From Desulfuromonadaceae bacterium (GTDB lineage Bacteria; Desulfobacterota; Desulfuromonadia; Geobacterales; Pseudopelobacteraceae), in NCBI GenBank assembly GCA_028687585.1, contig JAQTZV010000002.1, positions 248,001 through 312,000 of the forward strand: 64,000 nucleotides of DNA, written 5' to 3'. The notes under the pieces are model-generated. The model was given only the letters and a program-made list of their open reading frames with translations, was not told the origin of the DNA and did no database searches. Position 1 is the stretch's first letter, and each line of letters opens with the position of its first letter. Below, piece by piece: positions 1 through 64,000 of the stretch. A program made the translations under genes and the position numbers.

Positions 1-1
1 C

Positions 2-2437
2 TGTATACATGGCCACTTTTACCAGCCACCACGCGAAAATCCCTGGCTGGAGTCCATAGAGATTCAGGATTCGGCCTTTCCCTATCATGACTGGAATGAA
101 CGGATCACTGCGGAATGTTATGCCCCGAATACCGCTTCGCGTAATCTGGACCGTGATGGACGAATCATGGGAATCATCAGTAATTACGCCCGGATCAGCT
201 TTAATTTCGGGCCGACGCTGCTCTCCTGGATGGAAAAATACTCTTTCGAAACCTACCGCGCGATCCTGGCGTCCGACCGGCAGAGTATTGCCTGGCGCTC
301 CGGCCACGGGGCGGCTCTGGCCCAGGTGTACAACCACGTCATCATGCCGCTGGCAACCCTGCGTGACAAACAGACTCAGGTGCGCTGGGGGATCAGGGAT
401 TTCGAACATCGTTTTCAACGTTTTCCGGAGGGTATGTGGCTGGCAGAAACCGCTGTGGATACGGAAACGCTTGAGGTCCTGGCAGGGGAGGGGATTCGTT
501 TTACCATTCTCGCAGCCCATCAGGCGCGACTGGAGCGGAAGATCGGCGCCGACAGCTGGAATGATGTCAGCGGTTCTCGAATTGATCCGTCGCGGGCGTA
601 TATCTGTCGGCTCCCCTCCGGGCGGAGTATTGTCCTGTTTTTCTACGACGGGCCTATCTCACAGGCGGTGGCATTCGAAAAACTTCTGAGCAGCGGTGAA
701 CAGTTTGCCGCCCGCCTGATGTCCGGATTTACCCGACAGCGCAAACATTCCCAGTTGGTACATATCGCCACTGATGGCGAAACCTACGGACACCATCATC
801 ATTTCGGCGAGATGGCGCTGGGCCATGCGCTGGATCATATCGAAGGAAACGGTCTGGCACGGCTGACCAACTATGGCGAATACCTGGAGCTGCACCCGCC
901 GATCCATGAAGCGCAGATTGTCGAAAACTCCTCCTGGAGCTGCGTGCACGGCATCGAACGCTGGAGGAGTGACTGCGGCTGCAACTCCGGTGGGAACGGC
1001 ACGTGGAATCAGCAGTGGCGAAAGCCGCTGCGGGATGCCCTGAACAGCCTCAATGTGCAGTTGGCCGCCTGTTATGAAGCCGGCATGGCTGAATGCCTTA
1101 CCGATCCCTGGGCGGCCCGCGATGAATATATTGCTGTCATGCTTGACCGCTCCGAGGAAAATGTTGCTGACTTCATGCGCAGGCATTCCCGGTACCCCCT
1201 TGATGAAGAAGCTACGTCAACCATGCTCCGTCTGCTTGAGATGCAACGGCACGCCCTGCTTATGTACACCAGTTGCGGATGGTTTTTTGATGAACTGTCA
1301 GGACTGGAAACGGTCCAGATCATCCAGTATGCTGCCCGGGCGATACAACTGGCCGAGAAATTCTGCGCCCAGGGCATTGAAGCGGCATTTCTGGAACAGC
1401 TTGCAGCGGCTGAGAGCAATATTCCCGAACATGGCAACGGGGCTGACACCTACGTGAAATTTGTCAAGCCCGCCATGATCGATCTAATCAAAGTCGGCGC
1501 ACACTATGCCGTCAGTTCGATCTTTGAGGATTATGGTGAGGAAACTGACATTTTTTGCTATCGGGCTTTCAGGGAGGATTTCCTGATTCTTCATTCCGGA
1601 CAGATGAGCCTCACTGTAGGCAGAGTATTCATCCGGTCGGCCATCACACGTGAAGCGGAACGAATCAGTTTCTGCACCCTGTATTTCGGCGGTCACGCCC
1701 TGAACTGCGGTGTCCGTTCGTATCTTGGCGAAGAAGCGTGCCAGGCTATGAAACAGGAGGTAGCTGACGCGTTTAACGAAACTGATTTTGTCGCCATTAT
1801 CCGGCTGATGGACACCCATTTCGGCATGCACAACTACTCTCTCAGAAATCTTTTCCGGGATGAACAGCGCAACGTTCTGAAACGTATTATTGCCGGCACG
1901 CTTCAGGATTTTGAAGACAAGTTCATGCTCCTCTACGAAAACAGCAGAAGCCTGATGGGCTTTTTGCGGGAAACCGATATGCCGGTGCCGCACCGGTTTA
2001 TTTCAACCGCTGAGACCGCCCTCAATCTGCGGCTGCAAAAACTGTTTGCCTCAGGTGTAATTGAAATTGATACAATCAGGGATATTGTCAGCGAGATCAA
2101 CGACTGGGATATTGGGGTGGATAACGTAGCTCTTGAATTTATCGTCCGCCGGAGAGTGGAAGCGGCGATGGCCGCACTGCTCGATAATCCGGAAGACGGC
2201 CAATGTATCGGCGAAGTTCTGCATCTGGCCGAATCTATAGCCGCTCTTCCGATAGGGGTGAACCTCTGGCAGGCACAGAATATGTACTGGGATATGCTGA
2301 AATCCCGCACAACCGGTAAACAGTCCCGGTGCGAAGGAGAAAATGATTTATCCGGTGAAGGGGAGGCTGTCAGAAAATTGGGGCATCTGTTGTATTTTAA
2401 TGTAGAGGCTGCTCTGGCAGCAAAGGAGGGCCTGTGA
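2..2437 (+). CDS. GH57 family glycoside hydrolase with DUF3536 domain (5' partial)
   Basis: The reading frame is open to the left edge of the window, so the true start lies outside; 811 residues are visible. It begins with the GH57 signature HGHFYQPPRENPW at visible residues 3-15. Further family motifs are WLAETAVD (about residues 146-153), the likely catalytic region, and TDGETYGHHH (about 257-266). The C-terminal half matches the DUF3536 extension seen on cytoplasmic GH57 amylase-like proteins. The family acts on alpha-1,4-glucans such as glycogen or maltodextrin; the exact specificity cannot be read from sequence. No signal peptide can be judged because the N-terminus is missing. The stop codon overlaps the GTG start of treY by 4 bp, so the two genes are translationally coupled and probably cooperate in turning glucan into trehalose precursors. 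Family assignment is firm, substrate is inferred. Confidence 0.9.
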   Translation, partial: CIHGHFYQPPRENPWLESIEIQDSAFPYHDWNERITAECYAPNTASRNLDRDGRIMGIISNYARISFNFGPTLLSWMEKYSFETYRAILASDRQSIAWRSGHGAALAQVYNHVIMPLATLRDKQTQVRWGIRDFEHRFQRFPEGMWLAETAVDTETLEVLAGEGIRFTILAAHQARLERKIGADSWNDVSGSRIDPSRAYICRLPSGRSIVLFFYDGPISQAVAFEKLLSSGEQFAARLMSGFTRQRKHSQLVHIATDGETYGHHHHFGEMALGHALDHIEGNGLARLTNYGEYLELHPPIHEAQIVENSSWSCVHGIERWRSDCGCNSGGNGTWNQQWRKPLRDALNSLNVQLAACYEAGMAECLTDPWAARDEYIAVMLDRSEENVADFMRRHSRYPLDEEATSTMLRLLEMQRHALLMYTSCGWFFDELSGLETVQIIQYAARAIQLAEKFCAQGIEAAFLEQLAAAESNIPEHGNGADTYVKFVKPAMIDLIKVGAHYAVSSIFEDYGEETDIFCYRAFREDFLILHSGQMSLTVGRVFIRSAITREAERISFCTLYFGGHALNCGVRSYLGEEACQAMKQEVADAFNETDFVAIIRLMDTHFGMHNYSLRNLFRDEQRNVLKRIIAGTLQDFEDKFMLLYENSRSLMGFLRETDMPVPHRFISTAETALNLRLQKLFASGVIEIDTIRDIVSEINDWDIGVDNVALEFIVRRRVEAAMAALLDNPEDGQCIGEVLHLAESIAALPIGVNLWQAQNMYWDMLKSRTTGKQSRCEGENDLSGEGEAVRKLGHLLYFNVEAALAAKEGL

Positions 2438-5424
2438 ACAGTACGGGACTCAGAGTGCCGGTTTCAACCTACCGGTTACAGTTCAACGGACAGTTCGGAT
2501 TCAGCCATGCGAAGGAGATCCTCTCGTATCTGCACGACCTCGGCATAACCGACGTTTACGCATCACCCTATTTTAAGGCTCGCGCGGGGAGTCTCCATGG
2601 CTACGATATGCTGGACCAGAACTGCCTCAATCCTGAAGTCGGCACGGATGAGGAATATGAGGCGCTGATCAGTGAATTGAAACGGTGTGACATGGGGCAG
2701 GTACTCGATATTGTGCCAAACCATATGTGTATTGAGGGCCCGGGAAACGACTACTGGACAGATCTGCTGGAAAACGGACCGAGTTCGCGCTATGCAAGTT
2801 TTTTCGACATCGACTGGCACCCGGTAAAGAAGGAGTTGGAGAACAAAGTGCTGATACCAATTTTGGGTGACCAGTACGGCACGGTACTCGAAAACGGCGA
2901 ATTGAGCCTCTCCTTTGAAGAAGGATCTTTTTTCATACGCTATTACGAACACAAACTGCCGATCATTCCAAAGGCCTACAGTACGATCTTAACGTTCGGT
3001 ATCGAGTCTCTTGAGCGTGAGTTGACTGGGGAGGCCCCCCAGTTTCAGGAGCTTATGAGCATTGTAACGGCGCTCCGGCATCTGCCACCGACAACGGAAA
3101 AAGATCCGGAGAGGATTGCGGAGCGCTACCGTGAAAAAGAGGTCGTCAAGCGGCGTCTCTGGAGTCTCTATCAAAACAGCGCGGCGATCCGGGAGTTCAT
3201 TGAAAACGCGGTGATCGTCTTTAACGGCGTAAAGGGGGAACCGCGCAGTTTTGATCTGCTGGATTCGCTTCTGCGCGAGCAGGTCTATCGCATTTCCTAC
3301 TGGCGTGTCGCCACCGAGGAGATCAATTATCGACGGTTCTTCGATATTAATTCGCTTGGTGCCATACGAGTCGAGGATCCTGCCGTGTTTGAAGAGACGC
3401 ACCGGCTTGTCTTCAATCTTGTGGAGACCGGAAAGGTTACCGGCTTGCGCATCGACCACGCCGATGGCCTGCACGACCCCGAAGATTATATCAGGAGGCT
3501 GCAGTCAGCCTGTTTCATGCGAATGTACGGCGACGATCCGGAAGCCGGCTGTGAAGAGGAAGATACGTCTGAAGCCGTCAGAGAAAAGTATGATCTGGTC
3601 CTTGCCACCGATCCTTCCTACAAGCCATTCTATATCGTTGCTGAAAAAATACTTCTCAAAGCCGAGAAGTTACCGGAGAGCTGGCAGGCATTCAATACCA
3701 CCGGATACGATTTTGCCAACCAGGTGAACGGCCTGTTTGTGGATACTGCGAATGCCAAGGTATTTGAAACGCTGTATACCCGCTTTCTGCAGCACCGTGT
3801 TGACTTTGCGGATGCCGTCTACGACAAGAAGAAACTGGTTATGCAGGTTTCCATGTCGAGTGAAATCAACACGCTGGGGCATTATCTGAGCAGGATCTCC
3901 GAAAAGAGCCGGCACACCCGGGATTTCACCCTCAACAGCCTGATCAAATCTATTGTGGAAGTAATTGCCTTTTTCCCGGTTTATCGAACCTACACCAACT
4001 GCCTTGTGGTTCTCGAGCGAGATCGACAATACATTGAATCGGCCATTGGTAAGGCTAAGCGTCAGAACCCGGCGATCAGTGCTTCGGTTTTTGACTTCAT
4101 CCGGGATGTCCTTACGCTTGATTTTGCAGATGCCATGCGTGAAGAGGATCAACAGTTATGGCTTGATTTTGTACAGCGTTTTCAGCAGATCACCAGCCCG
4201 GTCATGGCCAAGGGGGTTGAGGATACGGCATTCTATCTCTACAACCGGTTGGTCTCCCTGAACGAAGTGGGGGGGAGTCCGGAGCGCTTCGGTATCACCG
4301 TGGAGGCATTCCATGGCCAGAATATCGAACGGTGCAAGAGCCGCCCGCTAGCCATGCTGGCAACATCCACCCATGATACCAAGCGGAGTGAGGATGTCAG
4401 GGCGCGGATAACCGTGCTCTCAGAAATGCCTGATAAATGGAAGGAGGGACTTTCCCGATGGGGGCGCCTGAACCGTAAACTCAAGATGGTTGTCGACGGC
4501 AAGCCTGCCCCGAGTCGCAATGAAGAATATCTGCTCTATCAGACACTGGTCGGAACCTGGCCCTTTTGCAGCAGTGAAGATGTCGAGTTTGCTGTCTTTC
4601 GCACCCGTATCAAAGAGTACATGTTGAAGGCCATGCGAGAAGCCAAGGTGCATACCAGCTGGATCAGTCCCAACACTCTGCGTGAAGATGCGGTGATGTA
4701 TTTTGTTGATTCGATACTGAAAGATTCCCGGAATAACAATTTTCTCCACGATTTCGCAGCATTCCAGAAAACGACGGCAAGCTGCGGTATCTTCAACTCC
4801 CTTTCCCAGACACTCCTCAAGATAACGTCCCCCGGCATTCCTGATTTTTACCAGGGAAACGAACTATGGGATTTCAGCCTGGTAGATCCGGACAACCGCC
4901 GACAGATTGATTACGGATTACGAAAAAAACTGCTGAACGCGCTGACGCTGAAGGAAGAAAGTGCAGGACTTCTGGCAACGGCCCGTGAGGCCGTTGCCAC
5001 CCGCTCTAATGGCAGCATAAAACTGCACGTGACCCGCAAAGCTCTCAACTTTCGCCGGAATAATCGTATGCTGTTCGACTCCGGCAGGTATCTGCCGCTG
5101 GCGGTGGAAGGCTTTCGAAAGGAGCATGTCTGCGCCTTCGAACGTTCAATTAACGGCAGCTCGATCATGGTGGTCGTACCACGTTTTACCAGTCGCCTGA
5201 TTCAGGATGAAGCCGGCTTGCCGCTGGGCCCCGATGTCTGGGGAGATACCCGGATAATTCAGTCGTTCGATAGTGCGGCGAGCCGCTATCGCAACATTTT
5301 CACCGGTGAGGTGCTGAGCCTCAATCAGCACGAGGGGCAACTGAGCCTTGCTCTTGCGGATATTCTTTTGGAGTTCCCCGTGGCACTGTTGGAACGGCTC
5401 GACAGGAATGTCGATACGCCCTGA
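2434..5424 (+). CDS. treY: Malto-oligosyltrehalose synthase
   Basis: This 996-aa GH13 enzyme rearranges the reducing-end alpha-1,4 bond of maltodextrins to alpha,alpha-1,1, giving maltooligosyl-trehalose in the cytoplasm. The N-terminus has the TreY signature (VSTYRLQF, then a TIM barrel). Conserved GH13 regions are DIVPNHM (about residue 90), GLRIDHADGL with the nucleophile at about Asp341, IVAEKIL with the acid at about Glu404, and STHDTKRSED near residue 645. The length is in the upper range for the family. The start is GTG in a GTGA overlap with the GH57 gene, preceded by AAAGGAGGG at 2421-2429. The usual partner TreZ, which releases trehalose, is absent from this window and may lie upstream or elsewhere. 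Identity is secure from the motifs. Confidence 0.95.
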   Translation: MNSTGLRVPVSTYRLQFNGQFGFSHAKEILSYLHDLGITDVYASPYFKARAGSLHGYDMLDQNCLNPEVGTDEEYEALISELKRCDMGQVLDIVPNHMCIEGPGNDYWTDLLENGPSSRYASFFDIDWHPVKKELENKVLIPILGDQYGTVLENGELSLSFEEGSFFIRYYEHKLPIIPKAYSTILTFGIESLERELTGEAPQFQELMSIVTALRHLPPTTEKDPERIAERYREKEVVKRRLWSLYQNSAAIREFIENAVIVFNGVKGEPRSFDLLDSLLREQVYRISYWRVATEEINYRRFFDINSLGAIRVEDPAVFEETHRLVFNLVETGKVTGLRIDHADGLHDPEDYIRRLQSACFMRMYGDDPEAGCEEEDTSEAVREKYDLVLATDPSYKPFYIVAEKILLKAEKLPESWQAFNTTGYDFANQVNGLFVDTANAKVFETLYTRFLQHRVDFADAVYDKKKLVMQVSMSSEINTLGHYLSRISEKSRHTRDFTLNSLIKSIVEVIAFFPVYRTYTNCLVVLERDRQYIESAIGKAKRQNPAISASVFDFIRDVLTLDFADAMREEDQQLWLDFVQRFQQITSPVMAKGVEDTAFYLYNRLVSLNEVGGSPERFGITVEAFHGQNIERCKSRPLAMLATSTHDTKRSEDVRARITVLSEMPDKWKEGLSRWGRLNRKLKMVVDGKPAPSRNEEYLLYQTLVGTWPFCSSEDVEFAVFRTRIKEYMLKAMREAKVHTSWISPNTLREDAVMYFVDSILKDSRNNNFLHDFAAFQKTTASCGIFNSLSQTLLKITSPGIPDFYQGNELWDFSLVDPDNRRQIDYGLRKKLLNALTLKEESAGLLATAREAVATRSNGSIKLHVTRKALNFRRNNRMLFDSGRYLPLAVEGFRKEHVCAFERSINGSSIMVVVPRFTSRLIQDEAGLPLGPDVWGDTRIIQSFDSAASRYRNIFTGEVLSLNQHEGQLSLALADILLEFPVALLERLDRNVDTP

Positions 5425-5627
5425 AGAAAAACGTCGGAACTCTTTCCCGTAACGCAAGCCCCTGTTTCAGGCTTTCCTGAAATATCAAAAATCGTTCTGT
5501 CGCATCATTTCAGTCACACCTTTCTTGACAGGAGCGGGTAATGCTGTTATAGTTAGCGTCACTAATTATATGTGTTGCAAAATATTGTCTTGCACGGTGT
5601 CCGGCAGATGTTTTTACAGGAGCTTCG
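5425..5627 (+). promoter_or_regulatory. Intergenic region with marR/glg operon promoter
   Basis: This 203-bp gap separates treY from the MarR gene. It contains a textbook sigma-70 promoter: TTGACA at 5525-5530, a 17-nt spacer and TATAGT at 5548-5553. A small inverted repeat at about 5454-5480 (TTCAGG / CCTGAA) may be a weak treY terminator but has no clear U-tract. The promoter should drive marR and, because the following gaps are short, glgB, glgE, treS and the small channel gene. Confidence 0.75.
5549..5569. promoter_or_regulatory. Palindromic operator overlapping the -10 box, probable MarR site
   Basis: The sequence is an interrupted palindrome: ATA-N-TTAG, five central bases, then CTAA-N-TAT. 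It starts inside the TATAGT -10 hexamer and extends across the expected transcription start. A dimeric winged-helix repressor bound here would block RNA polymerase. The adjacent MarR gene makes autoregulation the simplest reading. The palindrome is seen directly; the regulator is inferred. Confidence 0.6.
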
Positions 5628-6092
5628 ATGAATCCGGCAAAAAGAGAAACGGCAGAGGTCATTGATAATTTGCGGAGAGTTTTTCAGGCGGTCAGCGAAT
5701 ACTCCCGCTCTATTGAAATAATGACCGGTTTGACAGGGCCGCAGCTGTGGGCGCTCAAAATTCTGGGGGGCAATGACCCGGTAAATGTTTCGGAAGTTGC
5801 CCGGCAGATGAATCTGCAAGCAGCGACGGTAGTGGGAATCCTCGACCGTCTTGAAAAAAAGGGACTGGTCTCACGGGTTCGTTCGTGCAAGGACCGCAGG
5901 GTTGTCGAACTGGAGATTAGTGAAGCGGGCAGGCAGTTGGTTGTCAAAGCGCCTGAAGTTGCCCAGGCGCTGTTGCTGAAAGGTCTGGATGAGTTGACCG
6001 ATGAACAGTTTTACTCGATTAATGCGGGGATGAAGCAGATGGTGCAGATACTTGGTGCGGAAAAGGTGGTTCCCCAACCGCTTCATTGTTGA
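5628..6092 (+). CDS. MarR family transcriptional regulator
   Basis: This 154-aa protein has the MarR winged-helix layout. An N-terminal dimerisation helix leads to LTGPQLWALKIL, then a recognition region (VSEVARQMNLQAATVVGILDR, about residues 57-77) and the wing with the hallmark DRRVVELE (about 85-92). It is preceded by ACAGGAG at 5617-5623. It is paralogous to the MarR gene at 42034. It lies 61 bp upstream of the glgB start in the same orientation, behind one strong promoter with an overlapping palindrome, so it probably controls itself and the glycogen/GlgE operon. The ligand is unknown. Confidence 0.88.
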   Translation: MNPAKRETAEVIDNLRRVFQAVSEYSRSIEIMTGLTGPQLWALKILGGNDPVNVSEVARQMNLQAATVVGILDRLEKKGLVSRVRSCKDRRVVELEISEAGRQLVVKAPEVAQALLLKGLDELTDEQFYSINAGMKQMVQILGAEKVVPQPLHC

Positions 6093-6153
6093 GCGGCAAC
6101 CGGGCCGGAACGGCTTGGTCACTGAGAAGAAGCAACAGAAAAGGAGCCTATCC

Positions 6154-8052
6154 ATGTTAACCGAACAGGACATCTATCTTTTTAAGGAAGGCACCCATTC
6201 TCGCCTGTATGAAAAATTCGGCTGTCAACTCGCCGAATGCGACGGCGCTGTCGGAGCACATTTTTCCGTGTGGGCGCCCAACGCGCAGCGTGTGACGGTG
6301 ATCGGTGTCTGGAACGGCTGGCAACGGGATACCGATCCTCTTGCCGCACGAGAGGACGGTTCGGGGGTCTGGGAGGGGTTTGTGCCGGGTGTTTTACACG
6401 GGCAGGCCTACAAGTATTTTATTGAATCCCGCCTCGGAGGCTATCAGGTTGAGAAAGCCGACCCGTTCGCCTTTTGCGCCGAACCGGCTCCGCAAACGGG
6501 TTCGCGTGCCTGGAACATTGACTATGAGTGGGGCGATGCCGTCTGGATGTCCCGGAGGAGCGTCACCAACGCACTCAACGCGCCGCTGTCAATCTACGAG
6601 ATGCATCTCGGCTCGTGGCGGCGAGTACCTGAAGAGGGTAACCGTTTTCTTTCCTATCGTGAGATAGCCCTGCCATTGGCCGAATACCTGATAGAAACCG
6701 GTTTTACGCATGTCGAATTACTGCCGGTTACCGAGCACCCGTTCTACGGTTCGTGGGGCTACCAGACGACCGGTTATTTTGCCCCGACTTCCCGCTACGG
6801 CGACCCCGAAGATTTCATGTACCTGGTCGACACCCTGCATCAGCACGGCATAGGAGTCATCATCGACTGGGTGCCATCGCATTTCCCCAGCGACGAACAT
6901 GGACTGGTCTATTTTGACGGCACCGCACTCTATGAGCACGCCGACCCAAAACAGGGCTTTCATCCGGAGTGGACCAGCCAGATTTTCAACTACGGCCGTA
7001 ATGAAGTGCGTGGTTTCCTGGTCTCCAGTGCACTTTACTGGCTCGACCGCTTCCACGTGGATGGACTGCGGGTGGACGGTGTTGCTTCCATGCTCTATCT
7101 CGATTATGGCCGCTCGAAGGGGGCGTGGGTGCCGAACCGCTTCGGTGGGCGCGAAAATATCGAGGCGGTTGAATTCCTGCGGCTGTTGAATCAGGCGGTC
7201 TATCGAGATTTCCCTGATGTGCAGACGATGGCTGAGGAATCCACTTCCTGGCCGATGGTGTCCCGCCCGGTATATCTTGGCGGACTTGGCTTCGGTTTGA
7301 AGTGGAACATGGGGTGGATGCACGACTCGCTCAAGTACCTAAGCCTGGAACCGGTTCACCGCAAATACCACCACAGCCAGCTCACGTTCTCGATCTGGTA
7401 CGCTTTTTTCGAAAATTTCCTGTTGCCGCTGTCGCATGATGAAGTTGTCTACGGCAAAGGTTCTCTGATCAACAAAATGCCGGGCGATGCCTGGCAACAG
7501 TGTGCCAATCTGCGACTGCTCTTCGGCTATATGTGGGGACATCCGGGGAAGAAGCTCCTCTTTATGGGAGGGGAATTCGGCCAGCGAAGCGAATGGGCGC
7601 ATGAGGGGAGCCTGGAATGGCACCTGCTCCAGTATCCCGAGCATGAGGGGTTGCGCCGCTGGGTGACCGACCTGAACCGTCTCTATCGCTCCGAACCTGC
7701 GCTGTATCAACAGGACTTTGACCGTGCCGGTTTTGAATGGGTGGATTGCAACGACAGTGAGCAGAGCGTGCTGACCTTTCTGCGCCGTCCGCAGGGTGAG
7801 GGTGACACGCTGCTCGTTGTCTGTAACTTTACCCCGATACCGCGCACCAATTACATCATCGGAGTTCCGGAGGGAGGCTATTGGCGTGAAATTGCCAACA
7901 GCGATGCGACACTGTACGGCGGCAGCGGAGTGGGCAACCTGGGCGGTGTCGAGTCAGCACCGGTTTCAGTACACGGTCGCTACCATTCGTTGGTACTTAC
8001 ACTGCCGCCGCTGTCAACTCTGATGTTCAAGAGAGAGGTGAGCCATGACTGA
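6154..8052 (+). CDS. glgB: 1,4-alpha-glucan branching enzyme
   Basis: This is a 632-aa GH13_9 branching enzyme. It cuts an alpha-1,4 chain and re-attaches it as an alpha-1,6 branch. An N-terminal CBM48-like beta domain (HFSVWAPNAQRVTVIG, about residues 36-51) precedes the catalytic barrel. Conserved elements are IIDWVPSHF, GLRVDGVASM with nucleophile Asp308, AEES with acid Glu361, and LSHDEV. The start was placed at ATG 6154, in frame within a longer open frame, because AAGGAG lies at 6141-6146 and the protein then begins at the usual family position; the upstream 34 codons overlap marR. The stop overlaps glgE by 8 bp. Together with GlgE it builds branched glucan from maltose-1-phosphate. Confidence 0.95.
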   Translation: MLTEQDIYLFKEGTHSRLYEKFGCQLAECDGAVGAHFSVWAPNAQRVTVIGVWNGWQRDTDPLAAREDGSGVWEGFVPGVLHGQAYKYFIESRLGGYQVEKADPFAFCAEPAPQTGSRAWNIDYEWGDAVWMSRRSVTNALNAPLSIYEMHLGSWRRVPEEGNRFLSYREIALPLAEYLIETGFTHVELLPVTEHPFYGSWGYQTTGYFAPTSRYGDPEDFMYLVDTLHQHGIGVIIDWVPSHFPSDEHGLVYFDGTALYEHADPKQGFHPEWTSQIFNYGRNEVRGFLVSSALYWLDRFHVDGLRVDGVASMLYLDYGRSKGAWVPNRFGGRENIEAVEFLRLLNQAVYRDFPDVQTMAEESTSWPMVSRPVYLGGLGFGLKWNMGWMHDSLKYLSLEPVHRKYHHSQLTFSIWYAFFENFLLPLSHDEVVYGKGSLINKMPGDAWQQCANLRLLFGYMWGHPGKKLLFMGGEFGQRSEWAHEGSLEWHLLQYPEHEGLRRWVTDLNRLYRSEPALYQQDFDRAGFEWVDCNDSEQSVLTFLRRPQGEGDTLLVVCNFTPIPRTNYIIGVPEGGYWREIANSDATLYGGSGVGNLGGVESAPVSVHGRYHSLVLTLPPLSTLMFKREVSHD

Positions 8053-10048
8053 TGTGCTTTTACAGGTAAGCGACGGACGTATGCGTGCGGTGATTGAGAA
8101 CGTTACCCCCTCAGTGGACGGCGGACGTTTTGCGGCCAAACGCATCGTCGGCGACCTAGTCCTCGTTGAGGCTGACTGCTTCACCGATGGACACGATTCG
8201 CTTGCGTGCCGGCTGCTCTGGCGGCTGGAAGATGAGACTGCGTGGAGTGAAGCGGAGATGGTGCCAATGGGTAATGATCGTTGGCGTGGCAGCTTTACTG
8301 CGGAGTGTGTTGGCCGGTACCGCTATACGGTCACCGCCTGGGTGGATCATTTCCTTTCCTGGCGACACGATTTTGCACGACGGGTGGATGGTGACGATCT
8401 GCGGAGTGCGGCTCTGGTCGGCGCCATTCTCATTGATGGGGCCGCAGGGCGAGCAAAAGGCAAGGAGCGCACACAGTTGAAGGGGTGGGCGACCCGATTG
8501 CGCAGCGCCTCTGATGTGCTGGTGCTGAGGGCGCTCGGACTGGACGAAGAACTCGCCGCAGTCGCCGCACGCTTCCCCGACCGGAGTCTCGCCGCTACCT
8601 TTCCCGTCGAACATCCGCTGGTGGTAGACCGCCTGCGCGCCCGTTTTTCGGCCTGGTATGAACTCTTCCCCCGTTCGGCAGCGACCGAATCGGGACGACA
8701 TGGTACCTTTCGGGATTGCGAAGCACGCCTCCCCGAAATCGCAAAAATGGGTTTTGATGTCCTCTATTTTCCACCCATCCATCCGATCGGACGCATCAAC
8801 CGCAAGGGGGCCAACAACACACTGGTCACGGGACCCGACAGTGTGGGGAGCCCCTGGGCCATCGGATCGGCCGAGGGTGGACATATGTCGCTGCATAGCG
8901 AACTGGGAACGATAGAGGATTTCAGGCAACTGGTTACACATGCGCAGACACACGGCATGGAAATCGCCATGGATATCGCGTTCCAATGCGCACCGGATCA
9001 TCCTTACGTCACGGCGCACCCTGAATGGTTCAAATGGCGTCCCGACGGCACCGTGCAGTACGCCGAAAACCCCCCCAAAAAATATCAGGACATCTTTCCC
9101 TTTGAATTCGAATCCGACGATTGGCGCGGACTGTGGCAGGAGCTCGCCAACGTGATTCGTTACTGGGCCAACGAGGGGGTGCGGATTTTCCGCATTGACA
9201 ATCCACACACCAAACCATTCCCCTTCTGGGAATGGGCGATCAGCGAGATTAAACGCGACTATCCGGATACACTCTTCCTTGCCGAGGCATTCACCCGCCC
9301 CAAAGTCATGCACCGGCTTGCAAAGCTTGGCTTTAGCCAGTCCTATACCTATTTCGCCTGGCGCAATACCAAACACGAACTGGTCGAATACTTCAGCGAA
9401 CTCACCCATGGGGAGGGGCGCGAGTACTTCCGGCCGAACGCCTGGCCGAATACCCCTGACATTCTCAACGAGTATCTGCAGTTCGGCGGACGCCCCGCCT
9501 TTATCGTACGTCTGGTGCTGGCGGCAACACTGGCGGCGAGTTACGGTATCTACGGCCCCTCCTACGAACTCACAGAAGCGACCCCGCTCAAACCGGATAC
9601 TGAAGACTATCTTGATAGTGAAAAATATCAGATTCGAACATGGAATCGTGAAGCGCCGCAAAGCCTGTCCAGCCTGATTGCCCACGTGAACCGTGCACGG
9701 CGTGACAATCCTGCGCTGCAGTCCGATGCAACGCTCCGTTTCTTCCCGGTCGATAACGATAATCTGCTCTGCTACACCAAGTCTGACCAGGCACATGAGA
9801 ATCTGGTGGTGATCGTAGTCAATCTCGACCCGCACCACGTCCAGTCAGGGTGGATCGACCTTGACCTTGAGGCTCTCGGCATCGATACAAAAACGCCCTA
9901 CCAGATGCACGACCTCCTCTCTGGAGCGCGCTTCCTCTGGAGCGGGCCGCGCAATTTCGTGCAGCTTGATCCGCAGCGCGCACCGGCGCACATATTCGCG
10001 GTGCGGCGCAAGGTGAGGACCGAACATAATTTTGACTATTTCCTGTGA
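8045..10048 (+). CDS. glgE: Alpha-1,4-glucan:maltose-1-phosphate maltosyltransferase
   Basis: This is a 667-aa GH13_3 enzyme that adds maltosyl units from maltose-1-phosphate to the non-reducing end of alpha-glucan. The N-terminal beta domain (DUF3416 type) is followed by the barrel. The region FDVLYFPPIHPIG is typical of GlgE. The nucleophile is Asp385 in RIDNPHTKP and the acid Glu414 in LAEAF, at positions close to those known for actinobacterial GlgE. It overlaps glgB by 8 bp and is followed by treS-maltokinase after 13 bp. This arrangement provides the whole trehalose-to-glucan route: TreS makes maltose, the fused kinase makes maltose-1-phosphate, GlgE polymerises and GlgB branches. Confidence 0.95.
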   Translation: MTDVLLQVSDGRMRAVIENVTPSVDGGRFAAKRIVGDLVLVEADCFTDGHDSLACRLLWRLEDETAWSEAEMVPMGNDRWRGSFTAECVGRYRYTVTAWVDHFLSWRHDFARRVDGDDLRSAALVGAILIDGAAGRAKGKERTQLKGWATRLRSASDVLVLRALGLDEELAAVAARFPDRSLAATFPVEHPLVVDRLRARFSAWYELFPRSAATESGRHGTFRDCEARLPEIAKMGFDVLYFPPIHPIGRINRKGANNTLVTGPDSVGSPWAIGSAEGGHMSLHSELGTIEDFRQLVTHAQTHGMEIAMDIAFQCAPDHPYVTAHPEWFKWRPDGTVQYAENPPKKYQDIFPFEFESDDWRGLWQELANVIRYWANEGVRIFRIDNPHTKPFPFWEWAISEIKRDYPDTLFLAEAFTRPKVMHRLAKLGFSQSYTYFAWRNTKHELVEYFSELTHGEGREYFRPNAWPNTPDILNEYLQFGGRPAFIVRLVLAATLAASYGIYGPSYELTEATPLKPDTEDYLDSEKYQIRTWNREAPQSLSSLIAHVNRARRDNPALQSDATLRFFPVDNDNLLCYTKSDQAHENLVVIVVNLDPHHVQSGWIDLDLEALGIDTKTPYQMHDLLSGARFLWSGPRNFVQLDPQRAPAHIFAVRRKVRTEHNFDYFL

Positions 10049-10061
10049 TACGGAGTGAAAG

Positions 10062-13000
10062 ATGAGCAAGCAAGGTGCTGTATCCAACGAGGAGGTACTG
10101 CTGAAGGATGCTCTGGGCGAGTCGCAGTGGTACAAAGACGCCGTTGTCTACCAGCTGCACGTCAAGGCATTCTTCGACGCTAACGGCGATGGCGTGGGTG
10201 ATTTCCCCGGACTGATCGAAAAGCTCGACTATGTTCGCGATCTGGGAGTGAATACCATCTGGCTGCTCCCCTTCTATCCTTCGCCAATGAAGGACGACGG
10301 CTACGACGTTGCCGACTATCGCAATGTTTACTCCCAGTATGGCACCCGCAACGACCTGCGCACACTGGTGCGTGAAGCGCACCGCAGGGGTCTGCGGATA
10401 ATTACTGAATTAGTGGTAAACCATACTTCGGACCAGCATCCCTGGTTTCAGGCCGCGCGCCGCGCGCCGGCCGGTTCTTCCAAACGCAACTATTATGTCT
10501 GGAGCGACAATGACCAGAAATTAGCCGGCACCCGTATCATTTTCAGCGATACCGAGACGTCCAACTGGGCATGGGATCCGCTTGCCAAGGCGTATTACTG
10601 GCATCGCTTCTTCAGTCACCAACCGGACCTCAACTATAACAACCCAAAGGTGCTGAAAGCGATTTTCCGCGTTATGCGCTTCTGGCTCGACATGGGGGTA
10701 GACGGATTCAGGCTTGATGCCATTCCCTACCTCTGTGTGCGCGAGGGGACGAGCAACGAAAACCTGCCTGAAACGCACGACGTCATCCGTCAAATCCGCG
10801 CCCAGGTCGATGCCCATTACCAAAATCGCCTGCTGCTGGCTGAAGCCAACCAGTGGCCGGAAGATGTGCGGGAATATTTCGGTGAGGGGGACGAGTGTCA
10901 TATGGCCTACCACTTCCCGCTGATGCCGCGTATCTACATGGCGATCGCGCAGGAAGACCGCCATCCGGTCGTTGAAATCATGCAGCAGACGCCGGATATT
11001 CCGGAGAACTGCCAGTGGGCCATTTTTCTACGCAACCACGACGAGCTGACACTGGAGATGGTGACCAGCAAAGAGCGCGATTACATGTACCAGATGTACG
11101 CTGCAGACCCTCGGGCGCGCATCAACCTCGGTATCCGGCGCCGGCTTGCGCCGCTGATGGAGAATGACCGCGAACGGATCAAGCTGATGAACAGCCTGCT
11201 GCTGTCGATGCCCGGTTCGCCGATCATCTATTACGGTGATGAAATTGGCATGGGCGACAATATTTTCCTCGGTGACCGCAACGGTGTGCGCACGCCGATG
11301 CAGTGGAGCCCGGACCGCAATGCCGGCTTTTCGCGCGCAGATCCGCAACGACTCTACCTGCCGCCGATTATGGATCCGGTCTACGGCTACGAGGCGATCA
11401 ATGTTGAAGCGCAGACGCGTGACCATTCCTCACTGCTTAACTGGATGCGGCGCATGCTGGCGGTACGCAAGAGCAGCAAAGCCTTCGGACGGGGAAGATT
11501 GTCATTCCTCAGCCCCGGCAACCGTAAAATTCTTGCCTATCTGCGCGAGTACGGCGAGGAAACAATCCTCTGCGTTGCCAATCTGGGGCGTTCGGCACAG
11601 CCGGTCGAGCTTGACCTGGTGCATTATCGCGGACGAGTGCCGCTGGAGATGATGGGGCGTACCGCCTTCCCACCTATCGGTGACCTGCCGTATCTGCTGA
11701 CCCTTCCGGCCTGCGGTTTCTACTGGTTCCGCCTTTCCGTTGATGCCGAGGTGCCTCATTGGCATGAAGACCGTCTGGCGCAGGAAGAGCGGCCGGTCCT
11801 GGTGTTGTTCGATGGCTGGACCAGCTTTTTCCGCGATAGAGTTGTCCCGTGGCGCATTCGTATGGCGGAGAAGCTGCGCACAGAATTCGAGGTCGAAACA
11901 CTTCCCCGTTTTATTGCCACGCAGCGCTGGTACGCGGCCAAGGGCGAGCCGATAAAACGCGCGGCTCTGAGTGACTGGGTGCTGTGGGGAGCTGACTGCT
12001 CTTCATGGATGATGGCGCTGCTGCAGGTAGAAACGGCGACCGGTCGGAGCACATATTTCCTCCCGATGGCTCTTGCCTGGGGTGACAGCGATGACGAACA
12101 GGTTCGTGCGCTCGCTGCCGTTACTCTGGCGCGGGTGCGCCAGCAATCGGAAGTTGGTGTTCTGGCGGACGCTTTCGCCGCAGAAGCGTTCTGCCGTGCG
12201 GTGGTAGAAGCTATTGTCACCGGCAGTGTTGCTGCCTGTACACACGGTAAACTGCGCTTTGTCTCTACGTCGGCCTGCGCCGGTCTCTCTGAAAAAACAG
12301 TGGCCCAAATGACTATGGGGCGTCCCAAGTTTCAGGGGAGCAACACGGTCGTAACATTGGGCGACCACCTGTTTCTCAAGGGCTATCGCCACCTGAGAGA
12401 GGGGGTGAACCCTGAATTCGAGGTGGGGCGTTTCCTAACAGAAGTCGCACATTTTGCCAACTGTGTGCCGGTTGCCGGTGCGCTGGAGTACATCGCACCT
12501 GACGGAACGCCGACCAGTCTGGCACTGTTGCAGAGGTATGTCGAAAATCAGGGTGACGGCTGGTCGTATACGCTTGACTACCTCGATCGCACTTTTGAGA
12601 GTTACCTGGCAGCAACTACCGAGCCACCGGTGGATGTGCACGGTGCCTATCTGTCGTTGATACACACCCTCGGCACGCGCACCGCAGAGTTGCATATGGC
12701 TCTGGCGATGCGTACTGGCGATCCCGCGTTTGATCCGGAGCCGGTGGTAGCTGAAGACTTCACCGACTGGAAGCGCCGCGTAAGCGCCGATGCTCTCACG
12801 ACTCTTGCGCTTCTTGAACAGCATCAGGATAATTTTCCGGCTGCGGCTCTGGCAAATTCGCGCATGCTGCTTGATCACCGGCAGCGGCTGACTCAGTATA
12901 TCGAATCCTGTGCCATGCCTGTGGCCACCTGTCTCAAAACACGCTACCACGGCGACTATCACCTGGGGCAGGTGCTGGTGAACAAGAATGATTTCATTAT

Positions 13001-13430
13001 TATCGATTTTGAGGGTGAGCCGTCCCGGCCGTTCGCAGAGCGTCGCATGAAACACTCTTCCCTGCGTGATGTCGCCGGTATGCTGCGTTCATTTGATTAT
13101 GCTCGCTGGTGTGCCCTCTATCGCGATACCTATACTGAAGAAGATCGGGGGAAACTTGTACCGGTCGCGCGCAGATGGGCGGATGAAACCCGCGAAATGT
13201 TCCTGCGGGCATATCATGAAATCACTTTCGGCAGTGGAATGTATGGAGCTTTTGATGAAATAAGCGGGCTGATCGGATTATTTGAAATGGAAAAGGCGCT
13301 GTATGAACTGCGCTACGAAATCGGCAATCGTCCTGGCTGGATCACTGTGCCGCTGCAGGGTGTGCTCGCACTCTGCAACCTTGCATCAGATACTGAAACC
13401 GTCAACATGCCGCACGCACAAGGAGAGTGA
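10062..13430 (+). CDS. treS: Trehalose synthase / maltokinase fusion (copy 1)
   Basis: This 1122-aa bifunctional protein has two parts. Residues 1 to about 560 form a GH13_16 trehalose synthase interconverting maltose and trehalose: YQLHVKAF near residue 29, nucleophile Asp219 in GFRLDAIPYL, Glu261 in LLAEANQWPED, and LRNHDEL. Residues about 600-1122 form a Pep2-type maltokinase with an aminoglycoside-kinase fold, seen in YHGDYHLGQ (about 962-970) and IIDFEGEP (about 981-988). The kinase makes maltose-1-phosphate for GlgE. The start at ATG 10062 has GGAGTGAAAG just upstream. It sits in the glgB-glgE operon. A second full-length paralogue is at 18496. Confidence 0.94.
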   Translation: MSKQGAVSNEEVLLKDALGESQWYKDAVVYQLHVKAFFDANGDGVGDFPGLIEKLDYVRDLGVNTIWLLPFYPSPMKDDGYDVADYRNVYSQYGTRNDLRTLVREAHRRGLRIITELVVNHTSDQHPWFQAARRAPAGSSKRNYYVWSDNDQKLAGTRIIFSDTETSNWAWDPLAKAYYWHRFFSHQPDLNYNNPKVLKAIFRVMRFWLDMGVDGFRLDAIPYLCVREGTSNENLPETHDVIRQIRAQVDAHYQNRLLLAEANQWPEDVREYFGEGDECHMAYHFPLMPRIYMAIAQEDRHPVVEIMQQTPDIPENCQWAIFLRNHDELTLEMVTSKERDYMYQMYAADPRARINLGIRRRLAPLMENDRERIKLMNSLLLSMPGSPIIYYGDEIGMGDNIFLGDRNGVRTPMQWSPDRNAGFSRADPQRLYLPPIMDPVYGYEAINVEAQTRDHSSLLNWMRRMLAVRKSSKAFGRGRLSFLSPGNRKILAYLREYGEETILCVANLGRSAQPVELDLVHYRGRVPLEMMGRTAFPPIGDLPYLLTLPACGFYWFRLSVDAEVPHWHEDRLAQEERPVLVLFDGWTSFFRDRVVPWRIRMAEKLRTEFEVETLPRFIATQRWYAAKGEPIKRAALSDWVLWGADCSSWMMALLQVETATGRSTYFLPMALAWGDSDDEQVRALAAVTLARVRQQSEVGVLADAFAAEAFCRAVVEAIVTGSVAACTHGKLRFVSTSACAGLSEKTVAQMTMGRPKFQGSNTVVTLGDHLFLKGYRHLREGVNPEFEVGRFLTEVAHFANCVPVAGALEYIAPDGTPTSLALLQRYVENQGDGWSYTLDYLDRTFESYLAATTEPPVDVHGAYLSLIHTLGTRTAELHMALAMRTGDPAFDPEPVVAEDFTDWKRRVSADALTTLALLEQHQDNFPAAALANSRMLLDHRQRLTQYIESCAMPVATCLKTRYHGDYHLGQVLVNKNDFIIIDFEGEPSRPFAERRMKHSSLRDVAGMLRSFDYARWCALYRDTYTEEDRGKLVPVARRWADETREMFLRAYHEITFGSGMYGAFDEISGLIGLFEMEKALYELRYEIGNRPGWITVPLQGVLALCNLASDTETVNMPHAQGE

Positions 13431-13431
13431 C

Positions 13432-14118
13432 ATGGAAAAAATCGACATCATGCTTGAGCCGGTACAGGCCTTTCTGCTCCAGATCGCCGGATTTCTTCCC
13501 CGGCTCGCGCTGGCGGTCGGGGTTTTGGTCGCCGGCTGGCTGCTGGCGAAGTTCGCGAGGTTTGCCATTCTTAAAGCGCTGCGGGCAATCAACTTCAATG
13601 TTCTTACCGAGCGCGCCGGTCTTGACGGTTTCCTGAAGCAGGGGGGCATAGAAACTGATACCACCGGCATTATTGGCCTGCTGATCTACTGGTTGGTCAT
13701 TCTCGCGGCGCTCATCATCGGCTTCAACAGCATGGGGCTCACCTACATCACCGGGTTGCTCGGCGAGGTCGTGCGGTTCGTGCCGAAAGTGATTGTTTCG
13801 CTGCTGATTCTGGCAGTTGGCGCCTACTTTGCCCGCTTCGTCGGCAATGCGGTAGTGGCCTACTGCAAGAACATTGCCCTTCAGGACTCCGATATTCTCG
13901 GTAAGCTGGCGCAGTATGCCATTATGACGTTCGTCGTACTGATTGCGCTTGATCAGGTAAACGTCGGTGGGGATATCGTCCGGCAGAGTTTCCTCATAAT
14001 CCTGGCCGGGGTTGTTTTTGCCCTGGCGCTCGCTTTCGGCCTTGGAGGAAAAGATGCAGCAGCCGAACTGATCGATCGCTGGTGGCCAAAGGAGCGGGGG
14101 AAGGGGAAGGATGATTAG
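13432..14118 (+). CDS. Small membrane protein of the mechanosensitive channel (TM-helix repeat) type
   Basis: This 228-aa integral membrane protein has hydrophobic segments at about residues 17-40, 73-95, 107-140 and 155-215. The pattern (LPRLALAVGVLVAGWLLA, then VVRFVPKVIVSLLILAVG, ending in FALALAFGLGGKDAA) matches the conserved TM-helix repeat family related to MscS channels but lacks the cytoplasmic MscS beta domain. ATG 13432 was chosen over an upstream in-frame start that lies inside treS because AAGGAG at 13420-13425 precedes it. It is 1 bp from the treS stop, so it is co-expressed with the trehalose/glucan genes, which fits an osmotic role. Its stop overlaps the convergent malQ stop by 4 bp. 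Confidence 0.8.
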   Translation: MEKIDIMLEPVQAFLLQIAGFLPRLALAVGVLVAGWLLAKFARFAILKALRAINFNVLTERAGLDGFLKQGGIETDTTGIIGLLIYWLVILAALIIGFNSMGLTYITGLLGEVVRFVPKVIVSLLILAVGAYFARFVGNAVVAYCKNIALQDSDILGKLAQYAIMTFVVLIALDQVNVGGDIVRQSFLIILAGVVFALALAFGLGGKDAAAELIDRWWPKERGKGKDD

Positions 14119-16088
14119 GAATCAATTCTCCAGCCCGCCTCGGCTTCCAGGCTGGCGATAAGCTCCGGGCAGCCAAGTTCGGGACGGGCACGCAATGCCA
14201 GAGCGAGCACGGCGTGAAGGTTCAGCACCGCTCCCCGTCGTTTCGTCTCTTGATAGCTGCTGGCGAAATCCGGGGGGACGCGCAGCGTCCAGTTGTCCTC
14301 AGTCCCGCTGCCGGGCACATTGTAGGTTTCTTCCAGTCCGAAGAGATCGGCAAAGAAAATCATGACGTGGCGGGCAGGACCAAGGAAAAGGTTTGCCACC
14401 TTGGCATGCGCCAGTCGTGCCGGGTCGGCAGCGAGGGACAACGCGAGCGAATCGGGGTCAGCAGGCCGAAACCGGCGGGCGAGGTAGGCGGCATGCTTCA
14501 GCCCCGTTTCTTTGCCGTGCCACTCCTTTACCAGACGCCAGATGGGGGGGGTGTCGTGGTTGCCCACCATGACCCAGTCTTCAGGCAGGGCATTCTCGCT
14601 ACGATAGGCATCCTGGCGATTGTCAAGGTCAGCCTTCTGGGTCACCCGGAAGCGTCCCAGACCATGGCGCAGTCGCACCCGCTGAAGTGGCAGCGGTTCG
14701 GTAGACAAAACCTCGCAGAGAATATCTTCCTTGTGGCGACCGTTGGCGCGCACCTGTTCCATGATGGTGTCCATGATCAGGGCGTAACGATCTTCCTGAT
14801 CAGGCGTCAGATCACGTATCCAGTCATCGGCATAGCGGGGCCGGTTTCGGTTGAGCTGGTCAGGATGCACAATCGCGTGGCGGGCGAGTCCAGGGTGATC
14901 GGACAGGTCGGGAGAGGAGAGCAGGCGCGCCCCGTTCTGCACCGCATGGAATGGGTCGGGATCATCGACACGGTAGACCCATGGACAGACCAACCCATGG
15001 GGATGATCCAGGCGCAGACCGTCGAACTCGAACAGCATCTTGCCGAGTCGTTCGGCAATCAGCTCAAGAACCGGTCCGGAACCGCCATCAGCATTCAGAA
15101 ACTGCGACGGATCGAGAACCTGATAGCTCCATGGCTGCCCCTCTAGAGTGGTGCGACTGGGCGGAGCGCCCATAAAGTAATCCTGCAGCAGCAGTCTCTG
15201 CAGACTCCAGATATCGCGCTGGGAGAAACCGACCTGCACATCACCGTAAATTTTGAGCCCCATCTCCTTCATGCTGTCCCGGTAGGCCAGATGCTGCTGC
15301 AGTAAAAGCTGTTGGCCAAGGGCATAGCGTTCCCGGATCAGAGCGTATTTAATTTCCAGCTCCCGTCGACGGCTGGCGCAGTCAGCCTCCCTGCCCGGCG
15401 GCGGGGCACAGAGCAGTCGATCGAGGGCGGCTGCTCCCGTCTGCGGCCAATGTCTCCACGACAGGCCGCCATGTTCCACTTTCAGGGCCTCGTAAAGGGC
15501 ATCATCCCGCAGCCAGCGTTCGGATTGCCACAACTTTCGGATCTCACTATCCAGGGTTTGGGCTGCGTCATTTCCGTTTTCCCGGGCGGCGATAAAGCTG
15601 TGGTGTACCTCTGTCAGCGCACTTTTATAGGCACGTAAGGTATGAAAATACGGTACTCGCCGACCATCCGGGCAGGGGTTGTTCGCTACGATGGCCTCCC
15701 AGGTACGCCGGCTGAGCAGTTTCTGCTCTACCAGCGCCTGCAGGTCAAGAGAGAGGATGTTGCGCGAGAACAGGGTTCCGTCGTACGGCGACGGGTTGAC
15801 CGTTGACGTCTTCCCCTGCGGCCCGAGCAGCAGACCGGTAAATCCGAGCGACCGTGCAAAACGGCCGAATGCCAGACCACCCGTACCATACGGGGTGCCT
15901 CGTCCGCTGTCCTCTCCTTCGACGCCGGGAAAACTGGCATCGTGTACCGCCAGCAGGAAATCGGTTTTGTCGAGCAGACGCAGTGCCTCCTGGATGGAAG
16001 GCGCAGGCTGAATACCGGATGTTCTTGGCGAATTGCAACCGGAAGCGGTATCAGGAAGTATCTTTTGTATGGTGACTGCTGGTTTCAT
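14115..16088 (-). CDS. malQ: 4-alpha-glucanotransferase (GH77 amylomaltase)
   Basis: This 657-aa protein is a divergent GH77 disproportionating enzyme that transfers maltodextrin segments between chains. Visible signatures are GTPYGTGGLAFG near residue 64, the nucleophile region FDGLRLDHPHGL, the acid region CEVLSTEPLPLQRVRL (equivalent to the EDLG region of classical MalQ) and the GNHDTPP loop (THDN equivalent). The divergent acid region is typical of the shorter proteobacterial subgroup. It is transcribed against the glgE/treS operon and overlaps the upstream channel gene end-to-end by 4 bp. It is divergent from the SLC12-like gene with an 84-bp shared control region. Confidence 0.85.
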   Translation of the reverse strand: MKPAVTIQKILPDTASGCNSPRTSGIQPAPSIQEALRLLDKTDFLLAVHDASFPGVEGEDSGRGTPYGTGGLAFGRFARSLGFTGLLLGPQGKTSTVNPSPYDGTLFSRNILSLDLQALVEQKLLSRRTWEAIVANNPCPDGRRVPYFHTLRAYKSALTEVHHSFIAARENGNDAAQTLDSEIRKLWQSERWLRDDALYEALKVEHGGLSWRHWPQTGAAALDRLLCAPPPGREADCASRRRELEIKYALIRERYALGQQLLLQQHLAYRDSMKEMGLKIYGDVQVGFSQRDIWSLQRLLLQDYFMGAPPSRTTLEGQPWSYQVLDPSQFLNADGGSGPVLELIAERLGKMLFEFDGLRLDHPHGLVCPWVYRVDDPDPFHAVQNGARLLSSPDLSDHPGLARHAIVHPDQLNRNRPRYADDWIRDLTPDQEDRYALIMDTIMEQVRANGRHKEDILCEVLSTEPLPLQRVRLRHGLGRFRVTQKADLDNRQDAYRSENALPEDWVMVGNHDTPPIWRLVKEWHGKETGLKHAAYLARRFRPADPDSLALSLAADPARLAHAKVANLFLGPARHVMIFFADLFGLEETYNVPGSGTEDNWTLRVPPDFASSYQETKRRGAVLNLHAVLALALRARPELGCPELIASLEAEAGWRIDS

Positions 16089-16172
16089 ATGGTATTAACT
16101 ATACTCCGTTTCAATTAAAAATCTATAGTGTCGAGGCAGCGTTAATCCATATAGTAAAAGGCGGAGTCTTCA
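16089..16172. promoter_or_regulatory. Divergent promoter region malQ / SLC12-like gene
   Basis: This 84-bp AT-rich gap lies between divergent starts. A TATAGT hexamer at about 16122-16127 could be a -10 box for the rightward gene, but no convincing -35 is visible. It must hold at least the malQ promoter. AAAGGCGGAG at about 16157-16166 is the ribosome binding site for the TTG start at 16173. Confidence 0.4.
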
Positions 16173-18512
16173 TTGAATAGTACATTGGGAAAAGGAAAAG
16201 GCAAGTTTGGCACGTCAGCGGTTTTCCTTACCGCAATCTCTACCATTCTCGGCGCCATCATGTTTCTCCGTTTCGGCTATGCGGTGGCCAACGTCGGTTT
16301 CATGGGGACGCTGGTTATCATTCTCATCGGCCACGCGGTGACAATCCCCACCGCCCTGGCCCTGGCCGAGATCGCTACCAACAAGAAAGTCGAGGGGGGT
16401 GGAGAATACTACATCATCTCCCGTTCCTTCGGCAGTGTTCCCGGAGCGGCGATCGGTATTTCCCTCTTCTTCTCCCAGGCGATCAGTGTCGCCTTTTACA
16501 TGATAGCCTTCGCCGAAGCCTTTCGCCCCCTCTTTGACATTATAAAGTCCCAGTACGGAATCGAAATTGTCGACCCCCGGATTGTCAGTCTGCCGGCCCT
16601 GATCATCCTCATGGTGATCGTGTTGAAGAAGGGTGCCGACATCGGCATGAAGCTACTCTACGTGGTGGTCTTTTTTCTCTTCATTGCTCTGGTCCTTTTT
16701 TTTATGGGCAACACAGGCTACGCGCAGAGTTTCTCCTCCGAACGGCTGTTCCAGACGATCTCAAGTCCGGCCGATTTTTTTCTCGTGTTTGCCATCTGTT
16801 TCCCCGCCTTTACCGGGATGACGGCCGGCGTCGGGCTTTCCGGCGATCTGCGCGATTCGCGCAAGTCGATTCCGATGGGAACGCTTGCCGCGACCCTGTG
16901 CGGCATGGTCATCTACGTGGCTATTGCCTTTAAACTGGCTGTTTCTGCAACCCCGCAGGAACTCGCCGGCGACCAGATGGCGATGCTTAAAATAGCCCTC
17001 TGGGGGCCTATCATTCCGATCGGACTGGCATGCGCCACGATTTCATCGGCCCTCGGTTCAGCGCTGGTTGCGCCGCGCACCCTCCAGGCGCTGGCCAATG
17101 ACCACGTCATTCCCCTGCCGAGACTTAACGCCTGGCTCTCCAAGGGGACTGGTGCTCACAACGAACCGACCAACGCCTCGGCTGTCGTCTTCGGAGTATC
17201 GGTAGCCATCGTTATGCTGGGTGATGTCGATTTTGTTGCCCAGGTTATTTCGATGTTCTTTATGGTTACCTACGGCTCGATCTGTCTGATCTCCTTTCTC
17301 GAACATTTCGCCGCAGATCCTTCGTATCGGCCGGTATTCCGTTCGCGCTGGTACATCTCTCTCTTCGGCGCCGTCGCCTGTATCCTGCTGATGTTCAAGA
17401 TGAGCACCCCTTACGCCATTATGTCCATTGCAGTCATGTCCACCATCTACCTGATGGTTTCTTATGCAAACACCGACAAGAAGGGTCTGGCGGTAATCTT
17501 CCAGGGAACTATCTTCCAGACCAGTCGCATGCTGCAGGTGTTCCTGCAGAAATCCAGCCGCAATGAACAGGAGGACCGCTGGCGCCCTTCGGTGGTCTGC
17601 ATCTCCAGTGCCTCCTTCGAACGTTTTGACGCTTTCGACATTCTGCGCTGGCTCTCACATCGTGTCGGTTTCGGTATGTACATCCACTACATCACCGGCT
17701 ACCTGTCACGTGCAACCATGGATGAATCGCGCGGAGTTCTCAAACGGCTGGTCCGCCTTGCTGACGTGAGCCACAGTAACATCTACGTCGATACCATTGT
17801 CAGTCCGTCGTACGCCACGGCTCTTGCCAACGTTGTGCAGCTTCCCGGAATATCAGGGAAGGAGAACAACCTGATCCTGTTCGAGTTTGCCCGCAACTCG
17901 CACGACAATCTTGACGAAATAATCGGTAACTACCGGATGGTTGCCTCGGCCGGGTTCGACCTCTGTGTGCTGGGAAGTTCCGACCGCGGTTTCGGTTATC
18001 ACAGGGAGATCCATATCTGGCTCGGCCCTCACGATTTTCGTAACGCCACCCTGATGATTCTTCTCGGCTACATTGTTCTTGGTCATCCTGATTGGAAGCG
18101 AGGGGAGATCAAACTATTTGCATCGTTTCCTGAAGAGGACCTGGAAGGGGAGCGGAAGCACCTGCTCGAAATGGTCACCAAGGGGAGATTGCCGATTTCA
18201 CCGAAAAATGTGGAGCTGATCATTGCCGATCCCCGTTGCTCCCGCTTTGATGTTGTCAGATCGCGTTCTCAGGATGCCGATCTTATCGTTATCGGATTTG
18301 CCGGCGATGCAATTCTGCACAACAAGGAGAAGCTGTTTGAAGGATACGAAGGTCTCGGCAACATCCTCTGGGTCAACGCACAAAAGGCAATCGATCTCAG
18401 CCGTGAGGAAACAGCTGAGGACGATGGTGACGTTGCAACAGACGAATCAGAACCACTCAAGCCGGTTGGGCCACTTTCAAAATCAGGAGAATTAGATGAT
18501 GCGTCAAGTTGA
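16173..18512 (+). CDS. SLC12-like cation/chloride or amino acid permease (APC superfamily)
   Basis: This 779-aa membrane protein opens with an APC-fold core: GTSAVFLTAISTILGAIMFLRFGYAV near residues 13-38, then about 11-12 hydrophobic segments to about residue 440. The TM1 motif ISTILGAIMFLRFG and the long hydrophilic C-terminal domain (about residues 450-779) resemble cation-chloride cotransporters (SLC12) more than ordinary amino acid permeases. The tail contains LIVIGFAGDAI, a USP-like element. The start is TTG, chosen because AAAGGCGGAG precedes it and later starts would cut TM1. It overlaps the second treS fusion by 17 bp, so transport and trehalose synthesis are co-expressed. The transported ion is not determinable here. 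Confidence 0.8.
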   Translation: MNSTLGKGKGKFGTSAVFLTAISTILGAIMFLRFGYAVANVGFMGTLVIILIGHAVTIPTALALAEIATNKKVEGGGEYYIISRSFGSVPGAAIGISLFFSQAISVAFYMIAFAEAFRPLFDIIKSQYGIEIVDPRIVSLPALIILMVIVLKKGADIGMKLLYVVVFFLFIALVLFFMGNTGYAQSFSSERLFQTISSPADFFLVFAICFPAFTGMTAGVGLSGDLRDSRKSIPMGTLAATLCGMVIYVAIAFKLAVSATPQELAGDQMAMLKIALWGPIIPIGLACATISSALGSALVAPRTLQALANDHVIPLPRLNAWLSKGTGAHNEPTNASAVVFGVSVAIVMLGDVDFVAQVISMFFMVTYGSICLISFLEHFAADPSYRPVFRSRWYISLFGAVACILLMFKMSTPYAIMSIAVMSTIYLMVSYANTDKKGLAVIFQGTIFQTSRMLQVFLQKSSRNEQEDRWRPSVVCISSASFERFDAFDILRWLSHRVGFGMYIHYITGYLSRATMDESRGVLKRLVRLADVSHSNIYVDTIVSPSYATALANVVQLPGISGKENNLILFEFARNSHDNLDEIIGNYRMVASAGFDLCVLGSSDRGFGYHREIHIWLGPHDFRNATLMILLGYIVLGHPDWKRGEIKLFASFPEEDLEGERKHLLEMVTKGRLPISPKNVELIIADPRCSRFDVVRSRSQDADLIVIGFAGDAILHNKEKLFEGYEGLGNILWVNAQKAIDLSREETAEDDGDVATDESEPLKPVGPLSKSGELDDASS

Positions 18513-21500
18513 TTCCATTCTTGAAAACAACCCCCTCTGGTACCGCGAAGCGATAATTTACCAGGTTCACATCAAGGCGTTCGCTGATTCCAGCGCTGAC
18601 GGCACCGGTGATTTCCTCGGCCTGATCAGCAAGCTTGACTACCTGCAGCAGCTCGGCGTTACGGCGCTCTGGCTGCTCCCGTTCTATCCATCTCCACAGC
18701 GGGACGACGGTTATGATATCGCCGACTACTATGACGTCAACCCTATCTACAGTTCTCTGCGCGAGTTCAAGCAACTGTTAAGCAAAGCACACAGTTGCGG
18801 CATCCGGGTCATCACCGAACTGGTGCTTAACCATACCTCTGATCAGCATCCCTGGTTTCAGCGTGCCCGCAACGCAAAGCCGGGATCACCCCATCGCGAT
18901 TTCTACGTATGGAGCGATACGCCGGAAAAGTACCATGACGCACGCATTATCTTTCAGGACTTTGAAACATCCAACTGGACCTGGGATCCTGTGGCAAAAG
19001 CATATTACTGGCACCGTTTCTATTCACATCAGCCGGATCTCAACTTTGACAACCCCAGAGTGCAGGCCGAAATGTTGAAGGTGATCGACTTCTGGATGCA
19101 GATGGGAGTTGACGGGGTTCGTCTCGATGCGGTTCCCTATCTGTTTGAGCGGGAAGGAACCAATTGTGAAAATCTTCCCGAAACCCATACTTTTCTGAAA
19201 AAATTGCGTGCCCATCTGGACAGCAAGTTTAAAAATCGCCTGCTGCTGTCAGAGGCGAACCAATGGCCGGAAGACGCCGCCGCCTATTTTGGTGACGGCG
19301 ACGAAAGCAACATGGCTTTTCATTTTCCCCTTATGCCGCGCATGTTCATGGCTATCGAGATGGAAGACCGCTTCCCGATTGTCGATATTCTCGATCAGAC
19401 TCCGGCCATTCCCGATGGCTGTCAATGGGCAATATTCCTGCGCAATCATGACGAGTTGACCCTGGAGATGGTAACCGATGAGGAACGGGACTACATGTAC
19501 CGCGCCTATGCTTCTGATCCCAGGGCACGCATCAATCTCGGCATCCGCCGCCGCCTGGCTCCCCTGATGGGGAACAATCGCCGCAAGATCGAGCTTATGA
19601 ATGTGCTGCTCTTCTCCTTGCCTGGCACTCCGATTATTTATTACGGTGATGAAATCGGCATGGGTGACAACTACTATCTGGGCGACCGCAACGGAGTCCG
19701 AACTCCCATGCAGTGGAATCAGGACCGCAACGCCGGTTTCTCCAAAGCCAGCCCTCATAAGCTGTTTCTGCCGGTCATAATTGAAGCGGAATATCACTAT
19801 GAGTCGATAAATGTAGAGAATCAGGAGCGCAACACATCATCCCTGCTTTGGTGGATGCGGCGCACGATTGCCATGCGCAAGCGTTTCAAGGCGTTCGGCT
19901 GCGGTGCTCTGGAGCTGCTCTCTTCAGATAATCCGAAGGTGTTGACCTTTATCCGCAGCTATCTTGATGAAAAAATTCTGGTGGTCATCAACCTTTCGCG
20001 CTTCTCTCAAACGGTCACCGTTGATCTTTCCCGCTATGCGGGGATGTTTCCTGAAGAAGTGTTCAGCCGCAACCGTTTTCCAATCATCCAGGAGTCGCGC
20101 TATCACTTTACCATGGGACAATATGACTATTTCTGGTTTTCTCTGCGCAGCACAGAAGCTCGGAGTGACACGAGTGACGATGAGTGTCTGAGCCTCTCGC
20201 TGCCAAATGGACACCCGTGGTGGGATGTGGTGAAGGGGAAGACTGGGGAGAGTTTTTGCAGCTTCATTCTGCCTCACTATCTGCAGCGAGTCTTCTGGTT
20301 TTGCGGCAAAGGGCGGGTCATCCGGCAGGTCAGCGTGATTGACAGTTGTCAGATGAAGCAGGATGACCAGCTTTTTCTGCTGACCTTCATCAAGGTGGCT
20401 TATAGCGAGAAGGATGCCGAAACGTATCTGTTGCCACTTGCCTGGATTTCCAATGAACGGCTGCAGACTCTTGCAGACCGGCATCCGCTGGAAATAATCA
20501 CCGCGTTGACTGTTGGAGAGGTTGAAGGATCTCTCTGTGATGCGGTTTACTTTGAGGAGTTTCGCGAACTGCTCTTGAAAACGATACAAGAACGGGCAAA
20601 ATTTGAGGGAGTACAGGGTTCTCATCTGGTCGGCCTGATTCCGGGCGGCGTTGCCAGGAACTTCCCTCCCCGGACAGAGCTGTTTCCCAGCAGGGTTGTC
20701 GCTGTTGTACAGAACAATACCAGTTTTCTGTACGGAGACCGACTGCTGTTCAAGATGTACCGCAAACTTGATGACGGCATCAACCCGGAACCTGAGATGC
20801 TTCAGTTTCTGGCCTCCGGAAAACGATTCCGGAATGTACCTGTCTACGCCGGTAAGATCGAATATCGGCCGACGAAAGAAAAGGTTTTTGATATAGGCGT
20901 GCTGCAATCCTACATTGCCTGTCACGGCGACGCCTGGGGAAATACCCTGACCAGCCTGGCGCAATTTGTTGAATTTCTGCTGTCACACAAGCAAGATCTG
21001 CCAAAACTTCCCGTTGCAATGCCGACACTTCTTGAGGTTGTTGACGGTGGTATTCCTGAACAGTTTCACGATCTTGTGCGTGGATTGCATCTGGAAATGG
21101 CGCTGTTGCTCGGGCGGCGGACCGCTGAGATGCATCGGGCGCTGGCATCCGGTTCACTCGAAAACAGTTGGACCATGGAAGAATTTTCAACCCTCTACCA
21201 GCGATCACTATTTCAATCCATGCGCTCGCTGGTACGGAGAAACTTTCAGCTATTGGCAAAAGCGGTTCACGGTTTGCCCGCTTCAGTTCAAAAGAGAGCC
21301 GGGCGGATACTGGAAGCAGAGAAAGTAATTATCAGCACTCTGCAGAAAATAACCGGCAAGCGTCTTTCCGCTATGAAATCCCGGATTCATGGTGATTTTC
21401 ATCTGGGACAGGCGCTTTTTACCGGCAAAGATTTTGTTTTTATAGATTTTGAGGGTGAACCGGCTCATTCGCTGGGCGAGCGGCGTCTGAAACGCTCTCC

Positions 21501-21843
21501 GCTGCGGGATGTGGTCAGTATGATTCATTCCATTCACTATGCCGCCATGACGACGCTGGCACACCACGCAGCCGGTCATCCTGACGACACGGCTCTTCTG
21601 GAACCGTGGCTTGAGGCCTGGTATGTCTATGTCAGCGGTTCATATCTGAAAGCATACTTGCACACCATGAAAAATTCTCCGCTGATTCCGGCAGACAGGA
21701 AGGAGCTTGAGATCATGCTCCGCTCTTTCCTGATTCAGCGGGTTGTTCACGAGATGGGACATACGTTGATCAGTCATCCGGAGCTGGTTGATCTGCACTT
21801 GCGTGGACTTGAAATGCTGCTGAAGGAAAGCCGCACCGAATAA
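18496..21843 (+). CDS. treS: Trehalose synthase / maltokinase fusion (copy 2)
   Basis: This 1115-aa paralogue of the protein at 10062 has the same two parts. The TreS barrel carries YQVHIKAF, the nucleophile region GVRLDAVPYL, LLSEANQWPED and LRNHDEL. The C-terminal maltokinase carries RIHGDFHLGQ and FIDFEGEP, so both active sites look intact. The barrel is closely similar to copy 1, while the linker and kinase parts are much more diverged. AGGAGA at 18485-18490 precedes ATG 18496. It overlaps the transporter gene and is followed by otsA after 16 bp, so it belongs to an osmotic-stress operon rather than the glgB-glgE operon. Confidence 0.93.
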   Translation: MMRQVDSILENNPLWYREAIIYQVHIKAFADSSADGTGDFLGLISKLDYLQQLGVTALWLLPFYPSPQRDDGYDIADYYDVNPIYSSLREFKQLLSKAHSCGIRVITELVLNHTSDQHPWFQRARNAKPGSPHRDFYVWSDTPEKYHDARIIFQDFETSNWTWDPVAKAYYWHRFYSHQPDLNFDNPRVQAEMLKVIDFWMQMGVDGVRLDAVPYLFEREGTNCENLPETHTFLKKLRAHLDSKFKNRLLLSEANQWPEDAAAYFGDGDESNMAFHFPLMPRMFMAIEMEDRFPIVDILDQTPAIPDGCQWAIFLRNHDELTLEMVTDEERDYMYRAYASDPRARINLGIRRRLAPLMGNNRRKIELMNVLLFSLPGTPIIYYGDEIGMGDNYYLGDRNGVRTPMQWNQDRNAGFSKASPHKLFLPVIIEAEYHYESINVENQERNTSSLLWWMRRTIAMRKRFKAFGCGALELLSSDNPKVLTFIRSYLDEKILVVINLSRFSQTVTVDLSRYAGMFPEEVFSRNRFPIIQESRYHFTMGQYDYFWFSLRSTEARSDTSDDECLSLSLPNGHPWWDVVKGKTGESFCSFILPHYLQRVFWFCGKGRVIRQVSVIDSCQMKQDDQLFLLTFIKVAYSEKDAETYLLPLAWISNERLQTLADRHPLEIITALTVGEVEGSLCDAVYFEEFRELLLKTIQERAKFEGVQGSHLVGLIPGGVARNFPPRTELFPSRVVAVVQNNTSFLYGDRLLFKMYRKLDDGINPEPEMLQFLASGKRFRNVPVYAGKIEYRPTKEKVFDIGVLQSYIACHGDAWGNTLTSLAQFVEFLLSHKQDLPKLPVAMPTLLEVVDGGIPEQFHDLVRGLHLEMALLLGRRTAEMHRALASGSLENSWTMEEFSTLYQRSLFQSMRSLVRRNFQLLAKAVHGLPASVQKRAGRILEAEKVIISTLQKITGKRLSAMKSRIHGDFHLGQALFTGKDFVFIDFEGEPAHSLGERRLKRSPLRDVVSMIHSIHYAAMTTLAHHAAGHPDDTALLEPWLEAWYVYVSGSYLKAYLHTMKNSPLIPADRKELEIMLRSFLIQRVVHEMGHTLISHPELVDLHLRGLEMLLKESRTE

Positions 21844-21859
21844 ACTGAAAGAGGAATAT

Positions 21860-24100
21860 ATGACCGGATTCAGATCACTTAAACTTTCATTACGATTTAT
21901 TATCCCGCTGGTTGTTTCCCTGGGGCTGCTGGCGATTGCCGTGGTGCCGCTGGTGGATAAGCTTAATCTGCGTTGGTTTGTCCGTGATATGGATATGCGC
22001 TCGCAACTGATCGCGAATACTCTGCATGAGCCGCTGGCGGAGTTGATCGGGCAGGGGAACAAGACCAAAATCAACTCTCTTCTGCTGCGAGCTATAAAGG
22101 ATGAACGGTTGCTGGCGCTCGGGTTCTGTAGTGACGAGGGTGCGTTATTGTACCGGACGCCAACATTTCCGAAAAGTATCAGCTGTGAAGAGGTGCCCAG
22201 CGACAGTAAAGCCTCCAGTCGGATACTGCGGCTCCCCGAGGGGGCGGTACACGTCGCCCGTCATCATATTGTTCCGGAAACCGGCGCAAAGGGTGATCTG
22301 ATCCTTGTGCATGACACCAGTTTTATGGAACGGCGCAGTGCTGATACCCGCAAGTATATCATTCTCCTCTTTGTGGTGCTTGGATTGGTAACGTCCCTGA
22401 TAACGGTCTTCGTTGCTCATTTGAGCTGGCACGGATGGATGGAGGGGGTCAGGGCAATGCTCAAGGGGGAAGGTCTTCTCAAGCCGTTCTCGCCGCAGAG
22501 TATCAATTCAGAGTTGCAGCCGCTCGTGGGTGATTTGAAAACGTTGATGCGATCTCTTGATGCAGAGCGGCGTATGGCCGATGACAGCACTATCACCTGG
22601 AGTCCGGATACTCTCCGCAAGCTGCTGCATAAACAGCTGACCGGAGAAAAAATTATCGTTGTCTCCAATCGTGAGCCGTATATTCATAGTAATAATAATG
22701 GCGAGATCGAAGTGCATCGGCCGGCCAGTGGTCTGGTGACTGCTGTTGAACCGGTCATGCGGGCCTGTTCCGGGACCTGGATCGCCCATGGCGGCGGCAG
22801 CGCCGACCGGGAAACGGTCGACGCACATGACCGCGTTATGGTGCCGCCCGACAAACCGGAATACAACCTGAGAAGAATCTGGCTTACAGAAGAAGAGGAG
22901 AAGGGGTATTATTACGGATTTTCCAATGAGGGCTTCTGGCCGCTCTGTCATATAGCCCATGTCCGGCCAGTATTTCGTACCAGTGACTGGGAACAGTATG
23001 TGAAGATCAACCAACGCTTTGCCGATGCCGTGGTCACTGAAGCAGACAGCGACAATCCGGTTGTCCTGGTGCAGGATTATCATTTTGCCCTGTTGCCGGG
23101 TATGATTCGCACGCTTCTCCCCAAAGCCACCATAATCACTTTCTGGCATATTCCCTGGCCAAACCCGGAGTCATTCGGTATTTGCCCTTGGCGTGAAGAG
23201 TTGCTCAAAGGGATGCTGGGAAGTACTATTCTCGGATTTCATACCCCCTACCACTGTAAAAATTTCCTGGAAACGGTGGATCGATACCTGGAGACCCGTA
23301 TTGAGCACGAGTCATCTACCATCTCCCGTCGCGGACAGTTGACCATGGTAGAGAGTTACCCGATTTCGATCCAGTGGCCGCCACCCTGGCATGGTGCGCT
23401 GCCGCCGGTCGAACAGACCCGTGCGGAGATTCTGACAGAACTGGGCCTTCCGGCGGACCAACTGTTAGGTATCGGTATTGACCGGATGGACTATACCAAG
23501 GGGATTCTGGAACGATTCAACGCGGTTGAGCGAATGCTGGAACTGCATCCTGAACTGGTGGGGCGCTTCAGCTTTATCCAGATTGCGGCGCCAAGCCGCT
23601 CGGCGCTGGAGGAATACCAGGCTTTCGAAACGAGGTTGTATGCTCTGGAAAAAAGGATTAATGCCCGTTTTACCCGGGACGGTCGCGCGGCAATCATCCT
23701 CAAGGCCGAGCACCATGAGCCGGACCAGGTGAACCGCTTTTATCGGGCAGCACAGGTCTGTATGGTTACCAGCCTCCATGACGGCATGAACCTGGTGGCC
23801 AAGGAGTATGTGGCCGCCCGGGACGACGAACAGGGGGTGCTGGTGTTAAGTCAGTTTACCGGCGCGGCAAACGAGTTATACGAGGCGTTGGTCGTCAACC
23901 CGTATCATGTGGAGCAGACCGCCGAAGCGCTCTATCAGGGATTAATCATGCCGGAATACGAACAGCAGGAGCGGATGCGCAGCATGCGGGCACAAGTGCG
24001 GGATTTTAATGTATATCGGTGGGCCGGGAGGATGCTCCTAGATGCTGCCCGCGTTCGTCAGAGGGAAAAGCTGGCCGCCAGAATCGGGAGGGTGCCGTGA
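21860..24100 (+). CDS. otsA: Membrane-anchored trehalose-6-phosphate synthase (sensor-like N-terminus + GT20)
   Basis: This is a 746-aa protein with an unusual layout. Residues about 13-34 are TM1, about 35-155 form an extracytoplasmic domain, about 165-190 are TM2, and about 190-245 look like a HAMP-type linker. The GT20 domain starts at about residue 263 (KIIVVSNREPY). Conserved GT20 features include VLVQDYHF, FWHIPWP, GIDRMDYTKG and GMNLVAKEYVA. The enzyme joins a nucleotide-activated glucose and glucose-6-phosphate. Ordinary OtsA is about 450-500 aa and soluble, so the front 250 residues are an addition that could sense envelope or osmotic state. otsB follows with a GTGA overlap. Confidence 0.92.
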   Translation: MTGFRSLKLSLRFIIPLVVSLGLLAIAVVPLVDKLNLRWFVRDMDMRSQLIANTLHEPLAELIGQGNKTKINSLLLRAIKDERLLALGFCSDEGALLYRTPTFPKSISCEEVPSDSKASSRILRLPEGAVHVARHHIVPETGAKGDLILVHDTSFMERRSADTRKYIILLFVVLGLVTSLITVFVAHLSWHGWMEGVRAMLKGEGLLKPFSPQSINSELQPLVGDLKTLMRSLDAERRMADDSTITWSPDTLRKLLHKQLTGEKIIVVSNREPYIHSNNNGEIEVHRPASGLVTAVEPVMRACSGTWIAHGGGSADRETVDAHDRVMVPPDKPEYNLRRIWLTEEEEKGYYYGFSNEGFWPLCHIAHVRPVFRTSDWEQYVKINQRFADAVVTEADSDNPVVLVQDYHFALLPGMIRTLLPKATIITFWHIPWPNPESFGICPWREELLKGMLGSTILGFHTPYHCKNFLETVDRYLETRIEHESSTISRRGQLTMVESYPISIQWPPPWHGALPPVEQTRAEILTELGLPADQLLGIGIDRMDYTKGILERFNAVERMLELHPELVGRFSFIQIAAPSRSALEEYQAFETRLYALEKRINARFTRDGRAAIILKAEHHEPDQVNRFYRAAQVCMVTSLHDGMNLVAKEYVAARDDEQGVLVLSQFTGAANELYEALVVNPYHVEQTAEALYQGLIMPEYEQQERMRSMRAQVRDFNVYRWAGRMLLDAARVRQREKLAARIGRVP

Positions 24101-24894
24101 CAGCATCGTACATATTCAGTCCAAAGGGGCTTTCAGCTCTTGCCCACTTTGTAACACCTGACACTCTGTTCGCATTTGACCTGGACGGCACGTTAGCGCC
24201 GATCGTCGAGGATTATGCTGCTGTGGAGATTTCGGAACCGGTTCGCGCCACATTGGGACGGCTGGTGAAAATTGCGAAAGTTGCGGTGATTACCGGCAGG
24301 TCGCGGCAGGACGCCTTGGCTATTCTCGGATTTGAACCACATGTGCTTGTCGGCAGCCATGGCGCTGAATGGCCGGTGCGGGAAGGACGCTTGAACAGCC
24401 AACAGAGCCAACAGTCAGCGGATTGCCTTATATGGCGAGAAAAACTGTTCAATCTGCTTAGTAACATACCGGGAGTGGAAATAGAGTTTAAGGGAGAATC
24501 GCTTTCTCTCCATTATCGCAAGGCGGACGATGCGGAGGCTACCCTCTTGCTGATTGATGCGGCAATTGATACTCTCATACCGGAACCTCGAAGAATAGGT
24601 GGTAAATACGTTGTCAATCTTGTTCCGATGAAGGCTTTGACAAAGGGAGATGCACTCATTGCCGCTATGGAGATGTTCGAGGCTCAGCGGGCAATTTTTA
24701 TCGGTGATGATGTAACGGACGAAGAGGTCTTCAAGCTGAATAATGCTAATATATTTGGCATACACATCGGGAAGGATGATCAGACTGCGGCTCGGTATTA
24801 TCTGAAAAAACAATCAGCGTTGCTGGGACTTCTCAATTCAATGGTCGGGATTCTGGAGTCATATAAACCTCTTGAGATGGGGGCCCTGCCGTGA
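24097..24894 (+). CDS. otsB: Trehalose-6-phosphate phosphatase
   Basis: This 265-aa HAD-superfamily phosphatase removes phosphate from trehalose-6-phosphate. Motif I is FDLDGT (about residues 27-32), motif II is VITGRS, and the late acidic motif is GDDVTDEEVF. The start was set to GTG 24097, 26 codons inside a longer open frame, because it forms a GTGA overlap with otsA, has GGGAGGG at 24086-24092, and places the DxDxT motif at the usual distance. It overlaps the next antiporter gene in the same way. The product acts directly after OtsA. Confidence 0.93.
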   Translation: MTASYIFSPKGLSALAHFVTPDTLFAFDLDGTLAPIVEDYAAVEISEPVRATLGRLVKIAKVAVITGRSRQDALAILGFEPHVLVGSHGAEWPVREGRLNSQQSQQSADCLIWREKLFNLLSNIPGVEIEFKGESLSLHYRKADDAEATLLLIDAAIDTLIPEPRRIGGKYVVNLVPMKALTKGDALIAAMEMFEAQRAIFIGDDVTDEEVFKLNNANIFGIHIGKDDQTAARYYLKKQSALLGLLNSMVGILESYKPLEMGALP

Positions 24895-26099
24895 CAGAAG
24901 TATCATACGCCTTCATGCTCGCCGGTTTCATTATCCTGACCGGTTTTTTCGGCAACCTGTTTTTTGAGAAGACCAAAATTCCGGACGTTATCGTACTGCT
25001 TGCCATAGGCATTGTCTTTGGCCCGGTGAGCGGACTTGTCAGCCCTGAACGGCTTCAGCACCTCGCTGAATATGTCGGATCTCTGGCATTGCTGGTCATT
25101 CTCTTCGAAGGGGGGATGGATCTGGATCTGGACAAACTGCTGAGTGAGTTCGGCTCTGCCGCACTTCTGGTACTGCTCTCTTTTCTTCTGACGGCGGGAA
25201 GCATCGGCGCCTATCTCCATCACGTTCTTGGTTGGGAAATCCCGCTAAGCCTTATGCTGGGAGCGATTCTTGGCTGCAGCAGCGCTGCCATCGTCATACC
25301 GATCATCAATCGGCTGAACGTCTCTGAGGAAATTAAAACAACTCTCTCCGTTGAATCGGCACTTAGTGACGTGCTGGCCGTAGTCATAACGGTTTCACTC
25401 GTTGGTGCCATTCAGATCGGGCAGAAAGATCCCACTGCTCCGTTCAAGGCGGTGGTCGGTTCCTTTTCAACGGCTATCGTAATCGGCTTTGTTGTCGGTT
25501 TGGTATGGATGAAAGTGCTCGATGTCATGCGCGGGAAGAAACTGGCGTATATGCTTACCCTCGCAGCGATTCTTATCGCTTTTGGCGGCGTCAGACTCCT
25601 TGGCGGGAGCGGTTCCATTGCGGTGCTGGTGATCGGTCTTGTGCTGGGTAATGCCGAATCATTTACAAAATTTTTGAAAATAAAGGAACCTTTGCAGGTT
25701 GATCAGAGCATTCGTTTCCTGCATGAGGAGATCACTTTCTTCATTCGAACGTTCTTCTTTGTCTACCTTGGTATGATATTCTCTTTTAAAGAATTAAATA
25801 CTGAATTCATGACGCTGTGTGGTGTTATGGTGCTGATTATTCTCCTGATGCGCATTATCTCTACCGAGATAACGGTGAAAATCTATCCGGAAAAGAAACC
25901 TGATAATTTGCTTATTAAATTGATGATGCCGCGCGGGCTTGCTTCTGCCGTTCTTGCAACGCTGCCGGTTGCTGCAGGTGTTGCCGGGACGGAAGGTTTT
26001 GTCACTATAACGTTCGGCGTCATTATTGTGACTAATATCCTGCTCACCATCGGCATGTTTTTTCTCGGGTTGGGAAACAGCGAGGGGGTGGTCACATGA
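24891..26099 (+). CDS. CPA-type cation/proton antiporter
   Basis: This 402-aa protein has about 11-12 membrane segments and the monovalent cation:proton antiporter fold. Typical elements are the first-helix stretch FFGNLFFEKTKIPDVIVLLAIG, LLVILFEGGMDLD and GCSSAAIVIPII. It lacks the C-terminal TrkA-N/TrkA-C domains of KefB/C. GTG 24891 overlaps the otsB stop, so it belongs to the trehalose operon. Na+/H+ or K+/H+ exchange is likely, but the ion is not determinable from sequence. Confidence 0.85.
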   Translation: MTEVSYAFMLAGFIILTGFFGNLFFEKTKIPDVIVLLAIGIVFGPVSGLVSPERLQHLAEYVGSLALLVILFEGGMDLDLDKLLSEFGSAALLVLLSFLLTAGSIGAYLHHVLGWEIPLSLMLGAILGCSSAAIVIPIINRLNVSEEIKTTLSVESALSDVLAVVITVSLVGAIQIGQKDPTAPFKAVVGSFSTAIVIGFVVGLVWMKVLDVMRGKKLAYMLTLAAILIAFGGVRLLGGSGSIAVLVIGLVLGNAESFTKFLKIKEPLQVDQSIRFLHEEITFFIRTFFFVYLGMIFSFKELNTEFMTLCGVMVLIILLMRIISTEITVKIYPEKKPDNLLIKLMMPRGLASAVLATLPVAAGVAGTEGFVTITFGVIIVTNILLTIGMFFLGLGNSEGVVT

Positions 26100-26932
26100 T
26101 TAAAGTTAATTTCTTTTTTGCCCTTTCATTACTGAGTACCGCACTGGTTGGCTACATTGACCACGTGACAGGTGCCCATATTTCAATGATGATATTTTAT
26201 GCCGTGCCGATTCTTCTCGCCTCCAGATACTGCGGCAAGGTTGAAGGGTTTATCATTGCAGTCTGCGCAGGCGGCAGCTGGTTTGTCGTTAATTTGTTTT
26301 ACAAGCTTCCTGAAAGCAGCGAAGCCATACTCTCGTGGAATGCCTTAACTCGCTTCGGTATTTTTGTGTTGATCTCCTATACGGTCTCGTTGCAGGCGAA
26401 ACTCAGAAGTGCGCTTGAGAGGGAAATATTGAGGGCGGACACCGATCCGCTTACCGGTCTCTTGAACAAGGGGGCTTTTCGCGATCGGGTTGAAGATGAA
26501 ATGAATCGGGCACGCCGCTATAATCATCCTCTGACACTGGCGTTCGTCGATCTCGATAATTTTAAGCAGGTCAACGATACAGAGGGGCATGCCCGAGGTG
26601 ACAGGCTTTTACAGCTCGTCAGCGAGACAATTGTGAATACCATACGGGAAACCGACGTCGCCGGTCGTGTCGGGGGGGATGAATTTACCATCTGTTTTCC
26701 TGAAACCGGAGAGGAACAGGCGCGTAACGCAATAGCCAATCTTGTCGGGGCGCTCGATATCATGACCAGTCAATCCGGGTGGCAGATCACTGCAAGTATT
26801 GGTGTTGTTACCTGTCTGGAGGTCCGTGACACCTATGATTCTTTGCTCGGGAAAGCTGACCGGTTGATGTATGTTGCTAAGGAAAAAGGAAAAAATGGCG
26901 CCGAATTTGAAACAATCGACGAAGGCAGGTAG
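26096..26932 (+). CDS. Membrane diguanylate cyclase (GGDEF)
   Basis: This 278-aa protein has three or four N-terminal hydrophobic helices (about residues 5-100), a short coiled linker, and a GGDEF domain from about residue 112. The catalytic motif GGDEF is at residues 193-197. The inhibitory-site motif RETD is at 184-187, exactly five residues before it, so product feedback control is likely. It should make cyclic di-GMP from two GTP at the membrane. ATG overlaps the antiporter stop as ATGA. Placement at the end of the trehalose/antiporter operon links c-di-GMP signalling with osmotic response, which is an inference from context. Confidence 0.9.
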   Translation: MIKVNFFFALSLLSTALVGYIDHVTGAHISMMIFYAVPILLASRYCGKVEGFIIAVCAGGSWFVVNLFYKLPESSEAILSWNALTRFGIFVLISYTVSLQAKLRSALEREILRADTDPLTGLLNKGAFRDRVEDEMNRARRYNHPLTLAFVDLDNFKQVNDTEGHARGDRLLQLVSETIVNTIRETDVAGRVGGDEFTICFPETGEEQARNAIANLVGALDIMTSQSGWQITASIGVVTCLEVRDTYDSLLGKADRLMYVAKEKGKNGAEFETIDEGR

Positions 26933-26937
26933 ATACC

Positions 26938-27168
26938 ATGAAACATGAAGTATTGCTAAATATTCAGCAGCAACTGTCGGCCATCATCTGTCGGTTGGAT
27001 AAAATTGAGAACAAGATCGACAGAATTAGTTTGTATGTACAACTGAAGCAGGAAGAGTGTATGCCCGCGACTGAGATGGACCGGATCAAGGAAGTGCAGG
27101 AAAAACTTTCCGAAGCGCTGGTGCGGGAACGGGCAAAAGCGGTTGCTGGTATGAACGAAAATTCATAA
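26938..27168 (+). CDS. Small coiled-coil protein, unknown function
   Basis: This 76-aa protein is not recognised. Residues about 5-40 form a heptad-rich helix (LLNIQQQLSAIICRLDKIEN) and residues about 45-68 a second charged helix. No membrane segment or signal peptide is visible. It begins 5 bp after the GGDEF stop with GGCAGGTAG upstream, so it is probably the last gene of that operon. It might be a partner or oligomerisation factor for the cyclase, without direct evidence. Confidence 0.6.
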   Translation: MKHEVLLNIQQQLSAIICRLDKIENKIDRISLYVQLKQEECMPATEMDRIKEVQEKLSEALVRERAKAVAGMNENS

Positions 27169-27228
27169 CTTTAATAATCGGATAATTCCGCCAACATAAT
27201 TTATGCAGGTTACAGGTGGAGATGCGGT

Positions 27229-28149
27229 ATGCGTGCGCTCACAGAATGGCTCCAGAAAACTACCGGTATACCGGCAGATCTCTACGGGAATCTATTAACA
27301 TCCCTCGCGTACATCCTGGTGCTTTGGTTATTGCGCCGTCTTATATTAAATGGAGTGTGGCGTCGTACCGAAGATTCCCGAACTCGTTATCAGTGGCAGA
27401 AGATCTCCAATTATGTGACCTTTGTTATTGCCAGTTTGCTGATTGGCCGAATTTGGCTGAAGGAGTTCCAGTCAGTCGCCACCTTTCTCGGCCTCGTGTC
27501 TGCCGGCCTCGCCTTTGCCATGAAAGACCCGTTGGTGAATGTGGCTGGATGGTTCTTTATCCTCTGGCGCCGACCCTTCGATGTTGGAGACCGTATTCAG
27601 ATTGGCGGGCATGCGGGGGACGTAATCGACCTGCGAGTGTTTCAGTTTACCGTCATGGAAATTGGTAATTGGGTCCAGGCAGATCAGAGTACCGGAAGAA
27701 TAGTACATATACCGAACGGAAGGGTATTTATTGAACCTCAGATAAACTACTCCAAGGGGTGGTTTGACTATATCTGGAATGAACTGCCGGTACTTGTGAC
27801 GTTCGAAAGCAACTGGCAAAAAGCAAAGGTGATTCTACAGCAGATTGCCACAGCCCACTCTGCACATCTGACACCCTATGCAGAGCGAAAACTGGAGGAA
27901 TCTTCCCGCGAGTTCATTATTATCTCACCTCAACTTGACGCGACGGTGTACACCTCCGTACAGGATAGCGGAATCCTCCTGACGGTGCGCCATCTCTGCG
28001 AACCACGCCACCGGCGTGACAGTTCCCAGGAAATTTGGGAGTCTATTCTGGAAGAGTTTGCCGCATGCCAAGATATTGATTTTGCCTATCCGACCACCAG
28101 ATACTACAATAATATACACGAAGGTAAACAGGGTTCTGACACGGCATAA
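27229..28149 (+). CDS. MscS family mechanosensitive channel
   Basis: This 306-aa protein has membrane segments at about residues 20-42 and 60-80 and the pore-lining TM3 (FLGLVSAGLAFAMKDPLVNVAG, about 84-105). It then has the MscS beta domain with FDVGDRIQIGG and the IPNG element before RVF. The C-terminal alpha/beta cage domain follows. It would open under membrane tension at hypo-osmotic shock and release solutes. AGGTGGA is 8 bp ahead of ATG. It is 60 bp from the preceding small gene and convergent with a K+ channel gene 12 bp downstream. The mscS remnant at 31733 belongs to the same subfamily. Confidence 0.9.
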   Translation: MRALTEWLQKTTGIPADLYGNLLTSLAYILVLWLLRRLILNGVWRRTEDSRTRYQWQKISNYVTFVIASLLIGRIWLKEFQSVATFLGLVSAGLAFAMKDPLVNVAGWFFILWRRPFDVGDRIQIGGHAGDVIDLRVFQFTVMEIGNWVQADQSTGRIVHIPNGRVFIEPQINYSKGWFDYIWNELPVLVTFESNWQKAKVILQQIATAHSAHLTPYAERKLEESSREFIIISPQLDATVYTSVQDSGILLTVRHLCEPRHRRDSSQEIWESILEEFAACQDIDFAYPTTRYYNNIHEGKQGSDTA

Positions 28150-28161
28150 TAGATTTTTACT

Positions 28162-28929
28162 TTAATCCACACTCTCATTCATCTTCCGGCCACAGCAGGG
28201 GCAGAACCCGTCAGACTGTTTCACAGGCGGACGCATCATCTCCGAAGTGACTATACCGGTCGGAACGGCGATAATACCATAACCGACCACCATCAGAAGT
28301 GAAGCTACAATCTGTCCCAGGGGCGTTACGGGGGCGATGTCGCCGTAACCAACGGTCGTCATCGTGACGATTGCCCAGTAGATACTCTTGGGTATGCTGG
28401 TGAAGCCGGATCGGGATCCTTCAATCAGATACATCAGGCTTCCGACTGCTACCACCACGGTCAGAATGGTAGTCAAAAAAACCGTAATCTTGTGGCGGCT
28501 GCGTTTCAGGGCTTGCCAAAGCTGGTGTCCCTCACCAACAAACTGAACCATTTTGAATACCCGGAAAATCCGCAGCAACCGCATAACCCGCACGGTTGTC
28601 AGAATGTGCATGCCCGGCAGGAAGATGCTGACATAGGTGGGGAGGATCGCGAGCAGATCCACAATTCCGAAAAAACTGGATGCATAGCGTCGCGGGTGGA
28701 TGGTGACGAATAGTCGAAGCAGATATTCAACGGTAAATAATGCCGTAATAAGCCATTCGCCGACCAATAGCCAGATACCCCAGTCATCATGAATCCCGGG
28801 GATACTGTCCAGCATAACCAGCAGCACCGAGAACAGAATGAAGAAGATCAGGCCGACATCAAAGGCTTTTCCGGCACGAGTGTCGGTCTCAAAGATGATG
28901 GTATACAAACGCTCTCGTAGAGTATTCAT
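28162..28929 (-). CDS. Voltage-gated-type potassium channel
   Basis: This 255-aa protein has six membrane segments. S4 carries spaced arginines (VRVMRLLRIFRVFK, about residues 113-126), the pore filter TTVGYGD is at 191-197, and S6 follows to about residue 228. The C-terminus ends with a short CPCC zinc-knuckle-like element (about residues 244-247) instead of an RCK/TrkA-N domain. This is the classical Kv architecture. It would pass K+ across the inner membrane, consistent with the osmotic theme of its neighbours. It is preceded on the minus strand by the truncated CBS gene, 19 bp away. Confidence 0.92.
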   Translation of the reverse strand: MNTLRERLYTIIFETDTRAGKAFDVGLIFFILFSVLLVMLDSIPGIHDDWGIWLLVGEWLITALFTVEYLLRLFVTIHPRRYASSFFGIVDLLAILPTYVSIFLPGMHILTTVRVMRLLRIFRVFKMVQFVGEGHQLWQALKRSRHKITVFLTTILTVVVAVGSLMYLIEGSRSGFTSIPKSIYWAIVTMTTVGYGDIAPVTPLGQIVASLLMVVGYGIIAVPTGIVTSEMMRPPVKQSDGFCPCCGRKMNESVD

Positions 28930-28948
28930 AATTTCAATCCCTATGTAA

Positions 28949-29554
28949 TCAGAATTCAGTTCCGCTATCCCATCCTGAAGCGTCTTTGCAGTTCCCCCTG
29001 AAATGAGCGGACAACCTCCAGAGCCGCTCGTAGCTGTTCCTGTTCCATTCGGTTGAGCCGATCAGGTGCCCAACCAGATCCTGCACCCTTTGATGAAGAG
29101 CTGTCAAAGTTTTAACTGAATCAGCCTGTTCAATTTCACGAATCAACTGCTCAGGCGAACGGTTCTGGATCCGCAGTATATCGGAGTCGGTGATGATTCC
29201 TGTCAACCGTCCCGACCGGTCAGTCACCACCAGTCGGTGAATCCGGTGCCGGGAAAGCAGGTGGAGCGCCTCGAACAGAAACTCGTCCTCGCCGATAGTT
29301 ATAAGGGGAACATTCATTACCTCTTTCACCAGCAGTTCAGAGGGATTGAGTCCCAAAGCAGCCACTTTATTACGCAGATCCCGGTCCGTCAGGATGCCGA
29401 TGGAATCACCCTGCTCACAGACGACAAGACTCGAAATGTTGTGACGAAGCATGAGACCCGCAGCATCTACCAATCGATCAGTCGGGGAACAGGTTATTAC
29501 TTCGCGCCGGCAATACGTGCCGACGGCCAGAAACAACGCATTCAAATCTGACAT
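28949..29554 (-). pseudogene. CBS-pair protein, internally deleted remnant of a CBS-DUF294 nucleotidyltransferase
   Basis: The open frame encodes 201 aa. Residues about 12-135 are two CBS domains (GILTDRDLRN, GIITDSDILRIQ) that align throughout with the intact 483-aa CBS-DUF294 protein at 48392. After LHQRVQDLVGHLIGS the similarity stops and the last 46 residues look random. In the shifted frame, positions 29057 down to 28965 encode 30 residues (LNRMEQEQLRAALEVV... ending RRFRMG, then stop). These match the C-terminal helix of the DUF294 family; the intact paralogue has DRDQLRDAFKGVETLL. The nucleotidyltransferase middle (about 250-280 residues) is therefore deleted and the join is out of frame. 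A free CBS-pair protein could still be made. Confidence 0.8.
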
Positions 29555-29665
29555 GAAACACCTCGATACTATGACTTTCGACAGATGTTACGATTTCATG
29601 GGTGACTATCTGTAATCTAAGCGCGTTGCAAGCGTTTTGTTGTGCAAATTTCTCCCCCGGTTTCC

Positions 29666-31522
29666 TTACAAAATAAGCCGGACGCCCCCCAGCGTTTCTA
29701 TCTCATGCGGGAATCGGTCCCCCGGTGTGCCGATGAACATATAGTTTTTCGGCACATTCAGACGTTTTGAAAGCTGCTCAATAAGTTCCGGACCAAAACT
29801 CCCCTGTACCGCAACGAAATCGATCCTCAGAGAAGGGTACAAACGGTCAATCGTTTTCAGGTCCTTGGCCAAATCGAGTGGTATCTCTTCTTCACGGTCA
29901 AAAACATGAATGACTTTCAGCCATTTGGTCTGTTCGTTTTTCATGACATAGAGGGCCGCCTGGTTGAGGTTCGCCGGATCATCCCCTTTGGTAAAAAAAA
30001 TCACCGTACGACTGTTTATCAGGTTAATGGCCTGAGCGACCTTGGCGTGCAGCAGTTCGTTGATTTCCTGCACCTTTTCCACAATCGCCTTGGATATGAC
30101 CAGAACAAGTTTCAATAATTGAATCCGGAGAAACATCACCACGACAACCCCGGCGACAACGGCATAATATTCGAAGAAAATACGCACTGACGCGGGGTCA
30201 AGCATGATATTCCCGACCAGGCCGGCGAGCACGGCGACAAGGGCGATGCTGACTTTTGGCCAACTGGCGCGGGTGTCGCGTGGCAAACGTGCCCTTTTTA
30301 CTTTCAACAGCATGTTGCCGATGGCGAACAGCGCCATGACACAGAGGAACGAGAGCGTATAGACACCGGCAAGCACCCCTATTTTACCTCCCGTAGCAGT
30401 CAAAATCGACCAGCAAAGGAGGAAAAAACCGATTATTATCCAGTGGTTGGTGTGCCGCCAGCGGTTCTCTTGGAGAAGGAATTGCGGGAGACAGCGGTCA
30501 AGGGTCATGCGGCGCATCAATCCGGTTACACCGACAAAACCGGTGAGCACGGCACCAGACAACACGAGGGTAGCGTCGACACTCACCAGAAGTCCGAGCC
30601 ATTTCCCTGCGGAGAGGGTTCCCATCTGTGCCAGCATATCGGGAGGAACCTGCTGGATAACCACCATCGGGAGGATGCCGAGAGCCAGCAGGCTGATCAG
30701 CGGATTGAACACCGCTACCGCCATCCACATGTTCCTGAGTGTTTTTGGAAATACGCCATGTTCCTGCTCTTCGATAAAGTTTGCGGAGCTTTCAAAGCCG
30801 CTGATACCGAGCATAGCTGCGGCAAAACCGAAGAAGAGGGCGTGCATCAGGCCACCTGGCGTGGGGACGGTCATGTTCAGGTGGAACAGTGATGGATCGC
30901 CCACGATCATGATTATTGAGGTAACGCAGAGTATCGTCAGCGTGACCATGTGGAACAGGAAGATCCCGAGCGCCACCATCGCAGACTCGCCAATCCCGAT
31001 CAGGTTGAGCAGTGCAAAAAAGGCAAGCAGGAGAACCGTTGCCACCATTACCGGTAGCTCCGAAAAAAGGTTGTGTGCATAGTGCATTGCCTCGCTGGCG
31101 CTGATGACCGCCGTGGCGATATATGAGAGCAGAGTCAGACAGGCTGCGGCGGCGGCGGCATTTTTGTTGGTCGTATTGAGCAGCAGCGTATAGGTGCCGC
31201 CATTCAGCGGGAGGGCGCTGCCGACCTCGGCATACACTTTTCTGAACAGGTAGAGAACCGCCGCGACAATCAGCAGTACCACCGGCGCCAGAAAACCGGC
31301 CTGGGCAGCGCAGAGAGCGGCGACGTACAGACAGCTCGAGGTGATGTCGTTGCCGCAGATGGCGGTGGAACGCCACATTCCCAGTTTTTTGGCATGTGGC
31401 AATGGCACTGCGTTCGGATCAGGCAGGCCGGTCAGGTCATCAATCCGCTCGGACTTGCCCCACCCGACAAACTCCCACGAACTTGTCTGCGACTCCCTAT
31501 TTGTTTCTGTAGCCCCTTCCAT
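29666..31522 (-). CDS. APC superfamily amino acid permease with USP-like C-terminus
   Basis: This 618-aa protein begins with a 50-residue hydrophilic stretch, then about 12 membrane segments of the APC fold (SALPLNGGTYTLLLNTT is the conserved second-helix region; GFAAAMLGISGFESSANF lies near the middle). From about residue 500 it has a cytoplasmic tail with a USP-like alpha/beta pattern (TVIFFTKGDDPANL; WLKVIHVFDREEEI). The start was moved to ATG 31522, 27 codons into the longer frame, because AGGGG lies about 8 bp upstream and the earlier codons look non-coding. The substrate is unknown. It stands alone between two gene remnants. Confidence 0.82.
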   Translation of the reverse strand: MEGATETNRESQTSSWEFVGWGKSERIDDLTGLPDPNAVPLPHAKKLGMWRSTAICGNDITSSCLYVAALCAAQAGFLAPVVLLIVAAVLYLFRKVYAEVGSALPLNGGTYTLLLNTTNKNAAAAAACLTLLSYIATAVISASEAMHYAHNLFSELPVMVATVLLLAFFALLNLIGIGESAMVALGIFLFHMVTLTILCVTSIIMIVGDPSLFHLNMTVPTPGGLMHALFFGFAAAMLGISGFESSANFIEEQEHGVFPKTLRNMWMAVAVFNPLISLLALGILPMVVIQQVPPDMLAQMGTLSAGKWLGLLVSVDATLVLSGAVLTGFVGVTGLMRRMTLDRCLPQFLLQENRWRHTNHWIIIGFFLLCWSILTATGGKIGVLAGVYTLSFLCVMALFAIGNMLLKVKRARLPRDTRASWPKVSIALVAVLAGLVGNIMLDPASVRIFFEYYAVVAGVVVVMFLRIQLLKLVLVISKAIVEKVQEINELLHAKVAQAINLINSRTVIFFTKGDDPANLNQAALYVMKNEQTKWLKVIHVFDREEEIPLDLAKDLKTIDRLYPSLRIDFVAVQGSFGPELIEQLSKRLNVPKNYMFIGTPGDRFPHEIETLGGVRLIL

Positions 31523-31732
31523 ATGAATTGCCCCTGTTATAAAATATTCTAAATTAAATCGAACTTTACCGTTCAATTTCACACGTACCAAAATGGCATT
31601 CACGTCAGCGAAATTCGAGGCGTGAGGGGGAAATCAGCCGATACAACTGTGTTACACAAAAACGAAAGATGTGCTATAAAAAATATCATTAGAAGAACAG
31701 TTTGCTTACATAATTGCAACACGGAGTTACCT
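31523..31732. promoter_or_regulatory. Divergent intergenic region, permease / mscS remnant
   Basis: This 210-bp AT-rich stretch lies between divergent starts. It must hold the permease promoter. I see no clear paired -35/-10 boxes and no strong palindrome. Confidence 0.3.
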
Positions 31733-32112
31733 ATGTGGCCTACAGTTTCGGAATGGCTTTTTGATCCCACCGTTGGCAAAATTATAGCCGTCTTTGCCGG
31801 CATTATCATAATAAATATATTTGTCCGTATGACGCGCCGGATACTTCTGGGGCATATTGCAAATACCGACAACCGTTACCGCTCGAGGATGCTAAAATCG
31901 AACCGGCGGTAACTCTGGTTGCCAATGACAACTGGATGGAGTTCACCATTCGCTACATAACTGATTACAAACGGCGCCATACATCAAAGGATAAATTATT
32001 TACCAGGATCATGGAGGAGTTTGACGCAACTGGCGATACGGTTTCACTGGCGTCTGCCACGTTCCACCTGGTTGATGCCCCGATGTTTAACGTACGGTTG
32101 TCGGATAAATGA
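31733..32112 (+). pseudogene. mscS channel gene remnant (internal deletion, frameshifted)
   Basis: ATG 31733 starts a frame with one membrane helix (IIAVFAGIIIINIFV) and the sequence ANTDNRYRSRML typical of the loop after TM1 in this MscS subfamily; it ends at TAA 31910-31912. From about 31888 another frame, running to TGA at 32112, encodes KIEPAVTLVANDNWMEFTI and RRHTSKDKLFTRIMEEF. This is the C-terminal cage domain and aligns with the end of the MscS protein at 27229. The pore helix and beta domain (about 190-200 residues) are missing between them. Neither frame can make a channel. A CPA1 antiporter gene follows 56 bp later. Confidence 0.8.
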
Positions 32113-32168
32113 TGCCATGATCCAGAGATGTTACAGAGAGCCCCCCGTAATGAGGGAATGGAAAAGGC

Positions 32169-33431
32169 ATGAGCTTTTTTGAAATAACCGCCATATTAAT
32201 GGTGCTGACGGCACTGTTCAGTTATGTCAACTACCGTGTACTGCATATGCCGACCACTATCGGAGTCATGTTCATCGCTCTGGCGGCCTCTCTTTGCATT
32301 GTTCTTCTTAGCTGGGCGGGCGTGGAGATTGGCCAGCATCATGTCGCTCGGGTTCTGGAGGCAATCGACTTCAATAAGACACTGCTGCACGGCATTCTCT
32401 CGTTTCTGCTCTTTGCCGGTGCCATGCACATCAAACTTGATGATCTGACCAGCCAGAAATGGGTTATAAGCATACTGGCAACCGTGGGAGTCATCGCCTC
32501 GACCTTCATTGTCGGCGGTTTGACCTGGGTCTTGCTCGGCTTTCTGAGCATTCCGACTGCATTTGTCTACTGCCTTCTGTTTGGGGCGCTGATTTCACCG
32601 ACCGATCCCGTCGCTGTTATTGGCATCCTCAAGACAGCGGGTATTCCCAAAAGCCTTGAAACAAAGATAGCCGGTGAATCACTCTTTAATGACGGTATCG
32701 GAGTTGTGGTATTCATGATTATCCTCGAACTTGCACAAGGGGGTGGTGATATTACCCCTGGCAGGGTTTCGCTCCTCTTTATTGAGGAAGCGGTCGGCGG
32801 AATACTGTTTGGTTTCGTACTTGGACTGCTAGCCTACCAGATGCTCAAACGGGTCAACAATTATCAGGTGGAAGTCATAATCACCCTGGCGATGGTCATG
32901 GGTGGCTATGCCCTTGCTGACAGAATCCACACATCTGGCCCCATTGCCATAGTCGTGGCCGGATTGTTGATCGGCAATCATGGCCGGGCGTTTGCCATGT
33001 CTGAACTTACCCGTCAGCGTCTTGATGATTTCTGGGAGTTGGTGGATGAAATCCTCAACGCGCTACTCTTTATGCTGATCGGCCTGGAAATGCTGGTAAT
33101 GCCCTTTACCCGTTCACTGCTTATTGCCGGCCTGATCGCGATTGTCATCACCCTGTTTGCCCGGCTGGCAAGTGTCGGCGGGGCGGTGATGCTCATGAGA
33201 ACATTCAGGTCATTTAGCCACGGAGCGGTCAGTATCCTCACGTGGGGCGGGCTGCGTGGTGGTATCTCAGTGGCACTGGCACTGTCGATTCCCCCGGTTC
33301 CCGAGCGTGCAAGCATCATCACCATTACCTATATCATTGTCGTTTTCTCAATTGTTATTCAGGGCATGACCCTGCGTAAACTTGTTGATAAAATCTACCC
33401 AGATCTTTATGGTGAACCTGTACGGAGGTAA
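32169..33431 (+). CDS. CPA1 family sodium/proton antiporter (NhaP-type)
   Basis: This 420-aa protein has about 12 membrane segments. The signature motifs [12 protein letters not shown] (about residues 144-155) and [14 protein letters not shown] (about 170-183), carrying the paired acidic ND site, identify the CPA1 Na+/H+ exchanger family. There is a short C-terminal tail and no cytoplasmic regulatory domain. It would expel Na+ in exchange for protons. It is followed after 3 bp by a small LapA-like gene, a lipoprotein gene and another MscS gene in the same direction. Confidence 0.9.
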
Positions 33432-33434
33432 AGA

Positions 33435-33767
33435 ATGAAATTTTCACTGGTAGCAGCAATTGTTCTGTCATTGGTAATGGCTCTTTTCGCCGTGCAGAAT
33501 TCACAGCAGGCTCAGGTGACTTTTATGGGCAGATATTTTGACGGCCCACTGGTGATCATCCTCCTCATCGCGTTTGCAGTCGGGGTGTCGGCAATGTTAT
33601 TTGCCATGCTTCCCGGCTTGTTACGGAAATCCATCGAAATTTCAAAGTTGAAATCACGTGTGACCGCGCTTTTGTCAAAGGTCGAGGCTCTTGAAATACA
33701 ACTGACAAACAAAGATGTGTATACCAAAAAGGAGATTGGCAATGGAAACAGTCATCATAAGTCGTAA
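33435..33767 (+). CDS. LapA/DUF1049 family small membrane protein
   Basis: This 110-aa protein has two membrane helices (about residues 4-22 and 38-60) flanking a short segment, AVQNSQQAQVTFMG. That segment is the hallmark of the LapA (DUF1049) family, followed by a cytoplasmic coiled coil (LKSRVTALLSKVEALEIQL). Family members act near lipopolysaccharide biogenesis in enteric bacteria; the role here is not known. AGGTAAAG precedes ATG. The end overlaps the start of the next gene by 26 bp. Confidence 0.75.
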   Translation: MKFSLVAAIVLSLVMALFAVQNSQQAQVTFMGRYFDGPLVIILLIAFAVGVSAMLFAMLPGLLRKSIEISKLKSRVTALLSKVEALEIQLTNKDVYTKKEIGNGNSHHKS

Positions 33768-34365
33768 CTACCTGAAGTTTGTCATGCTCATCATAATTGC
33801 CGGAATGTTCCTGATCTCTGGCTGCGCCCGCTACGCGAGAAATTCGGATTTGCTTTATGAGCCGTCTACGTCTGTTCGTGGCGGCAGCGGGGAAGTCTAC
33901 ATCGTTATTCCGGAAAGTCAGCTGACCCAGGCACCGGACCTCAAGCGCGTCCTTGGTACCGTTTCTGACGGCGCAAACAGGAAGCTTGACGACATGGTCA
34001 GCTCCCGGTCTGCCGCTGAAATTATTCAGACGGCGCTCGGCCTTGAATTCAAAAGAGCCGGTTATACCGTTATACCGGTAACAAAGCGCCCTGCTGCTGA
34101 ACAGCGGGTGATAGATCTTACGAAAACGGAAATCAAGCTGGATCAGGTATCTGAACTTAGCAATATTAAGGTAACGTGTCAGGTATTGATGGGACTGGAT
34201 GTCTACAAGGCGGGAGAGCTGATAAAGCGGCTGCAGTACGAAACTTCAGCTACCAAAACGGATATCAGGGACCGCGACATGCTTGCCGGAAATGTGCTTC
34301 AGGAGGCGCTGCAGTCTGTCATGCTGCAGGCGACACCCGAACTGCACAACCAGTTCAGCCATTGA
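33742..34365 (+). CDS. Lipoprotein of unknown function
   Basis: This 207-aa protein has a signal sequence with lipobox LISGC (cysteine at about residue 24), so it should be lipid-anchored, probably in the outer membrane. The mature part contains IPESQLTQAPDLKRVLGTV and VTCQVLMGLDVYKAGE, a pattern like YajG-type lipoproteins, though I do not assign a name. ATG 33742 was chosen over an upstream in-frame start because AAAAAGGAGA at 33725-33734 precedes it and the signal peptide then has a normal length. It is co-directional with the MscS gene 23 bp downstream. Confidence 0.75.
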   Translation: METVIISRNYLKFVMLIIIAGMFLISGCARYARNSDLLYEPSTSVRGGSGEVYIVIPESQLTQAPDLKRVLGTVSDGANRKLDDMVSSRSAAEIIQTALGLEFKRAGYTVIPVTKRPAAEQRVIDLTKTEIKLDQVSELSNIKVTCQVLMGLDVYKAGELIKRLQYETSATKTDIRDRDMLAGNVLQEALQSVMLQATPELHNQFSH

Positions 34366-34388
34366 GATAATTGAAAGGGACTCTGTAT

Positions 34389-36053
34389 ATGTTGCGTCGA
34401 TTTTTTGCCATTATAGTATTCATTGCAATGACGGCAGTAGTGGCTTCTGCCGCTCCGAGAAGCAAATCGGTAAAAGCCGTTTCAAAACCGGAACAGGCCG
34501 CTGCCCCGGCTCTTCCCGAAGGGTATGTGGTGCTGGGTGGCAGGATAGTGCTTACCATTAAAAGCAAGGTGCTCTCATTCTCACCGGAGGATCGTGCGGC
34601 TACAATATCGGCCCGCCTGACCAGTCTGGCCAAAGATCCACGGTTCAAAATTGAATCTCTGAAAGTGGTGGATAGCGAAAACAGCAGCGATATTGTCACC
34701 GGCGACATGATTCTGATGAGCGTGGCAGATGCTGACGCTTTGACAGAAGGAAAAGAGCGACTGGCACTCGCTGAAGAGTCCGCCGCTAAAATCCGTGCCG
34801 CTCTGAAGGAATACAGCGATGAATACAGCACCAAGACGCTGTTGTTTGGAGGCGTTTACACCCTTCTGGCAACGGTTGCCCTTATTGTGGCGCTTATGGT
34901 TGTCAATCGCTTTCTGCCGGAAGTTTTCAAAAAAATTGAATCGTGGCGTGGTGTGTACATCCGTTCGATCCGGTTTCAAAAAATTGAGCTGCTGAATGAA
35001 GAGCGCATTGTTGCGGTCAGTTTTACCTTTCTTCGTGCGGCAAGAATGGTACTTTTTCTTGGCTTGCTCTACCTCTATATTCCGCTGGTTCTGAGCTTTT
35101 TTCCCTGGACCCACGGTTTTTCCGGCACACTGATCGGCTATATCCTTAACCCTCTCGAGAAAGGCGGGATTGCATTCGTAACGTATCTGCCGAACATATT
35201 TTTCCTGTTGGTAATTGCTACCCTTACCCGCTTCGCGAACAAATTTATCGGGTTCCTGTTTTCAGAGGTGAGCAAGGGGACTGTCACCATCTCAGGTTTC
35301 CATCGCGAATGGGCCACCCCGACGTTCAAGATTGTCCGCTTCCTGGTCATTGCCTTTGCTGTTGTTGTCGCCTTTCCCTATTTGCCGGGGGCCGATTCGC
35401 CTGCCTTTAAAGGGGTGTCGGTGTTTCTCGGTGTGCTTTTTTCTCTGGGGTCCAGTTCGGCGATTGCAAATATCGTGGCCGGAGTAATCCTGACGTACAC
35501 GCGGGCTTTCAAACTGGGTGATCGGGTCAAGATTGCCGACACGATCGGAGACGTGGTAGAAACAAATCTGCTGGTCACTCGCATACGTACCATCAAGAAT
35601 GCTGATATTACCGTCCCCAATGCCATGGTACTCGGGAGTCATATCACCAATTTCAGCTCTTCAGCCAAGGAGTACGGTTTGATACTTCATACAACCGTTA
35701 CCATCGGCTATGATGCCCCATGGCGTACGGTACATGAACTTCTGACCGCTGCCGCTCTCGCCACGAATAATATTCTTGAACTCCCGGCTCCATTCGTATT
35801 GCAGACGAGCCTCGATGACTTCTACGTCAGCTATCAGATAAATGCCTACACAGAAAAGCCTTCCGTTATGGCTCGTACCTATTCCGAACTGCACCAGAAC
35901 ATTCAGGAAAAGTTCAATGAAGGCGGGATCGAGATCATGTCACCGCATTACGCAACTCTCCGTGACGGGAACATGACGACAATTCCGGAATCGTATCTGT
36001 CTGATTCCTATAAACAGCCGCCGTTCAGAGTCAGCAGGGTGGATACGGAGTAA
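34389..36053 (+). CDS. MscS family channel with periplasmic N-terminal domain
   Basis: This 554-aa protein starts with a signal peptide (LRRFFAIIVFIAMTAVVASAA), then a periplasmic or linker domain of about 120 residues. Several membrane segments follow between about residues 155 and 365, then the MscS core. The core shows the pore helix (GVLFSLGSSSAIANIVAGVI), the beta domain (FKLGDRVKIAD, VTRIRTIKNADITVPNAMV) and the C-terminal cage. ATG 34389 has GAAAGGGA 8 bp upstream and is preferred to a TTG six codons earlier. It is a large MscS paralogue and should release solutes at hypo-osmotic shock. The lipoprotein just upstream may be a partner. Confidence 0.88.
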   Translation: MLRRFFAIIVFIAMTAVVASAAPRSKSVKAVSKPEQAAAPALPEGYVVLGGRIVLTIKSKVLSFSPEDRAATISARLTSLAKDPRFKIESLKVVDSENSSDIVTGDMILMSVADADALTEGKERLALAEESAAKIRAALKEYSDEYSTKTLLFGGVYTLLATVALIVALMVVNRFLPEVFKKIESWRGVYIRSIRFQKIELLNEERIVAVSFTFLRAARMVLFLGLLYLYIPLVLSFFPWTHGFSGTLIGYILNPLEKGGIAFVTYLPNIFFLLVIATLTRFANKFIGFLFSEVSKGTVTISGFHREWATPTFKIVRFLVIAFAVVVAFPYLPGADSPAFKGVSVFLGVLFSLGSSSAIANIVAGVILTYTRAFKLGDRVKIADTIGDVVETNLLVTRIRTIKNADITVPNAMVLGSHITNFSSSAKEYGLILHTTVTIGYDAPWRTVHELLTAAALATNNILELPAPFVLQTSLDDFYVSYQINAYTEKPSVMARTYSELHQNIQEKFNEGGIEIMSPHYATLRDGNMTTIPESYLSDSYKQPPFRVSRVDTE

Positions 36054-36098
36054 TTTCCCCCTGGAAATTGGTACTAATCCTGTTAGTTCTCAATCGCC

Positions 36099-37385
36099 TC
36101 AGTTAAACATCTTGTATTGAACGATATAGACTGCAATGCCGGCAAAATAACCGATCAAAGCAAGCCCGCTGATCCGCTTGACATACCAGAAAAAATGAAT
36201 CTTCTCCAGCCCCATGGCCGCAACTCCCGCAGCAGAACCGATAATCAGGATCGAACCGCCGGTACCGGCACAATAGGCCATGAACTCCCACAGGAAACTG
36301 TCCGGAGGGTAGGTGGTCATGCTGTACATCCCCATGGAGGCGGCAACCAGCGGCACGTTGTCCACAATGGCGCTGACCATGCCGATAATGGTGACGATAA
36401 TGTCCTGACGCCCGACCGTTTTGTCCAGCCAACCAGCCAGCGATGTCAGGATATGGGTATGTTCCAGGGTGGCCACCGCCAGCAGGATACCGATAAAGAA
36501 CACAATCGAACTCATGTCGATCTGCTTGAGGGCGCGTACCAGGGTGAGATGTTCCTTGTGCTCGTCAGCTTTTTTGCTGTGCAGCAGTTCCCCTACCATC
36601 CAGAGGATACCCAGCCCGAAGAGAATTCCCATGAACGGAGGGAGGTGAGTGACCGTCTTGAAGATCGGCACGCAGATCAGGATGCCGATCCCCATGCGGA
36701 ACATCAGTTTCTGTTCAAAGGGGGTGGTTTTGGCATGGTGGCCGAGCTGAATTGTTTTTGCCGGACTGACCACTTCCCGTCCTCTGAGGATATAGCTGGT
36801 GATGGCCAGCGGTACAATCATGTTAACCATCGAGGCGAGGAATACCCCCTCCATGATTGCCAGAGTGGTGATCTGGCCGCCGATCCAGAGCATGGTGGTG
36901 GTGACGTCACCGATCGGACTCCAGGCACCGCCGGCATTGGCGGAAATGACAATAATGCCGGCAAAGAAGAGCCGGTCATCGTGCTTGTCGAGCAGCTTCT
37001 TCATCAGAGATATCATGACAATGGTCGTGGTCAGGTTATCCAGCACCGCGCTGAGGAAGAAAGTGACAAATCCGACCAGCCACATCAGAGTGGAGAGCTT
37101 GGTGGTATTAATGCGTGAGGTGATCACCTCGAAGCCGTTGTGAGCGTCGACCACCTCGACAATCGTCATCGCCCCCATGAGGAAAAAGACGATTTGTGCT
37201 GTTCCCATCAGTGACTCGCCCAGCTGCTCGTTCACCAGGTGGTGATCACCGGTTGAGAGTGCATAGATCGTCCAGAGCAGACCGGCACCAATCAGAGCGG
37301 TAGCCGATTTGTTGACCTTGAGCGGGTGCTCCAGGGCGATTGCGGCGTAGGCGATGACGAAGATGATAACGATGGCAGTGAGCAT
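36099..37385 (-). CDS. nhaD: NhaD-type sodium/proton antiporter (copy A)
   Basis: This 428-aa protein has about 12 membrane segments and the NhaD/ArsB-type core NAGGAWSPIGDVTTTMLW (about residues 150-167), plus LDNLTTTIVM and IVDNVPLVAA. It would exchange Na+ or Li+ for H+. It is the last gene of the five-gene unit (IclR, DUF4212, SSS, 182-aa protein, NhaD) that recurs as copy B at 42882. The first third is nearly identical in DNA to copy B, while the C-terminal half differs at many silent positions. The link to a sodium-coupled symporter suggests recycling of Na+ brought in with substrate. Confidence 0.92.
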   Translation of the reverse strand: MLTAIVIIFVIAYAAIALEHPLKVNKSATALIGAGLLWTIYALSTGDHHLVNEQLGESLMGTAQIVFFLMGAMTIVEVVDAHNGFEVITSRINTTKLSTLMWLVGFVTFFLSAVLDNLTTTIVMISLMKKLLDKHDDRLFFAGIIVISANAGGAWSPIGDVTTTMLWIGGQITTLAIMEGVFLASMVNMIVPLAITSYILRGREVVSPAKTIQLGHHAKTTPFEQKLMFRMGIGILICVPIFKTVTHLPPFMGILFGLGILWMVGELLHSKKADEHKEHLTLVRALKQIDMSSIVFFIGILLAVATLEHTHILTSLAGWLDKTVGRQDIIVTIIGMVSAIVDNVPLVAASMGMYSMTTYPPDSFLWEFMAYCAGTGGSILIIGSAAGVAAMGLEKIHFFWYVKRISGLALIGYFAGIAVYIVQYKMFN

Positions 37386-37424
37386 GAAGGAGGTCTCCCG
37401 ATATGGTGTATTTGTTACAAGCGC

Positions 37425-37973
37425 TTACAGACTGTTTTTTCTGAAATAATCGAACATGCCGAGATCGCCGATGCGGCCTATTTTTGCATACGGATCGTTC
37501 GGGTCGGCAGGAGGGTCGCGCAGGGCATCACCGATAATCATGCCGCCAACAGCACCGTAGAGCAGCGCGGCAGCACCGCCGGTCAGCAGCAGCTCCATCT
37601 GTGTACTGATGCCGACTCCGGTGAAGAGCAGGCCGGTGACCAGGCCGACAGAGCCAAGCACAATAGCGCCGAGCTTTTTGTCACCGGTTTTCTGTACCGC
37701 CCAGCCGCCGACCGCCCAGGCCAGCATGGAGTAGACCGCATAACCGCCCAGGCCCCAGCGGGCGGAAAAACTGTCCATCAGACCCATCATTGTCAGGGCC
37801 GACGGTATGATATTGGTCGTAAGACTCAGACCGGCAAATGACGCCAGGATGCTGGCGCCGACAGCGCGGAACCTGATACCCATAACGAATCTCACTATAG
37901 CGGCGTTAAAATTGCGGAACATTTTAAGGATCATGTTTTGTCTGCTCTCCAGTGTGGTGGTCGCTGCATTCAT
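37425..37973 (-). CDS. Conserved membrane protein, 182 aa (copy A)
   Basis: This protein is not recognised. It has about four hydrophobic segments (about residues 35-58, 68-92, 99-122 and 125-145) between an N-terminal amphipathic stretch and a hydrophilic tail containing DALRDPPADPNDPYAKIG. The copy B protein at 44214 differs at only two or three residues, and the DNA is almost identical. It lies between the SSS symporter and nhaD in both copies, 39 bp from nhaD, so a role in the same sodium/carboxylate transport unit is likely. A strong terminator separates it from the symporter gene. Confidence 0.75.
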   Translation of the reverse strand: MNAATTTLESRQNMILKMFRNFNAAIVRFVMGIRFRAVGASILASFAGLSLTTNIIPSALTMMGLMDSFSARWGLGGYAVYSMLAWAVGGWAVQKTGDKKLGAIVLGSVGLVTGLLFTGVGISTQMELLLTGGAAALLYGAVGGMIIGDALRDPPADPNDPYAKIGRIGDLGMFDYFRKNSL

Positions 37974-38010
37974 ACCATAAACTCCTTTTAGTGAATACTG
38001 ATTCCTTCTT

Positions 38011-38043
38011 AAAAAAAACCCTCCCCCCGATGGGGGGGGAGGG
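38011..38043 (-). terminator. Intrinsic terminator after SSS symporter (copy A)
   Basis: Read on the minus strand this is a C/G-rich hairpin (CCCTCCCCCC, short loop, GGGGGGGAGGG) followed by eight T residues, 15 bp downstream of the symporter stop. It would reduce transcription into the 182-aa gene and nhaD. Confidence 0.85.
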
Positions 38044-38057
38044 TAACAGCAGATAAA

Positions 38058-39800
38058 TCAGTGAGCAGAAGGAGGTACTACCAGCTTGCCGGGGTAGCGC
38101 AGGCTGCCGACCAGATCCTGAATCTCCTGGGGAGGTTCCGGAGTGAACTTGCCGACTACATACATGCAGATGAAATTCAGAGCTGCTCCGACTGTGCCGA
38201 TACCTTCCGGAGAAATACCGAACCACCAGTGATCCTTGTTATTGAAGGCAGGATTAACGAACTTGAAATACACAATATAGGCGGTAACAAAGATGATACC
38301 GACAAACATCCCGACAAGTGCGCCTTCCTTGTTAGCTTTCTTGTTGAATATTCCCATGAGAATGCAGGGAAAGAAAGATGCCGCTGCCAGGCCGAAGGCA
38401 AAGGCGACCACCTGGGCCACGAATCCGGGGGGATATATGCCGAACAGACCGGCGATGCAGACCGCGACACCAGCGCCCGCACGCGCCCAGAGGAGTTCCT
38501 CTTTTTCCGACATATCCGGCTTGACGATACCCTTCATCAGGTCATGGGAAATAGCGGCGGAGATAACCAGCAGCAAACCGGCTGCGGTTGAGAGTGCGGC
38601 AGCCAGGCCGCCGGCGCCGATCAGACCGACTACCCAGTTGGGGAGCTTGGCGATTTCAGGGTTGGCAAGAACCATGATGTCGCGGTCGATCTTGACTTCG
38701 TTAGCGCTCTTGGGGTCTTTTTCAGAACCTTTGGCAATCTGCATGATGCCGTCGCCATTCTTGTCCTTCCAGCCGACCAAACCGGTTTTTTCCCAGTTTT
38801 TAAACCAGGAGGGGGCGTCTTCGTAGCGGACGTTATTGATAGATTTGATGAAGTTGGTACGGGCAAAAACAGCAATCGCCGGAGCGGTAGTGTAGAGGAT
38901 GGCGATGAACAGCAGGGCATAACCGGCTGAGGAGCGGGCATCACGCATCTTGGGAACCGTAAAGAAACGGATCAGGATGTGCGGGAGACCGGCGGTGCCG
39001 ATCATCAGCGACATGGTGATGAACCATACGTCAATTCTTGGCCGTACTCCGGAAGTATAGGCGGCAAAACCGAGATCTTTCTGGATGCCGTTCAGTACGT
39101 CGAGCAGGTAATGACCCTGGAGTTCAGGGTGATTAAGCAGCGCTGCGCCTCCGGCAGTTACGGTTGATCCCATGCCGAGTTGCGGAATCGGGTTACCGGT
39201 AAGCTGCATGGAGATGAAGACGGCCGGCACCATGTAGGCGCAAATAAGTACGCAGTACTGGGCAACCTGGGTGTAGGTGATCCCTTTCATGCCGCCGAGG
39301 GTGGCATAGAAAAAGACCAGCGCCATGCCGATGATGACTCCCATATTGATACTGACCCCCATGAAACGGGAGAACACCACGCCGACACCACGCATCTGAC
39401 CGGCCACGTAGGTGAAGGAAACAAAAATGGCGCAGATCAGTGACAGGACACGGATAGAGTTGGAGTAATAGCGGTCACCCATGAACTGGGGAATGGTAAA
39501 TTTACCGTATTTGCGCAGGTACGGTCCAAAGAGCATGGCCAGGAGAACATAGCCTCCGGTCCACCCCATCAGGTAAAAGGAGCCGTCACGACCCATGAAC
39601 GAAATCAGGCCGGCCATGGAGATGAAGGAGGCGGCCGACATCCAGTCGGCGCCGGTTGCCATGCCGTTAAGAATTGGAGGAACGGACTGTTCGGCAGCGT
39701 AGAAGTCACCGGTCGATTTTGCCCGTGAAGCGTAGGCGATGTAGATGTACAGGGCAAAGCTGAGGCCCGTAAGAATCCAGGTCCAGGTAAGAATACTCAT
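38058..39800 (-). CDS. Sodium:solute symporter, VC_2705 subfamily (acetate/short-chain carboxylate type, copy A)
   Basis: This 580-aa SSS family protein has about 13 membrane segments. The N-terminus ASRAKSTGDFYAAEQSVPP and GMATGADWMSAASFISMAG are typical of the acetate-permease branch. A large extra-membrane loop at about residues 325-385 carries an EF-hand-like DKNGDGIM element. Proteins of this subfamily work with a DUF4212 small subunit, encoded here 59 bp upstream. Acetate or a similar monocarboxylate is the likely substrate, by family and by the Geobacter-like setting. Copy B at 44847 is about 90% identical, with differences clustered in a few external segments. Confidence 0.88.
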   Translation of the reverse strand: MSILTWTWILTGLSFALYIYIAYASRAKSTGDFYAAEQSVPPILNGMATGADWMSAASFISMAGLISFMGRDGSFYLMGWTGGYVLLAMLFGPYLRKYGKFTIPQFMGDRYYSNSIRVLSLICAIFVSFTYVAGQMRGVGVVFSRFMGVSINMGVIIGMALVFFYATLGGMKGITYTQVAQYCVLICAYMVPAVFISMQLTGNPIPQLGMGSTVTAGGAALLNHPELQGHYLLDVLNGIQKDLGFAAYTSGVRPRIDVWFITMSLMIGTAGLPHILIRFFTVPKMRDARSSAGYALLFIAILYTTAPAIAVFARTNFIKSINNVRYEDAPSWFKNWEKTGLVGWKDKNGDGIMQIAKGSEKDPKSANEVKIDRDIMVLANPEIAKLPNWVVGLIGAGGLAAALSTAAGLLLVISAAISHDLMKGIVKPDMSEKEELLWARAGAGVAVCIAGLFGIYPPGFVAQVVAFAFGLAAASFFPCILMGIFNKKANKEGALVGMFVGIIFVTAYIVYFKFVNPAFNNKDHWWFGISPEGIGTVGAALNFICMYVVGKFTPEPPQEIQDLVGSLRYPGKLVVPPSAH

Positions 39801-39859
39801 AGTTTGTCACCTCGTGTTTTTTTTGAATGTGATCGTGTTAACAAGGTACGCTCGGGATA

Positions 39860-40126
39860 TTACCCCTCATGCACGTCATACTTCTTGTCCAGGTTGTTCA
39901 TCATGTACACATAGGTCCAAATGAGGATTACAAAGGTAATCATCGAACCCTGATTGGCAAACCAGAAGCCGAGCGGAAAACCGCCGAGCATATAGCCGTC
40001 GAGCTGGTCAGCGATCATGATGCCACATAAAAATGAAACAAAAAACCAGATAGCGAGGTGAACCACGATGATAACCAGATTCTCTTTCCAATACGCCTGT
40101 AACTCTTTAGTTGCATGAATTGACAT
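39860..40126 (-). CDS. DUF4212 small subunit of sodium:solute symporter (copy A)
   Basis: This 88-aa protein has two membrane helices (about residues 18-40 and 52-75) with the family motif YWKENL at residues 12-17 and a charged end, NNLDKKYDVHEG. Such proteins are encoded next to VC_2705-type symporters and are thought to form a complex with them. AGAGGAGG precedes the ATG. It is the first gene of the symporter operon and follows a long conserved leader. Confidence 0.88.
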   Translation of the reverse strand: MSIHATKELQAYWKENLVIIVVHLAIWFFVSFLCGIMIADQLDGYMLGGFPLGFWFANQGSMITFVILIWTYVYMMNNLDKKYDVHEG

Positions 40127-40187
40127 AAGACCTCCTCTTGTGTGATGTAAACTTCAGTAAAACTGGTTTCGCAAGTCTGAGTGGCAT
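40107..40187 (-). other. Possible 26-codon leader ORF before DUF4212 gene (copy A)
   Basis: An ATG at 40187 preceded by AAGGAGG (40191-40197) opens 26 codons (MPLRLAKPVLLK...) that end inside the DUF4212 start region. The ribosome site is strong but only 3 bp from the ATG. In copy B the same start reads into 59 codons, so length is not conserved. It could be a translational coupling or leader peptide, or just a strong SD within a structured leader. Confidence 0.25.
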
Positions 40188-40448
40188 GTACCTCCTTTCT
40201 TGTGTGGGTGGCTGCCGGCCATCCCTGCCCAGGCTCTGCGGGCGGTTAGTGGTTGGACTCTTTACTTCGCCTCGATGAAAAAAATAAAAAAACACTCACC
40301 ACGGAGACACAGAGAACACTTAAAAAACAAAGACTTAAGGTCCAAAAAAACCGTTTTTGGTAAACCATAAAGCTTCTTATTTTATTTGTGACTCTTCGAC
40401 TTTGCTCAGTTCTCCGTGTCTCCGTGGTAAAAAACTTTTTTTGTGATT
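40127..40448 (-). promoter_or_regulatory. Structured leader and inverted repeat upstream of symporter operon (copy A)
   Basis: This 322-bp gene-free stretch lies between iclR and the DUF4212 gene. Its half nearest the operon is almost identical to copy B (about five substitutions in 190 nt by eye). On the minus strand it can form the hairpin GGGATGGC-CGGCA-GCCACCC (40206-40225), preceded by a GCCC/GGGC hairpin. Further upstream are the arms of a 21-bp inverted repeat (40297-40317 and 40408-40428) and T-runs that could end iclR transcription. No clear promoter hexamers are visible. Confidence 0.5.
40297..40428. repeat. Inverted repeat with CCGTGTCT-type arms (copy A)
   Basis: The left arm CACCACGGAGACACAGAGAAC and the right arm GTTCTCCGTGTCTCCGTGGT are inverted complements with one mismatch, separated by about 90 bp. 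The right arm holds two units of the octamer TCTCCGTG. The same element occurs at 47087-47240 in copy B with five units. Confidence 0.75.
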
Positions 40449-41198
40449 TTATGCGTACGCGCGTGAATAGCCGAACTTCATGGATAGCGCCTCGGCGCCT
40501 TCAAGCATGCAGGGAATGACCACGTTATCAAGTCGATCCTGCAGCATGCGGAATGAAGGTGCCAGCAGCGTCAGCGCTCCGACTACCTTGCCTGCATAAT
40601 CGCGTATGACGACTGCAACGGAGCAGATGCCATCACCCAGGCCGTTGAAATCAACCGCAACGCCTTTGCGGCTGATCTGGTCCAGCTCAATTTCAAGCTC
40701 TTTGATATTCGGGATGCCACGCCGTTTGAAGAGATCAACTGAGCTGACCGACTTGATAACTTTTCCAGCTGCGTTGGTGAAGAAGGGGAATCGCTTGCCG
40801 ACCAGGTCAGCCGTTTTGATCTGCTGGAATGAATCAACCATATCCAGAAACAACACTTCGTTATTATTGGCGACTGTGAAGTAGATCGCTTCATCCAGTT
40901 TGTGCGCCAGATCAACCATAATCGGGTGTGCTGTCCTGATCAGGTTGTCGCTCTTCAGGATGTGCTGCGCCATTTCAAACGCCTGCAGACCCAGATTGAA
41001 GGTGTTGTTTGCCTTGTTACGTTCGACCAGTCCTTTATCTTCAAGAGTGGCAAGCAGGCGGAATACCTTGTTGTGGCTCAAACCGAGTTTTTTTTCCAAA
41101 ACAGCAATTGACGGGCTTTCACCGCCCTGTGCAAGAGCTTCAAGCAGATCGATGGCCTTAACAACGGCCTGAACGGAATAAACTCCTTTTTCTCTCAT
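40449..41198 (-). CDS. IclR family transcriptional regulator (copy A)
   Basis: This 249-aa protein has an N-terminal winged helix (VVKAIDLLEALAQGGESPSIAVLEKKLGLSHNKVFRLLATLEDKGLV, about residues 9-55) and a GAF-like IclR effector domain from about residue 75. The effector domain includes VLFLDMVDSFQQIKTADLVGKRFP and DFNGLGDGICSVAVVIRDY. IclR proteins bind small carboxylates or aromatics. Its position upstream of the DUF4212-SSS-NhaD unit suggests control of that operon. Copy B (47262) is nearly identical at both ends but differs in the region of residues 150-175, facing the effector pocket. Confidence 0.9.
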   Translation of the reverse strand: MREKGVYSVQAVVKAIDLLEALAQGGESPSIAVLEKKLGLSHNKVFRLLATLEDKGLVERNKANNTFNLGLQAFEMAQHILKSDNLIRTAHPIMVDLAHKLDEAIYFTVANNNEVLFLDMVDSFQQIKTADLVGKRFPFFTNAAGKVIKSVSSVDLFKRRGIPNIKELEIELDQISRKGVAVDFNGLGDGICSVAVVIRDYAGKVVGALTLLAPSFRMLQDRLDNVVIPCMLEGAEALSMKFGYSRAYA

Positions 41199-41406
41199 AA
41201 AATTATGCGCTCCTGTCGCGTAAAGCTAGTGTAACTATCTTAATATACACAGCTATTATGCAAATTAAATTCAAGTTATTTCAAGTGTCTGACTAAGTAA
41301 GTTCTGGACTAAACCATGCGTACAAAACCAGAGTTTCCTGATTACTTACACAGAATATCCAACAGAGGTTCTATACGGCTTTTATAGTGTAGTATTTATT
41401 GAGAGG

Positions 41407-41772
41407 TTATGCGGAAGGGGCGACAGGAGGGGCTCTGCCATGCTCAGTTACATGGTTACCATCAACTGCAGACAATCTTGGGAGTGATGTGGAGCGTAAA
41501 GCTGGTAGAAAAAGGAAAATAGTCCGTGGCGGCAGTTGCACCACACGATGAGCAACCGAAATTCCGTTTTTTCGTGATTCCTGCAGAGGGGCACTAACAG
41601 TAACAAGAATATAAAAATTAGGGATTTTAGACGTCGAAAAGGAAAGCGGGGATATTACCAGCAGAGTAAATATAATTATGTGAGATAAAAATCGCTTCAA
41701 AGTCAATCCCGGTCTACATCTCGTAATAATTAATTTGGGAAAACTTCTGCCTCCAATAATGGACTGATCCAT
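41407..41772 (-). CDS. Small proline-rich membrane/secreted protein of unknown function (paralogue of 49886)
   Basis: This 121-codon frame has a hydrophobic helix (about residues 28-45, FLSHIIIFTLLVISPLSFS) directly followed by KIPNF, then a low-complexity part ending GRAPPVAPSA. The frame at 49886 has the same layout: LSRLLILILLILTPLTYS, AIPNF, SVRQPAPP and a C-terminal SRAPPA. This supports both as real genes. The ATG start is doubtful because a TTGACA-N17-TAAAAA promoter-like element runs into it, so translation may begin at a TTG near codon 23-25. No function can be assigned. Confidence 0.45.
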   Translation of the reverse strand: MDQSIIGGRSFPKLIITRCRPGLTLKRFLSHIIIFTLLVISPLSFSTSKIPNFYILVTVSAPLQESRKNGISVAHRVVQLPPRTIFLFLPALRSTSLPRLSAVDGNHVTEHGRAPPVAPSA

Positions 41773-42033
41773 TTTTAATACATCGTTTCAAAATTGTCAA
41801 TAATAATTTGTGTTGATAAAATATATGTGTTTGTTTTTTGACTTTATCTGAGATTGTAAAACAACCGTATACTATTATAACTCGACATAATCATTAGATT
41901 ATTGTTTCATTTTATGTGTTAACATGCTAGGAGTGTGTTACGAAAACAGCTGTTTGAGCATACTTGTTTTGTTTTGTATATAATATGTATCTACAAAGTT
42001 GATATTATTATATTGCATATTGTGGAGGGGCAT
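41773..42033. promoter_or_regulatory. AT-rich divergent region with marR promoter and palindrome
   Basis: This 261-bp AT-rich gap contains TTGTAA (41854-41859), a 16-nt spacer and TATAAC (41876-41881), a plausible promoter for the rightward MarR gene. A perfect palindrome, ATAATC-ATTA-GATTAT, at 41887-41902 sits at the predicted start site. The left end (41772-41800) holds TTGACA-N17-TAAAAA on the minus strand, matching a box upstream of iclR copy B. Confidence 0.5.
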
Positions 42034-42537
42034 ATGAAGTTGAAGAGTATTATGGTTGCAGGAATTGTTGATGATATTCGCCGTATCTTTCAAGTACTGA
42101 CAGAACAATCAAGAAAAATCGAGCACAAAACCAACCTTACCGGCCCTCAATTGTGGGTAATCAAGATACTAAAAGAAAAATCACCAATGAAGGTCTCTGA
42201 CCTGGCACGCCGCATGTATCTACACCCGGCAACTATGGTTGGGTTACTGGACAGGTTGGAAGCAAAGGGTTTGCTCAAGCGGACAAGATCTGAAAATGAC
42301 CGGAGGGTTGTTTTTATCGACCTGACCGTGCAGGGGTGCGAATTGGAGATTAACTCACCGGAGGTTGTGCAGAATCTATTAGTAAGTGGGCTTGAAAATC
42401 TTACTGGACAAGAGTTAAAAAATATTTCAGGTGGAATGGAACAGGTCGTTGCTATATTAGGCGCTAAAGATATCCCGCCACAGCTCATTATGTCTGCTGA
42501 AATCAACGCACCGAAAAGAAGAAGAAAAATCGGGTAG
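42034..42537 (+). CDS. MarR family transcriptional regulator (paralogue of 5628)
   Basis: This 167-aa protein has the MarR winged-helix layout with LTGPQLWVIKIL, VSDLARRMYLHPATMVGLLDR and the wing NDRRVVFIDL. It matches the MarR protein at 5628 through most of its length and adds a basic tail, KRRRKIG. ATG 42034 was chosen, 33 codons inside a longer frame, because TGGAGGGG lies at 42023-42030. It is located between the two copies of the nhaD/SSS unit, next to a palindrome at its own predicted promoter. Targets are unknown; the flanking transport operons are candidates. Confidence 0.85.
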   Translation: MKLKSIMVAGIVDDIRRIFQVLTEQSRKIEHKTNLTGPQLWVIKILKEKSPMKVSDLARRMYLHPATMVGLLDRLEAKGLLKRTRSENDRRVVFIDLTVQGCELEINSPEVVQNLLVSGLENLTGQELKNISGGMEQVVAILGAKDIPPQLIMSAEINAPKRRRKIG

Positions 42538-42585
42538 TTTGTTACTTATTAACTGCGTCCCTGAGTATGCCACTTGGTGTACATG

Positions 42586-42849
42586 TCAATATCCACGAAA
42601 CATGAAAACTATGAAAAGTATACCGATAAAAGAGAGCGTAAGCACAAGCCTGGCTTTACCTTTGGCCAGATAACTGCAAATCCAGGTGAGTGCGTAGGCC
42701 CCCAGCCAACAGAAACCCAACCGTACAAAGCCGGTCAATTCTTCCTTATATGCAGAAATGAAAACAAAATAAAAGAGCAGAAAATGAGTAGCAAACAGGA
42801 TCGCATTCAAAAAAATGCCGGTGGCCTGATGCTCCAGTAATCCGGGCAA
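42586..42849 (-). CDS. Small membrane protein downstream of nhaD copy B
   Basis: The 87-codon frame starts at a TTG (42849) with AAAGAGG 4-5 bp upstream, 32 bp after the nhaD stop. It encodes two or three hydrophobic helices (GIFLNAILFATHFLLFYFVF, FCWLGAYALTWICSYL, LVLTLSFIGILFIVFMF). A longer in-frame extension to 43074 runs through nhaD in the wrong frame and is not credible. There is no counterpart after nhaD copy A. Function unknown. Confidence 0.55.
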   Translation of the reverse strand: MPGLLEHQATGIFLNAILFATHFLLFYFVFISAYKEELTGFVRLGFCWLGAYALTWICSYLAKGKARLVLTLSFIGILFIVFMFRGY

Positions 42850-42881
42850 ACGTACCTCTTTATTTGCAGATTTGTTGAAAA

Positions 42882-44174
42882 TCAATGAAACATCTTGTAC
42901 TGCACGATATAAACCGTAATGCCGGCAAAATAACCGATCAATGCCAGCCCGCTGATCCGCTTGACATACCAGAAGAAATGTATCTTCTCCAACCCCATCG
43001 CGGCAACTCCCGCAGCAGAACCGATAATCAGGATCGAGCCGCCGGTACCGGCGCAGTATGCCATGAACTCCCACAAAAAGCAGTCAGGCGGATACTGTGC
43101 CATGTTGTACATCCCCATGGAGGCGGCAACCAGCGGCACGTTATCAACGATAGCGCTTACCATACCGATGATGGTGACAATGACGTCTTCACGCCCGACA
43201 GTTTTGGTCAGCCAGCCGGCAAGATTGGTTAATATATGGGTATGCTCCAGAGTAGCCACGGCAAGGAGAATGCCGATAAAGAAAACTATCGAACTCATAT
43301 CTATCTGTTTGAGCGCGCGGACCAGAGTCAAATGTTCCTTGTGTTCGTCCTCTTTCTTGCTGTGGAGCAGTTCACCTGTCATCCAGAGAATGCCGAGTCC
43401 GAAAAGGATCCCCATGAACGGCGGCAGGTGAGTGATGGTCTTGAAGATCGGCACACAGATCAGAATGCCGATCCCCATGCGAAACATCAGTTTCTGCTCG
43501 AACGGGGTGGTTTTGCTGCGATGGCCGTTGCAGTCATCATCGGATATGACCGGACTTACAACTTCACGGCCCCGGAGGAAGTAGCTGGTAATAGCCAGCG
43601 GCACGATCATGTTGACCATCGAGGCAAGGAAGACCCCTTTCATGATAGCCAGAGTGGTGATCTGTCCTCCGATCCAGAGCATGGTGGTGGTGACGTCACC
43701 GATCGGACTCCAGGCACCGCCGGCATTGGCGGCGATGACGATGATGCCGGCAAAGAAGAGGCGGTCGTCATGCTTGTCGAGCAGTTTTTTGATCAATGAA
43801 ATCATCACGATGGTGGTCGTCAGGTTGTCCAGTACGGAGCTTAAAAAGAAAGTGACAAACCCGATCAGCCACATCAGGGTGGAGAGCTTGGTGGTATTAA
43901 TGCGTGAGGTGATCACCTCGAAGCCGTTGTGAGCGTCGACCACCTCGACAATCGTCATCGCCCCCATGAGGAAAAAGACGATTTGTGCCGTTCCCATCAG
44001 TGACTCGCCCAACTGCTCGTTCACCAGGTGGTGATCACCGGTTGAGAGTGCATAGATCGTCCAGAGCAGACCGGCACCAATCAGAGCGGTAGCCGATTTG
44101 TTGACCTTGAGCGGGTGCTCCAGGGCGATGGCGGCGTAGGCGATGACGAAGATGATAACGATGGCAGTGAGCAT
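42882..44174 (-). CDS. nhaD: NhaD-type sodium/proton antiporter (copy B)
   Basis: This 430-aa paralogue of the protein at 36099 has the same core NAGGAWSPIGDVTTTMLW and IVDNVPLVAA. It carries a short insertion, SDDDCNGHRSK (about residues 211-221), where copy A has AKTIQLGHHAK. The first about 115 codons are almost identical at DNA level to copy A, whereas the C-terminal half differs at many third positions. It ends the second copy of the five-gene transport unit and is followed by a small membrane protein gene. Confidence 0.92.
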   Translation of the reverse strand: MLTAIVIIFVIAYAAIALEHPLKVNKSATALIGAGLLWTIYALSTGDHHLVNEQLGESLMGTAQIVFFLMGAMTIVEVVDAHNGFEVITSRINTTKLSTLMWLIGFVTFFLSSVLDNLTTTIVMISLIKKLLDKHDDRLFFAGIIVIAANAGGAWSPIGDVTTTMLWIGGQITTLAIMKGVFLASMVNMIVPLAITSYFLRGREVVSPVISDDDCNGHRSKTTPFEQKLMFRMGIGILICVPIFKTITHLPPFMGILFGLGILWMTGELLHSKKEDEHKEHLTLVRALKQIDMSSIVFFIGILLAVATLEHTHILTNLAGWLTKTVGREDVIVTIIGMVSAIVDNVPLVAASMGMYNMAQYPPDCFLWEFMAYCAGTGGSILIIGSAAGVAAMGLEKIHFFWYVKRISGLALIGYFAGITVYIVQYKMFH

Positions 44175-44213
44175 GAAGGTGGTCTCCCGATACAGTATAT
44201 TTGTTACAAGCGC

Positions 44214-44762
44214 TTACAGACTGTTTTTCCTGAAATAATCAAACATGCCGAGATCGCCGATGCGGCCTATTTTTGCATACGGATCGTTCGGGTCGGCAGG
44301 AGGGTCGCGCAGGGCATCACCGATAATCATGCCGCCAACGGCACCGTAGAGCAGCGCGGCAGTACCGCCGGTCAGCAGCAGGTCCATCTGTGTACTGATG
44401 CCGACCCCGGTGAAGAGCAGGCCGGTGACCAGGCCGACAGAGCCAAGCACAATAGCGCCGAGCTTTTTATCACCGGTTTTCTGTACCGCCCAGCCGCCGA
44501 CAGCCCAGGCCAGCATGGAGTAGACCGCATAACCGCCCAGGCCCCAGCGGGCGGAAAAACTGTCCATCAGACCCATCATTGTCAGGGCCGACGGTATGAT
44601 ATTGGTCGTAAGACTCAGACCGGCAAATGACGCCAGGATGCTGGCGCCGACAGCGCGGAACCTGATACCCATAACGAATCTCACTATAGCGGCATTAAAA
44701 TTGCGGAACATTTTAAGGATCATGTTCTGTCTGCTCTCCAGTGTGGTGGTCGCTGCATTCAT
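44214..44762 (-). CDS. Conserved membrane protein, 182 aa (copy B)
   Basis: This is nearly identical to the protein at 37425 (Gln-Met-Asp-Leu versus Gln-Met-Glu-Leu, and Thr versus Ala, are the visible changes). The start was placed at ATG 44762 to match copy A; a longer frame to 44789 adds nine residues without a better ribosome site (AAAGGAG lies just upstream of 44762). About four membrane segments are predicted. Near identity at DNA level, including silent sites, indicates recent gene conversion or very strong constraint. Function unknown. Confidence 0.75.
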   Translation of the reverse strand: MNAATTTLESRQNMILKMFRNFNAAIVRFVMGIRFRAVGASILASFAGLSLTTNIIPSALTMMGLMDSFSARWGLGGYAVYSMLAWAVGGWAVQKTGDKKLGAIVLGSVGLVTGLLFTGVGISTQMDLLLTGGTAALLYGAVGGMIIGDALRDPPADPNDPYAKIGRIGDLGMFDYFRKNSL

Positions 44763-44800
44763 ACCATAAACTCCTTTTAGTGAATACATGATTCCTTTTT

Positions 44801-44832
44801 AAAAAAAACCCTCCCCCCGCTGGGGGGGAGGG
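44801..44832 (-). terminator. Intrinsic terminator after SSS symporter (copy B)
   Basis: This has the same C/G hairpin and eight-T tail as at 38011, with the loop changed by one base and the G-run one base shorter. It lies 15 bp after the symporter stop. Confidence 0.85.
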
Positions 44833-44846
44833 TAACAGCAGATAGA

Positions 44847-46589
44847 TCAGTGAGCAGAAGGAGGTACTACCAGTTTGCCGGGGTAGCGCAGGCTGCCGAC
44901 CAGATCCTGAATCTCCTGAGGAGGCTCCGGAGTGAACTTGCCGACGATCCACATGGTGGCAAAGTTGAGACAGGCGCCGACTGTGCCGATCCCTTCCGGA
45001 GAAATACCGAACCACCAGTGATCCTTGTTATTGAAGGCAGGATTAACGAACTTGAAGTAGCTGATGTACGCGGCAACGAATACTATACCGACAACCATAC
45101 CGCTAATTGCGCCTTCCTTATTGGCCTTCTTGTTGAATATTCCCATGAGGATGCAGGGGAAGAAGGATGCCGCTGCGAGACCGAAGGCAAAGGCGACCAC
45201 CTGGGCCACGAATCCGGGGGGATAGATGCCGAACAGACCGGCAATGCAGACCGCTACAGCGGCGCCGCCTCGGGCCCAGATGAGCTCTTCTTTCTCACCC
45301 ATGTCAGGCTTTAGCATACCCTTCATCAGGTCATGGGAAACTGCGGCAGAGATAACCAGCAGCAAACCGGCTGCGGTTGAGAGTGCGGCAGCCAGGCCAC
45401 CGGCGCCGATCAGACCGACTACCCAGTTGGGGAGCTTGGCGATTTCAGGGTTGGCAAGAACCATGATGTCCTGGTCGATCTTGACTTCATTGGCACTTTT
45501 TGGGTCATCCCATTTGCCTTTGGCGATCTTCATGACGCCGTCGCCGTCTTTGTCGACAAATTTTACCAGGCCGGTTTTTTCCCAGTTTTTGAACCAGGAG
45601 GGGGCGGCGTCGTAGCGGACGTTATTGATCGATTTGATGAAGTTGGTGCGGGCAAAAACAGCGATTGCCGGAGCGGTCGTGTAGAGCAGGGCGATGCAGA
45701 TCAGCGCATAACCGGCGGATGAGCGGGCATCACGCATTTTGGGTACCGTGAAAAAGCGGATCAGGATGTGCGGCAGGCCGGCGGTGCCGATCATCAGCGA
45801 CATGGTGATGAACCAGACATCGATACGGGGGCGTGCGCCTGCGGTGTAGGCGCCGAAGCCGATATCCTTCTGGATGCCGTTCAGGACGTCCAGCAGGTAT
45901 TTACCCTGAGTGGCGGGATCCTGCAGCATGGTAGCGCCTGCAGCGGTGATTTTAGAACCGAAGCCCAGCTGCGGAATCGGGTTGCCGGTAAGCTGCAGGG
46001 AGATAAAGATAGCCGGAACCAGATAAGCGCAGATCAGAACGCAGTACTGGGCAACCTGAGTATAGGTGATCCCCTTCATACCACCGAGGGTGGCGTAGAA
46101 GAATACAAGCGCCATGCCGATGATTACGCCGACGTTGATGGAGACACCCATGAAACGGGAGAACACCACGCCGACGCCGCGCATCTGGCCGGCCACGTAG
46201 GTGAACGAGACGAAGATGGCGCAGAGCAGCGAAACCAGGCGAATCGACTGCGAATAGTAACGGTCAGCCATGAACTGCGGGATGGTGAACTTACCGTATT
46301 TGCGCAGATAGGGGCCGAAGAGCATGGCGAGCAGAACGTAGCCACCGGTCCATCCCATCAAGTAAAAGGAGCCGTCTCGTCCCATGAACGAAATAAGACC
46401 GGCCATGGAGATGAAGGAGGCAGCCGACATCCAGTCGGCGCCGGTTGCCATACCGTTCATATAGGCGGGAACAGACTGTTCGGCGGCGTAGAAGTCGCCG
46501 GTTGATTTTGCCCGCGTAGCATAGGCGATGTAGATATACAGGGCAAAGCTGAGGCCCGTAAGAATCCAGGTCCAGGTAAGAATACTCAT
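44847..46589 (-). CDS. Sodium:solute symporter, VC_2705 subfamily (copy B)
   Basis: This 580-aa paralogue of the protein at 38058 is colinear throughout. It keeps the N-terminal AKSTGDFYAAEQSVP motif and the extra-membrane loop with DKDGDGVM. Differences from copy A cluster at about residues 205-250 (SKITAAGATMLQDPATQG versus STVTAGGAALLNHPELQG), in the DxDGDG loop and near the C-terminal helix (ACLNFATMWIVG versus AALNFICMYVVG). A different affinity or substrate, such as propionate or pyruvate versus acetate, is possible but not shown. Confidence 0.88.
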   Translation of the reverse strand: MSILTWTWILTGLSFALYIYIAYATRAKSTGDFYAAEQSVPAYMNGMATGADWMSAASFISMAGLISFMGRDGSFYLMGWTGGYVLLAMLFGPYLRKYGKFTIPQFMADRYYSQSIRLVSLLCAIFVSFTYVAGQMRGVGVVFSRFMGVSINVGVIIGMALVFFYATLGGMKGITYTQVAQYCVLICAYLVPAIFISLQLTGNPIPQLGFGSKITAAGATMLQDPATQGKYLLDVLNGIQKDIGFGAYTAGARPRIDVWFITMSLMIGTAGLPHILIRFFTVPKMRDARSSAGYALICIALLYTTAPAIAVFARTNFIKSINNVRYDAAPSWFKNWEKTGLVKFVDKDGDGVMKIAKGKWDDPKSANEVKIDQDIMVLANPEIAKLPNWVVGLIGAGGLAAALSTAAGLLLVISAAVSHDLMKGMLKPDMGEKEELIWARGGAAVAVCIAGLFGIYPPGFVAQVVAFAFGLAAASFFPCILMGIFNKKANKEGAISGMVVGIVFVAAYISYFKFVNPAFNNKDHWWFGISPEGIGTVGACLNFATMWIVGKFTPEPPQEIQDLVGSLRYPGKLVVPPSAH

Positions 46590-46646
46590 AGTGTGTCACC
46601 TCGTGATTTTAGTGATGTGATAATGCTGGCTGTGCGCACCGTCTTG

Positions 46647-46916
46647 TTACCCTTCGTGTACGTCATACTTCTTGTCCAGGTTGTTCATCATGTACACATA
46701 GGTCCAGATCAGGATGACAAAAATAACCATTGAACCCTGATTGGCAAACCAGAAACCGAGCGGGAAGCCGCCGAGCATAAAGGCAGCATCAAGCTGATCA
46801 ACGATCATGATGCCACAGAAAAACGACACGAAAAACCAGATCGCCAGGTGAACAATGATGATAACCAGGTTCTCTTTCCAATACGCCTGTAACTCTTTCG
46901 TTGCATGGACTGACAT
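46647..46916 (-). CDS. DUF4212 small subunit of sodium:solute symporter (copy B)
   Basis: This 89-aa protein matches the one at 39860 except for a few substitutions and a one-residue insertion (QLDAAFMLGG versus QLDGYMLGG). Two membrane helices and the YWKENL motif are conserved. It is the first gene of the second symporter operon, 57 bp before the SSS gene. Confidence 0.88.
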   Translation of the reverse strand: MSVHATKELQAYWKENLVIIIVHLAIWFFVSFFCGIMIVDQLDAAFMLGGFPLGFWFANQGSMVIFVILIWTYVYMMNNLDKKYDVHEG

Positions 46917-47261
46917 AAGACCTCCTCTTGTGTGATGTACGCTTCAGTAAAACTGGTTCCGCAAGTCTGAGTGGCATGTACCTCCTTTCTTGTGTGGGTG
47001 GCTGCCGGCCATCCCTGCCCAGGCTCTGCAGGCGGTTAGTGGTTGGACTCTTTACTTCGCCTCGATGGAAAAAATAAAAAAACACTCACCACGGAGACAC
47101 AGAGAACACTGAGAAAACAAAGGCTTAAGGTCCAAAAAAACCTTTTTGGTGAACCATAAAGCTTCTTATTTTATTTGTGACTCTTCGACTTTACTCAGTT
47201 CTCCGTGTCTCCGTGTCTCCGTGTCTCCGTGTCTCCGTGGTAAAAATCTTTTTTTGTGATT
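46917..47261 (-). promoter_or_regulatory. Structured leader and inverted repeat upstream of symporter operon (copy B)
   Basis: This 345-bp gene-free stretch is the counterpart of 40127-40448. The hairpin GGGATGGC-CGGCA-GCCACCC is conserved at 46996-47015, as is the strong SD AAGGAGG with an ATG 3 bp away. The inverted repeat upstream is longer than in copy A because of octamer expansion. Confidence 0.5.
47087..47241. repeat. Inverted repeat with expanded TCTCCGTG octamer (copy B)
   Basis: The left arm CACCACGGAGACACAGAGAAC (47087-47107) pairs with the right arm, which starts at about 47198. The right arm contains five head-to-tail TCTCCGTG units (47200-47239), versus two in copy A. The intervening about 90 bp is similar to copy A. 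Confidence 0.8.
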
Positions 47262-48023
47262 TTATGCGTACGCCCGTGTATAGCCGAACTTCATGGAGAG
47301 CGCCTCGGCGCCTTCAAGCATGCAGGGAATGACCACGTTATCAAGTCGATCCTGCAGCATGCGGAATGAAGGTGCCAGCAGCGTCAGCGCTCCGACTACC
47401 TTGCCGGCATAATCGCGGATGACGACTGCAACGGAGCAGATGCCATCACCCAGGCCGTTGAAATCAACCGCAACGCCTTTGCGACGAATCTCTTCAAGTT
47501 CACGCTCCAGCATTTCCGGATTTTCAATACCGCTTTTTTTTGCGGCCTTACCAAAAAGGTTAATTGAAGTGACCGATCTGATGACCTTGCCGGCGGCGTT
47601 AGTGAAGAAGGGGAATCGCTTGCCGACCAGGTCAGCTGTCTTGATCTGCTGGAACGAATCAACCATATCCAGAAACAGCACTTCATCGTTATTGGCAACG
47701 GTGAAGTAAACCGCTTCATCAAGTTTGCGGGCCAGCTCAAGCATGATCGGATGCGCCATTTTGATAAGGTTGTCGCTTTTCAAAATATGCTGTGCCATTT
47801 CAAATGCCTGCAGACCAAGGGCGTAGGTGTTGTCAACTTTATTGCGCTCAACCAGTCCTTTATCCTCAAGAGTGGCAAGCAGTCGAAAGACCTTGTTATG
47901 GCTTAAACCAAGTTTTTTCTCCAATACTGAAATCGATGGATTCTCACCACCCTGTGCAAGAGATTCAAGCAGATCGATGGCCTTGACAACGGCTTGAACG
48001 GAATAAACTCCTTTTTCTCTCAT
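47262..48023 (-). CDS. IclR family transcriptional regulator (copy B)
   Basis: This 253-aa paralogue of the protein at 40449 has the same winged helix and effector domain. The C-terminal about 75 residues are almost identical to copy A. The segment at about residues 153-178 differs and is four residues longer (GKAAKKSGIENPEMLEREL versus KRRGIPNIKELEIEL). This suggests altered effector binding while the DNA-binding domain stays close. It probably controls the downstream DUF4212-SSS unit and perhaps both copies. Confidence 0.9.
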   Translation of the reverse strand: MREKGVYSVQAVVKAIDLLESLAQGGENPSISVLEKKLGLSHNKVFRLLATLEDKGLVERNKVDNTYALGLQAFEMAQHILKSDNLIKMAHPIMLELARKLDEAVYFTVANNDEVLFLDMVDSFQQIKTADLVGKRFPFFTNAAGKVIRSVTSINLFGKAAKKSGIENPEMLERELEEIRRKGVAVDFNGLGDGICSVAVVIRDYAGKVVGALTLLAPSFRMLQDRLDNVVIPCMLEGAEALSMKFGYTRAYA

Positions 48024-48391
48024 GATTCATGTGCTCCTATCAAATTGAAATGAGCAGAATGTATACAAAATTGATTTCTTGATATTTAATACATTGTTTC
48101 ATAATTGTCAATTATATTTTAATGTATCCAGGCATATTATAAATATCAATAATAACAAATAGATACATAAGTATATAATGTATACGCTGTTTATTATGCT
48201 TCCTAACCACTGTTTTATTTTACAGTATATTGCCGTTTTTATCAGTCAAAAATATATATTTATATTATTTGGTTATATTTTTTTCAAAGTACAGATATGC
48301 TATAGTGACAATGAAAAAATTAGATTTAGTGTTCATGGTAAGGTATAACGATTAGCAATAGAATTTTTCAGAGTTACTTGCAGGTGTCCGC
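48024..48391. promoter_or_regulatory. AT-rich divergent control region, iclR copy B / CBS-DUF294 gene
   Basis: This 368-bp stretch is very AT-rich. On the minus strand TTGACA (48106-48111), a 17-nt spacer and TAAATA (48083-48088) form a promoter for iclR copy B. AATGTAT boxes occur at 48058, 48089 (inverted), 48121 and 48177 and may be operators. Toward the right gene TATAGT at about 48303 could be a -10 element. No coding potential is visible. Confidence 0.5.
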
Positions 48392-49843
48392 ATGCCAACG
48401 ACAAACGAAGACAGCCTTTTCTTCATACCGGTACATGAGGTCTGCCATCGGCCTGTAGTTACCTGCGCACCTGATCTTGGCCTGATTGAAATGGCCCGGT
48501 TGATGATGGCCAATAATATTTCAGGCATAGTCGTCGTAACTGATGAAAAGCCGGTCGGTATTGTCTCTCTGCGCGACCTCCGTAATCTGATCGCCGAGGT
48601 CACAGGATCTATTGAAACGTTGACAGTGCGGGACGTCATGAAAACGTCTCTTATCACTATCCATAGTAGCGACTACCTGTTTAAAGCCATATTTCTTATG
48701 GCAAAACACAACATTCACCGCCTGATTGTTGTCGATGAATCTGAAACACTAACCGGTGTCATAACCGATGCAGACCTGATGCGCATCCAGACCAGCAGCC
48801 CACTGTATCTTGTGCAGGAGATAGAAGCTGCCGGTTCAATCGAACAATTGCGAACTCTTGGTCAGAAAATGACCGGCATGTTGCGCTACGCGCTTAAAAT
48901 CAATGCCGACACCCCGAGCCTGATCCAGTTGATTGCTCACTTTAACGATGCTCTCACGCAGCGCCTTATCTACATTCTGGATCGTTCTCATGATATCCGG
49001 CTGCCGTCTGGCGCGGCATATCTGTCACTCGGAAGTGAAGGGCGCCAGGAACAGACACTGCGGACCGATCAGGACAGTGCCATCGTCTACCGCGATGACC
49101 TGTCTAGCGATGACATCGTCAAGGCGCGGCGTTTTGCCGGGCACATAGTTTCTGCTCTTGAAACTATCGGCGTGCCGCTCTGTCCCGGCAACATGATGGC
49201 CAGTAATCCTGAGTGGTGCCACAGTCTGTCCGAGTGGAAACAGCTCCTTGAGCATTGGATTAATCGCCCCGACCCTGATGCAACGGTGCATTTCGGAGTA
49301 TTCCAGGATTTGCGCGTCATGCATGGTGACGTCTCGTTTGAGGCGGAACTTCGGGAGTTTATCTGTGAATGTACTCGCAGGAATGCAATATTTTTCCCCA
49401 GCATGGCCCGCAATATTGTTCGCTTCAAACCGCCGCTCGGTATGTTCGGTCGCTTTCAGGTTGAGAAAAAGGGTGACCAGCGCGGGAAGCTGGATTTAAA
49501 AAAAGGGGGGCTGTTTGCCTTGACCAGAGGTGTCAGTCTCATCGCCCTCGAAGCGGGCATCACGGGCGGGACGACATGGTCAAAGCTGGAACGACTTAAC
49601 TACCTGCATGTGGTGTCGGATCGTGATCTGGAGACTCTCTGTGACGCGTTTACGTATTTGGTAAAGATGCGCTTGAGCAAGCAGCTGATCGCTATGGCAT
49701 CAGGAAAGCCGGTGGACAATTATGTCGATCCGATGGTGTTAATGGACCGGGATCGGGACCAGCTCCGCGATGCTTTCAAGGGTGTTGAGACGTTGCTGCA
49801 TCTCCTGAAAAGTCGCTATCAGCTTGACTTGATGGCACGGTAG
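48392..49843 (+). CDS. CBS-pair / DUF294 nucleotidyltransferase-like protein
   Basis: This 483-aa protein has two CBS domains (about residues 12-135; GIVSLRDLRN, GVITDADLMRIQ), a linker helix, then a DUF294 nucleotidyltransferase-like domain. The motif GSEGRQEQTLRTDQD (about 211-225) keeps the metal-binding DQD. A C-terminal DUF294_C helical domain ends in DRDQLRDAFKGVETLL. The fold resembles GlnD/GlnE-type nucleotidyltransferases. CBS domains usually bind adenine nucleotides, so a nucleotide-sensing regulatory role is likely; the target is unknown. In this group such genes often lie near acetate symporters. It is the intact counterpart of the remnant at 28949. Confidence 0.88.
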   Translation: MPTTNEDSLFFIPVHEVCHRPVVTCAPDLGLIEMARLMMANNISGIVVVTDEKPVGIVSLRDLRNLIAEVTGSIETLTVRDVMKTSLITIHSSDYLFKAIFLMAKHNIHRLIVVDESETLTGVITDADLMRIQTSSPLYLVQEIEAAGSIEQLRTLGQKMTGMLRYALKINADTPSLIQLIAHFNDALTQRLIYILDRSHDIRLPSGAAYLSLGSEGRQEQTLRTDQDSAIVYRDDLSSDDIVKARRFAGHIVSALETIGVPLCPGNMMASNPEWCHSLSEWKQLLEHWINRPDPDATVHFGVFQDLRVMHGDVSFEAELREFICECTRRNAIFFPSMARNIVRFKPPLGMFGRFQVEKKGDQRGKLDLKKGGLFALTRGVSLIALEAGITGGTTWSKLERLNYLHVVSDRDLETLCDAFTYLVKMRLSKQLIAMASGKPVDNYVDPMVLMDRDRDQLRDAFKGVETLLHLLKSRYQLDLMAR

Positions 49844-49885
49844 AGATATCGTACTCAAACACGTTGTTTCCGGAGGATAAGGACT

Positions 49886-50248
49886 TTGACCGAAAGCCAT
49901 CCCATACTGCATGCCGTCGACGCGACGAATATCATGGCGGTGTGCACCTGGTCGCAGGGTCGTTTTATCTGTAGAGATCTGTCCCGGCTGTTAATTCTTA
50001 TTCTCCTTATCCTGACACCGCTCACCTATTCGAACGATGCCATCCCCAATTTCCAACCTGACGGCTTTTCACGTTATTCCCCAGCGACAAAAACCAGACG
50101 CACTGTTTCCGTGAGGCAACCTGCTCCGCCCGATGATGTTACCGGCGCTGACGCTGCTATGGTTTTCGTCACTCCACACTCCCCTCAATCTCAACTTCAT
50201 AGTTCTCCTTCATATTCATCCCAACCATCAAGAGCCCCTCCAGCCTGA
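49886..50248 (+). CDS. Small proline-rich membrane/secreted protein of unknown function (paralogue of 41407)
   Basis: This 120-codon frame has a TTG start and GGAGG at 49872-49876, about 9 bp upstream. Residues about 34-50 are hydrophobic (LLILILLILTPLTYS), followed by AIPNF and a Ser/Pro-rich tail ending SRAPPA. It shares this layout with the frame at 41407. The helix plus TYSNDA could be a signal peptide, giving a small exported protein. It lies 42 bp after the CBS-DUF294 gene. Function unknown. Confidence 0.5.
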   Translation: MTESHPILHAVDATNIMAVCTWSQGRFICRDLSRLLILILLILTPLTYSNDAIPNFQPDGFSRYSPATKTRRTVSVRQPAPPDDVTGADAAMVFVTPHSPQSQLHSSPSYSSQPSRAPPA

Positions 50249-50339
50249 AACCGGTAGATCCGTTATAAAAATTATCAGTCTGACGGCACTGATCTGTCAG
50301 CGCATTTTTTCGGTCAATACTGTTTTTATGGAGGTTTGT

Positions 50340-50702
50340 ATGCTGAAGCTCCTGAAGAAGTGGCTTGCGCCAATTGATGCACGAAGTGGTACGTGTGCAT
50401 GTTGCGGCAGATGTTGCGAATTATTCGGCGGGCATCTCAATGCTTATGATGCGGATATTCGCAGGTGGAACAGGGAAGGGCGGGAAGATCTTGTGCAGAT
50501 GGTGAACCGCTTCGGCTGGATTTGGGTAGACCCGGAGACGAAAAGGCCGTTGCCGCGTTGTCCGTTCATAGAGCGGTCAGAAACCGGGTTGACACTCTGC
50601 GGCATCAATGAAGTAAAACCGGATATGTGCAGAGACTTTCCACGAATTGAAGTGGGTCAGCGCTGTATGCGTGTTTCGAACTCAGAGCAGATCAAAGAGT
50701 GA
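50340..50702 (+). CDS. YkgJ-type cysteine cluster (Zn/Fe-chelating) protein
   Basis: This 120-aa protein has the conserved pattern CACCGRCCELFGGH near residues 18-31, later CPFIE and LCGI, then KPDMCRDFP. This is the CxxCxxCC...CxxY/C layout of the YkgJ family, putative metal-cluster proteins. ATG 50340 was chosen, 69 codons inside a longer frame, because GGAGG is at 50330-50334 and the protein then has normal family length. The last 21 bp overlap the convergent ChaN-type gene. The biochemical role of the family is not established. Confidence 0.8.
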   Translation: MLKLLKKWLAPIDARSGTCACCGRCCELFGGHLNAYDADIRRWNREGREDLVQMVNRFGWIWVDPETKRPLPRCPFIERSETGLTLCGINEVKPDMCRDFPRIEVGQRCMRVSNSEQIKE

Positions 50703-51545
50703 AAACGGCTCCTCCAGTAGAAAATTGGCGTCTTCAGTGCTGATAGTTGCTGCCGTTAGTCCTGGAACCGGCGGGAGAATAATTTTGAACGGCAGGTCGC
50801 CAAGTTCCGCTGGTATCCCCCCTTTCTCTCTTGCATGCCCCCCGCCCGCAATGACCACCATGACTCTGTCAGGGTGTCGCTGGTGATAATCGTGGATTCG
50901 GCTTGCCATCACCCTGTTTCTGAGCATCTGTGCTTCGCAGATATACCGGAAGTTATCGCTGCTTCTGCCGTGTGCCCAATATGACGCCCTGATGAAATCA
51001 ACATACTCTTCGCTCACTTCGGTATCTACTTCTGGGGGGAGTTGGCGCTTGTCGGCAGAATTGAGGGAAGATAATCCCTTCCGGGAAACTTTCATGACAA
51101 TATCACGTGGTGCGTTCAGTGCGATGATCGGAATATGGTTGACCCGGGCGTAGATGAAGATCTCTTCGTAAAGCCGATACGGTATATTTCGCCAGTTTGA
51201 CCGATATACTCCGGCGAATTCGTTAGTCGTGACGGTTCCGCCGCACCAGCCATCCAGAGTCTTCTGACTTGATTCTTCAAACATCTCCATGCCGATGGCT
51301 ACTGACTTCCCTTTCGCCTGAAGTCCCTTTACAACTTTGAGCTGCAGTTCGTGGTGTGCCGCTGCGTCATGGCGCTCGCCGATAAAAACAACCGGAGCAG
51401 CAGCGATCTCGTCGATCATGGTGCGGACATCAACCGTTACGCGGTCTTCGACCCGCATGGCCCGGGTGATTGTCGAAGAACAGCCGGTCAGGAACAGGGA
51501 GATGGCGAGAATCACCAGGGTGCATGATGTCAGAGGGATGCGCAT
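50682..51545 (-). CDS. ChaN family haem-binding-type lipoprotein
   Basis: This 287-aa protein has a lipobox, FLTGC (cysteine at about residue 22), and the ChaN/DUF399 domain. The domain shows VVFIGERHD (about 53-61), IGMEMFEESSQKTLDGW, SNWRNIPYRLYEEIFIYAR and VVIAGGGHAREKGGIP with the conserved histidines. Known relatives bind haem at the outer membrane, so iron or haem handling is plausible. It converges with the YkgJ gene and follows a strong terminator on the minus strand. Confidence 0.85.
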   Translation of the reverse strand: MRIPLTSCTLVILAISLFLTGCSSTITRAMRVEDRVTVDVRTMIDEIAAAPVVFIGERHDAAAHHELQLKVVKGLQAKGKSVAIGMEMFEESSQKTLDGWCGGTVTTNEFAGVYRSNWRNIPYRLYEEIFIYARVNHIPIIALNAPRDIVMKVSRKGLSSLNSADKRQLPPEVDTEVSEEYVDFIRASYWAHGRSSDNFRYICEAQMLRNRVMASRIHDYHQRHPDRVMVVIAGGGHAREKGGIPAELGDLPFKIILPPVPGLTAATISTEDANFLLEEPFSLFDLL

Positions 51546-51556
51546 GCGTAACCTTG

Positions 51557-51599
51557 TAAAAATGATAATAGCCGACTAAGTTTTCTGTCGGCTATTATC
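51557..51599 (-). terminator. Intrinsic terminator after lipoprotein gene 51636
   Basis: A perfect 13-bp stem GATAATAGCCGAC / GTCGGCTATTATC (51564-51576 and 51587-51599) has a 10-nt loop. On the minus strand it is followed by ATTTTTAC. It separates the upstream lipoprotein gene from the ChaN-type gene. Confidence 0.85.
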
Positions 51600-51635
51600 G
51601 GTTCTGACATGTGAGTATACCTTTGGCCGTTACCG

Positions 51636-52604
51636 TTATAATGGATTATACGGTGTTGTTGTGGTTAGTATGTCGGAAGGATTATTACCGAGCAGAATGC
51701 TCTGGGTTAACGGAAACGTGTCGGTAACGTACACGTTGAATTTGTCTATTTCGTATCCAGCTGACGCCGGTTTTAAGCGGATATATGTCTGCGGTGCTGT
51801 TACATTATCTGGAAAAGTCAGCACATCTGCCGGCGAAAAAAGATGCCCGGAAAAATTAGTTACTTTAAGCTGGACATAGTTTCCCCCATTGTTTACTGGT
51901 CGCACGATATTGCTATTACTACTACTGTAAGTACTAAACCCGACCACTGTTGCTGTGCCGGTTCTTCTTGCTGTACTTGTGTTATTAAAGGACAGTAATT
52001 CCAGGTTTTCATTATTCAGAGACAACGTGCCGAGAAAAGTCACATTATCAGCACTGGATGCTGAAATAGTCATGTCCACATTGTTTCCCACGAAAATGAG
52101 TGTTTTTGCAATTACTGTGGATATGATACTGGATAACCCGTTTACTTTTTTAATGTATTCCGTAGCAATAATGGGTTGGCCACTGCAATCTTCGCCAAAA
52201 ATCTGTATTTTGGTACTGTCCTTAGTCGCGCTTAGCGGGTAAATACTCAACTTTTCTTTACAGTTTGTTGTATAGGAACTAAAGAGAAAAAGTTTTGAGG
52301 TTGACCCTGACACCGAGCCGTAAGAGACAAGAGTACCATTCTTGATAACACTGTATTTTCCGTATACTTCAGTTCCTACGCTGTCGGTTGTGAGAGTTAA
52401 TTTGCCTGAAGGAAAACCTGGGTGACTACTAAATGTCTGATAAATTGCTGCTTTCAGATTAATTTTTTGAGTGAGGTCCTCAGGAGTGGTAGCTGAAGGG
52501 GAAACGGGAACTGTTGCAGTTTTATTCGCAGATGAATCACCCACGCACGCGGTAAGAATAAAAGAAAAAACTACGACCGCAATAAGGTTTATGAAAGCTT
52601 TCAT
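51636..52604 (-). CDS. Lipoprotein of unknown function, 322 aa
   Basis: This protein has a signal sequence with lipobox ILTAC (cysteine at about residue 20). The mature part is rich in Ser, Thr and Asn, with many short beta-prone stretches (TLTTDSVGTEVYGKYSVIKN, VTFLGTLSLNNENLELL) and one conserved-looking Cys pair in the middle. No family was recognised. It is monocistronic, with its own terminator downstream and AGAGGAGAA before the ATG. A surface or outer-membrane location is likely. Low GC content relative to neighbours could indicate acquisition. Confidence 0.7.
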   Translation of the reverse strand: MKAFINLIAVVVFSFILTACVGDSSANKTATVPVSPSATTPEDLTQKINLKAAIYQTFSSHPGFPSGKLTLTTDSVGTEVYGKYSVIKNGTLVSYGSVSGSTSKLFLFSSYTTNCKEKLSIYPLSATKDSTKIQIFGEDCSGQPIIATEYIKKVNGLSSIISTVIAKTLIFVGNNVDMTISASSADNVTFLGTLSLNNENLELLSFNNTSTARRTGTATVVGFSTYSSSNSNIVRPVNNGGNYVQLKVTNFSGHLFSPADVLTFPDNVTAPQTYIRLKPASAGYEIDKFNVYVTDTFPLTQSILLGNNPSDILTTTTPYNPL

Positions 52605-52883
52605 TGAACATTCTCCTCTGAGACAACCAATAAATAAGCAAAAAAAGCTGCGTATCCAAGTTTTGCTTCCATGAAAAAATTACTGACAACACTCGAATCT
52701 GTAGGCTTTACTTACAACCTCAGCATTAATTATTCAAGAAAATTCTGATATTTGAGCGCTACAGATGTAAGGAAAGTCAGAAAGGACGCCAGGTTAACCG
52801 CTTTTCGTATTACTGCCGTACGTAACAAAAAAAGGCCTGCCACATGGCAAGCCTTTTTTGCAGTAATATTCCGAATTGCTCTG
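52605..52883. other. Intergenic region between TRAP operon end and lipoprotein gene
   Basis: This 279-bp gap holds the lipoprotein promoter region, with no clear hexamers, and the terminator of the TRAP operon near its right end. No coding sequence is visible. Confidence 0.5.
52827..52859 (-). terminator. Intrinsic terminator of the TRAP operon
   Basis: The arms AAAAAAGGCCTGCCA and TGGCAAGCCTTTTTT pair with one mismatch around a 3-nt loop. A/T runs flank the stem on both sides, so it can work in both directions. It lies 25 bp past the dctM stop. Confidence 0.85.
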
Positions 52884-54263
52884 TCAATACCCCATTAAAC
52901 GGGGCAGCCAGAGTGATATTATCGGTACGTAGGTAATCAGGAGCATGAACCCGATCATGGCAAGCAGCCACGGCAGAACAGCCATGGTAAGTTCAGAAAT
53001 CCCCATCTTGGTAATACCGCTGGCCACATACAGATTGAGCCCGACCGGTGGGTGACACATACCGACCTCCATGTTGACGGTCATCAGTATGCCGAAGTGG
53101 ATCGGGTCGACTCCCAGTTTCATAGCCACCGGAAACAGGATCGGCGCCAGGATCAGAATGATGGAGGAGGGTTCCATGACGTTGCCGGCCAGCAGCAGCA
53201 GGACGTTGGTGACGGCAAGGAAGGCGATAACACCGAGGTTGTGATTAATGATCCAGTCAGCCATGATCTGAGGAATCTGCTCAGAAGTCATCAGGTAAGA
53301 GAACAGTACCGCATTGGTGATTATATAGAGAAGCATGGCTGACATGTTGGCGGAATCCCGCAATACTTTGGGTATGTTTTTGAGCGGCATATCCTTGTAC
53401 ACAAATACGGCAACGATGAAGGCATAGACCGCACTCATGGCTGCAGCTTCAGTGGGGGTAAACATGCCGCTATAAATACCGCCAAGCACGATGACAATCA
53501 ACAGCAGGCCCCAGGCGCTCTCCTTGAAGGCAAATAAACGCTCCTTGAACGACGCCTTCGGCAGACGGGGATAGTTGTTCTTGCGGGCGCGATACCAGGT
53601 AACAGAGCCGAGCAGTAATGCTAACATTAGTCCGGGAACAACTCCTGCCATAAAGAGCGCGCCAACCGAAGAGTTGGTGGCAACAGCATAGATAACCATG
53701 ACGATTGAGGGGGGAATCAAAATTCCCAGTGAACCGGAGGTTGTAATAACGCCGGCACCAAACCTGCGTGGAAAGCCGGCCTTGACCATTGCCGGCAGCA
53801 GGATGGACCCTATTGCCACAACGGTTGCAGGACTGGATCCGGATACGGCGGCGAACAGGGCGCAGGCAACAACACCTGCGAGACCGAGACCGCCATACCA
53901 GTGACCGATCATGGCCGTGGCAAAGTTGATCATCCGTTTGGCCACACCGCCATGTGTCAGGAAATTTCCGGCCAGAATAAAGAACGGGATTGCCATGATC
54001 TCAAACTTCTCAATGCCGGTAAACAGTTTCATGGCAACGGTTTCTACCGGTACATTCGACATGAAAAACAGAAAGCTGAGCACGGTCAGGCCGAGAGAAA
54101 TTGAGATCGGCATACCGGTAAGCATCAGGCCGATCAGCAGGGCAAAAATAATACCGGCACTGCCAAAAGATGCAATCGCAGCCATTGCAATAACGATGGC
54201 GCCGATCCAGATAGTCGCCTTTTTTGGGGTCATTCGCTCTTGAGTTTCAGCATGTGCACTCAT
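52884..54263 (-). CDS. dctM: TRAP transporter large permease
   Basis: This 459-aa protein has about 12 membrane segments and the DctM pattern: LTGMPISISLGLTVLSFLFF, PFFILAGNFLTHGG, AVSGSSPATVVAIGSI and GVLIPPSIVMVIYAV-like stretches, ending in PVGLNLYVASGI. It forms the Na+-driven translocation unit with DctQ. The frame begins with a 20-residue hydrophilic lead. It overlaps dctQ by 4 bp and is the last gene before the terminator. Confidence 0.94.
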   Translation of the reverse strand: MSAHAETQERMTPKKATIWIGAIVIAMAAIASFGSAGIIFALLIGLMLTGMPISISLGLTVLSFLFFMSNVPVETVAMKLFTGIEKFEIMAIPFFILAGNFLTHGGVAKRMINFATAMIGHWYGGLGLAGVVACALFAAVSGSSPATVVAIGSILLPAMVKAGFPRRFGAGVITTSGSLGILIPPSIVMVIYAVATNSSVGALFMAGVVPGLMLALLLGSVTWYRARKNNYPRLPKASFKERLFAFKESAWGLLLIVIVLGGIYSGMFTPTEAAAMSAVYAFIVAVFVYKDMPLKNIPKVLRDSANMSAMLLYIITNAVLFSYLMTSEQIPQIMADWIINHNLGVIAFLAVTNVLLLLAGNVMEPSSIILILAPILFPVAMKLGVDPIHFGILMTVNMEVGMCHPPVGLNLYVASGITKMGISELTMAVLPWLLAMIGFMLLITYVPIISLWLPRLMGY

Positions 54264-54931
54264 TTGACACCCCCGGTATGTTTCGTATCGTCAAGTCTAT
54301 GTTCTTCATACTCCTCCAGCATTTCGGTTGCATTGACAACCTCTTCATCCAGGCCATCTACATGGGAATGATCATGTTTGGGCAGTTCCCCGGTGCGGGC
54401 AAAGCTCCAGGCGACCTGTAAGAAACGGAAACACATCAGGGACGATCCGAGCGGTATTGCAAGATAGATCATCCATGTCGGCCACTCCAAATCCGGAGTG
54501 ATCGGACCTTCGTACAGGTCACCCATTTCCATGCCGAACAGATTAAACATGTAGTAGTGCATGCCGTTTTCCCAGACAAAACGCATGCCCAGAACTGCAA
54601 TGATGCAGGTAAAGAGTGCCCCGCTGCCAAGACCGATCAGCACTGATGTTTTACACCACTTTTCCGGCAGCCGATTGATCAGAACATCGACCCCCACATG
54701 GATGCCGGTGCGCACACCGTAGGCAGCACCGAATTTAGCCATCCAGACAAACATATAAATACAGAGCTCCTGGGCCCATGCCATATTGAAGCCGAGAAGC
54801 CAATCCTGCAGAGCGGGAATGGGGATTCCCATGAGGTAGCGGCGGGTGACGGCAACGGCGATAATGATCGTTGCCGCGCCGATGAGGAAGGTGATGATAA
54901 GTTCCTCAAGCTGGTCAAGATATTTCATCAT
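54260..54931 (-). CDS. dctQ: TRAP transporter small permease
   Basis: This 223-aa protein has four membrane segments (first at about residues 8-30) with the family stretch GFNMAWAQELCIYMFVWMAKFGAAYGVR. The C-terminal hydrophilic tail of about 45 residues is longer than usual. It pairs with DctM in the membrane and overlaps it by 4 bp. The dctP start lies 136 bp beyond. Confidence 0.92.
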   Translation of the reverse strand: MMKYLDQLEELIITFLIGAATIIIAVAVTRRYLMGIPIPALQDWLLGFNMAWAQELCIYMFVWMAKFGAAYGVRTGIHVGVDVLINRLPEKWCKTSVLIGLGSGALFTCIIAVLGMRFVWENGMHYYMFNLFGMEMGDLYEGPITPDLEWPTWMIYLAIPLGSSLMCFRFLQVAWSFARTGELPKHDHSHVDGLDEEVVNATEMLEEYEEHRLDDTKHTGGVK

Positions 54932-55067
54932 GGGGATTATCTCCTGGCTCCAAATATCGGAATAAGTGTGTTAACGAGGTTGATAGCAACCGCTAACTTA
55001 AAGAAAAAGCCGTTAAAAAGCCGCTACGGATGTCCGCAGCGGCGATACGCTTACAAAATAGTCTGAA

Positions 55068-56081
55068 TTATGGCTTGTAGCCGGTTTCCTTATATACTTC
55101 ATTGACAATTTCAGTACCGATTCTGCTCATATTTTCCTTGTGTGCCTTGTCCATGGCCTTTTTCCAGGCCGCTTTCTGCTGAGGGGTGAGGGTAATGATC
55201 TCTGAACGGCCGGATTTCTTTACGGCAGCCATTGCCTCTTCATTATCTTTCTGGGCGACATCGTTGGCGAACTTGGTGGCATCCTTCATACAGCCGTCAA
55301 GGATAGTGCGGATATCGGCCGGCAGCCCCATCCAGAACTTCTTGTTGACCAGAACGGCATAGCCGAGGTAACCGTGGTTGGAGAGGGTGACATACTTCTG
55401 TACTTCATGCATCTTCTGAGTATAAAGATTTGAAGGGGGGTTTTCGGTTCCGTCGACAACGCCGGTCTGCAGCGCCTGATACACCTCAGAAAATGCCATT
55501 ACTTGCGGCATAGCGCCAACGGAGCGCATCTCTGAATCAAGCACTTTGGATGACTGGATTCGCATCTTGAGGCCTCTGAAATCGCCCGGTTCCCTAAGTG
55601 GCTTGTTGGCGCTCATGACCTTGAAGCCGTTATCCCAATAAGCCAGGCCCATCAACCCCTTTGACTCAAGTTTGTGGAGCAGTTTTGCGCCGATAGGACC
55701 CTGGGTTACCTTGTGCAGTTCAGCGTAGCTGTCAAAAATGAACGGCAGGTCAAAAACTTCAAAGTCCTTGATTCCCAGAGGGCCGAACTTGGCAAGGGAG
55801 GGGGCCAGCATCTGCACGGAACCCATCTGCAGCGCCTCCATCTCTTCCTTGTCCTTGAAGAGCTGGCTGTTCGGATAGACTTCAACCTTGACGCGACCCT
55901 TGGTGCGTTCCTCTGCTATTTTCTTGAAATATTCAGCTGCCTGTCCTTTAGGTGTGTGTTGGGCGACAACATGGCTGAACTTGATCATGATTGGCGCAGG
56001 TGCCGCCACTGCGGCCATAGGTACGACCAATGCGGCAGCGGCTGCAATTACCAGACTTTTGAGACAACGATTGAAATTCAT
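55068..56081 (-). CDS. dctP: TRAP substrate-binding protein, DctP type (1)
   Basis: This 337-aa periplasmic protein has a signal peptide ending AAVAAPAP (about residue 29) and the DctP fold: IKFSHVVAQHTPKGQAA, YPNSQLFKDKEEMEALQMG, GLKMRIQSSKV with the carboxylate-binding Arg, and DGTENPPSNLYTQKMHEV. The match to C4-dicarboxylate binders points to succinate, fumarate or malate. AGGAGGAATACC precedes ATG. A sigma-54 promoter (56160-56175) and two dyads lie upstream. A close paralogue is at 56370. Confidence 0.93.
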   Translation of the reverse strand: MNFNRCLKSLVIAAAAALVVPMAAVAAPAPIMIKFSHVVAQHTPKGQAAEYFKKIAEERTKGRVKVEVYPNSQLFKDKEEMEALQMGSVQMLAPSLAKFGPLGIKDFEVFDLPFIFDSYAELHKVTQGPIGAKLLHKLESKGLMGLAYWDNGFKVMSANKPLREPGDFRGLKMRIQSSKVLDSEMRSVGAMPQVMAFSEVYQALQTGVVDGTENPPSNLYTQKMHEVQKYVTLSNHGYLGYAVLVNKKFWMGLPADIRTILDGCMKDATKFANDVAQKDNEEAMAAVKKSGRSEIITLTPQQKAAWKKAMDKAHKENMSRIGTEIVNEVYKETGYKP

Positions 56082-56159
56082 ACGGTATTCCTCCTGTGGG
56101 GTTATTTGTGTACGCAGGATCTGGTAGTTTCATCAGTCCAAGCGAACTATCGTCTTATC

Positions 56160-56175
56160 TGCAACGTCAATGCCA
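56160..56175 (-). promoter_or_regulatory. Sigma-54 (-24/-12) promoter of dctP (1)
   Basis: On the minus strand TGGCAT-N5-TTGCA matches the sigma-54 consensus TGGCAC-N5-TTGCW with one mismatch. The spacing between GG and GC is correct. It lies about 80 bp ahead of the dctP start. Confidence 0.8.
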
Positions 56176-56258
56176 ACTGCACCTGGTTTCATAACAAACC
56201 AATATCTCGTTCTATTTTACAATTTGATGAGTATTTTCGTAGCTTGGTGGAGTCGATG

Positions 56259-56297
56259 TGGCTAAAACCGGCCAGTTGCTGTGGCGGTAATCGGCCA
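56259..56297. promoter_or_regulatory. Two TGGC-N8-GCCA dyads, probable enhancer sites for an activator
   Basis: TGGCTAAAACCGGCCA (56259-56274) and TGGCGGTAATCGGCCA (56282-56297) share the same dyad and are spaced 23 bp start to start, about two helical turns. They lie 84 bp upstream of the sigma-54 promoter, the usual place for an NtrC/DctD-family activator. The first dyad recurs at 57555 at the same distance from the second promoter. Confidence 0.7.
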
Positions 56298-56369
56298 CTT
56301 TTGTGATCCGGAAGAGTCGGGTTCGCACAGCTAACTTCTCCTTCGTTTGGGAGCATTCTAATATCCATT

Positions 56370-57383
56370 TCAATTCGGAGCGTAGCCGGTTTCTTTGTAG
56401 ACTTCCTTGACCAGATCTGCGCCGATACGTGCCATATTATCCTTGTGGGCCTTATCCATGGCCTTCTTCCATTGGGCGCGCTCTTGCGATGTCAGGGTTA
56501 TAAACCGGGATTTGCCTGTTTTCTTAACGGCAGCAAGGGCTTCGTCATTATCCTTTTTGGCGACGTCATTGGCAAATTTGGTGGCATCTTTCATGGCGCC
56601 TTCAAGAATGGTGCGGATGTCGACTGGCAGTCCGGCCCAGAATTTTTTGTTAACGATGACGGCATAGCCCAGGTAGCCATGGTCGGAGAGGGTTACGTAT
56701 TTTTGAACTTCAAACATTTTCTGTGTGTACAGGTTTGAGGGGGGATTCTCTGTGCCATCGACAACGCCGGTCTGGAGCGCCTGATATACTTCCGAAAAAG
56801 CCATAACCTGCGGATTGGCGCCAACCGAACGCATCTGGGAATCAAGAACCTTGGAGGCCTGAATGCGCATTTTCTGACCTTTGAAGTCGGCAGGGACTCT
56901 AAGTGGCTTGTTGGCGCTCATAACCTTGAAGCCGTTGTCCCAGTATGCCAGGCCATGAATCCCTTTGGCCTCAAGTTTTGCCAGCAGTTTGGCGCCGATT
57001 GGCCCCCGGGTGACTTTGTGCAGTTCCTGATAGTTGTCAAATATGAAGGGGAGGTCGAATACTTCAAATTCCCTGACACCCAGCGGCGCAAACTTGGCCA
57101 GCGATGGAGCCAGCATCTGGACAGCGCCAAGCAGCAGCGCCTCCATCTCTTCCTTGTCCTTATAGAGCTGGCTGTTCGGATAGATTTCTATCTTTACGCG
57201 CCCCTTTGTGCGTTCCTCGGCGATTTTTTTAAAATAGTCTGCAGCCTGACCTTTTGGGGTGTTCTGGGCAACGACGTGACTGAATTTGATCACGATTGGA
57301 GCAGGGGCGGCCAGAGCGGTCATCGGAAGCGCCATGGCAGCCGCAGCGATAATCAGGATTATGAGGCAACGATTGAAACTCAT
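56370..57383 (-). CDS. dctP: TRAP substrate-binding protein, DctP type (2)
   Basis: This 337-aa periplasmic protein is about 80% identical by eye to the one at 55068. It has a signal peptide ending ALAAPAP and the same DctP motifs (IKFSHVVAQNTPKGQAA, KMRIQASKV, DGTENPPSNLYTQKMFEV). The start at 57383 has AAAGGAGGAATACC upstream, identical in layout to dctP (1); a 30-codon upstream extension is not supported. It has its own sigma-54 promoter. Either it feeds the same DctQM membrane unit with another specificity or it is a recent duplicate. Confidence 0.92.
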   Translation of the reverse strand: MSFNRCLIILIIAAAAMALPMTALAAPAPIVIKFSHVVAQNTPKGQAADYFKKIAEERTKGRVKIEIYPNSQLYKDKEEMEALLLGAVQMLAPSLAKFAPLGVREFEVFDLPFIFDNYQELHKVTRGPIGAKLLAKLEAKGIHGLAYWDNGFKVMSANKPLRVPADFKGQKMRIQASKVLDSQMRSVGANPQVMAFSEVYQALQTGVVDGTENPPSNLYTQKMFEVQKYVTLSDHGYLGYAVIVNKKFWAGLPVDIRTILEGAMKDATKFANDVAKKDNDEALAAVKKTGKSRFITLTSQERAQWKKAMDKAHKDNMARIGADLVKEVYKETGYAPN

Positions 57384-57456
57384 ACGGTATTCCTCCTTTG
57401 GAATGGTGTTGAGTGGGGTGTAATCGGTAGTCTGTGAAAAAAGATATTGTATTAAA

Positions 57457-57472
57457 TGCAATAGAAGTGCCA
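57457..57472 (-). promoter_or_regulatory. Sigma-54 (-24/-12) promoter of dctP (2)
   Basis: On the minus strand TGGCAC-N5-TTGCA is a perfect match to the sigma-54 consensus. It lies about 75 bp ahead of the dctP start at 57383. Confidence 0.88.
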
Positions 57473-57554
57473 ACCCTGACCGTTGTTCTAACGTGCTGAT
57501 ATACTGTTCTGTTTTTAACTTAGGTCGGAAATCAGACGTAACCGCCAGAGCATG

Positions 57555-57570
57555 TGGCTAAAATCGGCCA
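57555..57570. promoter_or_regulatory. TGGC-N8-GCCA dyad upstream of dctP (2)
   Basis: TGGCTAAAATCGGCCA differs by one base from the dyad at 56259 and sits 83 bp beyond the sigma-54 promoter. Only one good copy is seen here; the neighbourhood 23 bp further is not a match. Confidence 0.65.
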
Positions 57571-57628
57571 GCATTTGTAATTAGGGGATGGTTTTGCCCA
57601 GCAGCAGGAGAGGGGGAATAGAGAGTGA

Positions 57629-58456
57629 TCAGGGGGTGAAAAAACGGTGGCTCATTTCTGATAGCCCCAGAGAGTTAAGGAGTTCATTGAGGCGCTCTGA
57701 AGGGCGTCGGCGCGGCAGATCTTTGTAGCTGGCGATTATCAGCTCATTTTTCATGGAATGTTCCCAGCCAACCAACTCGGTTACCGTAACCTGATAGCCA
57801 TGCGCCTCCAGTTGCAGGCAGCGCAGCACATTGGTGACATGACTGCCGAATTCGCGGGTGTGTAGCGGATGACGCCATATCTCGGTCAGGCTGTTTGAGG
57901 CAAGAGCGGCAGCTTTGTGTTTTTTGAGAACTGCAGCCACTTCAGCCTGACAGCAGGGAACGAGTACTATAAACCGGGCTTTTTTGGTAAGGGCAAAGCG
58001 GATGGCGTCGTCTGTCGCGGTATTGCAGGCGTGCAAGGCGGTGACAATGTCAACGGCCGGAGGGAGTTCGTCCGAATCAATAGACTCTGCTACAGACTGA
58101 TGTAAAAAGGACATGCCGGCAAAACCGAGTTTAGCGGCAAGTACTCGCGATGTTGCTACCAGTTCATCGCGCGTTTCAATGCCGAACAGCTGTGAACCAT
58201 CATCCTGGTATTTAAAAAACAGGTCATAGAGGATAAAGCCGAGGTACGATTTTCCGGCGCCGTGATCAACCAGGGTTATGCCGGGATGATCCCGCTGGAC
58301 CTCTTTCAGCAGTGGTTCGATGAATTGATACAGGTGATTGACCTGTTTCAGCTTCCGTCTGCTGTCCTGATTCAGTTTGCCGTCCCTGGTAAGGATATGC
58401 AGCTCTTTGAGCAATTCTATTGATTGCCCCGGCTGTATGTCATGTTTTTCCGGCAT
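57629..58456 (-). CDS. SAM-dependent methyltransferase (Methyltransf_32 type)
   Basis: This 275-aa protein has a class I methyltransferase core. Motif I is VDHGAGKSYLGFILYDL (about residues 62-78), the acidic end of strand 2 is FGIETRDELV, and the motif IV region is DIVTALHACNTATDDAI followed by FIVLVPCCQAEV. The ALHAC...PCCQ combination is typical of the Methyltransf_32 group. The substrate, probably RNA or a small molecule, is unknown. Its start overlaps the HD-GYP stop by one base (TGATG), so the two are coupled. Confidence 0.8.
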   Translation of the reverse strand: MPEKHDIQPGQSIELLKELHILTRDGKLNQDSRRKLKQVNHLYQFIEPLLKEVQRDHPGITLVDHGAGKSYLGFILYDLFFKYQDDGSQLFGIETRDELVATSRVLAAKLGFAGMSFLHQSVAESIDSDELPPAVDIVTALHACNTATDDAIRFALTKKARFIVLVPCCQAEVAAVLKKHKAAALASNSLTEIWRHPLHTREFGSHVTNVLRCLQLEAHGYQVTVTELVGWEHSMKNELIIASYKDLPRRRPSERLNELLNSLGLSEMSHRFFTP

Positions 58457-59418
58457 CAGGAAGGGTTTCTTTTGTGGATAATTTCGACAAAATTATTGAA
58501 TAACTCAAGTTTAAAGGCCCCGGATTTGGCCTCTTCACGCATGATCTTGATCGCGTCTGCATGCGAATTCGCCTTACGCTGCGGCCGGTCCATGATCAAA
58601 GCACTATACACGTCACACAACGCCGCCACTTGTCCGCTTCGTGGGATGTCATCACCCTTTAGTCCGGTTGGATAACCGTTTCCGTCGTATCTTTCATGAT
58701 GGTAACGAACAATATTAAGCACAATCTCGCCATAATGTCCGCTCTGCTTCAGGTACTCATACCCTTTCTGGGTATGTTGTTTAACCTTCCAGTATTCAAT
58801 ATCAGAGAGGGCATCGTTCTTTTCCAGGACCTCGTTGGTGATGAAGGTCATACCGTAATCGTGAAGAAGGCAGCCGATCCCCACATCGATCATCTCGTCA
58901 TGTGCCAGTTTAAAGAGCTCGCTGTTAACCAGCAGGGTGAGGGCAGCAACCTGGACAGTATGGGTAAAGAGATAGAAACCGGTATCTATTACCTTTTGGA
59001 CAGACACCATGGCATGAGGATCTGAGGACACATACTGCAGGATATGACGTACCATGTTACGGCAGCGCACAAGATTAGAGGTTGGTTCCGGTGATTCGAA
59101 TATGTCAATCACGCAGTTCACTGAGGTCTGATAGAGTATTCTGCTCTTTGCGGTACTGCTGAGATCGTCTCTGGCGAGCATTTCCGCAAGGCTGTTCTCC
59201 ATGAACTCATTAATAGAGTCAACATCACCGCTTCGCACATACAGAAATCTCGAAGAATTTCGCTCAAGGCGGTGATGGTCCTCGGCAGAGAACATCCGGT
59301 CAGGATCTTTGTAAAGAACGTAATTGGAGCCGCTCTTGAGATACAGAGCCACGCGGGGGAACAGTTCAGATGAGATGCTGTCTATGCTGATTGCTCGCCA
59401 GAAACGGTCATTGCTCAT
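58456..59418 (-). CDS. HD-GYP domain protein (putative c-di-GMP phosphodiesterase)
   Basis: This 320-aa protein has an N-terminal domain of about 120 residues without recognisable motifs and then an HD-GYP domain. Metal-binding residues are kept: His153 region, HD at 186-187, HH at 240-241 and D269. The GYP motif is present as HHERYDGNGYP (240-250). The usual HDIGK reads HDYGM here (186-190). It should hydrolyse c-di-GMP in the cytoplasm, opposing the GGDEF protein elsewhere in the window. No membrane segment is visible. Confidence 0.87.
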   Translation of the reverse strand: MSNDRFWRAISIDSISSELFPRVALYLKSGSNYVLYKDPDRMFSAEDHHRLERNSSRFLYVRSGDVDSINEFMENSLAEMLARDDLSSTAKSRILYQTSVNCVIDIFESPEPTSNLVRCRNMVRHILQYVSSDPHAMVSVQKVIDTGFYLFTHTVQVAALTLLVNSELFKLAHDEMIDVGIGCLLHDYGMTFITNEVLEKNDALSDIEYWKVKQHTQKGYEYLKQSGHYGEIVLNIVRYHHERYDGNGYPTGLKGDDIPRSGQVAALCDVYSALIMDRPQRKANSHADAIKIMREEAKSGAFKLELFNNFVEIIHKRNPS

Positions 59419-59463
59419 AGATTATCCCTATTCAAAGGTTTGCGGGAAACTTTCATCAGATCA

Positions 59464-59661
59464 TCAGATATCAGGCACTCGGCAGTTGAGGGCATCCTTG
59501 ACTTCCTGCCTGAATTTTAGGAGGGTTTGTTTCTCTTCGCCGAAAGTATTGTTAATGCTTTCGGTGACAACAGAGTGCAATTTGGAGAGCTTGTTGCGAT
59601 CCCCCATGGAATCCCTCAGCTCTCTGCGTAACATCTGAATAGCAATAGTTCGAGTAGACAT
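59464..59661 (-). CDS. Small protein, unknown function (65 aa)
   Basis: ATG 59661 with a weak AGGCGG upstream starts 65 codons rich in Arg, Lys, Glu and Leu (MSTRTIAIQMLRRELRD), predicted mostly helical. A longer in-frame start at 59736 overlaps the next gene and adds Gly/Cys-rich residues that look non-coding. It lies between the HD-GYP gene and the 111-aa gene on the same strand. Not recognised. Confidence 0.55.
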   Translation of the reverse strand: MSTRTIAIQMLRRELRDSMGDRNKLSKLHSVVTESINNTFGEEKQTLLKFRQEVKDALNCRVPDI

Positions 59662-59714
59662 ACCGTTACCGCCTGCGAAGTAAAAAACATTGCAATACTT
59701 GGTGCAGCAGTCTG

Positions 59715-60050
59715 CTAATCCTCCAGGACCCCCCACTTATCCATGAAATTGCAGTGATGAAGCATATTCTGGACATTAACTGCCCCCAGTATTTCTTCCC
59801 CCTCTTCTTTACTTAAACCCACTTTAGGGCGCACGCCCATCCAGTAGGCTGCCGTTTCGGTGGGATTATCCAATGGTCGCGGAACAGGAGGTCCGGCTTT
59901 ATAATGGCCGTCAATAAAAATTGCTGACTCGTATTGGCGGGGGTTTTTGACAAGATAAACCTCAACCAACATTCCAGTTTTAAGAGTTTTTTCAACAAGT
60001 TGGCTAATTACCTCAACCTCTTTTGGTACATCATTTGTTGGCAGTGACAT
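59715..60050 (-). CDS. Hypothetical protein, 111 aa
   Basis: This cytoplasmic protein is without membrane helices or signal peptide. An N-terminal helix (VEVISQLVEKTLKTGMLVEV) is followed by short strands (IFIDGHYKAGPPVPRP), then a helical C-terminus ending in DKWGVLED. AGGAAAGAGC is upstream of the ATG. No family was recognised. It starts a minus-strand run toward the HD-GYP gene. Confidence 0.65.
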   Translation of the reverse strand: MSLPTNDVPKEVEVISQLVEKTLKTGMLVEVYLVKNPRQYESAIFIDGHYKAGPPVPRPLDNPTETAAYWMGVRPKVGLSKEEGEEILGAVNVQNMLHHCNFMDKWGVLED

Positions 60051-60124
60051 ATGCTCTTTCCTCCTGTATTACGTTATTGTGGTTATATCAGAATTTTTCC
60101 GGATTGTAATAAGCAATCTGCAAC

Positions 60125-60148
60125 TAATCTGCAAAATATCGCAGATTA
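60125..60148. promoter_or_regulatory. Perfect inverted repeat in divergent region upstream of MCP
   Basis: TAATCTGC-N8-GCAGATTA is a perfect 8-bp dyad in the 182-bp gap between the divergent 111-aa gene and the MCP gene. A further TCTGCAAC half-site lies just to its left. It looks like a transcription factor site; the factor is unknown. Confidence 0.5.
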
Positions 60149-60232
60149 ACGGATCAAATTATGGACCAAACAAGTTGCCCTCTCGTGTGAAATCAGGTAT
60201 GTATGTGAGAAAATACTGTCAGAGAGGGAAAA

Positions 60233-61411
60233 ATGAATTTATTATTCGATCTGTACCGTGACCTGTCTGTTCGAACTCGAATAACTTTGCTTTGTCTTTG
60301 CTACAGTTTTTGCATTATTGTTGCTGTCGTCGCCGGGCGTTCTCTGCCGCTATCCTATGCAATCGCCTCAACTGCCGTTTTTGTCATCATGGGGGCCGTA
60401 TTTAGCGCACTGCTGTTCTGGACAATAAATGAACCCCTGCAGCGTGTTCTGGCCTATCTTTCAAATATGACCAGTGGCGACCTCGCTCAACAAATTACCG
60501 CGAAGCGCAACAATGAAATAAGTGCAATCATCCGCTCTATCAGTAGCTTACAAGATACCATGCGAAATATTTTATCTCACATTGCACTCTCTTCCGAAAT
60601 AATTACCGTAGAGTCAAGTCAACTGCAAGCAACGGCAGAACTGATAGCAACAGGTGCTGAGGAGGTTGCGGCACAGGCCGCAACAGTAGCTACAGCAGGA
60701 GAAGAGATGTCTGCCACTTCCGGAGATATTGCCCAGAATTGCCAGATGGCTGCTGAAGGGGCGCAGCGTGCTTCTCAATCAGCACAAAACGGCGCTGAAG
60801 TAGTAGCAAATACTGTGGCAGTTATGGAGCAGATTGCTGATAGAGTTCAAAATTCTGCAAAGACGGTCGCAAGTCTTGGTGAACGATCTGACCAGATTGG
60901 GGCTATCATAGGCACGATTGAAGATATTGCCGACCAGACTAACCTGCTCGCATTAAATGCCGCCATTGAGGCTGCCCGGGCGGGTGAACAAGGGAGAGGT
61001 TTTGCCGTTGTTGCTGATGAAGTTCGTGCGTTAGCTGAAAGAACGACAAGAGCCACAAGAGAAATCGGAGAGATGATCAAAGCGATCCAGAATGAAACCA
61101 AAACTGCGGTTACCGCAATGGAGCAGGGTGTCCAGCAGGTTGAAACGGGCACGATTGAAGCCGAAAAATCAGGTCACGCGTTACAGGACATTCTTCAACA
61201 GATCAATGATGTCGCAATGCAGGTGAACCAGATAGCTACAGCTGCAGAAGAACAAACAGCAACTACCTGCGGGATTTCAAACAATATGCAACAGATAACG
61301 GAAGTGGTTCATAAGACATCTCAAGGAGCACATGAATCTGCAACCGCCGCGACACAGCTCCATAGCAATGCCGAAGAACTTCAGAGGCTTGTGCAACAGT
61401 TTACGCTTTAA
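60233..61411 (+). CDS. Methyl-accepting chemotaxis protein without periplasmic sensor domain
   Basis: This 392-aa protein has two closely spaced membrane helices (about residues 16-35 and 42-65) with only a few residues between them. A HAMP domain follows to about residue 120, then a full MCP signalling domain. The hairpin tip is canonical: [20 protein letters not shown] and [18 protein letters not shown]. Without a ligand domain it must sense through the membrane, HAMP or a partner protein. The neighbouring PstS-like gene 78 bp downstream is a candidate partner. Confidence 0.92.
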
Positions 61412-61489
61412 GCTATCTCTTGTATCGAGACACTCCAATGCAATCAGTCTCTCTTTCTGAACTACATAATAAAACGGAGGAAATTAATT

Positions 61490-62293
61490 ATGAAAAAAAC
61501 CTTGCTACTACTGATGTTGGCCTTATTCTCAACAAGCGCGGCCCAGGCCGAAACCATTAAAGTCGGGGGGTCGGGGAGCATGATCCCGCTGTTGACAATA
61601 CTCGGCAAGGCCTACGTCAAGAAGAATCCGAAAGACTCGGTTGAGGTGAACCAGAAATCGATGGGTCAGCCGGGCGGTATTGCGGCACTCAACGCCGGAG
61701 CTATTGATATCGCCATGTCAGCCATGCCTATTACCCCCGCCCAGGCAAAACTGCCGATCGAACAGTTCGAGATCGCCAGGGTCGCCGGGGTGGTGGCGGT
61801 ACACAGCTCGGTCACTGCCACCAACATGACCAGTCAGCAGCTGTGCGATATCTATGCCGGCAAGATCAAGAACTGGAAACAGGTCGGTGGAACTGACGCT
61901 GCCATAACTGCCCTCACCAGGCCGGAGAGCGACTCCACCAAGGTCATGTTTCGCAAGAGTTTTGCCTGTCTGGCCTCTGTAAAAGAGGCGCCTGAGATCA
62001 TGAATCTTCCCAAGGAAGCTGACATGATTGCCGCTTTAAGCACTACAAAGGGCGCCATTGGACAGATTAATGTCATCGCCCTCGATGATGCCGCCGGCAA
62101 GTTCAAGGCCGTCAAAATTGACGGCAAATTGCCGGAAGTATCCGACAAGTGGCCGTTTGTTCTCCACAACAACATCGTACTGAGGAAAAACAGGGGTGAA
62201 GCCGTAAAGAGCTTCATGAACTTCATCAGATCCCCCGAAGGACAGGCGATTATCAAGAGCGAAAAGGCCGTACCAAGTGCATTTAAGTTTTAG
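61490..62293 (+). CDS. PstS-like periplasmic phosphate/anion-binding protein
   Basis: This 267-aa protein has a signal peptide (KKTLLLLMLALFSTSAAQA, about residues 2-20) and the PBP-like fold of the PstS group. The N-terminal phosphate-loop pattern is GGSGSMIPLL, and IDIAMSAMPITPAQA and LTRPESDSTKVMFRKSF follow. GGAGGAAATTA precedes ATG. No pst permease genes are adjacent; instead it is flanked by two MCP genes, so it may be a chemoreceptor-linked binding protein. Ligand unproven. Confidence 0.82.
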   Translation: MKKTLLLLMLALFSTSAAQAETIKVGGSGSMIPLLTILGKAYVKKNPKDSVEVNQKSMGQPGGIAALNAGAIDIAMSAMPITPAQAKLPIEQFEIARVAGVVAVHSSVTATNMTSQQLCDIYAGKIKNWKQVGGTDAAITALTRPESDSTKVMFRKSFACLASVKEAPEIMNLPKEADMIAALSTTKGAIGQINVIALDDAAGKFKAVKIDGKLPEVSDKWPFVLHNNIVLRKNRGEAVKSFMNFIRSPEGQAIIKSEKAVPSAFKF

Positions 62294-62350
62294 TACTTAA
62301 TCCTGGTTATCAGGGTTAGCCCGCAGTAAATTCAGGATGACGGGATTGTG

Positions 62351-64000
62351 ATGCAAGATCCGAACAAGCAAAGTACCACAGCAACCGGCTTCCGCATGAG
62401 CCTCTCCCGCAGATTTCTGCTCCGGCTTCTCGCGATTCTCTTTCTGGGGCAATGCCTGACTCTGGGCTGGTCTCTGTATCTGAACCACGATATTCAAGGG
62501 GCAGGTATCAGCGAAAAGCTCACACTCTGCGGCAAACAGATGGCTGCCGTTGCGCTCGTGTCGCGGACCTCGTTTGATTTCACCTATCTCGGCCAGTTGG
62601 CTGATGAGCTGCTGAAAGACCCCGATATAGACCGGGTCAGCTACGTCGATAATGGCGTTCCCATTCTCGATGTCAAGAATTCTGTAGCCCATGCGGATCC
62701 GCTGAAGATTGAGATTCCTGTCCTCGTTGGCACCGATAAGGTCGGTTCGATAGATATTTATTACTCTCTGGCCAGGGTCAACGGCAACATAGTTTCCCAG
62801 GCCACGATTTCAGCCGCTCTCACCGCGATTCTCTTCCTGTTTCTTGTTCTGTTTACCAAGTTCTTTTTCAACCGCGACATCGGCTCCAAAATTGCGCTGA
62901 TCAACGCCAATCTGAACCAGGTCAGCAGCGGAGACCTGACCAACCGGAGCAAACTGGTTACGGGAGATGAACTCGGTTCGATATCGGCGGGTCTCGATTA
63001 CGTTGTCGACTGGCTCTCCACGACCGTTATCCGGATTAAGAGTATCTCCACCAGCGTTGCCGCAGCGACCAACCACCTCTCCAGAACATTCAAGGCACTC
63101 ATCGACGGCGTCACTCAGCAGCAGGTCGCCACTGAACATGCACTTATCGCGGTGCAGAACACCCTGGCCTCCCAGCAACAAATTATCACTGCCACAGAAG
63201 ACCTGCTCGGCCTGTCCGGTGAAAGCACCACTGCCTTGGGGGATATTCTGGTCGCCTCCAAGGGTGTCGTGGACAAAATGGACCGGCTGGGCATAAATGT
63301 CGACTCCTCTTGCAGTACGATCAGTGAACTCTCTCGCACCTCCAGTGAGGTTTCCGCGATGGCGGCACGGGCCAACGGTTCCGTTGAAGATGCTGATCTG
63401 GCCATATCCGGTATAAGCAGCTCAGTTTCCAAAATCGGCTCCATCGTCAGGGATACGACACTTGTTTCAGCTGAGATGGACCGCATTATTGCCGATCAGG
63501 GCGTGAAATCGGTCAACGATGCCATCGACAGTATGCAGAATATTGACCAGCTGGTGACGTCCCTTTCCACGACCATTTCCAGCCTCGGCGGCAGGTCGAA
63601 TGATATCGCCAGGATCCTTGAAGTCATCAAGGAGGTGACCGATCAAACGAAACTGCTCTCCCTCAATGCCCAGATTCTATCCGCCCAGGCCGGTATTTAT
63701 GGACACCCGTTTGCTGTCGTCTCTGCCGAAATGAAGGCCCTCTCCAACAAGACAGCCCTTTCAACCAAGGAGATAGAAACAATCGTCTCCGCCATCCAGA
63801 TGGAGATGAGTTCTGCAGTAAATTCCGCCATTGCCGCATCCGAGATGGTTTCAGAGGGAAAAGCTGTAGCAGAAAAGGTCAGTCAGGCGCTGCTGCGGAT
63901 TCAGGAGGCATCCCGGCAGTCGAACCAGATGGTCGGCACCATCCAGGTAGTGGCAGACAATCAGGATCAGGACCTGCAGGGGATCATCAGGGTCTTCGAT
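62351..64000 (+). CDS. Degenerate methyl-accepting chemotaxis-like protein (3' partial)
   Basis: An open frame of 550 codons runs from ATG 62351 off the end of the window. It has one N-terminal membrane helix (about residues 25-45), a short periplasmic domain, a second helix at about residues 150-175, a HAMP-like linker and a long coiled-coil signalling region. The hairpin tip near residue 430 reads DQTKLLSLNAQILSAQAG, then FAVVSAEMKALSNKT. The canonical Glu/Arg residues ([16 protein letters not shown]) are replaced, so normal CheA/CheW contacts may be weakened. It follows the PstS-like gene after 57 bp. Confidence 0.82.
   Translation, partial: MQDPNKQSTTATGFRMSLSRRFLLRLLAILFLGQCLTLGWSLYLNHDIQGAGISEKLTLCGKQMAAVALVSRTSFDFTYLGQLADELLKDPDIDRVSYVDNGVPILDVKNSVAHADPLKIEIPVLVGTDKVGSIDIYYSLARVNGNIVSQATISAALTAILFLFLVLFTKFFFNRDIGSKIALINANLNQVSSGDLTNRSKLVTGDELGSISAGLDYVVDWLSTTVIRIKSISTSVAAATNHLSRTFKALIDGVTQQQVATEHALIAVQNTLASQQQIITATEDLLGLSGESTTALGDILVASKGVVDKMDRLGINVDSSCSTISELSRTSSEVSAMAARANGSVEDADLAISGISSSVSKIGSIVRDTTLVSAEMDRIIADQGVKSVNDAIDSMQNIDQLVTSLSTTISSLGGRSNDIARILEVIKEVTDQTKLLSLNAQILSAQAGIYGHPFAVVSAEMKALSNKTALSTKEIETIVSAIQMEMSSAVNSAIAASEMVSEGKAVAEKVSQALLRIQEASRQSNQMVGTIQVVADNQDQDLQGIIRVFD

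Follow-up and report, generated by a model that had tools for sequence, protein, structure and literature searches.

Trehalose-6-phosphate synthases of the OtsA type (M. thermoresistibile 5jij; 1uqt, which we take to be the E. coli enzyme) belong to glycosyltransferase family GT20, and their solved chains mostly measure 455-534 amino acids, with one of 693. The sensor kinases WalK/YycG, KinD, CitA and CusS have a different layout: a transmembrane helix (TM), a single Cache domain, a second TM, long signaling helices and a HAMP or HAMP-derived linker. HAMP-linked one-component receptors, which include chemoreceptors and adenylyl or diguanylate cyclases, pass a periplasmic input to a cytoplasmic output within one chain. 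For Cache domains, the accessible text of a 2016 census gives only known signal-transduction outputs, the SMP_2 family excepted (PMC4822843).

Here, we describe a predicted trehalose-6-phosphate synthase that carries such a receptor-type front end, encoded in a Desulfuromonadaceae genome within a stretch of 64,000 nucleotides (the window). It shares with OtsA a full-profile GT20 domain, the checked acceptor and donor residues (with one His for Gln) and an adjoining otsB, but ~246 additional residues give it two TMs and a periplasmic domain, and it scores below the OtsA equivalog cut-off. Unlike the kinases, its output is a biosynthetic glycosyltransferase rather than a histidine kinase. Unlike the HAMP-linked receptors, it delivers a bulk metabolite intermediate rather than a messenger or phosphate signal, and its HAMP is degenerate. 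The Cache output here makes an osmoprotectant precursor, in contrast to the outputs of the census. Its soluble “SNREPYxH” GT20 relatives (e.g., L168-L178) are tree neighbors of the membrane proteins, and most of them start at the joint helix and have no membrane part.

We found no description of a membrane-sensor-fused trehalose-6-phosphate synthase in open-licence PMC text. The accessible text of a 2024 review of alpha-glucan enzymes contains neither “transmembrane” nor “membrane-bound” (PMC11046441). The genome paper of Ramlibacter tataouinensis reports a candidate synthase clustered with a trehalose-6-phosphate phosphatase and a trehalase, and its accessible part mentions no membrane segment (PMC3164672). 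Among the matches listed, other Ramlibacter genomes carry a member of the family. Within the searchable literature, the Cache-TM-GT20 combination seems undescribed; the proteins themselves are present in public genomes.

The synthase and its GT20 domain

The coordinates and frame of the synthase ORF are exact (Table 1): it runs on the plus strand from an ATG at 21860 to a stop codon ending at 24100 and comprises 746 codons, with AAAGAGGA shortly 5' of the ATG.

Table 1. Features of the synthase and its neighbors, with positions in the window.
Feature	Positions	Strand	Basis
TreS-maltokinase fusion	18496..21843	+	TIGR02456 886.8 bits, TIGR02457 416.9 bits, both over cut-offs
Cache-TM-HAMP-derived linker-GT20 trehalose-6-phosphate synthase (predicted)	21860..24100	+	ORF, Pfam GT20, family alignment
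TM1, residues 12-32, conserved R12, F13, P16, P30	21893..21955	+	hydropathy, conservation
Periplasmic single Cache domain (predicted), residues 33-165	21956..22354	+	
Cys90, invariant in the window's clade	22127..22129	+	103/103 distinct clade-A proteins
Cys109, invariant in the window's clade	22184..22186	+	103/103 distinct clade-A proteins
TM2, residues 166-188	22355..22423	+	hydropathy; 159-182 spacing fixed in 102/103
Degenerate, shortened HAMP-derived linker, residues 189-246	22424..22597	+	alignment and profile comparisons
Joint helix region, residues 247-263; start point of most soluble relatives	22598..22648	+	
GT20 catalytic domain, residues 264-728	22649..24043	+	Pfam; substrate residues
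otsB-like trehalose-6-phosphate phosphatase	24097..24894	+	TIGR00685 101.4 bits, cut-off 68.05
Sodium/hydrogen exchanger-family antiporter, overlaps otsB	24891..26099	+	PF00999 1.3e-41
GGDEF protein, N-terminal half hydrophobic (by eye), overlaps antiporter gene	26096..26932	+	PF00990 3.7e-40

An earlier note on this DNA had read the output domain as GT20, and this is borne out by PF00982 (E 1.9e-115; 386.8 bits against a cut-off of 32.5), which matches residues 264-728 over profile positions 2-470 of 473. The NCBIfam OtsA equivalog TIGR02400 does not reach its cut-off (402.4 bits versus 564.85). Thus, the assignment of trehalose-6-phosphate (T6P) as the predicted product rests on conserved residues and the adjoining otsB. 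The acceptor residues given for mycobacterial OtsA in the accessible text of PMC6879718 (Arg18, Tyr90, Asp144, Gln146 and Arg324) correspond to R271, Y351, D406, H408 and R580, as mapped by alignment to the solved chain with the chain index taken as the paper number plus 1; four of the five are identical, and H408 is a His for Gln146. Each of these five residues, together with R542, K547, D641 and E649, occurs in 103/103 distinct proteins of clade A, the clade of the window. The latter four are presumably catalytic or substrate residues of OtsA. The 5.47-Mb assembly of the window's own genome contains no other GT20 match.

Distribution of the fused protein

The earlier note had suggested a survey of GT20 proteins for the same N-terminus. 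In a close set of 58 genomes, we find the whole protein with its front end in 23 (own genome included); 2 more are cut by contig ends, 1 has a GT20 without the front end, and 32 are unmatched. A sample of 395 genomes from the same phylum gives 159 with any match, of which 33 (own included) have the front end. These 33 comprise 31 rows beginning at residue 7 or before and two genomes (G301 and G431) in which inspection of the loci revealed the front end; a further one (G180) is cut by its contig. The order of Rubrivivax gelatinosus, which we take to be Burkholderiales, has the front end in 21/300 genomes (any match in 49), and the phylum of a Nitrospira genome has it in 29/148 (any match in 59), 21 of them at 56-59% identity and 8 at 40-43%. 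All these prevalence counts are lower bounds, with few candidates scored per genome. Nine of the 21 Nitrospira-phylum genomes (G804, G843, G861, G864, G870, G872, G878, G890 and G894) also have a second GT20 match, ~40% identical, beginning at residue 257-264; its frame, at 520-568 amino acids, leaves no room for a front end.

A scan of titled genome contigs gave at least 571 confirmed relatives, of which the best 80 were taken as loci. By title or NCBI rank, these 80 represent Thermodesulfobacteriota, Pseudomonadota, Nitrospirota, Bdellovibrionota, Acidobacteriota, Gemmatimonadota, Myxococcota and one Verrucomicrobia assembly. The closest titled relatives among the matches listed are Desulfuromonadaceae and Geobacteraceae metagenome assemblies, at 88-84% identity. 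Viral contigs yielded 10 stretches that matched the search pattern and 0 relatives, and none of the 359 matching plasmid records covered more than 80% of the query (best 55%, from residue 227).

Two helices were detected automatically at matching places in 76 of these best 80 loci. In the remaining four, one gene is cut by its contig (L132), one shows both helices on reading (L103), one was read from 213 nt inside the match (L129), and one lacks TM2 (L136). The last, a metagenome gene at 5989-8112 of its locus, also lacks the first linker helix; as read, it would place the GT20 domain outside, so a decayed gene or an assembly fault is likely. The fusion is not due to chance, since the same protein occurs in 23 of the 58 genomes and the helices in 76 of the 80 loci, and the sequences support the front end and complete GT20 domain being conserved as a unit.

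This conservation refutes the reading of the gene as an artifact, that is, a mis-called start or a frame fusion of two genes. We regard that reading as practically negligible, since the same fusion occurs in 103 distinct proteins, including those of isolates such as Janthinobacterium sp. LM6 (complete genome) and Rubrivivax gelatinosus DSM 1709. A separate upstream start giving a soluble enzyme, which the earlier note named as a way to be wrong, is absent because the membrane helices lie within the ORF and are conserved. Internal start positions are not conserved: the commonest, ATG200, occurs in 48/112 aligned rows, 15 of them with a Shine-Dalgarno-like 4-mer, and any start codon with such a 4-mer within residues 200-262 occurs in 51/112. 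An extra soluble product from an internal start may therefore exist in single species.

The 112-row set, used for entropy, conservation, internal starts and the linker profile, held 9 duplicates across collections; the 103 distinct rows form 90 clusters at 90% identity. Excluded from the 103 are partial or misread loci (L025, L026, L029, L070, L103 and L132), the front-end-less L027 and clade B. L136 was kept, and it may be the source of the single 0 in the 159-182 and 182-193 spacings given below.

The predicted periplasmic domain and membrane helices

As the earlier note had it, two hydrophobic helices are predicted in the N-terminal part, with hydropathy peaks at residues 14-32 (mean 2.77) and 167-185 (mean 2.97), and they recur at matching places in 76 of the best 80 loci. 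In this predicted topology they flank an extracytoplasmic domain; its size, put at about 120 residues, was a slight underestimate, as the loop measures 133 (33-165). Counts of K+R gave no deciding signal for the membrane orientation of the synthase; the predicted orientation places the N-terminus inside and the Cache domain in the periplasm.

Model-based fold comparison and profile comparison both match the periplasmic part to sensor-kinase Cache domains. The clade-B Cache profile matches WalK 5is1 with E 6.9e-5, and a profile from all 33 aligned rows does so at 0.0044. On the window's own protein, Pfam has no Cache-type match at E<=0.1; on the 33 N-termini, it finds SMP_2 in 9, dCache_3 in 4 (best 1.7e-8) and sCache_3_2 in 4, besides chance-looking families. 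A double Cache, for which a domain search had been suggested, is ruled out, since one Cache-sized segment lies between TM1 and TM2, and the domain is a single Cache. Four loci (L110, L112, L117 and L134) have ~35-40 extra residues between the TMs, which may be an addition to the sensor.

The periplasmic part is twice as variable as the GT20 domain (mean entropy 1.91 versus 0.96 bits). Helix spacings in distinct clade-A proteins are nearly fixed despite this variability: 35 residues from 12 to 47 (101/103), 23 from 159 to 182 (102/103), 11 from 182 to 193 (102/103), and 11 from 236 to 247 (101/103). Length varies within 83-145 and the 193-236 connector, and to some extent within 47-83 (a spacing of 36 in 91/103). 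Residues kept in or near the membrane, as fractions of the 112 rows, are P16 (0.99), P30 (0.97), W39 (0.99), D43 (0.99) and R47 (0.99). For residues 1-246, dN/dS is 0.086 against L003, the sole pair of 10 with values in every region, and 0.049, 0.143 and 0.146 against L005, L010 and L024; in the other 6 pairs it is not computable, with dS saturated. GT20 values are 0.036-0.053 where computable (0.036 against L003). Judged from these substitution rates, the front end is under purifying selection.

We consider it reasonably likely that this inner-membrane synthase is signal-gated, its activity being controlled by the receptor front end that it carries. The front end might instead be a membrane anchor only, which would hold the synthase near OtsB, TreS and transporters, with the Cache domain as a structural dimerizer and no regulation of catalysis. 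The degenerate HAMP of the window's clade, a front end that evolves faster than GT20, and a variant on an Aminobacter plasmid that has one TM but no Cache would all fit an anchor. But a plain anchor would not need the spacings that stay fixed while the periplasmic sequence varies, and the invariant C90 and C109 and the specific periplasmic and TM positions conserved over several phyla also speak against it. Furthermore, the Cache fold is not needed for anchoring and is elsewhere reported with signaling outputs (accessible text of PMC4822843). We rate anchoring without regulation as unlikely.

Residues 33-165 contain no cysteines other than C90 and C109 in 102/103 distinct clade-A proteins, and no cysteine at all in 12/13 clade-B rows. 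These sequence features favor a role for the front end beyond anchoring and are indicative of a disulfide or metal site. A special case of signal gating, with which its probability overlaps, would be a periplasmic thiol or metal switch, in which C90/C109, perhaps with H131 and H151, form a disulfide or metal site that reads envelope redox state or metal, not osmolarity. This version is possible, but we propose it tentatively, as a purely structural C90-C109 disulfide is equally allowed and the CusS match is one among many sensors, at the level of fold only.

The linker

The description of the N-terminal part as HAMP-like and exactly like a chemoreceptor or kinase front end was too strong; what stands of it is a receptor-type TM-Cache-TM-linker on a complete GT20 domain, conserved as a unit. 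A HAMP match in residues 1-255, where a domain search had been proposed, was not found: Pfam PF00672 is absent from the protein at E<=1, and the protein is not among the 53 HAMP matches of its own genome (E<=1). Direct profile comparison of the clade-A linker with same-genome HAMPs gives 2.3% probability (112 rows), against 0.1-2.1% for six control stretches, and 0.3% with 19 rows. A standard HAMP is ruled out by these direct tests; HAMP descent is kept via clade B.

The clade-A linker matches the clade-B linker profile with 65.8% probability (controls 0.1-0.5%), and the clade-B linker, with its motif WSITGPIAxIA...G, matches the HAMPs of the window's genome with 75% probability (E 2.6e-5 over 48 columns; controls 0.1-2.0%). 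Because clade A fails against HAMP but matches clade B, which in turn matches HAMP, the clade-A linker appears to be HAMP-derived. Pfam detects HAMP in 1 of the 33 rows (E 0.025). In the 33 aligned rows, the T182-W193 interval is 11 residues in clade A and 18 in clade B, and it is 11 in 102/103 distinct clade-A proteins. MAFFT places a 7-residue gap of clade A in the first HAMP helix and another after the second helix; the second gap is less sure, with a 193-236 interval of mostly 40-45 in A and 45-48 in B. On this alignment, the clade-A linker is a remnant of a HAMP, about one heptad short, rather than a domain of the standard type. The paired clades, with HAMP kept in B and shortened in A, are a natural test of how a relay helix may be shortened without breaking the receptor.

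Origin of the fusion

In a quick tree built from 81 rows, with SH-aLRT but without bootstrap, clades A and B (~42% identity) and the Aminobacter plasmid protein form one GT20 clade (SH-aLRT 98); several long-branch rows outside that clade are of unsure placement. The next branches are soluble proteins. Of 15 soluble loci (L168-L182), 11 start 22-24 residues before SNREP, which corresponds to W247 in the joint helix; the starts of L174 and L182 lie 35 and 44 residues before that motif, and L172 and L180 are poorly read. This common start at W247 puts the fusion joint at about residue 246. The front end was probably added once, and the outgroup suggests a gain rather than a loss. Two independent fusions are unneeded, since A and B form one clade. 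In 12/12 clade-B genomes the front end lies on GT20 and nowhere else at E<=0.01, one 43-position fragment excepted; no donor sensor kinase was found in these 12 genomes at E<=0.01 or in the window's own genome at E<=1.

The Aminobacter protein (L030 3842-5659, plasmid pAA02), with one TM and no Cache, adjoins glycosyltransferase and amylo-alpha-1,6-glucosidase genes. The 9.5-kb listing of that locus contains no gene named otsB and has a HAD hydrolase-family gene at its edge.

Compared in 120-base stretches with a relative from the same genus (L010 1480-3726), the window's gene has a DNA identity of 52-63% over residues 0-160, 62-76% over 160-280, and 82-94% over 280-760, followed by 64-83% over the next 240 codons (otsB). 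The pair is a mosaic, with dS 2.36 in the front end versus 0.66 in GT20, whereas identity to L003 is even along the gene (70-88%). For this one pair, the pattern resembles that of a recombination event whose border lies close to the fusion joint.

Genomic setting and proposed working

The synthase ORF begins 16 nt after the TreS-maltokinase gene, and the proposed GTG start of otsB overlaps its stop (the listed otsB ORF begins at 24019). These genes probably form one operon. The antiporter falls below the cut-off of the potassium/proton antiporter model PRK05326. Among the best 80 of at least 571 relatives, otsB lies directly downstream in 64 loci, and in 58 of these the two genes overlap or lie no more than 20 nt apart; of the other 16, 4 stop at a contig end, 4 have otsB at another place in the locus, and in 8 none was found. 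This setting suits a trehalose/alpha-glucan and ion-stress locus, in which the synthase is likely the gate for trehalose entry.

The conserved neighbor bears on one further explanation. LapD recruits a periplasmic partner by inside-out signaling, and the synthase might similarly pass the substrate or product state of GT20 outward for its Cache domain to recruit such a partner. We judge this very improbable, as the conserved neighbor found is otsB.

For signal gating, sequence and structural model give the connected parts: TM1, a single Cache, TM2, a HAMP-derived linker, a joint helix and an intact GT20 domain. The protein would dimerize through its Cache domain and helices. A periplasmic change (a ligand, the envelope state, or the thiol or metal state at C90/C109) would shift TM2 and the linker helices, and this shift would change how the GT20 domains, directly attached by their N-terminal lobe, open or assemble. 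The resulting GT20 state would set T6P production, and co-made OtsB would finish trehalose. Such a one-piece receptor-enzyme would turn a signal into a metabolite without phosphorelay or transcription. The absence of a transcription step, which the earlier note had proposed, appears to be the best reading of this anatomy, and osmotic sensing is plausible from the context; in these cells, an envelope signal may directly turn trehalose production on or off. If the coupling is true, bacteria of several phyla could adjust trehalose as fast as an allosteric switch operates, and the question of how trehalose is turned on ahead of protein synthesis could be addressed with one purified protein.

A more specific and more doubtful version is that these proteins are a widespread, undescribed class of transmembrane receptor with a biosynthetic-enzyme output. 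The thiol/disulfide or metal state of the periplasmic Cys pair would gate the first committed step of trehalose synthesis and, via TreS-maltokinase, glycogen-type glucan synthesis, with the heptad-shortened HAMP as the relay and no phosphorelay or transcription.

Promoter-like sites (17 versus 10.0 expected) and terminator-like sites (14 versus 12.5) were not counted as evidence. The window holds two TreS-maltokinase copies. The first lies in a region (6052-13430) that also contains glgB (over its NCBIfam cut-off) and an ORF at 8045-10048, which has no NCBIfam match at 1e-20 and which we take to be GlgE-like. In one relative (L058), homologs of the antiporter and GGDEF proteins (identities of 81% and 76%) lie upstream of the synthase instead, their ends ~4.0 and 3.1 kb away from it.
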